DNA of 35,646 bases, taken from the NCBI GenBank assembly GCA_016873095.1, contig VGYC01000062.1, positions 1 to 35,646 of the forward strand, in the 5' to 3' direction. The DNA comes from Planctomycetota bacterium. GTDB taxonomy: Bacteria > Planctomycetota > Planctomycetia > Gemmatales > Gemmataceae. Below are positions 1 to 35,646 of this stretch, in pieces (within the stretch, counting starts at the first letter, position 1; the number at the start of each line of letters is the position of its first letter). Under the pieces are notes generated by a model. The model did not search any database. It was not told the origin of the DNA and saw only the letters and a program-made list of their open reading frames with translations. The position numbers and the translations under genes were made by a program.

Positions 1-90
1 CTGCGGACAACCCGGGGCTGGGCCATCAAGCAGGTCACCGAGTTTTCGCAGAGTCCGGACCATGTGGTCGCTCAGCTGGGGTTGGCTTAA
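1..90 (+). CDS. Transposase, C-terminal fragment (left window edge)
   Basis: The frame is open from the first base and ends at TAA 88-90. It gives about 29 residues ending in SPDHVVAQLGLA. The same C-terminus is encoded on the minus strand at the right end of the window, with one residue difference (Arg here, Leu there, in LRTTxGW). The catalytic part lies outside the window, so the IS family cannot be assigned from this piece. Calling it a transposase is inference from the duplicated, inverted, sharply bounded repeat and its tail-like protein. Confidence 0.6.
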   Translation: MRTTRGWAIKQVTEFSQSPDHVVAQLGLA

Positions 91-106
91 GATTGCAAAA
101 CTTTAG
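1..106. repeat. IS tail, inverted copy of 35427-35532
   Basis: Bases 1-106 match the reverse complement of 35427-35532 with one mismatch (near base 14). Identity stops abruptly after CTTTAG at 106, which marks the IS end. The inner edge would carry the terminal inverted repeat, beginning CTAAAGTTTTGCAATCTT when read into the element. The other IS end and any target duplication are outside the window. Confidence 0.8.
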
Positions 107-129
107 ATGAATCTCGAAGAACCACGCAC

Positions 130-134
130 AAGGA
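130..134 (+). promoter_or_regulatory. Ribosome binding site of the amber-interrupted gene
   Basis: AAGGA lies 7 bases before ATG 142. It supports ATG 142 as the original start and the plus strand as the coding strand of this locus. Confidence 0.5.
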
Positions 135-141
135 CATCGAC

Positions 142-528
142 ATGGGCTTGGACTCAGCCATCGTGAAGCGTTGGCTATTCACTTCATTTTTGTCGCTGGA
201 GGAGATTTGCCGCCGCATCGCCTAGGTCGCGCAATTGCCCGAATTCGCGTATGACACTCACGACGACGAATGGGGCATCAGCCATCGCGATGACGTCGAG
301 ATAGATGTCACGCACATCCTTGAACGTCGCTTGGTTCGATTGGAAAACCTGCCACGCGGATGTCCAGATTACAACTATTTGGTCGTCGCCAGCGTATCGC
401 GAATGGCGCTTCAAGGCACTTTGAATCACTGGTTCCTGGACCATCCCATCGCTAAACTCTCTCAACAACTGGCCGATGCGCTTGGAACCGAGGTTCGGCA
501 CATTTCAGCCGCGCCAAGAATCCCGTAG
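142..528 (+). pseudogene. Small hypothetical protein interrupted by an in-frame amber codon
   Basis: ATG 142 has a good ribosome binding site (AAGGA at 130-134, 7 bases upstream). The frame runs through LEEICRRIA to TAG 223-225, then continues open in the same frame as VAQLPEFAYDTHDDEWGISH to TAG 526-528. Both halves have ordinary amino-acid composition. The only start in the second half is a TTG at 235 without a usable ribosome binding site. A single CAG-to-TAG change in a protein of about 128 residues explains this best. Third-position GC is visibly lower than in the nuo genes beside it, as expected for an accessory gene next to an IS. I do not recognise the family. An opposite-strand frame at 184-501 is the alternative reading. 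Confidence 0.55.
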
Positions 529-538
529 GTAATTGGAA

Positions 539-1876
539 ATGCCAGACTTCACCCCCGTTCTCCTCCGCCGCCTCGGCAAGGCCGGCGGCCAGTCGCTCGA
601 CAGCTACCGGGCTGACGGCGGCTATCGCGCCCTCGCCAAGGCGCTGAACGACATGTCGCCGGCCCAGGTTGGCGAGACCGTGAAAGCCGCGGGCCTGCGT
701 GGCCGCGGCGGCGCTGGCTTTCCCACCGGCGTCAAGTGGACGTTCCTGCCCAAGGACCACCCGGGGCCGATCTACCTGTGCGTCAACGCCGATGAGAGCG
801 AGCCGTGCACCTTCAACAACCGCATCCTGCAGGAGGAGGACCCGCACCAAGTGCTCGAAGGTATCCTGCTTGCCAGCTATGCGACGCGGGCCAGCACGGC
901 GTACATCTACCTGCGCTACGAGTACGGCAAGTCGTACCGCGTCCTCCAGAAGGCCATCGACGAGCTGTACGAGAACAACCTGCTCGGGCGAAACATCCTC
1001 GGCAAGGATTTCTCCCTCGATGTCTATCTGCACCGCGGCGCCGGGGCGTACATCTGCGGCGAGGAGACCGGGTTGATCGAAAGTCTGGAGGGCAAGCGCG
1101 GCTGGCCACGGATCAAGCCGCCGTTTCCCGCCGTCGAAGGCGCCTTCCGCAAGCCGACGGTCGTCAATAACATCGAGACGCTGGCCTGCGTGACGCACAT
1201 CATCGATCGCGGGGCGGACTGGTTCAAGTCGATCGGCGTGCCGGCGGACCCAAAGAATCCGCGCGACGCCGGCAGCTATGGCCCGAAACTCTACTGCATC
1301 AGCGGCCACGTGAACAAGCCCGGCTGCGTCGAGTTGCCGCTCGGCGTCACTGTCCGCGAACTGATCGACAAGCACGGCGGCGGCGTCTGGAAGGGCCGCA
1401 AGGCCAAGGGCTGCATCCCCGGCGGCATCAGCATGGGTCTCATGACCGAGGCGGAGTTCGACACGCCGCTGGATTTCAACGGTCCCGGCAAGGTCGGCTG
1501 CCTCGGCCTGGGAACCGCCGCCGTCACGGTTTTCGACGAGACGACCAGCATCGTCGATGTTCTCTACAATATCTGCCGGTTTTTCGCCCATGAGTCGTGC
1601 GGGCAATGCACGCCCTGCCGGGAAGGCACCGGCTGGATGTACAAGATCATGGAACGCATGCGGAGCGGCCAGGGCCGCCTCGAGGACTTGCAGATCCTGG
1701 ACGAGGTCGCCAAGAACATCGGCATCATGCCCGGCACGACGATCTGCGGCCTGGCCGACGGCGCCGGCTGGCCGGTGAAGAACGCCATCGCCAAGTTCCG
1801 CCCAGAGCTGGAGGAGTGCATCCGCAAGGGACCAACGCTTGCCGTTTCGCGCCCGCTGCAAGCCGTTCATGCGTGA
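539..1876 (+). CDS. nuoF: NADH-quinone oxidoreductase subunit F
   Basis: This is the 445-aa NADH- and FMN-binding subunit of the peripheral arm of respiratory complex I. It takes electrons from NADH onto FMN and passes them to Fe-S cluster N3. Visible marks are GRGGAGFPTGVKW (about residues 56-68), the RGAGAYICGEET and SLEGKRGWPRIKPPFPA segments of the FMN/NADH site, and the N3 ligands in ESCGQCTPCREG (Cys354, 357, 360) with Cys403 in TTICG. Length matches the family. ATG 539 fits the usual N-terminus better than the TTG two codons earlier. nuoE, normally just upstream, is absent: an interrupted small gene and an IS tail occupy that place. Confidence 0.96.
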   Translation: MPDFTPVLLRRLGKAGGQSLDSYRADGGYRALAKALNDMSPAQVGETVKAAGLRGRGGAGFPTGVKWTFLPKDHPGPIYLCVNADESEPCTFNNRILQEEDPHQVLEGILLASYATRASTAYIYLRYEYGKSYRVLQKAIDELYENNLLGRNILGKDFSLDVYLHRGAGAYICGEETGLIESLEGKRGWPRIKPPFPAVEGAFRKPTVVNNIETLACVTHIIDRGADWFKSIGVPADPKNPRDAGSYGPKLYCISGHVNKPGCVELPLGVTVRELIDKHGGGVWKGRKAKGCIPGGISMGLMTEAEFDTPLDFNGPGKVGCLGLGTAAVTVFDETTSIVDVLYNICRFFAHESCGQCTPCREGTGWMYKIMERMRSGQGRLEDLQILDEVAKNIGIMPGTTICGLADGAGWPVKNAIAKFRPELEECIRKGPTLAVSRPLQAVHA

Positions 1877-1921
1877 TGTCGCCGCCTGGGTGCGAACGCG
1901 AATTGTCAACAGGGTGTCGCG

Positions 1922-2530
1922 ATGTCCAGTGACGACGAGCCGGCAGACCGCCCGCGCAAGAAGAAGAAAAAGAAGCGTCCGCAGAAGAGCAACGCGCCGC
2001 TGGTCATCGGCATCATCGTCGGCATTCTGCTGCTCGCCGGTGGCATCGTGACCGTGGCCATGCTGATGCGCAAGAAGGACGACACGCAGACCAAGGGCCC
2101 GCCGCCACCGCCGCCGGTGATACCGAAAGAACCGCCGAAATTCGAGCCGAAACCGAAGAAGGGCAAGGATCTCATCAGCGCCGTCGCTCGTCGCATGGAG
2201 GTGTCCGAGGTCAACAACTGGTTCCGGCAACTCGGGCTGGCGTATCACACGGTGAGCACCGAGACGATCAGCGGCGCCGGCCCGCGCGACTTCGCCCAGC
2301 TTGGCCGCGAGTTCGCCAACACGCCGCTCAAGGAATGGCATGACAAGCAGTGGGTCGTCGTCGTCTGGAACGTGCGCTTGCCTAACGTGCAGCAAAAGTC
2401 CAGCACCGCGCTGGCCTGGGAGACGGACGCCGACGGCCAGGGCAACCGCATCGTCCTCATGTGCGACGGCTCGGTGCAGTCACTCGACGAGGCGACATTC
2501 GCGAAGACAGCGAAGGCAATGGGAAAGTGA
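1922..2530 (+). CDS. Membrane-anchored hypothetical protein inside the nuo locus
   Basis: This 202-aa protein has a very basic N-terminus (RPRKKKKKKRPQKS, residues 10-23), one transmembrane helix (about 26-49), a proline-rich linker with six consecutive prolines (about 60-65), and a soluble domain of about 120 residues. By the positive-inside rule the basic end should be cytoplasmic and the C-terminal domain outside. The C-terminal GNRIVLMCDGSVQSLDEATF loosely recalls the DG segment of planctomycete DUF1559/H-X9-DG proteins, but I would not assign it there. Its TGA overlaps the nuoG ATG (TGATG at 2528-2532), so it is probably translated with nuoG. It is not a known complex I subunit. Confidence 0.8.
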   Translation: MSSDDEPADRPRKKKKKKRPQKSNAPLVIGIIVGILLLAGGIVTVAMLMRKKDDTQTKGPPPPPPVIPKEPPKFEPKPKKGKDLISAVARRMEVSEVNNWFRQLGLAYHTVSTETISGAGPRDFAQLGREFANTPLKEWHDKQWVVVVWNVRLPNVQQKSSTALAWETDADGQGNRIVLMCDGSVQSLDEATFAKTAKAMGK

Positions 2531-4173
2531 TGGCAACGGTCTACGTCAACGACAAGCCGGTGGATATCGGCACGGAACGGTTAAACCTCGTCCAGGCAGC
2601 CGGCAAGGCGGGCGTCTTCATCCCGCACTACTGCTGGCATCCCGCGCTGTCCGTCGTCGCCAGTTGCCGGATGTGCCTCGTCGAGGTCGGCGAGAAGAAG
2701 CCGGATGGCACGGTGGCCATGCAACCGCGTGTCGTTCCCGCTTGCCAGACTCCAGCCAAGGACGGGACCATCGTCATCACCAGCAGCCCGAAGGCCAGGT
2801 TCGCTCAGGAGCAGACGCTGGAATCGCTGCTCTTGAATCATCCGCTCGATTGCCCGGTGTGCGACAAGGCCGGCGAATGTCTCCTGCAGGACTACAGCTT
2901 CCGCTTCGGCCGGGCCACCAGCCGGATGATCGACCCGAAGAACCAGCCGCCCAACAAGGACTACATCGGCGAGCACATCACGCTGTTCGCGGACCGCTGC
3001 ATCCTGTGCTCGCGCTGCGTGCGCTTCACGCGCGAGATCAGCGGCACGGCCGAACTTCAGGTGATTAGCCGCGGCCATCACTCCGAAATCGACATCTTCC
3101 CCGGCGAGCCGGTCAACAACAAGCTCGCCGGCAACGTCGTCGATATCTGCCCCGTCGGCGCCCTGTGCAGCAAGGACTTCCTCTACAAGCAACGCGTCTG
3201 GTTTCTGCGCTCCCAGAAGAGCGTCTGCCCGGATTGCAGCACCGGCTGCAGCATCGACATCGATCACAACAAGGACATCGTCTACCGTCTCCGGCCACGG
3301 GAGAACCCGCTGGCCCAGGGGCACTTCATGTGCGACGAGGGCCGCTTCAACTATCCGTACATCAACTCGGCAGCACGCATCTTCCTGCCATCGCAGCGCG
3401 GCAGCAACGGCCAGGCCGGCGACATCTGGCAACACGTGCTCTCCAGCCTGCGTCGCGATCTGCGCGCGGCCGCCCAGCGCGACGGCTCATCCGTCGCCGC
3501 CGTGCTATCGCCGTTCCTCACCTGCGAGGAAGCGTACCTGCTCGCCAGGCTCATGAAGGGCCTGTCGCCTGACGCCAGGCTCTATTTGGGCCACGTGCCC
3601 GTGCACGGCGAGGACGACCGCTATCCCAAGGATCGCAAGGGCCGGCCCATCGAGCCGGTGAAGTTCACCATCCGCGCCGAGAAGTGCCCCAACCGCCGCG
3701 GCGTCGAGGCCATCCTGCGCCACTTCGACGGCGAGGTCCGCGATTTCGGCCAAGCCTTGCACGCGGCCGGCGAGGGACGGATCAAGGCGCTGTATCTCAC
3801 GGCCGGCTACTCACCGCGCGCCGGCGCATGGATCACCGCCGAGCAGACGAAGAATCTGCAAGCGGTCCCCTTGCTGATCGTGCAGGACCTGTTGGCGACG
3901 CCGGCGAGCGCCCTGGCCCATTACGTCTTGCCGGCGGCATCGTTCGCGGAGAAGGACGGCACGTTCGTCAACCATGCGGGGCTGGCCCAGGCGATCCGCT
4001 GGGCCGTCCGACCAGCGCAAACCGAGCGCACCGACGGCCAGGTTTTCCTCGATCTCCTGGAACGCCGTGGCTTGGTTCACACGCCGACCCTGCGCAAGGA
4101 ACTGGCCGCCGAGGTGGCCTACTTCGCGCCGCTGGCGGGAGACTTGGGAGAGCTTGGAATCATGCTGACTTGA
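2530..4173 (+). CDS. nuoG: NADH-quinone oxidoreductase subunit G
   Basis: This 547-aa Fe-S subunit of the complex I peripheral arm carries electrons from NuoF toward the quinone module. All cluster ligands are visible: N1b (Cys35, 46, 49, 72), N5 (His104, Cys108, 111, 117), N4 (Cys157, 160, 163, 207) and the N7 motif CPDCSTGC...C (Cys233, 236, 240, then 27 residues to Cys268). N7 is present only in some bacteria. The molybdopterin-oxidoreductase-like C-terminal region is short compared with E. coli NuoG (about 900 aa). ATG 2530 is chosen because it overlaps the previous stop and begins the ferredoxin domain (MATVYVNDKP); an upstream in-frame ATG at 2461 lies inside the previous gene. Confidence 0.95.
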   Translation: MATVYVNDKPVDIGTERLNLVQAAGKAGVFIPHYCWHPALSVVASCRMCLVEVGEKKPDGTVAMQPRVVPACQTPAKDGTIVITSSPKARFAQEQTLESLLLNHPLDCPVCDKAGECLLQDYSFRFGRATSRMIDPKNQPPNKDYIGEHITLFADRCILCSRCVRFTREISGTAELQVISRGHHSEIDIFPGEPVNNKLAGNVVDICPVGALCSKDFLYKQRVWFLRSQKSVCPDCSTGCSIDIDHNKDIVYRLRPRENPLAQGHFMCDEGRFNYPYINSAARIFLPSQRGSNGQAGDIWQHVLSSLRRDLRAAAQRDGSSVAAVLSPFLTCEEAYLLARLMKGLSPDARLYLGHVPVHGEDDRYPKDRKGRPIEPVKFTIRAEKCPNRRGVEAILRHFDGEVRDFGQALHAAGEGRIKALYLTAGYSPRAGAWITAEQTKNLQAVPLLIVQDLLATPASALAHYVLPAASFAEKDGTFVNHAGLAQAIRWAVRPAQTERTDGQVFLDLLERRGLVHTPTLRKELAAEVAYFAPLAGDLGELGIMLT

Positions 4174-4189
4174 GACAAGAAGCAGAATT

Positions 4190-4225
4190 GGGTGCCATGC
4201 CCCCACGGCTTTGCGTGGGCATGGC
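4190..4225. repeat. Palindromic repeat, copy 1
   Basis: GGGTGCCATGC, a variable stretch, then CACGGCTTTGCGTGGGCATGGC forms a hairpin with loop GCTTTG. The same layout occurs at 5784-5822, 8747-8780 and, inverted, 8843-8877. It is REP-like: short, intergenic, palindromic and dispersed. Confidence 0.75.
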
Positions 4226-4229
4226 TGAC

Positions 4230-4300
4230 CATGCCGTGTCGTGATGCTGACCAGGTAGCACGGAATCGGAATTCCGTGCTGCATTTCCGGGCACGGCATG
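4230..4300. other. Nested hairpins between nuoG and nuoH
   Basis: CATGCCGTG (4230-4238) can pair with CACGGCATG (4292-4300). Inside it, AGCACGGAAT (4257-4266) pairs perfectly with ATTCCGTGCT (4271-4280) across a CGGA loop. With repeat copy 1 just before it, most of the 222-bp nuoG-nuoH gap is potentially folded. It could be transcript processing or attenuation structure, or just more repeat DNA. The remainder, 4301-4395, shows nothing else clear. Confidence 0.5.
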
Positions 4301-4395
4301 CTCATTGTTTCAAGGATTCGTCCAGATAGTCGTCCAGAAAGTGACATACACCCCCTCGGCACATCCTTGCTGCGGGTCGACCAGACTGGAATCGC

Positions 4396-5631
4396 ATGCA
4401 CGACTTCAATCTCTTCTACGCGCTTGCCACGATTGTAGGCGTCTTTGCCGTCATCATGGGCACGTGCGCGATGCTGATCTTCATCGAGCGCAAGGTGGCG
4501 GCCTGGGTACAGGATCGGCTCGGGCCCAACCGCGTCGGCCCAGCGGGGCTGCTGCAATCCGTCGCTGACGGGCTCAAGTTCCTCCTCAAGGAAGACATCA
4601 TCCCGCGGCAGGTAGACAAGGTACTGTTCCTGATGGCGCCGGCCATCGCCATGTGCACGGCCCTGCTGGCCTTTGCCGTCGTGCCGTTCGGGGCGACGAG
4701 CGTGCCGCCGGAGCGGCCTGACTTGATGGTCATTCCTGTGAGTGGACCAGTTATAGATCCTATGAACGACCCGAATGTTGCAAGGCTCGTTACAAAGTTC
4801 GCCGACTACGACAGAAGAACTGCACAATACCGCGAATCCTACCAGTTCGTCATCGCCCCCGGCCTCGATATCGGCATCGTTTTCGTCTTCGCCATCACCA
4901 GCCTGGCGGTGTATGCGATCATCCTGGGTGGGTGGGCGGCTAACAACAAGTACAGCTTCATCGGCGGGCTGCGCTCCAGCGCCCAGTTCGTCAGCTACGA
5001 GATTCCCCTGGGGTTATCGATCCTCGGCGTCGTCCTGATGACCGGCTCGCTGAACCTGGAGAAGATCATCTGGGACCAGACCGGCGGCGGCTGGAACATC
5101 TTCGTGCAGCCGCTAGCCTGGCTGATCTTCGTCACGGCCGGGCTGGCGGAGTGCAACCGCGTGCCCTTCGACTTGCCGGAAGCCGAGCAGGAACTCGTCG
5201 GCGGCTACCACACCGAGTACAGCGCCATGAAGTTCGCCATGTTCTTCCTGGGCGAGTACACGCATCTGGTGACCACCAGCTTCCTGAACGTCATCGTCTT
5301 CTTCGGCGGCTGGCATTTCCCGTTCATCGCCACGGCGGAGTCCGGCTGGCTCATCAAGCTGCTGGTCATCGCCGTCAAGGTCGCGTGCTTCATCCTGTTC
5401 TTCATGGTGGTGCGCTGGACGCTGCCGCGCTTCCGTTTCGATCAGCTCATGGCCCTGGCCTGGAAGGTGCTGATCCCGCTGGCCATCGCCAACCTGATCT
5501 GCGTGATGATCGTGAAGCAGCTGGGCTGGTCGGTGTGGATTCTCGGGCCAGTCTCGATCGGCATCCTGATCGGCGCCGCCTGGCTCAGCGTGCAGCCGAT
5601 GCGCGTGGAGAAGGCGTCGGCGGCAATGTAG
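4396..5631 (+). CDS. nuoH: NADH-quinone oxidoreductase subunit H
   Basis: This 411-aa membrane subunit helps form the quinone-binding site where the peripheral arm meets the membrane arm of complex I. Family marks are ERKVAAWVQDRLGPNRVGP (residues 31-49), DGLKFLLKEDIIP (58-70) and the loop AECNRVPFDLPEAEQELVGGYHTEY in the second half. It is longer than E. coli NuoH (325 aa), partly from an insert of about 45 residues (about 103-150) between the second and third transmembrane segments. The DNA of that insert (about 4740-4850) uses AT-richer codons (ATA, AGA, ACA, GTT) than its flanks. The stop codon lies in a hairpin repeat. No nuoI follows; the next gene points the other way. Confidence 0.95.
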   Translation: MHDFNLFYALATIVGVFAVIMGTCAMLIFIERKVAAWVQDRLGPNRVGPAGLLQSVADGLKFLLKEDIIPRQVDKVLFLMAPAIAMCTALLAFAVVPFGATSVPPERPDLMVIPVSGPVIDPMNDPNVARLVTKFADYDRRTAQYRESYQFVIAPGLDIGIVFVFAITSLAVYAIILGGWAANNKYSFIGGLRSSAQFVSYEIPLGLSILGVVLMTGSLNLEKIIWDQTGGGWNIFVQPLAWLIFVTAGLAECNRVPFDLPEAEQELVGGYHTEYSAMKFAMFFLGEYTHLVTTSFLNVIVFFGGWHFPFIATAESGWLIKLLVIAVKVACFILFFMVVRWTLPRFRFDQLMALAWKVLIPLAIANLICVMIVKQLGWSVWILGPVSIGILIGAAWLSVQPMRVEKASAAM

Positions 5632-5680
5632 TCCGCACACTCCGTGTGCGGAACGCGGCACACGGAGTGTGCCGGCTACA
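5627..5680. terminator. Long hairpin repeat overlapping the nuoH stop
   Basis: Arm TGTAGTCCGCACACTCCGTG... (5627-5649) pairs with ...CGGAGTGTGCCGGCTACA (5658-5680) over 23 bases with about three mismatches. The nuoH TAG (5629-5631) is part of the left arm. It probably ends the nuo transcript. No U-tract follows, so it may be a repeat element rather than a classical intrinsic terminator. Confidence 0.6.
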
Positions 5681-5783
5681 ATTGCGGCCGCGCTTCCACT
5701 TCGATCAGCCGGCGTGATTGCGGGCACGTGCATGATTAGCGGCCGCGATTGCTCGTGCAGTGTCCAAGCAAGAAGTTCGGGGT

Positions 5784-5822
5784 GGGTGCCATGGCCACGG
5801 CTTTGCGTGGCCATGCTCACCC
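5784..5822. repeat. Palindromic repeat, copy 2
   Basis: GGGTGCCATGGCCACG, loop GCTTTG, then CGTGGCCATGCTCACCC. It lies in the 257-bp gap between the converging nuoH and the minus-strand gene ending at 5889, and is followed by a further partial echo (GGGAGCATGGC) to about 5837. The gap holds no gene that I can support. Confidence 0.75.
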
Positions 5823-5888
5823 AAAGCGGGAGCATGGCAGCCAAAACAACCAGCCCGAAGATTAAGCTTTGACAAGACACTAGTCATG

Positions 5889-6647
5889 TCACCGAGCAAT
5901 GATCGCTTTGATCGCCCCCTGAACTATCCAGAGACTTGCGAATACCCATACCGGGATGAAGAGTAGCCGGCCCGCGCGCCAGTACTGCAAGAAATGGCTG
6001 ACGCCGCCGCCGCCGCCGAACAGTGCCCAGCGATAGGCCATGTCCAGCGCGAGCACCAGCGCGCCTCCGGCCAGCATCAACAGTGCATCTTCCATGGCGT
6101 TGGCCGGCTCCTTGAGCAGGATCATCACCAGGAACACTCCAAACGTCAGATTCAGCCCGAGGAGATTCGTGCCCGGCAGCACCATGTTCCAGTGCAGCAA
6201 AATCCTCTCAAATAGCGATGGTTTCGCCGATTCAAGCGGGCCTTCCAGGTAGCGAGCGGCCACGGTGTCGCGAAACGCCTGAAATTCTCGCCAGCCGTCA
6301 GACGATGGCCTGGCGGGATCAATGAACTGGCCAGTCGTGCAATCAAGCAAGGACCAGCTGTTGCCGGTGGCAATTGACAGCAAAGCTGGCAGAGGGTTGC
6401 CTGTTCCGCGAACATGCAACATGAGCGAATCCACGGGATCGGCATCGCCGATATTGAATTCGACTGAAATCTCATCGGCTTCAAAGATGCCCCAGCCTGG
6501 CTCGCTCCAGTCTACACCCGGCAAGCAGCGAGAGATATTCGCGCGTACGCTCGCCGCGGCGCCAAGAGGCAGGGGCGGCACGTCGTCCATCGCTGCCGGC
6601 GCCGGCGGCTTGCCCGCGTAGTTAAACACCATCACATCCCAGCTCAT
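5889..6647 (-). CDS. MSWDVMVF-family protein with C-terminal membrane helices
   Basis: This 252-aa protein begins MSWDVMVFNYAG and carries VEFNIGDADPVDSLMLHVRG and SWSLLDCTTGQFID. I recognise these marks from a family of uncharacterised bacterial proteins common in planctomycetes; the function is unknown. After the soluble domain (about residues 1-150) come about three hydrophobic segments, so this version is membrane-bound, unlike the short soluble members. ATG at 6645-6647 is chosen because the family starts at MSWD and GAGG lies about 9 bases upstream. The frame stays open for 68 more codons upstream, but that part is low quality. Confidence 0.8.
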   Translation of the reverse strand: MSWDVMVFNYAGKPPAPAAMDDVPPLPLGAAASVRANISRCLPGVDWSEPGWGIFEADEISVEFNIGDADPVDSLMLHVRGTGNPLPALLSIATGNSWSLLDCTTGQFIDPARPSSDGWREFQAFRDTVAARYLEGPLESAKPSLFERILLHWNMVLPGTNLLGLNLTFGVFLVMILLKEPANAMEDALLMLAGGALVLALDMAYRWALFGGGGGVSHFLQYWRAGRLLFIPVWVFASLWIVQGAIKAIIAR

Positions 6648-6850
6648 CACAGCCTCATAGCTTGATTCGCCGATGCCTTCGTAAACAACTGCCATGAAGC
6701 AGCACGACTGGCCGGCGCGGCTTCTCGGCCCGGAACGCGCCCCGCCGCTCGCCGTGTTGTTCTCTTCGGTTAGAATAGTGTTGCGCGCCGCTGGTTTCGC
6801 CGCCCGAGTACGGATATGCTCCGCAAGGCGACGGCGTGAGGGAAAGAACA

Positions 6851-7528
6851 ATGATTGCCATCAAGGAAAGACCGGCCGAACGCATCGTCCTGCCGAGAAT
6901 CAGCTGGGAGGCGTATGAGACGCTTGCGCGCGAAATCGGCGAGCGGCACATCCGCTTGACCTACGACGAAGGAGACCTGGAAATCATGACGCTCTCCTTC
7001 GGTCACGAGAACGCCGGCGAGTGGCTGGGCCGATTGATCTTCTTTCTCGCCCTGGAGCTGCGCTTGTCGCTGTGCAGCGGCGGCTCGACGACCTTGAAGA
7101 AAGCGCTGTGCCGCAAGGGGCTGGAGCCGGACAAGAGCTTCTGGATTCAGCATGAAAGCCGCATGCGCGGCAAGACCGTCTGGGACCTCTTGATCGACCC
7201 GCCGCCCGACCTGGTCGCGGAAGTCGATATCACGAGCAGCTCGATCGACCGGCTTGCCATATATGCCGCTCTCAAGGTCCCGGAAATCTGGCACTACAAC
7301 GGCAAGGACTTCCGGGTGCTGGTGCTCGCGGCCAACGGCAAATACAAGAAGAAGGCCAAGAGCCCGACATTTCCCTGGTTGCCGATCAAGGAGTTCGCGA
7401 CTTTTCTGCACAGGCTCGGAACGGTCGATGAAGTTGCCTTGATTCAGGAGTACATTGATTGGCTACGCGCTCGCGTTGTTCCCAGGAAACAGCCCTCCGA
7501 GTCACGGCAGAACGGGAAGAACCCGTGA
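6851..7528 (+). CDS. Uma2 family (DUF820) putative endonuclease
   Basis: This 225-aa protein belongs to the Uma2/DUF820 group, which has a PD-(D/E)XK nuclease-like fold and is greatly expanded in planctomycetes and cyanobacteria. The core is DPPPDLVAEVDITSSSIDRLAIYAALKVPEIWHYNG (about residues 116-151), with the acidic pair in PDLVAEVD. The usual lysine after the core strand appears as Arg in DRLAIY, seen in one subgroup, so nuclease activity is uncertain. ATG 6851 is preferred over GTG 6836 because GAGGGA sits about 8 bases before it. It is divergent from the 5889-6647 gene across a 203-bp gap that shows no convincing promoter. Confidence 0.85.
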   Translation: MIAIKERPAERIVLPRISWEAYETLAREIGERHIRLTYDEGDLEIMTLSFGHENAGEWLGRLIFFLALELRLSLCSGGSTTLKKALCRKGLEPDKSFWIQHESRMRGKTVWDLLIDPPPDLVAEVDITSSSIDRLAIYAALKVPEIWHYNGKDFRVLVLAANGKYKKKAKSPTFPWLPIKEFATFLHRLGTVDEVALIQEYIDWLRARVVPRKQPSESRQNGKNP

Positions 7529-7592
7529 GCCGACGGCTGAATGTAAGCGCACTGCAAGTTGACGTTGCCTTTCTGAAGACTAACTTCACTTG

Positions 7593-8699
7593 ATGATGCA
7601 CGGCGACGACAAGAAGTACCTGCACCAGATCAGCCACAAGCGCATCGATCCGCCGCCGCTGGCCGGCGGCACGCCGCTCGTCGATATCGTCGAGGAGGCG
7701 TTCCTCTCTTACAACGGCGGCCGGCTGCGCGAGGCGTGCCGGCTGTTCGTCTCCAAGATGCTGGCCGACGACACCACGGTCGGCCTGTCGCTCAGCGGCG
7801 CCCTCACGCCGGCCGGCCTGGGCATGTCCTGCCTGGTGCCGCTCATCGAGGCCGGCTTCATCGACTGGATCGTCAGCACCGGGGCCAACCTTTACCACGA
7901 CACGCACTTCGCGCTGGGCATGGACCTGCATCAGTCCCGGCCGGGGCTGGACGACCTCAAGCTGCGCGAGCACCAGGTCATCCGCATCTACGACATCGTC
8001 TTCGACTACGAGAACCTGCTGGGCACCGACAAGTTCTTCCGCACGCTGTGCCGCGGCGAGGCGTTCCAGAAATCGCTGGGCACGGCCGAGTTTCATCACC
8101 TGGCGGGCAAGTATCTCGACGAGCGCGAGAAGGCCGGCGGCAAGAAGCGCAGCCTGTGGGCCGCGGCCCATCGCTGCGGCGTGCCCATCTTCACCTCGTC
8201 GCCCGGCGATAGCTCGATCGGCATGAACCTGGCCGCCTTGCAACTGGAAGGCTCGGCTTTGAAGATCGACCCGCTCCGCGACGTGAACCAGAGCGCGGCC
8301 ATCGTCTACGACGCCAAGAAAGCCGGCCGCAGCGCCGTCCTCATCCTCGGCGGCGGCTCCCCCAAGAACTTCATGCTGCAGACCGAGCCGCAGATCCAGG
8401 AAGTCCTGGGCCTCGAGGAGAGCGGCCACGACTACTTCCTGCAAGTGACGGATGCCCGCCCCGACACCGGCGGCCTCAGCGGCGCCACCCCGCAAGAAGC
8501 CATGACCTGGGGCAAGGTCGATCCCGAGCAACTCCCCGACACCGTCACCTGCTACCTGGATTCGACGGTCTTCCTGCCCATCTTCACGGTGTACGCGCTA
8601 TCGAAGCACGCCCCGCGCCCGCATCGCCGGCTCATGGACCGCTTGCCTGAGTTGACGAAGCAGCTCGAGGCAGATTACGCCGCACGGCAGCGCGAGTGA
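7593..8699 (+). CDS. Deoxyhypusine synthase-like protein
   Basis: This 368-aa member of the deoxyhypusine synthase family has an NAD-dependent aminobutyl-transferase fold that uses spermidine. Visible marks are LSLSGALTPAGLG, DWIVSTGANLYHD, ILGGGSPKNF, the TDARPDTGGLSGATPQEAMTWGKV segment and CYLDSTVFLPIF. The lysine of MTWGKV (about residue 308) matches the lysine that forms the enzyme-imine intermediate in human DHS. Bacteria have no eIF5A, so the product is probably a polyamine such as homospermidine, or an unknown acceptor is modified; this is inference. The start is one of two adjacent ATGs (7593, 7596), with no clear ribosome binding site. It stands alone on this strand. Confidence 0.9.
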   Translation: MMHGDDKKYLHQISHKRIDPPPLAGGTPLVDIVEEAFLSYNGGRLREACRLFVSKMLADDTTVGLSLSGALTPAGLGMSCLVPLIEAGFIDWIVSTGANLYHDTHFALGMDLHQSRPGLDDLKLREHQVIRIYDIVFDYENLLGTDKFFRTLCRGEAFQKSLGTAEFHHLAGKYLDEREKAGGKKRSLWAAAHRCGVPIFTSSPGDSSIGMNLAALQLEGSALKIDPLRDVNQSAAIVYDAKKAGRSAVLILGGGSPKNFMLQTEPQIQEVLGLEESGHDYFLQVTDARPDTGGLSGATPQEAMTWGKVDPEQLPDTVTCYLDSTVFLPIFTVYALSKHAPRPHRRLMDRLPELTKQLEADYAARQRE

Positions 8700-8746
8700 T
8701 GATTCAGACGAGCGTGCAAGCAGCTCGCTTGGCGGTTTCGCGCGCT

Positions 8747-8780
8747 GGGTGCCATGCTCACGGCCTTGCGTGAGCATGGC
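8747..8780. repeat. Palindromic repeat, copy 3
   Basis: GGGTGCCATGCTCACG, GCCTTG, CGTGAGCATGGC. It pairs as a hairpin and is nearly identical to copy 4 in opposite orientation 63 bases on. Both lie between the convergent genes ending at 8699 and 8907. Confidence 0.8.
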
Positions 8781-8842
8781 GAAGCCGCTGAAAACATTGC
8801 GATTGCACATGGAGCTTGGGACATCGCACGCCGCGTGGCCCA

Positions 8843-8877
8843 GCCATGCTCACGCAAAGCCGTGAGCATGGCACCCC
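8843..8877. repeat. Palindromic repeat, copy 4 (inverted)
   Basis: The reverse complement reads GGGGTGCCATGCTCACG, GCTTTG, CGTGAGCATGGC, matching copy 3 at all but one position. The head-to-head pair resembles the paired REP units (BIMEs) of enterobacteria. It may also act as a bidirectional terminator. Confidence 0.8.
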
Positions 8878-8906
8878 ACGCCAATGGCTGATAAATGGAA
8901 GCGAGC

Positions 8907-9530
8907 CTACGCTGCGCCCTCGCGCACGCTCGCCCCGTGCTCTTCCAGCAACGACCGATACCACTTCGCCGTCTGCTCGGCCCGGCCCGGCAGCGCCGTC
9001 GTGCCCCAGACCAGGGACAGCGTGCGGCGCGTGTCGGCAGCCGTCTTGGTGCGTTGAGCGTCCTTGACGGCGTTGGCGCATGGGCCATCGGCATCGAAGA
9101 GACAAAGAAGCCCGCTCAGGTCCATGCTCTGTCCGGATGCGTTGAAGACATAGGAAGCGCCCGCCGGCGCGATGGCGACCCGCAACGGTAGCCGGGCCCG
9201 GTCCAGGTCGATGACGCTGATCGGCAGGCCGCTGTGCAGCGACACGACGTTGCAGGCATCGACGGCCAGGTTGATGGGCCCGAGCGAGCCGTCGCCGGCG
9301 GCGCGCAGCAGGTACTCGGAGGCGGGCTTGCTGCGGCCGGTCGGCTTGAAGCCACCGGCCCGCAGCAGATTGCGGACGGCTTCGCGCACGCCGTCGTCGC
9401 TGTGCAAGGGGGCGGCCGCGTCGAGCGCGAGCATGCCCGACAGCGCCGCTGCCGGCATCTCTCCCAGAGGTCGCGGAAATTCGCTGACAAACGATTGCAA
9501 GTCCAGCAACGGATGTGCTTCGACGATCAT
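8907..9530 (-). CDS. B3/B4 domain-containing protein
   Basis: This 207-aa protein has a B3/B4 domain, the fold found in the phenylalanyl-tRNA synthetase beta subunit and in stand-alone proteins proposed to bind or edit tRNA or amino acids. The marks are RAGGFKPTGRSKPASEYLLRA followed by GPINLAVDACNVVSLHSGLPISVIDLD, then a basic AQRTKTAADTRRTLSLVWG near the C-terminus. ATG at 9528-9530 fits the family start and has an AGGGG-type site about 10 bases upstream; the longer upstream frame overlaps fahA. It starts 14 bases after the fumarylacetoacetase stop, so the two are probably co-transcribed. The cellular role is unknown. Confidence 0.8.
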   Translation of the reverse strand: MIVEAHPLLDLQSFVSEFPRPLGEMPAAALSGMLALDAAAPLHSDDGVREAVRNLLRAGGFKPTGRSKPASEYLLRAAGDGSLGPINLAVDACNVVSLHSGLPISVIDLDRARLPLRVAIAPAGASYVFNASGQSMDLSGLLCLFDADGPCANAVKDAQRTKTAADTRRTLSLVWGTTALPGRAEQTAKWYRSLLEEHGASVREGAA

Positions 9531-9544
9531 GCCTTGCCCCTGCT

Positions 9545-10861
9545 TCACGTCTCGACAGGCTCCACAGCGGGCAGAACTTGCGCCGTCGTCTCGCCGAAGC
9601 CGACGCGGTAGCCGTCGCCCTGGCACCAGCCGGTCAAGGTCACGCGATCACCGTCGTGGAGGTTGACGCGGCTTTCGCCGTTGCCGAGGCGGAGTGGTTT
9701 CGTCCCCTTCCAGGCCAGTTCCAGCATGCTGCCGTACGAGCCCGGATCGGGGCCGCTGATCGTTCCGGTGGCGAGCAGGTCGCCCGTGCGGAGGTTGCAG
9801 CCGCCGACGCTATGATGAGCCACCTGCTGGCACACGTTCCAGTACAGATGCCGGGCGTTCGTCCGGCAGATCGTTTGCGGCTCGGCCTGCGACGCGGCTT
9901 GCAGGCGCACTTCCAGATGAATGTCGTAGGACCAGTCGCCCGGCGAACGCAGATACGGAAACGGCGCCGGCTCCTGCTTCGGCCCGGCGACGCGGAACGG
10001 CGCCAGCGCCTCCAGCGGCACGACCCAGCACGAAATCGACGTGGCGAAGTTCTTGGCCAGGAATGGACCGAGCGGTTGATATTCCCACTTCTGGATGTCG
10101 CGGGCGCTCCAGTCGTTGACCAGGACCATGCCGAAGACATGCTCGGCGGCCCGGCCGATGGGGATGGGCCGGCCCAGTTCGTTGCCGGGACCGATGAAAA
10201 AGCCCATCTCCAGCTCGAAATCGAGGAAACGGCTGGGGCCGAAGACCGGCGGGGCCGCATCGTCCGGACGCGCTTGCCCGCATGGCCGGACAATGTCCAC
10301 GCCGCTGGGCACGATCGAGCTGGCTCGGCCATGATACGCCACCGGCAGGTGCAGCCAGTTCGGCATGAGGGCGTTGTCCGCGCCGCGCAGCATGACGCCG
10401 ACGTTGGTGGCGTGCTCGCGCGAGGAATAGAAGTCCGTGTAGTTCTCGATGCACGCCGGCAGCAGCATGCGGACCGCTGCACGCGTCACAAGCGCCTTGT
10501 CGCGCAGCGACCGGTCGTCGCGCAAGGTTCGCTCATCGGCCCTCAGCAACTGCGTGAGCCGTGCCCGCGCCTTGCGCCACGACTCGACCCCGAGCGCCAT
10601 GAACGCGTTGAGCGTCGTCTGCCCCGGCCCCAGCGCGCGGGCGAGCGCAGCGTCCGCCAGCAATCCCCGCTCCGCGAGCACGCTCAGGTCCAGGATCAGG
10701 TCGCCGATGGCGACGCCGATGCGCGGCACGTCATCGGCCTGCCGCTGAAAAACTCCGTACGGCAAGTTCTGGATCGGGAAATGTCCGTCGGGAGCAACCG
10801 GGACGAACGAGCGCAGCGTTGCATGGTCCAATGCAAATTCCATTGCTTGTTCAGCCGGCAT
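9545..10861 (-). CDS. fahA: Fumarylacetoacetase
   Basis: This 438-aa enzyme cleaves fumarylacetoacetate to fumarate and acetoacetate, the last step of tyrosine/homogentisate breakdown. Similarity to animal FAH is high throughout. By alignment with the mouse enzyme, the metal and catalytic residues are present: Asp143 and His150 (YTDFYSSREHATNVG), Glu216 and Glu218 (FELEM), Asp250 (NDWSARDIQKWEY). HHSVGGCNLRTGDLLATGTISG and GDGYRVGFG also match. GAGG lies 5 bases before the start. It sits 21 bases after the GH10-like gene and 14 before the B3/B4 gene. No other tyrosine-degradation gene is in the window. Confidence 0.96.
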   Translation of the reverse strand: MPAEQAMEFALDHATLRSFVPVAPDGHFPIQNLPYGVFQRQADDVPRIGVAIGDLILDLSVLAERGLLADAALARALGPGQTTLNAFMALGVESWRKARARLTQLLRADERTLRDDRSLRDKALVTRAAVRMLLPACIENYTDFYSSREHATNVGVMLRGADNALMPNWLHLPVAYHGRASSIVPSGVDIVRPCGQARPDDAAPPVFGPSRFLDFELEMGFFIGPGNELGRPIPIGRAAEHVFGMVLVNDWSARDIQKWEYQPLGPFLAKNFATSISCWVVPLEALAPFRVAGPKQEPAPFPYLRSPGDWSYDIHLEVRLQAASQAEPQTICRTNARHLYWNVCQQVAHHSVGGCNLRTGDLLATGTISGPDPGSYGSMLELAWKGTKPLRLGNGESRVNLHDGDRVTLTGWCQGDGYRVGFGETTAQVLPAVEPVET

Positions 10862-10882
10862 GACATCCTCACGATGGCATCG

Positions 10883-12391
10883 TCACACGCGCAGCTGCTG
10901 CTGCCGGAGTCGCGCGAGCGGCGCCAGTGCCGGCTTGATGTTGCCCTGGGCATCGACGAGACCGGCGTGCGGAAATAGATGCGGCTCGGCATCCGACCAG
11001 TGCACCCATTGCACGGCCTGGACGCTCGGCTTGCACAGCGCGAGGGTGGCAAAGTCCGCGGCCCACTCCGCCTGCACTTCGGGCGTGAAACCGCCTCGCC
11101 AGTGTCCTGCCGATAGCCGCATGTCCGGATCCGCCAGCGGGTCGGGCCCCGGTTGCGACGGGTAGCCGAGCGTGATTTGCAACGGCACGCCCAGCATGGA
11201 ATACAGGTCGATGAGCCGGGAAAATTCGAGCGTATCCCGGCAGTAGCTGCCGCGCGGACCGCAACCCATGACGACCTCCAGGTCGAGGCTGGCCGGTCTC
11301 ATCCCGGATCGCAACAGGTTATCGACGAAGAGAAATGGTGAATTGCAATCATTCTGCGTGGCCAGATACTCGCCCCAGGGCTGGGCGACGCTGACGATGA
11401 ACTGCAGGTCGGCATCGACGTGGTGGGCGCACTCGAAGAGTCGCATCGTCAGCCACAGGAGTTCATCGTCGCTGCGGCCGAGCACCTGCGAATAGTTGCA
11501 TGCCGAAGCGAGCTGCCAGACGGGAATGCGGCCGCGATAGCGACGCAGCGCCGCGTCCGCGAAGCAGCACAGCGCGCTGGCCAGGCTGCTCGAGTCCAGT
11601 TCGTGCTGCCAGAGCCAATCCGGCAGACTTGGCCCGGAGAAGTCGACCAGCGGCCCTCCCAGCACCGGAACCCCGCACCCCTGCGCCCAGTGCAGCAGGC
11701 GATCGATCTCATCCCAGCAGAACTCGCCTTCCGACGGCTCGATCCGATTCCAGGGAAAGGGAATCATGACGGCATTGAAAGCTCGCTTGAGTTCCGCGGC
11801 GGCGGCCTCGGCGGGAGGCGTCAAACCCAGCCGGCACAGCAGCAGCGTATCAAGCCGGGGCTGCCGTTCGTGCCGCAAGCGAAAGACCTGGTTGGTGTAG
11901 GTCGCCACCAGGTGTTCCGCGGCGCGATAGCAGTCGCCCAGGACGCGCTCGGCAGCGGCGCTGTCCGGCTCGACGGCGTCGAGCGTGCTGACCCGGCCGA
12001 AGCCACGCGTGGCCTGGCGGATCAGCGCGTCAAGCTCGGGAGTCGATTCCAGGCCGCCCATGCCCCAGTCCGAGGCCTGGCCGCGCACCTGGTTGAGCTT
12101 GCCGCGCACGAGTTCGAGAGCGAGCTGATAGGGCCGATCCCGCTCCATCAACGATGCGGTTCGCGCCATGACTTGCCCGGCGCCCTCCACGTTCCAGGGC
12201 ACGAGCACATTGCCGCTCTCTTCCTGCGAGCGGACCACGGCCATCTCGCCAGGTTGAAAGCTCAGTTCGGCGGGAAACGGCATGTTGTCCTGGCCGCCCG
12301 CGACGCAGGTCAGTTCCAGTTCCTGTAGTTCGTCCGCGGACAGGCGGGTAGGCAGTTGGAATCTCATCGTGCCCGTGTTTGCGAGTGACAT
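10883..12391 (-). CDS. GH10-like protein lacking the catalytic glutamates
   Basis: This 502-aa protein has a C-terminal half (about residues 195-500) that follows the glycoside hydrolase family 10 TIM barrel: FNAVMIPFPWNRIEPSEGEFCWDEIDRLLHWAQGCGVPVLGGPLVDF (205-251) and LIDLYSMLGVPLQITLGYPS (393-412). Where GH10 xylanases have WDVVNEA with the acid/base Glu, this has WQLASAC (Ala297). Where they have ITELD with the nucleophile Glu, this has ITLGY (Leu408). It should therefore not be a working retaining xylanase. The N-terminal 190 residues may be a carbohydrate-binding-like region that I cannot name. No signal peptide is evident. It lies 21 bases before fahA on the same strand. Confidence 0.7.
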   Translation of the reverse strand: MSLANTGTMRFQLPTRLSADELQELELTCVAGGQDNMPFPAELSFQPGEMAVVRSQEESGNVLVPWNVEGAGQVMARTASLMERDRPYQLALELVRGKLNQVRGQASDWGMGGLESTPELDALIRQATRGFGRVSTLDAVEPDSAAAERVLGDCYRAAEHLVATYTNQVFRLRHERQPRLDTLLLCRLGLTPPAEAAAAELKRAFNAVMIPFPWNRIEPSEGEFCWDEIDRLLHWAQGCGVPVLGGPLVDFSGPSLPDWLWQHELDSSSLASALCCFADAALRRYRGRIPVWQLASACNYSQVLGRSDDELLWLTMRLFECAHHVDADLQFIVSVAQPWGEYLATQNDCNSPFLFVDNLLRSGMRPASLDLEVVMGCGPRGSYCRDTLEFSRLIDLYSMLGVPLQITLGYPSQPGPDPLADPDMRLSAGHWRGGFTPEVQAEWAADFATLALCKPSVQAVQWVHWSDAEPHLFPHAGLVDAQGNIKPALAPLARLRQQQLRV

Positions 12392-12484
12392 TTCACTACC
12401 CGAGATTTAACCACACCGCGACGGCGCTGAACAGCAGAAAATCGATTTGTTTGAAGTGCCAGCGCGACGGCCCTTGACCGCCAG

Positions 12485-12943
12485 TTACGCGAGTCGGCGG
12501 CGGCGGCAAGCCTCTTGATACGTGGCCTCGAAATCAACGGGCACGAACAGATCGCCGCTCAACCGTAACGGCAAGGTTGGCAGGGCGTCGCCGAGGCCGA
12601 AACTTGCCGGCCAGACGTCGATCTCCGGGCGCTCCTCGCGCCGTACCGGGCGGTAGGCAACGGCGTACAAAGCCGCATCGTCCGTAAGTTCCTGTTCGAC
12701 GATGGCGTTCATGAGCCGAACCGTCTCGTTATGTAGGTTCGCACGCCGGTTCGTGACCACGTCGATGATGATGAGGCTGACTCCCTGGTACAGATAGCTG
12801 GCGCACCTGGCGGCAAAGGCACGCCGCTCCTCGGGTCGATCCTTGTTGCCGGGGCTGACCAGTTCAATGGCGCCGACCAGCGTCAGCCCGCTGGTCGTCG
12901 AGAACACGCGGACCTCGAAAGATTCCGGAAACACAGCCGGCAT
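12485..12943 (-). pseudogene. DUF4058 family gene, 5'-truncated
   Basis: The 152-aa frame holds the conserved second half of planctomycete DUF4058 proteins: EVRVFSTTSGLTLVGAIELVSPGNKDRPEERRAFAARCASYL, IIDVVTNRRANLHNE, YAVAYRPVRRE and LFVPVDFEATYQEACRRRRL. Full members have roughly 100 more N-terminal residues. In-frame family-like sequence (ATATQALAAWAPPAAAFTM) continues upstream of the first ATG to about 13000 and stops where the ketosynthase gene ends. The 5' part was therefore lost, apparently at the junction with that gene. A shortened protein from ATG 12943 is possible, but no convincing ribosome binding site is seen. The function of DUF4058 is unknown. Confidence 0.75.
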
Positions 12944-13010
12944 CGTGAAGGCCGCCGCCGGCGGGGCCCAGGCCGCAAGCGCTTGCGTCGCAGTCGCTTC
13001 GTGGCGCGGG

Positions 13011-14231
13011 TCACGCAGCCGTCAGTACGATGGAGGTGTTGCTGCCGCCGAAGCCGAAGGAATTGGAGAGCGCCGCCTTTACCTGCCGCTCCTGGGCCAC
13101 GTGCGGCACGTGACAGAGGTTGCATGCCGGATCGGGATTGTCGAGATTGATGGTTGGCGGCACGGCGCGGTGCTGCAGCGCCGCCAGACAGGCGAGCGCC
13201 TCGACCGCGGCCGCAGCCGTCAACAGATGTCCGGTCATGCTCTTGGTCGAGCTGACCGGCAAGTGCGGCAGCTGCTCCTGGAAGACCACCTTCAGGGCAC
13301 GCACCTCGGCGGCATCGCCGACGGGCGTGCTGGTGGCGTGTGCATTGACGTAATCGACATCGACGGGATTGAGGCCGGCGTCGGCGAGGGCCTGTTCCAT
13401 CGCCTGCACTGCCGGGGCAGGATCCGGGCTTGGGATGACCATGTTGTGGGCGTCGCTGGTGATGCCGCAGCCGGCCAGGCAGCCGTATGCCCTGGCCGTG
13501 CGTGCGCGGGCGTCTTCGGCTCGTTCGAGGACGAACATGGCGCCCCCTTCGCTCATGACGAAGCCGTCGCGGTCCACGTCAAACGGCCGCGAGGCCCGGG
13601 CCGGCTCGTCGTTGCGTCGTGACAGAGCGCGCAGGTTGCCGAAGCCGGCAAGGCACAGCGGTGTCACGGCCATGTCACAGGCGCCCGCCAGGCAGAGATC
13701 AACCCAGCCCATCTGCAGCCAGCGCCGCGCCAGCGCCAGGGCGATGTTGCCGCTGGCACAGGCGGCGGAGATGCCGATGGCCGGGCCGGACAGATGCAGT
13801 CTTTGCCGCAAGCTCGCCGCCGCCGGCTCCATGTCGGCATTGATCTCGAAGATGCGGCGGCCTCCCCGGCAACGATCGACTTCCCACAGGTTCAGCCACT
13901 CCGCTGCCGTCCCCAGGATCAGGCCGATGCGCCGGTCCGATCGCTCCGGCCGACAACCGGCGTCGGCGAGCGCCGAGGCCGCGCACCACAGCGCCAGGCG
14001 ATCCAGCGGCGCGAGCCGGTCAAAGTCGCGGCGCTCGTGGCCGGCCGGGCACGGAACGTCCGCAACCAGGCCGGCGATCTGCGAAGGATGCTCGCCGACC
14101 GCAAATCGGCTGACACGCTCGATGCCGCTGCGCCCGGCCAGCAGACCCTCGGCAATCTCGGCAAACGAATGTCCCAGTGGCGTGGCGGCGCCGACGCCGG
14201 TGATCCAGATGTCGTCGTGCCCGCTCAACAT
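13011..14231 (-). CDS. Beta-ketoacyl-ACP synthase, FabF/KAS II type
   Basis: This 406-aa condensing enzyme joins an acyl chain to malonyl-ACP with loss of CO2. The full Cys-His-His set is present: Cys158 in SAACASGN, His298 in NAHATSTPVGD, His335 in KSMTGHLLTAAAAVEA (with Lys330). The GFGGSNTSIVL C-terminus is typical. Its ATG overlaps the stop of the preceding ketosynthase-like gene by 7 bases (14225-14231), which points to coupled translation and a heterodimer. Pairing with a Cys-less partner and an alpha-oxoamine synthase nearby makes a specialised lipid or polyketide role likelier than housekeeping fatty-acid synthesis; this is inference. Confidence 0.93.
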   Translation of the reverse strand: MLSGHDDIWITGVGAATPLGHSFAEIAEGLLAGRSGIERVSRFAVGEHPSQIAGLVADVPCPAGHERRDFDRLAPLDRLALWCAASALADAGCRPERSDRRIGLILGTAAEWLNLWEVDRCRGGRRIFEINADMEPAAASLRQRLHLSGPAIGISAACASGNIALALARRWLQMGWVDLCLAGACDMAVTPLCLAGFGNLRALSRRNDEPARASRPFDVDRDGFVMSEGGAMFVLERAEDARARTARAYGCLAGCGITSDAHNMVIPSPDPAPAVQAMEQALADAGLNPVDVDYVNAHATSTPVGDAAEVRALKVVFQEQLPHLPVSSTKSMTGHLLTAAAAVEALACLAALQHRAVPPTINLDNPDPACNLCHVPHVAQERQVKAALSNSFGFGGSNTSIVLTAA

Positions 14232-15094
14232 GGACTCTCCGCGTCTTCACGCAGCAAGCGCAGCCAGCCGCTCGTCCCCAGCCGCCAGCTGCCGCGACAC
14301 TCTTCGTGCGCAAAGGCTTCGATCAGGTCGCCCACATCGCACAGGGACCCGCAACCATGCATGTCCGCAGGGATCGTGTCAACGGGCATCGCGTTCGCGG
14401 TCACCCCGACGCGCGAATGCTCCGGGCATATCTGCAGGCTGAGCCCGATGGACGAGGTCCGGCCGGGTATCAGTGCCAGCGCCAGGGCACGACAATCCGG
14501 TTCGGGCTCGCATTTGCTTGCTGGCTCAGCGCGATCGACCGGAATGAACTCGCGCTCGTGATCGGTCAGCACCAACCAGATTCCTGGAATCCCCGGCAGC
14601 GCGAGCAGGCTGGCGGCAGCGAGCACGGCCTCGACGACCGCACCGGGCGCGCCGCCCACGCCGAAGTTTGGGCCATGAATGCGCAAGGACTGGCTGATGG
14701 TCCCGGAGACGGCGTGCAAGGACTGGTGCGGTATCAGGTGCGGCGAGATGCCCCAGGCGCCTTCGACGGCAAAGCGTGCCAGGGCGTCGGCCATGCCGCT
14801 GCGGCCAAGAAAGGTCGGCGCCGCGATCACGCCCCAGTGCCGCTGCTCCACACGGGCAAGGTCGAAGTTGTAGATCGCCTGGTATACCGCCGCCAGGCCG
14901 GCGACGGTCTGCTTTTCGGCGTGCTTGAGGAAGCCGGCGGGCAACGGCGTGCCCGGCGCAGCCACCGGGTTACGTCGCAGCGTTTCCAGCAATTCCGAGC
15001 CGCCGCGGATGATGCCGAAGCCCGCCACGGAGCACGTTACCGCCGAGCGCAAGGGCGCCTGCAAACCAAGGACTGAGGCATCGCGATGCTGCAA
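14225..15094 (-). CDS. Ketosynthase-like, chain-length-factor-type partner without active-site Cys
   Basis: This 289-aa protein has a thiolase-like first half: VAGFGIIRGG, HWGVIAAPTFLG, SLHAVSGTISQSLRIHGPNFGVGGAPGAVVEAVLAAASLLALPGIPGIWLVLTD. At the nucleophile elbow, where FabF has ATACTSG, this has GGAPGA, with no cysteine. The C-terminal thiolase half is much reduced compared with the roughly 400 aa of a full synthase. This is the pattern of chain-length factors, which bind a ketosynthase and set product length. The start is TTG 15094, chosen because AAGGAAG lies 6 bases upstream. It overlaps the ketosynthase gene by 7 bases. Confidence 0.75.
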   Translation of the reverse strand: MQHRDASVLGLQAPLRSAVTCSVAGFGIIRGGSELLETLRRNPVAAPGTPLPAGFLKHAEKQTVAGLAAVYQAIYNFDLARVEQRHWGVIAAPTFLGRSGMADALARFAVEGAWGISPHLIPHQSLHAVSGTISQSLRIHGPNFGVGGAPGAVVEAVLAAASLLALPGIPGIWLVLTDHEREFIPVDRAEPASKCEPEPDCRALALALIPGRTSSIGLSLQICPEHSRVGVTANAMPVDTIPADMHGCGSLCDVGDLIEAFAHEECRGSWRLGTSGWLRLLREDAESPC

Positions 15095-15100
15095 CGACGG

Positions 15101-15107
15101 CTTCCTT
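15101..15107 (-). promoter_or_regulatory. Ribosome binding site that fixes a TTG start
   Basis: On the minus strand AAGGAAG sits 6 bases before TTG 15094-15092. No in-frame ATG lies close by, so this site decides the start of the ketosynthase-like gene. Confidence 0.55.
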
Positions 15108-15355
15108 TCCGACGGCTCTCAAGCTGCGGACTCTGCGCAATCTGCGAATGCGCGGTTGCAGGCTTGACCTCCAGCCTCGAAATCACCACACGTAGATATC
15201 GCAGGTACGCCAAAATGTCAATCCGACCGTGAAGGTCGCGGGATGCCTTGTTTCCGCCCTGCCATTTTGGTCTTATCTTGTCGCCAGGTATGGGCGCAGG
15301 CCGCCCTCGCTGGCGCTTCGGGCTCAGGGCTTTGCCTGGAACTTTCGAGCGGCCG
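15108..15355. other. Divergent intergenic region of the ketosynthase and oxoamine synthase genes
   Basis: About 250 bp separate the two divergent starts. It contains an inverted pair, CCAAAATG (15210-15217) and CATTTTGG (15263-15270), with AT-rich sequence around it (TTATCTTG). This could be an operator for both directions. Further right, CCTCGCTGGCGCTTCGGGCT (about 15303-15330) resembles an intergenic repeat that I associate with planctomycete genomes, but there is no second copy in this window. No clear -35/-10 pair is seen. Confidence 0.35.
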
Positions 15356-16597
15356 ATGACCAATCCGATGAGCAACCTGTGCCAGGCCATGAACCAGCAC
15401 GGGCTGGTGCGCTTTGCGCGACACTTCGAGGAGCAGTTTCCCGATGCGCACATGAAGGACCTGGTCGTGGATGCCCTCGGCGCGCAGCGCGAAATGTTCG
15501 TGCTTGGCCGGAAGGTGATCAACTTCGGGTCGGACAGCTTCCTCGGACTGGATCAGGACGTCCGGGTCGGCGACGCCATCCGCCGGGGGCTGGAGCGCTG
15601 GGGCAGCCACAACGGCGCTTCGCGAGCCTTTGCAAGCGTGCGGACCAACCTCGAGGCTGAAGAGAAACTGGCGGCCTGGCTGGGAAGCGACGCCGTCTTG
15701 ATTTATCCCTCGGTGAGCCTCGCCAACATGGGCGCCTTGCCCGGCCTGGTCGGCCGCCGCGATCTGCTCATCGTCGATGAGCACGCCCACAACTCCATCC
15801 AGGAGGGCGCCAGGATCGCCCAGGCCAATGGCGTCCGGCTGGTCACCTTTCAGCACAGCGATCCCGCCGACCTCGACAAGATTCTGCGCGAAGCGGCCGG
15901 CTTTCGCGTCGCGGTCGTGGCCATCGACGGCGTCTACAGCATGACCGGCGACCTGCCGCCCTTGCAGGAATTGAATGAAGTCGCCCTGCGGCACAACGCG
16001 GTCCTCTATGTCGACGATGCCCACGCAACCGGGGTGATGGGCCCGCATGGCCGCGGCACCGTGCTCGAGGCGCTGGGCAGTTACGACAATGCCCTGGTCG
16101 TCGGTTCGCTGTCCAAGGCGTTCTCCTGCTTTGGCGGCTTCATCGGCTGCCCCGCGCCGTTCAAGCGCTTGCTCAAGATGCGGTCCAACACCTATATCTT
16201 CGGTGGGCCGGTGCCGCCACCGTACCTGGACGCCATCTGTACGGTTTGCGACATCCTGAACTCGCCCGAGTACGACATCCTCCGGGGACGGCTGCACGAC
16301 AACGTTCGCCGCCTGACTCGCGGCGCCGAGCGCCTCGGCCTGGTTGTGCTCGGCGGCAGCACGCCCATCATCTCCATCCTGGTCGGCGACGAGGCCGACA
16401 CCTTTCGCGCCGGCAATTCTCTCTTCGAACGCGGCTACTACGTCCAGTCCGTCACGTTTCCTGCAGTCCCCTACCATGCCGGCGTCCTGCGCATCCAGGT
16501 GAACGCCAATCACCTTCCCGAAGCCATCGACGGCTTGCTGGCAGCGCTGGGGGAGTTGCAAGAGCACATCCATCTGGAAACACGCCGGGCGGCGTGA
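15356..16597 (+). CDS. Alpha-oxoamine synthase (PLP-dependent aminotransferase class II)
   Basis: This 413-aa fold-type I PLP enzyme belongs to the BioF/KBL/serine palmitoyltransferase/CqsA family, which condenses an acyl thioester with an amino acid, with decarboxylation, to give an aminoketone. Marks are SDSFLGLDQD, GSHNGASRAF, DEHAHNSIQEGARI, YVDDAHATGVMGPHGRGT and the PLP lysine in GSLSKAFSCFGGF (Lys254). The substrate cannot be read from sequence; BioF is possible, but no other biotin gene is near. ATG 15356 opens MTNPMSN; the frame is open 36 codons further upstream through repeat-like DNA without a good start. The last codons and stop form a short palindrome (CACGCC-GGGC-GGCGTG, 16581-16596). 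Confidence 0.9.
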   Translation: MTNPMSNLCQAMNQHGLVRFARHFEEQFPDAHMKDLVVDALGAQREMFVLGRKVINFGSDSFLGLDQDVRVGDAIRRGLERWGSHNGASRAFASVRTNLEAEEKLAAWLGSDAVLIYPSVSLANMGALPGLVGRRDLLIVDEHAHNSIQEGARIAQANGVRLVTFQHSDPADLDKILREAAGFRVAVVAIDGVYSMTGDLPPLQELNEVALRHNAVLYVDDAHATGVMGPHGRGTVLEALGSYDNALVVGSLSKAFSCFGGFIGCPAPFKRLLKMRSNTYIFGGPVPPPYLDAICTVCDILNSPEYDILRGRLHDNVRRLTRGAERLGLVVLGGSTPIISILVGDEADTFRAGNSLFERGYYVQSVTFPAVPYHAGVLRIQVNANHLPEAIDGLLAALGELQEHIHLETRRAA

Positions 16598-16733
16598 TCC
16601 CCGGACAGGCGCTCGCCGTCTTCTTCCTTCGCATGTAGAATGGCAGAACTTCTCCGGAAGACTCGCCGCGTTATGTTTCTCCCCCCGGCCAGTCTTATCA
16701 TCTGGATATCTGTCCAGAAACATCGAGGATGGA

Positions 16734-19700
16734 ATGGGCGAGCAAACCGAGTTCTTTCTATTTCGCCGAACGCAAGAGGCTTGCCCGAACTGGGTGATCG
16801 TGCTGCCGGTGGCGTTCGCCTTCGCCGTCGTGCTGTTGATCGTGCTCTTCAAGCGCGAGAGACGCGTGCCGACGTTCCTGTGGTCGTCGGCAGTCATCGG
16901 CGTGCTGTCGGCGGTCTATCTCGCGTTGCCGCTCGTCCTCAAGGGGTTGCTGCCGGGCTGGACGCTGTCGTGGTGGTACATCCTCATCCCGTTCCTGGCC
17001 GTCGGGCTGGTGTACGTCTGGCTGATGTATCTGCGCGACGCGCAATCGATCCATCCCGTCTGGGCCGCGTTTCTCGGAATCCTGCGCTGTTCGGTCTACG
17101 CCATACTGGCCTTCGTTTTTCTGCTCCCCGGTTGCCAGCATTACGACATCAGCGAGACGTTCTCCAAGACGCTGTTCTTGCTGGACGTCTCGGGCAGCAT
17201 GGGAACCATCGACGACCTCCCCGAGCCGGGCCAGGATCCCGCCAAGCTGCCGACACGCCAGGACAAGGTCATCCAGTTCCTGACCAGCATCGCTCAGAAA
17301 GGCGACGACAAGACCAAGAGCTTCATCGAGCGCATCGTGCAAAAGTCTCCGGTGACGGCCTATCGATTCGGTAGTCTCGCCGACGAGACCAGCGTGCAGC
17401 ATCTCAAGGAGGGGTCGTTGCCCACTCTCGGTGAATGGACCGATTTCCTCAAGCCGGACAAGAAGAAAATCCAGGTTTCTGCCAAGTTGCCGGTCGAGGA
17501 CCAGATCAAGCTGCGCAGCAAGCTCAACGACCTTTACGACAGCCTGCTGGGGGGCACGAACGTCGGCGGTTCGGCGTTGCAGATCGCACGCCTGGCATCC
17601 GGCAGCTGGTTACAGGCTGTCGTCATGATCTCCGATGGCCAGAGCAACCTCGGCAGCGACGACGCCGTCAAGGAATTCCTGGCCCGCGTCAACAACTCGC
17701 GCAAGAAGATCAACGTGTTCACGATCGGCGTGGGCGAATACCGCCAGCCGGTCAGCATCCGCATCGACGACCTGCAGGCCCCGGAAGTCGCGCGGCCGGA
17801 CGACAAGTTCCCGGTCCGCGTCCCGGTCATCGGCCAGGGCCTGCCGGACGAGGAGTTCACCGTCACCCTCGAAATGCAGCGCGTCAAGGACAAGGACGGC
17901 AAGGCGACCGCCGGTGAGCCGAAGTACCTGCTCGACCCCAAGCGTGGCAAGTTCAAGGGGGGCGGCGACAATCCCCACGACGTCGTCGAGTTCGACATCG
18001 ACATCCAGGACATCAAGAAGGTCAAGGCCGACAAGGATGAGGGCAATGTCCTGGAAGGAACCTGGCAGTTCATCGCCAAGGTGCCGCGCCACAAGAACGA
18101 GGCTTTCCCGAACGAAGAGCACGCCAGCGATCCGCCGACCCAGGTCCTCGTGCAGAAGCGCAAGCTCCGCGTGCTGCTGTTCGCAGGCGGCCCAACGCGC
18201 GAATATCAATTCGTTCGCACATTGCTCTACCGCGAGGTGCAGGAAAAGCGCATGGAGCTGGCGGTCTTCTTGCAGACCGGCGGAGATGACCAGGTGGACC
18301 AGGACGTCGAGAAGGATTGGCTGCTCAAGCACTTTCCGAATCGCCTCGGACCGGACAACCCCAGCGATCCGCATTCCAGCCTGAACGAGTACGACGTCAT
18401 CCTCGCCTTCGATCCGGACTGGACGCTGCTGGAGCCGAAGCAGCTGCAGCTGCTGAAGGAGTGGGTTGGCAATCATGCGGGCGGCATCGTCTTCATCGCT
18501 GGGCCGGTGAACACGTTTCACCTGGCCCGGCCGGGCGGCCTCGATCTGTCGAGCCTGCTGACCATCTTTCCCGTCGTGCTCAAGGACAGCCGGCTGCATA
18601 GCCTAGGTATCGAGCACGATGCCCGGCGGCCCTATTACCTCAACTTCACGCCGGCCGCCAGGGACTATCCCTTTCTGAAGCTGGATGACGAGGGCACGAG
18701 CCCGACGGCCGGCTGGAACCGGTTCTTCTGGCGCGGGCAAAAACCCGAAGGCAAGGACTCCATCCCGGTGAGCGGCTTCCACAACTATTACCCGGTCGAG
18801 AAGCTCAAGCCGGCCTCCATCGTCATCGCCACCTTCGCCGGCGCCGCCTCTTCTCGCATCAACGACGGCAAGGACGAACAACCTTACATCGTCAGCATGC
18901 CTTACGGCAGCGGCAAGACCATGTATCTCAGCCAGGGCGACTTCTGGCGGCTCCGGCAATTCAAGCTGAATTACTGGGAACGCTTCTGGATCAAGCTGGC
19001 CCGCTACGCGGCCGCCGGCACCTCCATGCAGACGAAGTACGGCTTCATGCCCATGGGTCGCTACTACACCACCGGCACCGTCCCGATCGAAGCTCAGATC
19101 AAGGGAGCCGACCTGCAAGCCCTGCCACGCGACGTGACGCCTCGCGTCATCGTCAAGCGACCGGAAGGATTCGACCCGAAGATCGATCCGGAATCCCCCG
19201 AAAGCTTCGATCTGCGTCCCAAGAACGCCCAGGGGGAGTGGAACGGCTGGTTCGTCGGCAGCTTTAAGGTGCGCACGCCCGGCGAGTACGAGTTCAAGAT
19301 CCCGATTCCCGGCACCTCCGACTCGCTGTCGCACCGCATCATGGTCAAGAAGCCGAACCTGGAGCTAGACAACGTTCGCAACAACTTCCGCGAGCTGTAT
19401 CGTCTGTCGAGCGACGCCGCCGACGTGCTCAAACGCCTGGACCCGGAGACACGTCGCGAAGTCGAGCGCGTTCTCAAGCCGCCGGCCGACCAGGATCTGA
19501 AGGACATCAGTCCCGACGCCGATCGTGCCGGCACGCGGCTGTTCTTCAACCTCAAGGACGCCGGCCTCATCACCAAGTGCCTGGTGAACGAGCTGCCCAA
19601 GCGCGAGAACACCAAGGGCCAGCTCGTGGATCTGTGGGACCAGGGCGTGTCGAGCGATATGGGCATCATCGCCCAGGACCTTCTTATCTGGTTCCCGGCG

Positions 19701-20105
19701 GCGCTGGCGGCGGTTGTCTTCGGCGTGCTGCTGTTTGTCGACAAGCAGGTGCTGGCCCAGCTGGTCTTCGGGCCAACGGCGCTGGCCTTCTTCGCGGTCA
19801 AGACGGCAACCTACTGGATCGAATTGCCGGACGGCGTGGACCTGGCCGGTTTCGCCGTCGGCGGCGTTGGCCTGGCGGTCGTCGTCGCACTGCTGGTCCT
19901 CAACAGGTGCTATCGCCCGCTGGTTGCGCTCATGGTCCTCGCGATCTGGGTGGCGCTGGTGCTTGCCGGCGAGTTCATCGCCAACCTGTTCGGCAATCCG
20001 TTCCTGCACGAAGTCTGGCCCTGGGGCATGTCCTACGTACTCGCCGGCGTGGTCGGCATCCTCTCGCTGGAATGGCTAACTCGCAAGCTGTTGAAACTGG
20101 CATAG
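16734..20105 (+). CDS. Large VWA-domain membrane protein with glutamine-amidotransferase-like region
   Basis: This 1123-aa protein has four N-terminal transmembrane helices (about residues 19-38, 49-71, 80-100, 112-133). A von Willebrand A domain follows, with its MIDAS motif DVSGSMG at Asp151-Gly157 and a later VVMISDGQSNLGSDD. Around 555-605, VILAFDPDWTLLEPKQLQLLKEWVGNHAGGIVFIAGP resembles the class I glutamine-amidotransferase fold seen in BatA-like proteins, without a visible catalytic Cys. About four more helices lie in the last 140 residues. The bulk should be periplasmic. Similar giants are widespread in planctomycetes, usually near MoxR and DUF58 genes, which are absent here. ATG 16734 follows GAGGATGGA. 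Confidence 0.85.
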   Translation: MGEQTEFFLFRRTQEACPNWVIVLPVAFAFAVVLLIVLFKRERRVPTFLWSSAVIGVLSAVYLALPLVLKGLLPGWTLSWWYILIPFLAVGLVYVWLMYLRDAQSIHPVWAAFLGILRCSVYAILAFVFLLPGCQHYDISETFSKTLFLLDVSGSMGTIDDLPEPGQDPAKLPTRQDKVIQFLTSIAQKGDDKTKSFIERIVQKSPVTAYRFGSLADETSVQHLKEGSLPTLGEWTDFLKPDKKKIQVSAKLPVEDQIKLRSKLNDLYDSLLGGTNVGGSALQIARLASGSWLQAVVMISDGQSNLGSDDAVKEFLARVNNSRKKINVFTIGVGEYRQPVSIRIDDLQAPEVARPDDKFPVRVPVIGQGLPDEEFTVTLEMQRVKDKDGKATAGEPKYLLDPKRGKFKGGGDNPHDVVEFDIDIQDIKKVKADKDEGNVLEGTWQFIAKVPRHKNEAFPNEEHASDPPTQVLVQKRKLRVLLFAGGPTREYQFVRTLLYREVQEKRMELAVFLQTGGDDQVDQDVEKDWLLKHFPNRLGPDNPSDPHSSLNEYDVILAFDPDWTLLEPKQLQLLKEWVGNHAGGIVFIAGPVNTFHLARPGGLDLSSLLTIFPVVLKDSRLHSLGIEHDARRPYYLNFTPAARDYPFLKLDDEGTSPTAGWNRFFWRGQKPEGKDSIPVSGFHNYYPVEKLKPASIVIATFAGAASSRINDGKDEQPYIVSMPYGSGKTMYLSQGDFWRLRQFKLNYWERFWIKLARYAAAGTSMQTKYGFMPMGRYYTTGTVPIEAQIKGADLQALPRDVTPRVIVKRPEGFDPKIDPESPESFDLRPKNAQGEWNGWFVGSFKVRTPGEYEFKIPIPGTSDSLSHRIMVKKPNLELDNVRNNFRELYRLSSDAADVLKRLDPETRREVERVLKPPADQDLKDISPDADRAGTRLFFNLKDAGLITKCLVNELPKRENTKGQLVDLWDQGVSSDMGIIAQDLLIWFPAALAAVVFGVLLFVDKQVLAQLVFGPTALAFFAVKTATYWIELPDGVDLAGFAVGGVGLAVVVALLVLNRCYRPLVALMVLAIWVALVLAGEFIANLFGNPFLHEVWPWGMSYVLAGVVGILSLEWLTRKLLKLA

Positions 20106-20186
20106 CAAGTTTTCAGTGTTCAGTGTGCAGTGTTCAGAAAGAAGAACGCTGAAAACTGAACACTGAACACTGAACACTGAAAACTG
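20106..20186. repeat. Heptamer-repeat hairpin between two giant genes
   Basis: The right half (20149-20186) is a run of CTGAAAA/CTGAACA heptamers. The left half (20106-20137) is its inverted counterpart, giving about 30 paired bases with one mismatch and one bulge around an 11-base loop. It starts at the base after the VWA gene stop and ends 11 bases before the next ATG, so any co-transcript must carry the hairpin. Confidence 0.85.
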
Positions 20187-20197
20187 GGTGCGAATGC

Positions 20198-23100
20198 ATG
20201 GCAACCGTGACTTCACCAAAGCGGACGATTGACCGGGCGGACACGGACCGGCGCGTGCGGCATCCCTTGCAGGCCCTGCGCGGCTACATCCGCAGCTACG
20301 TGACCCTGGAAGGGGCCTTCGTCGCCCTCATCTATGTCGCGCTGTGGTTCTGGATCGGTCTGGCCCTGGATTACGGCATCTTCAAGCTCACCAACGGCTT
20401 CGACTGGGTCAAGGAACTGCAAGACCTGTCCCCCGGCGACCGGACTGCTGACTGGATCGTCCGCGGCGTCATCCTTGGCATGCTCCTGGCCGGCTTGCTG
20501 GCGCTGGTCGCCTTCAAGGTCTTCATGCGTTGGTTCCGCGAGTTCCGTGATCCGGCCCTGGCCCTGGTGCTGGAGCGGCGCTTTCCGCACGAGCTGGGCG
20601 ACCGGCTCATCACCGCCGTCGAGATGGCTGACCCGAAGCTGGCCGGCAAGTACGGCTATTCGCAGGCCCTGGTGGACAAGACCATCGTGGATGCCGCCGA
20701 GCGCGTCGAGCAGATTCCGGTCAAGCAGGTGTTCAACTGGGGACGGCTCCGCAAGCTGGCGGGGCTGGTCCTCGCTGTCAGCGTCGGCATGTACCTGCTG
20801 GTGGGCGGTGGCTATCTCGGGATCAACGCGGCCTTCGGCGGTTCAGCCTCGGTCGGCGATTACTTCTGGCGGTTCCAGCACACGGCCGCCATCTGGGTCG
20901 AGCGCAACATCCTGCTGCAGGATTCCTACTGGCCGCGGCAGGCTTATCTTGAGCTGGTCCGTTTTCAGGACACAAAGGAGCATCCGGGCGAGATGCGCAT
21001 CGGCCGTGATGAGAGCCGGCCGGACCTGCAGGTTCGTGCTTTCCAGTGGGTCGTAGCCGACCATTCGTCGCAGGCCGCGAAGACGGGCGGCTGGCGGCCA
21101 TTGACCTGGAACGACTTGCCCGGCTTCGTCGATGCTGCCTTGCTCGGTCGCGTCACCATTCCCGCCCACTGGGGCGGCTGGCAGATGGACCTCGGCGACC
21201 TCGACTCCGACGTCCCTGCAGGCGTTATCCCATCGGTCTGGCAAGGCAAGTCAGCCGGCGCGGTCCGCACCGAGCTGGCGACGGCCGAGTTGAAGAAGGC
21301 AACCGCCGGGTTCGAAGTCCTTGTCGCCGACTGGCTTGACTGGCAGCGCTGGACCGTGGACCGTCTCGGCAGCCAGGCGAACATCGAAGTGGTTCGCCGC
21401 AATCTCCGCGCCGAGCATCCCGAGGCGCAAAAGGCCCTTGATGACGTTTTCGCCAGGATCGAGGAGCTGGCCGGCGACGTGACCATGGAACGCAAGATAC
21501 GCAAGCTGGCTCTGCCCAAGTTTGCCTCCGAGGATCCAGCCGAACAGATCGTCTTTTATTACTGGGGCAAGAACACCAAGATCACCACCGGCCCGGATCG
21601 CTCGGGAGCCAGCAACAGCTTCATCTTCGGCCTGGGCGACCTGAAGGAGTCGGTCGAGTTCACCATCCAGGCGCTCGACTATTCCACGCCGGTGCTGAAG
21701 ATCCAGCTGGTCCCGCCTCCCGGCGTCACCAGCGTGCACGTGGACAAGGAGGAGCCGGCGTATCTCTTCTACCGCCTCCAGGGTGATCAGCGGCCGCTCA
21801 AGGGCAAGAAGCAGATCTTCAAGAACGTCCCCGTCTCCGTCACCGGCGAAGCCAGCATCGTGCAAATCCCCATCGGCGCCAACATGACGCTTTATGCCGA
21901 GGCGGACCGACCGCTCAAGGACAGCGTGCGCATGACGCGGCCGGCCCAGACCGAGGAACGCGGCGCCATCACCCCCATCCAGAAGGTCCAGCTTGCCGAC
22001 GATCAGAAGACCTTTTCCGTCAGCTTCAAGAACGTCGTCAAGACCATCGAGTTCTACTTCGAGTTCACCGATCGCGACAACGTCGGCGGCAAGCGGCGCA
22101 TCGTCATCCGGCCAATCGACGACCGGGCGCCGGAAGTCTTCGACGTGGAGATGCTTGCCGGACTGCGCAAGCCGCGCTTCCGCACCGATCCCGGCAAGTC
22201 CAGCCAGGGCACGGCGGCCGACGGCTTCTTGATCACGCCGGATGCCCTCGTGCCCTTCAAGGGGACGCTGCGCGATGACTACGGCCTCACGCAAGCCAAC
22301 TGGCATTTCGACGTCGAGCCCATCGATTTCGAACTCGTCAGCAAGGGGGACAAGGAAAAGCTGCCGCAGCTGGTTCTTCAGGGCAATGCCCAGCTACGGC
22401 GGCTGGGCCTGGTCGTCAGCGGCCTGTCGACGCATGGCTTCCCGGGGACCGATGCCATCTACTGGGCGTGGGTCAACCGGATGGTGGCTGTCGATCTGGC
22501 CATTTCCGGCAAGCGCTACAACGAGGAAGGGGCAGTCCCGCTGGAGCGCTTCCAGGTCCGCCTCGAGGAACGCGGCGCCGAGGAGTTGACGCTCAACGCC
22601 TTGCTGGAAAAGCTGAAGGAGAAGCCCCCGCAGCGCGCATTGTTCCGCGAGCACACTCTCAAGGACGAGGACGGCTTCGACTTCAAGAAGTATCTGCCCA
22701 AACTCAAGGTCGCCGACGCCACCAAGGAGGCGCAGCTGCATTACCAGGTGCGCCTGTCGGTGTCGGCCACGGACAACAACATTGAGACCGGCCCCTCCGT
22801 CGGCAAGAACAAGGCGCCCTTCACCTTCCTGGTCGTCTCCGAGAGCGAGTTGCTGGCACAGATCTTCCTCGAGGAGGAAAGCATTCGCGACCGGCTCGAC
22901 AAGGCCATCGGCAAGCTGAAGAACGGGCGGACGGCCATCAGCGAACAGCTGGGCAAGCTGTCGTCCCCCGCCACCGATCTGGCGCTGGTCAACATCCGCG
23001 TGGAGGAGGTTCGCAAGGTCGTCTCCGACACGGGCAGCACGTCGCGCGAAATCCACAGCGACTTCAGCCGCATCCTCAAGGAACTGGAGGTCAACCGCGT

Positions 23101-23536
23101 CGGCTACACGCGCGGCAAGCAGAAGATCAACGACGTCCGCGACAAGATTGTCGAACCCATGGAACTGATCATCAACCCGAACTTCGGCAGCTTCATGCAG
23201 ACCGAGGAAAGGCTCAGCGCCCTGGCCAAGGGACTGGAGGACGACACGGCTGCCCTCCGCCAGGCCGAGGCCGACAAGTCGGTGCAGGCCACACGCCTCA
23301 AGCTGCAAGCCAACATCCCCACGCACGTCAAGAACACCCAGTTGACTCGCGACCGCCTCGACGACCTGATCGAGAAGCTCAACTCCGTCTACCTGGCCAT
23401 GGAGGAGGGCGTGGTCTTCGGCCAGCTGCTCCAGACCATCGTCCGCATCGAGCAGGATCAGCGCAAGATCCGCGACGACTGGCGCATTCAGCATGAGAAG
23501 AAGGTGAAGGAATTGTTCGGGGAACTCACCAAGTAG
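20198..23536 (+). CDS. DUF4175-like giant membrane protein
   Basis: This 1112-aa protein has three N-terminal hydrophobic helices (about residues 36-60, 85-108, 186-208), then a long, probably periplasmic, region and a C-terminal coiled-coil stretch (about 890-1112, rich in Glu, Lys, Arg and Leu with heptad spacing, e.g. EEESIRDRLDKAIGKLKNG). The layout and the segment RDPALALVLERRFPHELGDRLITAVEMAD resemble DUF4175-type proteins found beside VWA proteins in planctomycetes and alphaproteobacteria. No enzymatic motif is seen. ATG 20198 lacks an obvious ribosome binding site and sits just after the heptamer hairpin, so its expression may depend on readthrough from the VWA gene. Confidence 0.75.
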   Translation: MATVTSPKRTIDRADTDRRVRHPLQALRGYIRSYVTLEGAFVALIYVALWFWIGLALDYGIFKLTNGFDWVKELQDLSPGDRTADWIVRGVILGMLLAGLLALVAFKVFMRWFREFRDPALALVLERRFPHELGDRLITAVEMADPKLAGKYGYSQALVDKTIVDAAERVEQIPVKQVFNWGRLRKLAGLVLAVSVGMYLLVGGGYLGINAAFGGSASVGDYFWRFQHTAAIWVERNILLQDSYWPRQAYLELVRFQDTKEHPGEMRIGRDESRPDLQVRAFQWVVADHSSQAAKTGGWRPLTWNDLPGFVDAALLGRVTIPAHWGGWQMDLGDLDSDVPAGVIPSVWQGKSAGAVRTELATAELKKATAGFEVLVADWLDWQRWTVDRLGSQANIEVVRRNLRAEHPEAQKALDDVFARIEELAGDVTMERKIRKLALPKFASEDPAEQIVFYYWGKNTKITTGPDRSGASNSFIFGLGDLKESVEFTIQALDYSTPVLKIQLVPPPGVTSVHVDKEEPAYLFYRLQGDQRPLKGKKQIFKNVPVSVTGEASIVQIPIGANMTLYAEADRPLKDSVRMTRPAQTEERGAITPIQKVQLADDQKTFSVSFKNVVKTIEFYFEFTDRDNVGGKRRIVIRPIDDRAPEVFDVEMLAGLRKPRFRTDPGKSSQGTAADGFLITPDALVPFKGTLRDDYGLTQANWHFDVEPIDFELVSKGDKEKLPQLVLQGNAQLRRLGLVVSGLSTHGFPGTDAIYWAWVNRMVAVDLAISGKRYNEEGAVPLERFQVRLEERGAEELTLNALLEKLKEKPPQRALFREHTLKDEDGFDFKKYLPKLKVADATKEAQLHYQVRLSVSATDNNIETGPSVGKNKAPFTFLVVSESELLAQIFLEEESIRDRLDKAIGKLKNGRTAISEQLGKLSSPATDLALVNIRVEEVRKVVSDTGSTSREIHSDFSRILKELEVNRVGYTRGKQKINDVRDKIVEPMELIINPNFGSFMQTEERLSALAKGLEDDTAALRQAEADKSVQATRLKLQANIPTHVKNTQLTRDRLDDLIEKLNSVYLAMEEGVVFGQLLQTIVRIEQDQRKIRDDWRIQHEKKVKELFGELTK

Positions 23537-23575
23537 CCGGGTTGTGGCGAACCGTGAGCCCTCGTCGCGGACGAA

Positions 23576-23605
23576 TTGCGAGCGCATGGAAAAGCGCTGT
23601 AAATT
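23576..23605 (+). promoter_or_regulatory. Weak candidate sigma-70-type promoter
   Basis: TTGCGA (23576-23581), 18 bases, TAAATT (23600-23605), in the 189-bp gap before the coiled-coil protein gene. The gap is AT-richer than its surroundings. This is a suggestion only; planctomycete promoter consensus is not well fixed. Confidence 0.25.
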
Positions 23606-23725
23606 CGAACCAGGACGTGACAAACGCTCAGTTTTCTGGTAAATGTGTTGGAAAGGGCAAAAAGGCTCGTCTTATCCACGTCCGGCACGGGGACTGTCTC
23701 TGGGCGGGCGCGGGAGGAATCATCC

Positions 23726-25873
23726 ATGAAGTCGCGATGGACATTGACGATTTTGGGGCTTGCGGCCGTGCTCGTCGCGGTCAACCTGCGGGCCGGCGCT
23801 CAGACGAAGCCGAAGGCTGATGATTCAGTCCAGATCCGCGAGGACCTGGCCCTGAAGCAGCAGATCCTCTACCGGCAGTTTGCGGAGTTCGAGCAGGCCC
23901 TGCTCCGGCTGCAGCAGCGCCTGGAGCGCAGCACCAAGGCGGAGGAGCGCGAGCGGGCCGCCATCCTGGCCAAGGCGCTCGAAAAGTCGCGTGACAAGTC
24001 CATCACCACCCGCTTCGAGCAGTTCGTCGATTACCTAAAGACCGGCAAGCTGACCAGCGTCAGCGACATCGCCAAGGCCGTCAAGCAGAGCAACGACCTG
24101 GCCGAGGATCTCCGCGACCTCATCGCCCTGCTGCGCGAGGATACGCTCGCCGCCCGCAAGCGCGAGGAACGGCTGGGCCTCGAGGAGATGATCAAGAAGC
24201 TCGAAAACATCATCCGCGACCAGAAGACGGCCGAGGGCCAGACCCGCATCGGCAAGACCGAAACGAGCGAGCTGATCAAGATTCAGAACACGGTCACTCA
24301 GGCGACCGCCGACCTCCTTGACAAGATGAACGGCAAGAATGGCAAGGGGGGCGAGGCCAAGAACGCGCCGGGCCAGTCGAAGGCGGGAGGCAAGGACGGC
24401 GGCAAGAAGGGTGAGAGCAAGGAGGTCGGCAAGGACCCAGCGAAGCAGGGCGAGGGTCGCGAGGCCGGCAAGTCCGGCAAGTCCGGCGATGCCAAGCCCG
24501 GCGAGGCTAAATCCGGCGAAGCCAAGTCCGGCGACCCGAAGGGCGGCGACCCGAAGGGTGGCAAGGAGGGCCAGGCCGGCTCCAAGAGCGGCAAGGGCAG
24601 CGAAGGCTCGAAGTCCGGCGGCGCCAAGGACAGCAAGTCCGGCAGCCAGGGCGGCGCCAAGGATAACAAGGGCGGCGACGGCAAAGAAGCCGGCGCCAAG
24701 GATAAGGGCGGCGTCAAGGAGAAGACCGGCGAGGCCAAGGGCACTGAAAAGCCCGGCGACGACAAGGACAAGAAGGGCGAGCAAAGCTCCTCCAAGTCCG
24801 GCGGTCAGGGCAAGGAGGGCCAGGCCGGCTCCAAGAGCGGCAAGGGGGGCGAGAGCAAGTCCGGCGAGTCCAAGTCCGGCGGCCAGAAGAGCAAGCAGGG
24901 CGAGGCCAAGGCCGGCAAGTCCGGACAGTCATCCTCCAAGAGCGGCCAGCAGCAGAGCGGCAGCCAGCAGGCCGGCAGCAAGTCCCCGCCCAGCGCCAGC
25001 CCGCCCGGGCCTCAGAAGGACTCCCCGCCCAAGCAAGACGTCGCTCAGAGCAAGAAGAGGATCGAGGACGGCAACTATCAGCAGAAGCAGGCCGAGGAGA
25101 ACATCGCCAAGGGCAAGAACGACCCGGCCAGCGAGAACCAGATCAAGGCCATCAAGGATCTCGAGGCTGCCAAGAAGAAGCTCGAAGACCTGCTTCGCCA
25201 GCTGCGCGAAGAGGAACTGGAGCGGCTGCTGGCCGCCTTGCAGGCCCGCTGCGAGAAGATGCTGGCCATGCAGATCCAGGTACTGGCCGGCACCGAGACG
25301 GTCTTCGCGAAGATTCAGTCGCACAAGGACAAGCTGGCCGACAACTTCGACAAGCGTGACTCCTTGAAGCTGTCCGACGACGAAAAGGAGATCGTGGTCG
25401 AGGCCACCAAGGCGGTCGAGATGCTCGAGGCCGAGGGCTCGGCCGTCGCCTTCCCGGAGGTCTTCAAGCAGATCCGCGAGGACATGAAGCACGTCCAGCG
25501 CCGCCTCAACATCGTCGACACCGGCGCTGTCACCCAGGCCATCGAGAAGGACATCATCGACACCCTCAAGGAGATGATCGAGGCCCTCAAGAAGAAGCGC
25601 GAGGAGATGGACAAGAACAAGAAGCCGTCTTCGCCCAAGAGCGGCAACCCTCCTCCCAATCAGGATCAAAAGCTGCTTGACCAGATCGCCGAGTTGAAGA
25701 TGATCCGGTCGATGCAGAAACGCGTCAACACCCGCACCACGGTTTACGGCGACCAGTACACCGGCGAGCAGGCCGCCGAGCCGCGCATCGTTGGCGAGTT
25801 GCGTAATCTCTCCGAGCGTCAGGAACGAATTTTCGAGGTCACCAATCGCATTGCAAAGGGGGACAACAAGTGA
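23726..25873 (+). CDS. Secreted coiled-coil protein with Gly/Lys/Ser-rich linker
   Basis: This 715-aa protein has a signal peptide (MKSRWTLTILGLAAVLVAVNLRAGAQ). A helical, charge-rich region (about residues 30-195) follows, then about 245 residues of low complexity built from GKSG, GEAKSG, GDPKGG and SKSGK units (about 200-445), then a second coiled-coil domain (450-715). The linker is strongly basic and likely disordered. No enzymatic motif is seen. ATG 23726 has an excellent site (GGGAGGAATC) and begins the signal peptide. Its TGA overlaps the GTG start of the next gene (25870-25873). A structural or scaffolding role with the preceding membrane proteins is plausible but unproven. Confidence 0.85.
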   Translation: MKSRWTLTILGLAAVLVAVNLRAGAQTKPKADDSVQIREDLALKQQILYRQFAEFEQALLRLQQRLERSTKAEERERAAILAKALEKSRDKSITTRFEQFVDYLKTGKLTSVSDIAKAVKQSNDLAEDLRDLIALLREDTLAARKREERLGLEEMIKKLENIIRDQKTAEGQTRIGKTETSELIKIQNTVTQATADLLDKMNGKNGKGGEAKNAPGQSKAGGKDGGKKGESKEVGKDPAKQGEGREAGKSGKSGDAKPGEAKSGEAKSGDPKGGDPKGGKEGQAGSKSGKGSEGSKSGGAKDSKSGSQGGAKDNKGGDGKEAGAKDKGGVKEKTGEAKGTEKPGDDKDKKGEQSSSKSGGQGKEGQAGSKSGKGGESKSGESKSGGQKSKQGEAKAGKSGQSSSKSGQQQSGSQQAGSKSPPSASPPGPQKDSPPKQDVAQSKKRIEDGNYQQKQAEENIAKGKNDPASENQIKAIKDLEAAKKKLEDLLRQLREEELERLLAALQARCEKMLAMQIQVLAGTETVFAKIQSHKDKLADNFDKRDSLKLSDDEKEIVVEATKAVEMLEAEGSAVAFPEVFKQIREDMKHVQRRLNIVDTGAVTQAIEKDIIDTLKEMIEALKKKREEMDKNKKPSSPKSGNPPPNQDQKLLDQIAELKMIRSMQKRVNTRTTVYGDQYTGEQAAEPRIVGELRNLSERQERIFEVTNRIAKGDNK
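24561..24597 (+). repeat. Exact 37-bp direct repeat, unit 1
   Basis: The stretch beginning GCAAGGAGGGCCAGGCCGGC is repeated without change at 24810-24846, encoding KEGQAGSKSGKG in the low-complexity linker. Identity at wobble positions suggests recent slippage or duplication. Confidence 0.85.
24810..24846 (+). repeat. Exact 37-bp direct repeat, unit 2
   Basis: Identical to 24561-24597, 249 bases downstream (83 codons), in the same reading frame. Confidence 0.85.
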
Positions 25874-26694
25874 ACCGGCAATATTCCATCCCGGTCGTGG
25901 CCCTCGGGCTGTTCCTGATGGGGACCGGCTCGGCACTGGCCGCTAATGTGAAAGAGAAGATGGTCTCCTTCGGGGCCCTCGAAGCCGTCAAGGCCGAAGC
26001 TGCCCGTACCCAGGCGGCGGCCTGGCTCAAGGACATCGGCAAGACCGACGCGGCCACCACCCAGCAGCTGAACGCCATCTGGGCGCGTGAGGATCGCACG
26101 GTTCTCGACCGCGTTGCCGATTCGCTGGCCCTGGGCAGCGCCGACGCCGCCCGCTTGCTGGCACAGGCGCGCGACCCGCGCACGCCGGCACCGACCGAGG
26201 TGCCCGCTATCCTGAAGGACGCCAAGCAGCCCACCTTCTTCCGCGCTAACCTGGCCCTGGCTTATGCCCGCGCCCTGGCCAACCGCCGCGTTCACGAGGA
26301 AGCTCTCGATACCTTGAAGCTGGTTCAGCCTGAGCACGTGGTGGCCCCCGCTTCTTACCTGTTCCATCGCGCCGTCTGCGAGCACGCCCTGCTCCAGCGC
26401 AAGGAAGCTTCGCGCACGATCAATCGTCTGCTCGACGACACCGCCAGCGATTCGCCGGAGCGCTACAAGACCGTGTCCGCCCTGATGCTGCTCGATATGC
26501 AGACCTGGAAGGACAAGGACCTGGGCGCCATCGCTCGCAAGATGGAGAACATCGAACGCCGCCTGGAACTGGCCCGGGGCGGCCCCCAGACCCAGAAGCT
26601 GCAACGGGAAGTTCTCGCTCGCCTCGACGAGATGATCAAGGAGCTTGAGAACAAGGCCAAGCAGCCGCCAAATCCTTCGCCGGGCGGGTCCTGA
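25870..26694 (+). CDS. Secreted helical protein, C-terminus cut by in-frame TGA
   Basis: The 274 residues before the TGA contain a signal peptide (MNRQYSIPVVALGLFLMGTGSALAA), then an all-helical domain with TPR-like spacing (ANLALAYARALANRRVHEEALDTLKLV, about residues 117-143), a helix near the end (LDEMIKELENKA) and a Pro/Gly tail. Translation starts at GTG 25870, overlapping the previous stop, with an AAAGGGGG site upstream. The frame resumes directly after TGA 26692-26694 and stays open for 92 more codons of protein-like sequence. The intact gene was therefore probably 25870-26973. Function is unknown; the position suggests a partner of the preceding coiled-coil protein. Confidence 0.8.
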   Translation: MNRQYSIPVVALGLFLMGTGSALAANVKEKMVSFGALEAVKAEAARTQAAAWLKDIGKTDAATTQQLNAIWAREDRTVLDRVADSLALGSADAARLLAQARDPRTPAPTEVPAILKDAKQPTFFRANLALAYARALANRRVHEEALDTLKLVQPEHVVAPASYLFHRAVCEHALLQRKEASRTINRLLDDTASDSPERYKTVSALMLLDMQTWKDKDLGAIARKMENIERRLELARGGPQTQKLQREVLARLDEMIKELENKAKQPPNPSPGGS

Positions 26695-26973
26695 CCCAAC
26701 GGCGGCGGCTGCCCCAGCGGCGGCCAACCCGGCAGTTCGCCGGGCAGTGGCAATAACCCCAGCAGCCCGATGCCAGACAGCAACATCGCCAACCAGGGTG
26801 GCAGCGGCCGGGTCGATCCGGTGCAGTTCCGCAAGTTGATGGAGGGCTGGGGCCGCATGCAGGCCCGCGATCAGGCTCGTGCCCTGCAGGAACTGACCCG
26901 CGGCATGTCGCCGCGCCATCGCGAGGCCATCGAAAACTACTTCCGCAATCTGGCCCAGAGCAACCGGAGGTAG
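26695..26973 (+). pseudogene. In-frame C-terminal continuation after TGA
   Basis: The same frame reads PNGGGCPSGGQPGSS..., a Gly/Pro/Ser linker, then MEGWGRMQARDQARALQELTRGMSPRHREAIENYFRNLAQSNRR and TAG. I recognise that last block as the usual C-terminal segment of such planctomycete proteins. An ATG at 26770 could start it separately, but no ribosome binding site is visible. A one-base change, for example GGA to TGA, explains the break. Programmed readthrough or sequencing error are alternatives. Confidence 0.65.
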
Positions 26974-27016
26974 CGCTGTCTTGACATCGTCGCCTTCGCC
27001 ACTGGGTTGAAGCTTT

Positions 27017-27053
27017 CGCGGACCGCCGGGGACCAACCCCGGCGGCTCGCGTT
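27017..27053 (+). terminator. Terminator-like hairpin
   Basis: CCGCCGGGG (27023-27031), loop ACCAA, CCCCGGCGG (27037-27045) is a perfect 9-bp stem, extended by flanking CGCG pairs and followed by a short TTT. It separates the block ending at 26973 from the NPCBM gene at 27085. Confidence 0.5.
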
Positions 27054-27084
27054 TACAGAAGCCACCCTTACACAAGGGTTCGAC

Positions 27085-28251
27085 ATGATCATGCAACTTT
27101 GTCGCGCCATGTGTCTCGCGATCCTGTTCGGGTCCATTGCCGCCGCCGACGAGGTCAAGACCTTGAGCGGCAAGTCGGTCGTCGGCACGGTCGTTTCTCT
27201 GTCCGATAGCGTGGTCTTGGTCAAGACACCCAAGGGGGAAGAAAAGGTGCCGCTGGCGCAGGTGCTGGCGGTGGAGTTGCGGCCCGCCAAGGGCATGGGG
27301 ACGGAGAAGTATTCCGACGTCCGCTTGCTCGACGACACCGTGCTGCATTGCACAAAGGTCGTTCTCAAGGGCAAGGATGTGCAGCTCACGCTGCCTTCGG
27401 GGACAGCACTGTCGCTGCCAGTGAATTACGTCGTGTCGATCTGGCACGAGGCGCAGAACGCCCCCCTGAGAAAGAAGTGGGAAGAGCTGCTCGCCCAGCG
27501 CGTCAAGAAGGATCGCATTGTCGTCGTCAAGGACGGCGAGCTGAATCCGCTGGAAGGGACGATCGGCGAGGTGGATGCCGAGGGCAAGACCGTGCAGTTT
27601 CGCCGCGAGACCGGCGACGTGCTGCCAATCACGCTCGATCGCCTGAACGGCATGGTGTTTCACCGCCTGGAAGTGCCGACCACCAGCCCGGTTTGCAAGG
27701 TCATCGACACGCAGGGCAACACCTTGATGGCCGTGAAGGTCGCCTTCGACGGCAAGAAGTATCAGGTGACCACGTCATTTGCAGCCAACGTGTCGCTGGA
27801 TCCCGAGGCGCTCGCCAGGCTCGATTTCAACATGGGCAAGCTGACGTACCTGGCCCGGCCGGAAAAAGAGCCGAAGGCGGGCACCGGCATCGCCGGCGAG
27901 GGCTACGTACGCGACCTGGCCGACGCCCCGATCGCAATGGACGGCCAGAACTTCGGCCGTGGCGTGTGGGCGCGGGGCCCCATCGAGCTGGAGTACAACC
28001 TCGACGGCAAATTCAAGGAGTTCAAGGCCTTCCTGGGAGTGCATCCGGACTTCTCGGTAGAAAGCAAGGCGGTGGTGACGATCTTCTGCGACGGCGAGAA
28101 GCGCTTCTCGGAATCGCCCGCCAAGGCCATGCGGGCCATCGCCGTCAACGTCAAGGACGTGACCACGCTCAAGATTGTTGTCACCACGCCGGACCCATTC
28201 AATAACCTGCACGCCCAGGCGGTGCTGGCGGAGGCGCGGGTGAGTCAATGA
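27085..28251 (+). CDS. Secreted NPCBM-domain protein
   Basis: This 388-aa protein has a signal peptide (MIMQLCRAMCLAILFGSIAAA). The next 240 residues are beta-rich and contain SH3-like repeats around SGKSVVGTVVSLSDSVVLVKTPKGEEKVPLAQVLAVEL and EGTIGEVDAEGKTVQFRRETG. The C-terminal 120 residues match the NPCBM/NEW2 domain (novel putative carbohydrate-binding module): GVWARGPIELEYNLDGKFKEFKAFLGVHP, VTIFCDGEKRF, then LKIVVTTPDPFNNLHAQAVLAEARV. ATG 27085 has AAGGG 6 bases upstream and begins the signal peptide; a longer upstream frame would bury it. The likely role is binding envelope or extracellular sugars. It precedes three HtrA-like genes. Confidence 0.85.
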   Translation: MIMQLCRAMCLAILFGSIAAADEVKTLSGKSVVGTVVSLSDSVVLVKTPKGEEKVPLAQVLAVELRPAKGMGTEKYSDVRLLDDTVLHCTKVVLKGKDVQLTLPSGTALSLPVNYVVSIWHEAQNAPLRKKWEELLAQRVKKDRIVVVKDGELNPLEGTIGEVDAEGKTVQFRRETGDVLPITLDRLNGMVFHRLEVPTTSPVCKVIDTQGNTLMAVKVAFDGKKYQVTTSFAANVSLDPEALARLDFNMGKLTYLARPEKEPKAGTGIAGEGYVRDLADAPIAMDGQNFGRGVWARGPIELEYNLDGKFKEFKAFLGVHPDFSVESKAVVTIFCDGEKRFSESPAKAMRAIAVNVKDVTTLKIVVTTPDPFNNLHAQAVLAEARVSQ

Positions 28252-28393
28252 TCACGAGCCATTGCTCGTCAACACTTGTGGATTGCAAGCCTGCGAGACA
28301 TTGTGCAGCGATTTCTTGTCACGATGGCATCACCCCCTCTGACACGAAAACGATTTCTGACACGGATTGAGATTCATCAGCGAGGGAATCGAC

Positions 28394-30196
28394 ATGGCAA
28401 CTCGCCGCGGATTCGTCCTGGCTCTCATCATCGGCATGGTGTTCCTCGCTGGCTGGCGGAGCCTGGCACAGGACGCCGACGTGCTCCGCGATGAGGCGGC
28501 GCGGGTGGCCGTCGTGGACAAGGTTCGACCCGCGGTGGTGGCCGTCTTCGCTCGCGGCGGGCAGGGGGGCGGTTCCGGCGTGCTCATCAGCGACGACGGC
28601 TATGCCCTCACCAACTTCCACGTCGTGCAGGCGCCCGGCCCGGTCATGCAGTGCGGCCTGGCGGACGGCGTACTCTACGACGCCGTGCTGGTCGGTCTTG
28701 ACAAGGTCGGCGATGTCGCCCTCATCAAGCTGCTCCCCAAGAAGGCAGGCGAGAAGTTCCCGTTCGCCGTCATGGGCGACAGCGACAAGGTCCGCGAGGG
28801 CGACTGGTCCCTGGCCATGGGCAACCCGTTTCTGCTCGCCACCGACTTCACGCCCACCGTGACGTTCGGCCTGGTCAGTGGCGTGCATCGCTATCAGTAC
28901 CCGGCCGGCACGCTGCTGGAATACACCGATTGCATCCAGATCGACACGTCGATCAATCCGGGCAACAGCGGCGGGCCGCTTTTCGACATGAAGGGGGAGT
29001 TGATCGGCATCAACGGCCGCGGCTCGTTCGACAAGCGTGGCCGCATCAACTCCGGCGTCGGCTACGCCATCTCCATCAACCAGATCAAGAACTTCATGGG
29101 CCACATGCGCGCGGGGCTCGATTCGGACCACGCCAGCCTGGGCGCCCTCATCACCACACAGACCGAGAAGAGCGGGCTGGGGCGAATGATGGTGACCTCG
29201 ATCCTCGAGGAATCGGACGTTTATCGCCGCGGGCTGGATATCGATGACGAGTTGCTGTCCTTCGCCGGGCGGACCATCTCAAGCGTCAATCAGTTCAAGA
29301 ATGTGATGGGCTTGTATCCGCGCGGCTGGCGGATGCCGCTGGAATATCGCCGCGAGCAAACGCGCAAGGAGATTCTGGTGCGGCTGATGGGCGTGCAGGC
29401 ACGCATCTTCGACGTGGGCGACAAGCAGCCGCAGCCGCCGCAACAGCCGCCCAAGGGCATCAAGCTGCCCAAGGGCCCGCCGTCGCCGGCCGCCAAGTTC
29501 TACCAGGCCAAACAGGGCTTCGCCAACTACTACTTCAACAAGCTCGAGCAGGATCGCCTGCTGGCCGGCTTCCGCAAACTCGGCGACTTCAGCGGTCTGG
29601 CCGGCATGTGGACGATGGACGGCACGGTTCGGCTGCTGAAGCTCAAGAGCGAAAGCAAGTTCCGCATCGATATAACGGAGGACAAGGCGAAGGACGCCAA
29701 GGTCTTCCGGCCCCTGGTGAAGATGACCGTCGGCGAATTCCCCTATCAGGTGCTGCCGCTGGAAGCGCAAGACCCCACTCTGCTGCGCGTGCCGGAGAGC
29801 AGCGGCGGCTTGCTGACGGCGATGTATGTCTACCACCAGCTACTGAACCAGGGGGCCAAGCCGTTTAGCGAGTTCGCGCACGGCGGGCACGAGCCGCTCT
29901 ATCCGCCGTCGTCCGACGGCAAGACGAGCAAGCTCGCCGACCTGCGCGTGGACACCGAGGTGCTGAACACGCGCCTCGGGCCGTTTCTGGTCAAGTGGTT
30001 CTTCGCCCTGTCGGACCAGAAGCTCCTGGGCTACGAGGTCCGCCTGAACGAGAACGAGGATCCGTGTGAGGGGTACCTGTCGGACTACCGCGCAGTCGAT
30101 GGCCGACAACTGCCGCACCGCCTGCAGGTCGTCTACGGCAATACGTCCTATGGAACATTCACCTTCAACCGCTTCCAGCTAGGAACGGCAAAGTGA
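28394..30196 (+). CDS. HtrA/DegP-like serine protease, triad intact
   Basis: This 600-aa exported S1C (trypsin-fold) protease has a signal peptide (residues 1-25) and a catalytic triad of His76 (ALTNFHVV), Asp107 (KVGDVALIKL) and Ser192 (INPGNSGGPLFD). One PDZ domain follows (about 250-340, with GLDIDDELLSFAGRTISSVNQF), then a proline-rich hinge (QPQPPQQPPKG) and a C-terminal domain of about 230 residues not found in classical DegP. It should degrade or remodel periplasmic proteins. ATG 28394 has GAGGGA upstream and begins the signal peptide. It heads a tandem of three related genes. Confidence 0.93.
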   Translation: MATRRGFVLALIIGMVFLAGWRSLAQDADVLRDEAARVAVVDKVRPAVVAVFARGGQGGGSGVLISDDGYALTNFHVVQAPGPVMQCGLADGVLYDAVLVGLDKVGDVALIKLLPKKAGEKFPFAVMGDSDKVREGDWSLAMGNPFLLATDFTPTVTFGLVSGVHRYQYPAGTLLEYTDCIQIDTSINPGNSGGPLFDMKGELIGINGRGSFDKRGRINSGVGYAISINQIKNFMGHMRAGLDSDHASLGALITTQTEKSGLGRMMVTSILEESDVYRRGLDIDDELLSFAGRTISSVNQFKNVMGLYPRGWRMPLEYRREQTRKEILVRLMGVQARIFDVGDKQPQPPQQPPKGIKLPKGPPSPAAKFYQAKQGFANYYFNKLEQDRLLAGFRKLGDFSGLAGMWTMDGTVRLLKLKSESKFRIDITEDKAKDAKVFRPLVKMTVGEFPYQVLPLEAQDPTLLRVPESSGGLLTAMYVYHQLLNQGAKPFSEFAHGGHEPLYPPSSDGKTSKLADLRVDTEVLNTRLGPFLVKWFFALSDQKLLGYEVRLNENEDPCEGYLSDYRAVDGRQLPHRLQVVYGNTSYGTFTFNRFQLGTAK

Positions 30197-30205
30197 GACG
30201 ACAAA

Positions 30206-30234
30206 TGGGTGGCACGCCCAGGGCGTGCCACCCA
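30206..30234 (+). terminator. Perfect 14-bp palindrome between protease genes
   Basis: TGGGTGGCACGCCC, a single A, GGGCGTGCCACCCA. No U-tract follows. With a one-base spacer the hairpin would open a few pairs to form a loop. It could end or process the first protease transcript, or be a repeat element. Confidence 0.5.
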
Positions 30235-30301
30235 ACCGGCAAACGACAAGTGACAACAACTGGCGAGCCGGGAGCGTAAGCGACCGGAGGAGACAGTAAC
30301 G

Positions 30302-31375
30302 ATGAAACGTACAATCGGCGCCGCCGTTATTCTCCTGGGGGCCATCGCCGCCTGGCCGACGCACGTGCCGGCGCAACAGCCGTTTACCACGGTGGCGGCG
30401 GGCGTCAACAAGAAGATGGTCAAGCTGTTCGGCGCCGGCGGCTTCAAGGGGCTGCCGTCTTATGGCACGGGGATCCTGGTCTCGCCCAACGGCTATGTCC
30501 TCACGGTCAACAATCACATTCTGTCGACGTCGGACTTGCGCGTGCACCTGTATGATGGCCGGTTCCATCACGCCAAGGTCGTTGTCAAGGAGCCGGAGCT
30601 GGATCTGGCGCTGGTGAAGATTGAAGGCGAAGTGGAAGGCCTGCCGCACTTCGACGTGGACAAGGCGAGCAGCCAGCCCCTGGCCGGCGCCGGCGACTGG
30701 GTGCTGGCGTTCAGCAACCAGTTCCAGATCGCGACGCGCGACGAGCCGATGTCGGTGCAGCGCGGCGTGATCGCGGCCATGACGGAGCTGCGCGGTCGCC
30801 GCGGCATTTTCGAGGCCCCGTATAACGGCGACGTGTATTTCCTCGACGCCATCGCCTGCAATCCTGGCGCTGCCGGCGGCATCATCACCAATCGCAAGGG
30901 CGAGTTGCTCGGCATCCTCGGCCGCGAACTCAAGAACACGCTCACCGACACCTGGATCAACTATGCCGTCCCCATCCAGGCCAAGGCCGACATCCAGCGC
31001 GGTGACAAGTCCGATACCGTCAGCCTCGCCTCCTTCGTCCGCCTGGGCATCGAGGGCAAGTACAAGGAAGGCGAAAAACGCAAGCTGGTGGACAAGGGTG
31101 GCTACCACGGCATCATGCTCGTTCCCAACGTGGTCAGCGCCACGCCGCCGTATGTGGAAGAGGTCATGCCCAACTCACCTGCCGCCAAGGCCGGCCTGCA
31201 GCCAGATGACCTGATCGTCTACGTCAACGGCGAGCTGGTGACCAGCATCCGCGCCTTCCGCGAGCTGATGAAGCACTTCGGCGCCAACGACAAGGTCACC
31301 ATGGAAGTACAGCGCAGCAACAAGCTCAAGAGCGTCAAGCTGGAACTGACAGAGGTTCCGAAGCTAACGAAGTAG
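30302..31375 (+). CDS. HtrA-like protein with Ser-to-Ala change
   Basis: This 357-aa exported trypsin-fold protein has a signal peptide (1-24). His72 (VNNHILS, with one extra residue before it) and Asp101 (PELDLALVKI) remain, but the nucleophile motif reads NPGAAGG instead of NPGNSGG, so Ala191 replaces the catalytic serine. A PDZ domain closes the protein (EEVMPNSPAAKAGLQPDDLIVYVNGELVTSIRAFREL, about 280-350). It should bind but not cut peptides. ATG 30302 has GGAGGAG about 11 bases upstream. It follows the intact protease by 105 bp, a gap holding a perfect palindrome. Confidence 0.9.
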   Translation: MKRTIGAAVILLGAIAAWPTHVPAQQPFTTVAAGVNKKMVKLFGAGGFKGLPSYGTGILVSPNGYVLTVNNHILSTSDLRVHLYDGRFHHAKVVVKEPELDLALVKIEGEVEGLPHFDVDKASSQPLAGAGDWVLAFSNQFQIATRDEPMSVQRGVIAAMTELRGRRGIFEAPYNGDVYFLDAIACNPGAAGGIITNRKGELLGILGRELKNTLTDTWINYAVPIQAKADIQRGDKSDTVSLASFVRLGIEGKYKEGEKRKLVDKGGYHGIMLVPNVVSATPPYVEEVMPNSPAAKAGLQPDDLIVYVNGELVTSIRAFRELMKHFGANDKVTMEVQRSNKLKSVKLELTEVPKLTK

Positions 31376-31419
31376 GTGGGTGTCCTTTGGGAAGTGAATG
31401 GTTCGCGGAAGGAAGCGGG

Positions 31420-31872
31420 ATGAGACAGCAGACCGAAGTCGACCTTCCGGAGTTGTATGCCGAGGATGAGACGGCATGGCTCGATGCGATGGTCGAGTTG
31501 CTAGCGGCCGGGGACCACGGCCAACTCGACTTCGCCAGCCTGCGGGAGTACTTGACGGACATGGCCAGGAGAGACCGCCGAGAGGTTGAAAGCCGGCTCG
31601 TCGTTCTGCTCGCGCACATCCTCAAATGGGTGCATCAACCAGACAAGAGGTCCCGGAGTTGGCAGGTATCGATTGTCGAACAGCGGCAGGAATTGAAGCG
31701 GCTTGCTGGGCGTGGTGTCCTGCGAAACCACGCCGAGTCCGTGCTGGCGGATGTCTACCGAGAGGCGCTGGAGCGCGCTGCCGCGGAGACAGGGTTGGCG
31801 GTGAGCGCATTTCCGGACGACTGCGCGTATTCCTTGGATGCGTTATTGTCGTTCGATGCTGGGCAGTCGTGA
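31420..31872 (+). CDS. DUF29 family protein
   Basis: This 150-aa protein contains the DUF29 block LYAEDETAWLDAMVELLAAGDHGQLDFASLREYLTDMARRDRREVESRLVVLLAHILKWVHQPDKRSRSWQVSIVEQRQELKRL, ending FPDDCAYSLDALLSFD. DUF29 proteins are small, helical and widespread in cyanobacteria and planctomycetes; their function is unknown. ATG 31420 follows GGAAG and fits the family start. Third-position GC is lower than in the protease genes on both sides, which suggests later insertion into the protease tandem. Its end overlaps the next small ORF by 17 bases. Confidence 0.88.
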   Translation: MRQQTEVDLPELYAEDETAWLDAMVELLAAGDHGQLDFASLREYLTDMARRDRREVESRLVVLLAHILKWVHQPDKRSRSWQVSIVEQRQELKRLAGRGVLRNHAESVLADVYREALERAAAETGLAVSAFPDDCAYSLDALLSFDAGQS

Positions 31873-32065
31873 CATTGACGCTGCTGTTCGCGAGTTGGCG
31901 GCAACATCGGGGTTCGCGAAAGTGAAAGATCGGGTCTCAAACTTGCTTTGGGATAATTGGCCTCAGTGGCAAATCGTCAAGCCTAACCTGGACAGAGTGT
32001 GGCGGGAACTGGCAGCCATCAAGGCCGAATTGGGTGCGACTGGTGAAGGCCCGGGCGCAGACTAA
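31856..32065 (+). CDS. Small hypothetical protein overlapping DUF29
   Basis: This 69-aa frame has plausible composition: RDIDAAVRELAATSGFAKVKDRVSNLLWDNWPQWQIVKPNLDRVWRELAAIKAELG. It starts at ATG 31856 inside the DUF29 gene (an in-frame ATG at 31838 is an alternative) and ends 21 bases before the next gene. It has the same AT-leaning codon use as DUF29, so the two probably travelled together. No family recognised; a coupled partner of DUF29 is possible. Confidence 0.5.
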   Translation: MLGSRDIDAAVRELAATSGFAKVKDRVSNLLWDNWPQWQIVKPNLDRVWRELAAIKAELGATGEGPGAD

Positions 32066-32086
32066 CTGTACAAGTCGAGGAACGCC

Positions 32087-34180
32087 ATGCATCGGCAACG
32101 ATCTCTATACATCCTGGCGGCGCTGGTCTTCATGCCGGTCTGCCGGCTGTCGGCGCAGGACATCAACGACAAGGTCGAGCTGGCCATGAAGCAGGCCGTC
32201 GCCAAGGCGGCGCCGAGCGTCGTGCAGATCGTCACGCAGGGCGGCGCGGACATGGTCGTCACCGGTCCGAAGGGACCGGCATTTCGCAAGGCCCTCGGGC
32301 CCACCACCGGCGTCATCGTCGGCGCCGACGGCTATGTCGTCTCCAGCGCCTTCAACTTCATCAACAATCCGACTGTGATCCTGGTGGCGGTCCCCGGCAA
32401 GGCCGAGCCGCTGGTCGCCAAGCGAGTGGCCACGGATCGGGCCCGAATGGTGACCTTGCTGAAGGTCGAGGCGACGGGGCTGCCCGTGCCGGCGTTCGTG
32501 CCGCGCAAAGAGCTACGTGTCGGCCAATGGGCGATCGCCCTCGGCCGGACGCTCGATGCTAAGCGTGCCAGCCCGCCGTCGGTGAGCGTCGGCATCATCA
32601 GTGCGCTGGACCGCATCTGGGGCCGGGCCTTGCAGACGGACGCCAAGATTTCACCAGTCAACTACGGCGGCCCGGTGATCGACATTCAAGGACGCGTGCA
32701 GGGCATCCTGGTCCCGGCTTCGCCGCGCGGCGACGGGGAAACCGCCGGCTTCGAGTGGTACGATTCCGGCATCGGCTTCGCGATTCCCATGGAGGACGTG
32801 TTCGCTGTCCTGCCGCGCCTCAAGCAGGGCAAGGATCTCATGAAAGGCCTGCTCGGCGTGCGCCTGGCCAGCCAGGATATTTACGGCGCTGCCCCGATTG
32901 TCTCGGACGTGGTCAAGGACTCGGCGGCGGCCGCGGCCGGCATCAAGGCCGGCGACCTCATCGTCGAGATCGACGGCAAGCCGGTCGTCCGCATGGCTCA
33001 GATCCTGCACATCCTGGGGCCCAAGTACGAAGGCGACAAGATCACGCTGAAATTCAAGCGCGGCAACGAGGTCATTGCCGTCAACGACCTCGAGCTGGTC
33101 AGCAGCTTGAAGCAGTTTGCCCATTCCTACCTGGGCATCCTGCCCATGCGCGACGACCCGAAGCTCGGCGTCGAGGTCCGCTTTGTTTTTCCGAAGTCGC
33201 CGGCCGAAAAGGCGGGCCTCAAGGCCGGCGACCGCATCGTCAAGATCGGCCAGGGCAAGACCATGAGGCCGTTCAGCGGCACCAAGTCCGGGCGCGACGA
33301 GCTCTTCGATTTCCTCAACGTTCAGTCGCCGGGCACCGAGCTGCAACTCGAAGTCGTCCGCCAGGATGCCAAGGACAAGAAGACGGATATGCTCAAGGTG
33401 ACGCTCGACAGGCTGCCAGGCATCGCCAAGGCCGGCCAGGAAGAAATCCCCACGAAGCTGCCCGAACCGGCCAGCCACAAGAAGGCACTGGCCCCGCTGG
33501 AAACAACCAACCCAAACATCAAGCCGCCCAAGATCGACCCGGGCAAGGACAAGCCGGCCACCGGTTTCATCAAGCGCCTGGCCACCGCGGGCGGCAAGTA
33601 CTGGATCTACGTGCCTGAGGACTATGACCCGAACATTGCCCACGCCCTGGTCGTGTTTCTGCATCCGCCGGGAAAACACGGCGACGATGATACGGAACGC
33701 TTCGCCGACGCATGGGCGGATTATTGCTCCGACAACCGCATCATCCTCCTGCAGCCCACGTCCGACAAGGAAAGTGGCTGGGGTCCCGGCGACATGGAAT
33801 ATGTGCTGGAGACGGTTCGCGACGTGACCAGTCGCTACACGATCGATAGACAGCGAATCGTGGCTCACGGACTCGGCGTGGGCGGGCAGATGGCACTTTA
33901 CCTCGGTTTTCATGCCCGGGACCTGTTCCGGGGCGTGGCCACCATCGGCGCCGTCGCCACCCAGATGAAAGACAACGTCGCCGGCCAGCGACTATCGTTC
34001 TACATCGCCGGAGGCGACCGCGACCCCCTCATCAAGTCCATTGCCGAGGGGCGCGACAAGCTGGTCCAGCGCAACTTCCCAACCTTCTACCGCGAGATAC
34101 CCAACCGCGGTCGAGAGTACTTCGAGGAGGCCATCCTGCGCGAGATGATTCGCTGGATCGATTGCCTGGACCGCCAGTAG
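32087..34180 (+). CDS. Triad-less HtrA-like protein with two PDZ domains fused to a hydrolase-like domain
   Basis: This 697-aa exported protein has a signal peptide (1-23) and a trypsin-fold domain (about 25-245) in which all three catalytic positions are changed: His to Phe89 (VVSSAFNF), Asp to Met121 (RARMVTLLKV), Ser to Tyr193 (VNYGGPV). PDZ1 (about 253-340) and PDZ2 (345-442, SPAEKAGLKAGDRIVKIGQG) follow, then a Pro/Lys linker and an alpha/beta-hydrolase-like domain (495-697: ALVVFLHPPG, IVAHGLGVGGQMALYL). The nucleophile elbow GxSxG reads GLGVG, so Gly597 stands in place of Ser. It looks like a binding protein built from two dead enzymes. GAGGAA precedes ATG 32087. Confidence 0.85.
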   Translation: MHRQRSLYILAALVFMPVCRLSAQDINDKVELAMKQAVAKAAPSVVQIVTQGGADMVVTGPKGPAFRKALGPTTGVIVGADGYVVSSAFNFINNPTVILVAVPGKAEPLVAKRVATDRARMVTLLKVEATGLPVPAFVPRKELRVGQWAIALGRTLDAKRASPPSVSVGIISALDRIWGRALQTDAKISPVNYGGPVIDIQGRVQGILVPASPRGDGETAGFEWYDSGIGFAIPMEDVFAVLPRLKQGKDLMKGLLGVRLASQDIYGAAPIVSDVVKDSAAAAAGIKAGDLIVEIDGKPVVRMAQILHILGPKYEGDKITLKFKRGNEVIAVNDLELVSSLKQFAHSYLGILPMRDDPKLGVEVRFVFPKSPAEKAGLKAGDRIVKIGQGKTMRPFSGTKSGRDELFDFLNVQSPGTELQLEVVRQDAKDKKTDMLKVTLDRLPGIAKAGQEEIPTKLPEPASHKKALAPLETTNPNIKPPKIDPGKDKPATGFIKRLATAGGKYWIYVPEDYDPNIAHALVVFLHPPGKHGDDDTERFADAWADYCSDNRIILLQPTSDKESGWGPGDMEYVLETVRDVTSRYTIDRQRIVAHGLGVGGQMALYLGFHARDLFRGVATIGAVATQMKDNVAGQRLSFYIAGGDRDPLIKSIAEGRDKLVQRNFPTFYREIPNRGREYFEEAILREMIRWIDCLDRQ

Positions 34181-34312
34181 TCGCCATCTTTCCCCGTCCC
34201 TTGTGTCAAAGCGCGTGCTGCTGCGTGTGAAACCGCCGCGCGGGCGAGTCGGACGCGTGCCCCGCGCGATTCGAGCTTGCAACTTCGCCGGTTTTGCCGT
34301 CAAATCGGCGGC

Positions 34313-35335
34313 ATGGACGTGGGCGATCGATTCTGGCGCGGACTGCGGGTGTGCGTCACCGGGGGGACCGGCTTTCTCGGCTGCCATCTCATCGAACAAC
34401 TCCTCGCGCGCCGGGCCCATGTCCGTTCCCTGTCACTGCCGGTGGGCCCGGATCATCCGCTTGCCAAGCTTGCCGGCGTGGAACGCATCGAAGGGGACAT
34501 CCGCGACCGGCAACTCGTGGGCCGCGCTCTTGCCGACTGCCAGGTGGTCTTTCACACGGCAGGCGTCGTGGCCGTGTGGGGGCCGGCGCTGGAGCGCATG
34601 TGGAGCGTGCACATCGAGGGCACGCAAAATGTGCTGGCGGCAGCGGAACGCGGCGCCCGCATCGTGCACACGTCCAGCGTTGTTGCTGTCGGCGCCTCGC
34701 GGCGTGGTCGTGAACTGAACGAGGATAGCCCTTTCAACCTGACAAACATCGACTTGCCTTACTGCCACGCCAAGCGTGCCGCCGAGGAGATGGCGCTCAA
34801 GGCCATCGACAATCGTGACGTGGTGGTTGTGAATCCCGCATATCTCGTGGGCCCGGCAGATCACGAAGGCTCGATCATGGGCCGCTTCTGCCTGCGCTGC
34901 TGGCGCGGCCGCGTGCCGCTGGCGCCGCCGGGAGGTGTGAATCTGGTCGATGTCCGCGACGTGGCACTGGGCCATTTGCTGGCAGCGGAACTGGGCCGGC
35001 GCGGACAGCGCTACATCCTGGCAGGAGAGAATCGCACCTACGCGGCCTTCATGGGCGAGTTGGCAACGGCAGCGGGCCGCCCGCGACGCTGGCGGCCCAC
35101 CGTGCCGTCATGGATGTTGACGTGTCTGGCCGGACTGAACGAGCTGCGGGCGCGGTTCACCGGCCGTGAACCGTACCCGTCGCTGGCGCACGCCCGGCTC
35201 AATCGCTATCGCTGGTTCTACCGCAGCGACAAGGCGGCTGAAGAACTGGGCTATCGCCCAAGGCCGCTGGCAGAAACGCTGTGCGACGCCTTCGCCTGGT
35301 ATGCGGGAGAGGGAAAACTGCCGCTGGCGGCGTGA
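34313..35335 (+). CDS. NAD-dependent epimerase/reductase, HpnA-like
   Basis: This 340-aa extended short-chain dehydrogenase has the NAD-binding VTGGTGFLG near residues 15-23, SS in HTSSVVAVG, and the catalytic YCHAKRAAE (YxxxK). NPAYLVGPAD and LVDVRDVALGHLLAAE follow. The closest groups are the hopanoid-associated sugar epimerase HpnA and dihydroflavonol-4-reductase-like enzymes. The substrate cannot be read from sequence, and no hopanoid gene is in the window. ATG 34313 begins MDVGDRFW just before the Rossmann fold; the upstream frame from 34277 is less convincing. It is the last intact gene before the right IS tail. Confidence 0.9.
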   Translation: MDVGDRFWRGLRVCVTGGTGFLGCHLIEQLLARRAHVRSLSLPVGPDHPLAKLAGVERIEGDIRDRQLVGRALADCQVVFHTAGVVAVWGPALERMWSVHIEGTQNVLAAAERGARIVHTSSVVAVGASRRGRELNEDSPFNLTNIDLPYCHAKRAAEEMALKAIDNRDVVVVNPAYLVGPADHEGSIMGRFCLRCWRGRVPLAPPGGVNLVDVRDVALGHLLAAELGRRGQRYILAGENRTYAAFMGELATAAGRPRRWRPTVPSWMLTCLAGLNELRARFTGREPYPSLAHARLNRYRWFYRSDKAAEELGYRPRPLAETLCDAFAWYAGEGKLPLAA

Positions 35336-35426
35336 ATCAGGAACGCTAAGATCTCTTCTACCAGGAAACTTGTCAGCCGGTTTTCGAGCTGGCGAAATCG
35401 CTTCTTGAGCCGTTCTTTGTATTTGA

Positions 35427-35532
35427 CTAAAGTTTTGCAATCTTAAGCCAACCCCAGCTGAGCGACCACATGGTCCGGACTCTGCGAAAACTCGGTGACC
35501 TGCTTGATGGCCCAGCCCAGGGTTGTCCGCAG
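35427..35532. repeat. IS tail, inverted copy of 1-106
   Basis: Reverse complement of 1-106 with one mismatch. It begins CTAAAGTTTTGCAATCTT, which should be the IS terminal sequence. Before it, 35336-35426 holds no feature that I can support. Confidence 0.8.
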
Positions 35533-35646
35533 GGTTTCACGCAGCATCGCGCGACAGGCTTCGCCGATGGTCGTCAGCCGTTGGAGTGCCCATTCCTGCG
35601 CACGGTTCTGCCGCAGTTGCCGCACGAGAAGGCTGTACGCCAGCAT
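35443..35646 (-). CDS. Transposase, C-terminal fragment (right window edge)
   Basis: 67 residues of the transposase C-terminus run off the window edge; the apparent Met at 35646 is not a real start. It ends VAQLGLA like the left copy. Helical, Arg- and Leu-rich sequence (RQLRQNRAQEWALQRLTTIGEACRAML) suits a DDE transposase tail, but the catalytic residues are outside, so the family is left open. Confidence 0.65.
   Translation of the reverse strand: MLAYSLLVRQLRQNRAQEWALQRLTTIGEACRAMLRETLRTTLGWAIKQVTEFSQSPDHVVAQLGLA

Follow-up and report, generated by a model that had tools for sequence, protein, structure and literature searches.

Why should a bacterium carry, almost side by side, three genes for HtrA-type proteins of which just one has a complete catalytic triad? 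HtrA proteases are symmetric homo-oligomers in which the subunits switch each other on; trimers are their building units, and the homologs are generally homo-oligomeric. The question is raised by a 35,646-nucleotide stretch of DNA from a planctomycete of the family Gemmataceae (the window), in which genes A, B and C (Table 1) follow one another on one strand.

Table 1. Position and character of the trio genes and their neighbors in the window
Feature	Position	Strand	Characteristics
VWA-type membrane protein, upstream module	16734..20105	+	weak VWA_2, E 0.0013, below cut-off; same place in relatives
Gene M1, large membrane protein, upstream module	20198..23536	+	same module as VWA-type gene
Gene K, upstream	23645..25873	+	Lys/Ser/Gly-rich, probably coiled-coil
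Gene U, exported protein, upstream	25870..26694	+	no Pfam match
Gene N, NPCBM/NEW2-domain protein, upstream	27007..28251	+	Pfam PF08305, E 2e-14; start codon uncertain
Gene A, exported HtrA-type protease	28394..30196	+	His76-Asp107-Ser192 intact; single PDZ-like domain; putative LolA/LolB-like domain at the C-terminus (about residues 365-600)
Gene B, exported HtrA-type pseudoprotease	30302..31375	+	His72 and Asp101 retained, Ser replaced by Ala191; single PDZ domain
DUF29 gene between B and C	31387..31872	+	Pfam PF01724, E 6.9e-36
Gene C, exported HtrA-type pseudoprotease	32087..34180	+	His absent, Asp replaced by Met121 and Ser by Tyr193; two PDZ domains; alpha/beta-hydrolase-like domain at the C-terminus

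Three HtrA-type proteins and one intact triad

The HtrA/DegP layout, a trypsin fold followed by PDZ, is present in all three proteins. Pfam Trypsin_2 matches A, B and C with E values of 3.6e-28, 4e-18 and 7.8e-18, respectively, and PDZ is found above cut-off over one stretch of B and two stretches of C; the PDZ_2 match in A lies below the cut-off (17.3 vs 27 bits). The predicted model of A is matched by DegP 8f0a_A (E 1.4e-25) and, over residues 31-336, by DegP/DegQ protease-plus-PDZ structures, and that of C by DegP 3otp_A (E 2.8e-29). Against the NCBIfam Do family TIGR02037 A scores 203.1 bits and does not reach the cut-off of 416.2; judged by its sequence, A is an HtrA relative and not a canonical Do protease. 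The signal sequences predict that A, B and C are all located in the envelope.

The His-Asp-Ser triad is intact in A and incomplete in B and C. The initial annotation had placed three trypsin-fold/PDZ genes at the positions of Table 1, and the residues it gave for A and B are those that we read directly in the window, as are Met121 and Tyr193 of C. Where the catalytic histidine of C would lie, which it put at Phe89, is alignment-dependent: the position falls on F89, N90 or I92, none of which is His in the window. Its description of the genes as lying in a row holds for the strand and for the order A-B-C, with the exception that the DUF29 gene here separates B from C. DUF29 had no tblastn match in any of the 60 loci fetched from the class, and by this comparison the DUF29 gene is an insertion that is absent from the fetched class relatives and outside the conserved unit.

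A and C are extended at their C-termini by domains absent from the initial annotation. The putative LolA/LolB-like domain of A gave a DUF4292 match in 8 of 35 members in a profile search (best E 1e-4) and a LolB match in one of the 35 (E 0.023); DUF4292 we take to be grouped with LolA/LolB. The window's own copy of the domain has no LolA, LolB or DUF4292 profile match, and a PDB sequence search with the A domain was likewise without a match. When the whole-protein model of A was used for structure searching the match lists were filled by the HtrA part. The corresponding domain of C, which is not universal among relatives, resembles an alpha/beta-hydrolase (esterase 3wyd_A, E 1e-15). Its GxSxG nucleophile position is Gly597 in the window and is occupied by Ser in only one of 53 rows (L040), which rules out an active esterase formed by this third domain in nearly all rows.

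Conservation of the catalytic states and of the gene set

Relatives were sought in 79 genomes, including that of the window, and loci were fetched from 60 others; those left unfetched comprise fragmentary C matches (G014, G030, G041, G044 and G047), G073, and genomes of other families lacking a strong C match. Two members of the same family, G010 (84% complete) and G038 (92% complete), have no C match stronger than about 1e-22, and hence not every family member carries the trio. The resulting alignments (A1, A2 and A3) contain 53, 49 and 50 rows including the window, with some near-duplicate loci omitted. Rows for A were excluded where the ORF was partial or broken (L039, L046, L049, L076) or where the A query had matched C (L034, L037, L075, L088, L094), and one C row was excluded (L064; the C gene of G021 has an in-frame TGA).

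Within the class the catalytic states are fixed. The triad is complete in all 49 aligned A rows, and a full triad occurs in none of the 50 B rows and none of the 53 C rows. The Tyr of C is present in 53 of 53 rows, in all 59 usable rows plus the window in a fuller listing, and as a motif in at least 10 of 11 further C proteins of this type. A His occurs anywhere in the aligned stretch 84-95 of C in six of the 53 rows, in one of these at position 90. In the wider set beyond the class a full triad is again missing from all 17 B and all 20 C proteins. Mean pairwise identity of the protease-like domains across 44 genomes is 69% for A, 53% for B and 57% for C. In the C protein of locus L251, Ser replaces the Asn just before the Tyr.

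Gene order is similarly conserved, being A-B-C in 55 of the 60 class loci (of the remaining five, three are truncated where a contig ends and two carry C at an unlinked site) and in 16 of the 17 loci fetched from outside the class. Because catalytic states, gene order and co-presence are all conserved among relatives, chance can be excluded. In a survey of 392 genomes of the phylum, which vary in completeness, 66 have all three genes and 324 none, with genomes carrying a second type of trio scored as 'none'. The two exceptions to joint presence or loss (G190 and G357) are one fragmented assembly with A and C only and one genome, G357, scored as 'A only', whose A-like gene belongs to the other trio type. 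The presence cuts (at least 304 bits for A, 233 for B and 268 for C) were chosen after the scores had been seen; the highest scores beneath the cuts are 174.9 (B) and 255.0 (C). The A scores show no clear break (G357 317.7, G360 299.9), so that A calls outside the class lean also on the neighbors B and C.

All three genes are absent together from G056, G060, G061 and G064, and all three are kept in G070, G072, G301 and G323 even though the genes are dispersed there. In four genomes C lies apart from A-B, which implies that tight co-translation is unnecessary. Outside the class, 6 of 26 A-B pairs, from six genomes in 4 families, form one ORF, and in these fusions no signal-peptide-like stretch precedes B. 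The near-constant retention or loss of A, B and C together suggests one machine with a single active blade. The idea that an active protease and two conserved pseudoproteases form one genetic unit is therefore borne out by the fixed states, the conserved order and the joint presence and absence. Of the two outcomes that would have told against it, intact triads in B or C of relatives and a lack of conserved gene order, neither was observed.

Genomic neighborhood

The NPCBM protein, noted at the outset as lying beside the trio, proves to be a conserved neighbor: gene N accompanies the trio in 45 of the 55 intact loci of the class. Gene U is present in 44 and gene K in 45 of the same 55, K being found outside the class too. 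In most relatives examined, though not universally, the trio lies behind a BatA-VWA module, often accompanied by MoxR-DUF58. A MoxR ATPase, DUF58 and BatA were identified upstream of the trio by Pfam in L176 and L177 and by tblastn in L178, L180, L274, L275, L276 and L287; in the window's own genome the MoxR, DUF58 and BatA genes are on contig C35, not adjoining the trio. Given the position of the unit behind a BatA-VWA (often MoxR-DUF58-BatA-VWA) module and an NPCBM protein, its most likely role is to control or mature an envelope complex.

Systems in which trypsin-like domains accompany MoxR and VWA genes have been described as MoxR-vWA ternary systems, planctomycetes included, with the trypsin-like domains in the effector position nearly all inactive (PMC7159879); the text of that paper contains neither the term HtrA nor the term BatA. 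The trio differs in that MoxR is a member of a Bat-type gene set with DUF58 and BatA, and in that each trypsin fold forms part of an exported HtrA/PDZ protein of its own. In Leptospira biflexa, growth and the tested oxidative-stress tolerance are reported to be unchanged when every bat ORF is deleted (PMC3557215). If the trio functions as we propose, MoxR/Bat gene sets would gain a possible periplasmic output in planctomycetes.

A possible mixed assembly and its alternatives

We infer, with somewhat better than even confidence, that A, B and C assemble into a single periplasmic hetero-oligomeric HtrA in which only A cuts. The three paralogs would share the assembly places, so that active sites would be of a single type and inactive positions of two. 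Catalysis would fall to A, whose putative LolA/LolB-like domain may hold a ligand that is lipidated or hydrophobic. B and C would supply PDZ domains and the loops by which HtrA neighbors switch each other on, and would thus sense or hold substrate and set the activity of A while not cutting themselves. That the Tyr loop of C is invariant suggests that its site is plugged and rigid and serves a structural or allosteric role. A more specific form of the proposal is offered tentatively, at somewhat less than even confidence: a genetically fixed natural 1:1:1 heterotrimeric HtrA, in which the two pseudoproteases regulate the only active site and the whole is coupled to a MoxR/Bat membrane machine.

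In this one genome the three active sites look graded, which had been read as a stepwise loss and is the one point in favor of B and C being decaying duplicates of A on the way to disappearance. The tree does not bear out a single evolutionary series: A, B and C form three separate, parallel old clades (SH-aLRT 99, 99 and 100), each of which has a state, fixed or drifting, of its own, and so are not one series caught in the act. The tree was a rapid one whose sole support measure is SH-aLRT; 34 of its 89 inner branches fall below 80, and one branch, L007, is long. With the same states across the phylum, the invariant Tyr of C and the high identity of B and of C between genomes also against it, recent decay is ruled out by the relatives and the tree, and has practically no chance of being correct. 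More substantial is the alternative that A is an ordinary homotrimer and that B and C form inactive oligomers of their own, acting as holdases or adaptors that pass clients to A. B and C could each be homo-oligomers; both are complete, each with a signal sequence and PDZ of its own, C is retained even when unlinked from A and B, and chaperone activity is known for HtrA proteins. Against this arrangement stand the six-genome A-B fusions, which join a live and a dead domain in one chain, and the one-to-one match in copy number and presence, and we regard it as rather unlikely.

We consider it improbable that B and C have instead been turned to binding or scaffolding, whether of metal, lipid, glycan or the MoxR/Bat complex, and have little tie to proteolysis by A, the genes staying together through service to the same envelope structure. 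The second dead enzyme domain on C, the NPCBM protein among the neighbors and the reported binding of a transition metal by the MamO pseudoprotease (PMC4794232) are consistent with such a role; the whole HtrA protease-PDZ layout kept in B and C argues against it, as does the loss of B and C always with loss of A in our sample, save in G190 and G357.

A search confined to open-licence PMC papers, mostly at the level of titles and abstract openings, returned no description of such a trio. The closest analog is MamE/MamO of magnetotactic bacteria, where likewise an active HtrA and an HtrA-fold pseudoprotease share one locus and MamO is reported to activate MamE without an active site of its own, the dead partner being needed for proteolysis (PMC4794232). 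That system is described as having two genes, magnetosome genes around them and a TauE domain on MamO (PMC4794232), whereas the trio has three genes, LolA-like and dead hydrolase domains, and no magnetosome genes in the window. A, B and C fall far under the 800-bit NCBIfam cut-offs for MamE/MamO (NF040960, NF040961), the top score being 101.7 bits, of A to MamE. No physical interaction between MamE and MamO is reported to have been detected (PMC4794232), which counts against one shared assembly for the trio, as does the homo-oligomeric state general among HtrA homologs.

If the mixed assembly is real, a conserved asymmetric set of one live and two dead subunits would allow subunit-to-subunit signaling to be studied without engineering, and a further, rearranged HtrA trio with two dead members and a live one, in other families of the phylum, would render the design recurrent. 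Besides MamE/MamO and Deg7, a precedent for mixing live and dead subunits comes from HTRA1: engineered trimers that include a Ser-to-Ala subunit are reported to be active, the mutant subunit supporting its neighbors' activity (PMC11252331); these differ in being man-made mutants of one human gene and not a natural paralog set. Plant Deg5/Deg8 resemble the trio in that different HtrA paralogs share one compartment, and differ in that both are described as having a full triad and as assembling from one protein each, Deg5 as a trimer and Deg8 as a hexamer (PMC3640471). Plant Deg7, as described, is a single eukaryotic protein with four PDZ domains and without a third paralog or LolA-like part; it resembles the A-B fusions in carrying an active and an inactive HtrA domain in one chain, and its inactive protease domain is reported to be involved in trimerization (PMC3473262).

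Active sites and extra domains of the trio

The three trypsin-fold/PDZ genes A, B and C occupy the positions reported in the initial annotation and lie on the + strand. They are not strictly in a row because a DUF29 gene separates B from C in the window; DUF29 gave no match across the 60 class loci. Direct reading of the active sites bore out nearly all of the residues first reported, with His76-Asp107-Ser192 in A, His72-Asp101 kept in B with Ala191 where Ser is expected, and Met121 and Tyr193 in C. The exception is Phe89 as the histidine position of C, which is not firm: MAFFT, HMMER and hhalign vary between F89, N90 and I92, none of which is His in the window. By sequence, A is classed as HtrA-like although it falls under the Do-family cut-off, and B and C, which lack the triad, are pseudoproteases of the HtrA fold. 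Judged by eye, each of the three N-termini resembles a Sec signal sequence.

Features of the window with their coordinates
Feature	Position	Strand	Observation
Complex I ORFs	533-5631		NuoF-, NuoG- and NuoH-like
Deoxyhypusine synthase family gene	7590-8699		Pfam E 1.8e-67; host a bacterium
Gene K	23645-25873		Long Lys/Ser/Gly-rich low-complexity middle
AT-skew bin	24001-26000		Skew up to 0.417
Gene A	28394-30196	+	HtrA-like
Gene B	30302-31375	+	HtrA-like
DUF29 gene and short unassigned stretch	31387-32086		Between B and C; not seen in the 60 class loci
Gene C	32087-34180	+	HtrA-like

AlphaFold gave good models for both A (mean pLDDT 89.9) and C (90.6), and each matches DegP/DegQ in structure. 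Beyond its PDZ domain the A model has a further domain of ~235 residues, helices followed by long strands, which gives weak matches to DUF4292 in 8 of 35 members and to LolB in 1 of 35, and is provisionally regarded as LolA/LolB-like. C consists of a protease-like part, two PDZ domains and an alpha/beta-hydrolase-like domain that matches the esterase 3wyd_A (E 1e-15). The nucleophile position of this last domain is Gly597 in the window, and a single one of the 53 aligned C sequences (locus L040) has Ser there; together with the missing triad, this makes C dead twice, in its protease-like and its hydrolase-like domain. Outside the class, matches to C cover the protease and first PDZ domain only (except in genome G159), and the hydrolase part thus looks like a later addition. 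An in-frame TGA reported in the C gene of one genome (G021, locus L064) is either a sequencing error or local decay.

Conservation in the class and across the phylum

Within the class, 79 genomes including the window's own were searched and 60 loci were taken on, those left out including two from the window's own family without a strong C match (G010, G038). The order A-B-C on one strand is found in 55 of the 60; three of the others are ended by contig ends, and two from a single genus (G070, G072) have C away from A-B. The fetched stretches of the 55 intact loci also contain the upstream genes K (45), U, a protein without a Pfam match (44), and N, an NPCBM protein (45). H-D-S is present in all 49 aligned A sequences. 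The Ser position of B is Ala in 39 of 50 sequences, Gly in 6, His in 2, and Asn, Gln and Ser in one each; the sequence with Ser has Gln for His, so that none of the 50 has a full triad, while the His and Asp positions are kept in 23 and 45. In C, Tyr is invariant (53/53), preceded by Asn and followed by Gly-Gly, and the Asp position is never Asp (0/53). Mean pairwise identity of the protease-like domains across 44 genomes is 69% for A, 53% for B and 57% for C. The proposal of a conserved set of active protease and pseudoproteases in one locus was right in outline, and the underlying observation is stronger than first stated.

Profile searches of 392 genomes of the phylum, with score cuts that we chose within the score distributions, detected A in 68, B in 66 and C in 67 genomes, the last comprising 38 in the class and 29 outside it from 15 families. 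All three genes occur in 66 genomes and none in 324. One genome (G190), whose assembly is in about 1340 contigs, has A and C without B, and the A-like gene of another (G357) belongs to a different type of trio. A further fetch covered 20 loci, 17 outside the class and three within it. A-B-C is found in 16 of the 17, the remaining one (L224) ending at a contig end; of the in-class loci L237 has A-B-C, and L235 and L236 have C only. The triad is present in 17 of 17 A and 0 of 17 B sequences and Tyr in 20 of 20 C sequences, the A His of L230 and L231 having been read directly because the alignment had misplaced them. A later fetch (20 stretches, 18 genomes) added 11 trio loci of the A-B-C kind, in all of which B lacks Ser.

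Origin and possible assembly of the trio

The same association persists where the genes are dispersed: all three are kept where they lie in three places (G070, G072) or where A-B adjoin with C elsewhere (G301, G323). In four genomes without C (G056, G060, G061, G064) the A and B profiles score at the level of ordinary HtrA only, and G067 has a B-like match of 180.6 bits without A or C. Outside the class, 6 of 26 A-B pairs, from four families, are single ORFs (L225, L227, L228, L233, L248, L250) with the order protease-PDZ-middle domain-pseudoprotease-PDZ. In these fusions the signal-peptide-like hydrophobic run before B is absent (top 15-residue mean 0.27 to 1.08); the value for unfused B is at least 1.43 in 50 class proteins and 1.71 to 2.97 in five outside the class. 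The near all-or-none presence, retention upon dispersal and A-B fusion together argue that A, B and C are one unit.

The initial annotation interpreted the series as stepwise loss of the triad. This was wrong: in the tree, built from 92 protease domains, a single branch splits off each of A, B and C (SH-aLRT 99, 99 and 100), which stand apart from the other HtrA paralogs that these genomes carry, and the same sub-groups (L218, L221 and L222; L228 and L248) recur in all three. This pattern argues against stepwise decay and indicates that the trio predates the class and was passed on jointly, via descent or shared transfer.

HtrA cores are trimers in which loops L3 and LD carry regulation between neighbors. 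As described in the respective reports, activity is seen in engineered HTRA1 trimers that include a Ser-to-Ala partner (PMC11252331), the inactive domain of Deg7 takes part in trimerization (PMC3473262), and MamE is activated by MamO without MamO's own active site, with no physical interaction between the two detected (PMC4794232). Given these precedents, the simplest reading of the matched presence and A-B fusion would be a mixed HtrA assembly in which A is the sole cutter.

A second type of trio and the upstream module

Other families of the phylum supply a group whose C-profile scores fall between those of the A-B-C kind and ordinary DegP. In six stretches from five genomes (L238, L242-L246; two trios in G220) the tandem HtrA genes form trios of one intact member, in last place in L242-L246, and two without a recognizable triad; the middle gene of L242 keeps the Ser motif with no His motif shown, and a motif is listed for all but one of the L244 genes. 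L239-L241 have one or two genes of this kind. The tree places L238_xA as the sister of A (96) and joins most xC sequences to C (94, not starred), while the other xA sequences group with ordinary HtrA and xB sequences fall outside B; on this mixed placement the two trio types may or may not share an ancestor.

The longest gene order is MoxR-DUF58-BatA-VWA-M1-K-U-N-A-B-C, with MoxR, DUF58 and BatA confirmed by Pfam in L176 and L177. By tblastn, BatA and VWA genes occur in 12 of 17 upstream stretches of A-B-C-kind trios, accompanied by MoxR and DUF58 in eight (L176, L177, L178, L180, L274, L275, L276, L287; the L176 VWA gene counted on separate evidence) and alone in L273, L277, L279 and L285. 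No match to module genes was obtained in L181, L278 and L283, nor in three stretches adjoining second-type trios (L280-L282). L179, at a contig start, has M1, K, U and N, and L284 has K only. In the window an aminotransferase gene precedes the VWA gene, and the MoxR, DUF58 and BatA genes of its genome are located on another contig, C35.
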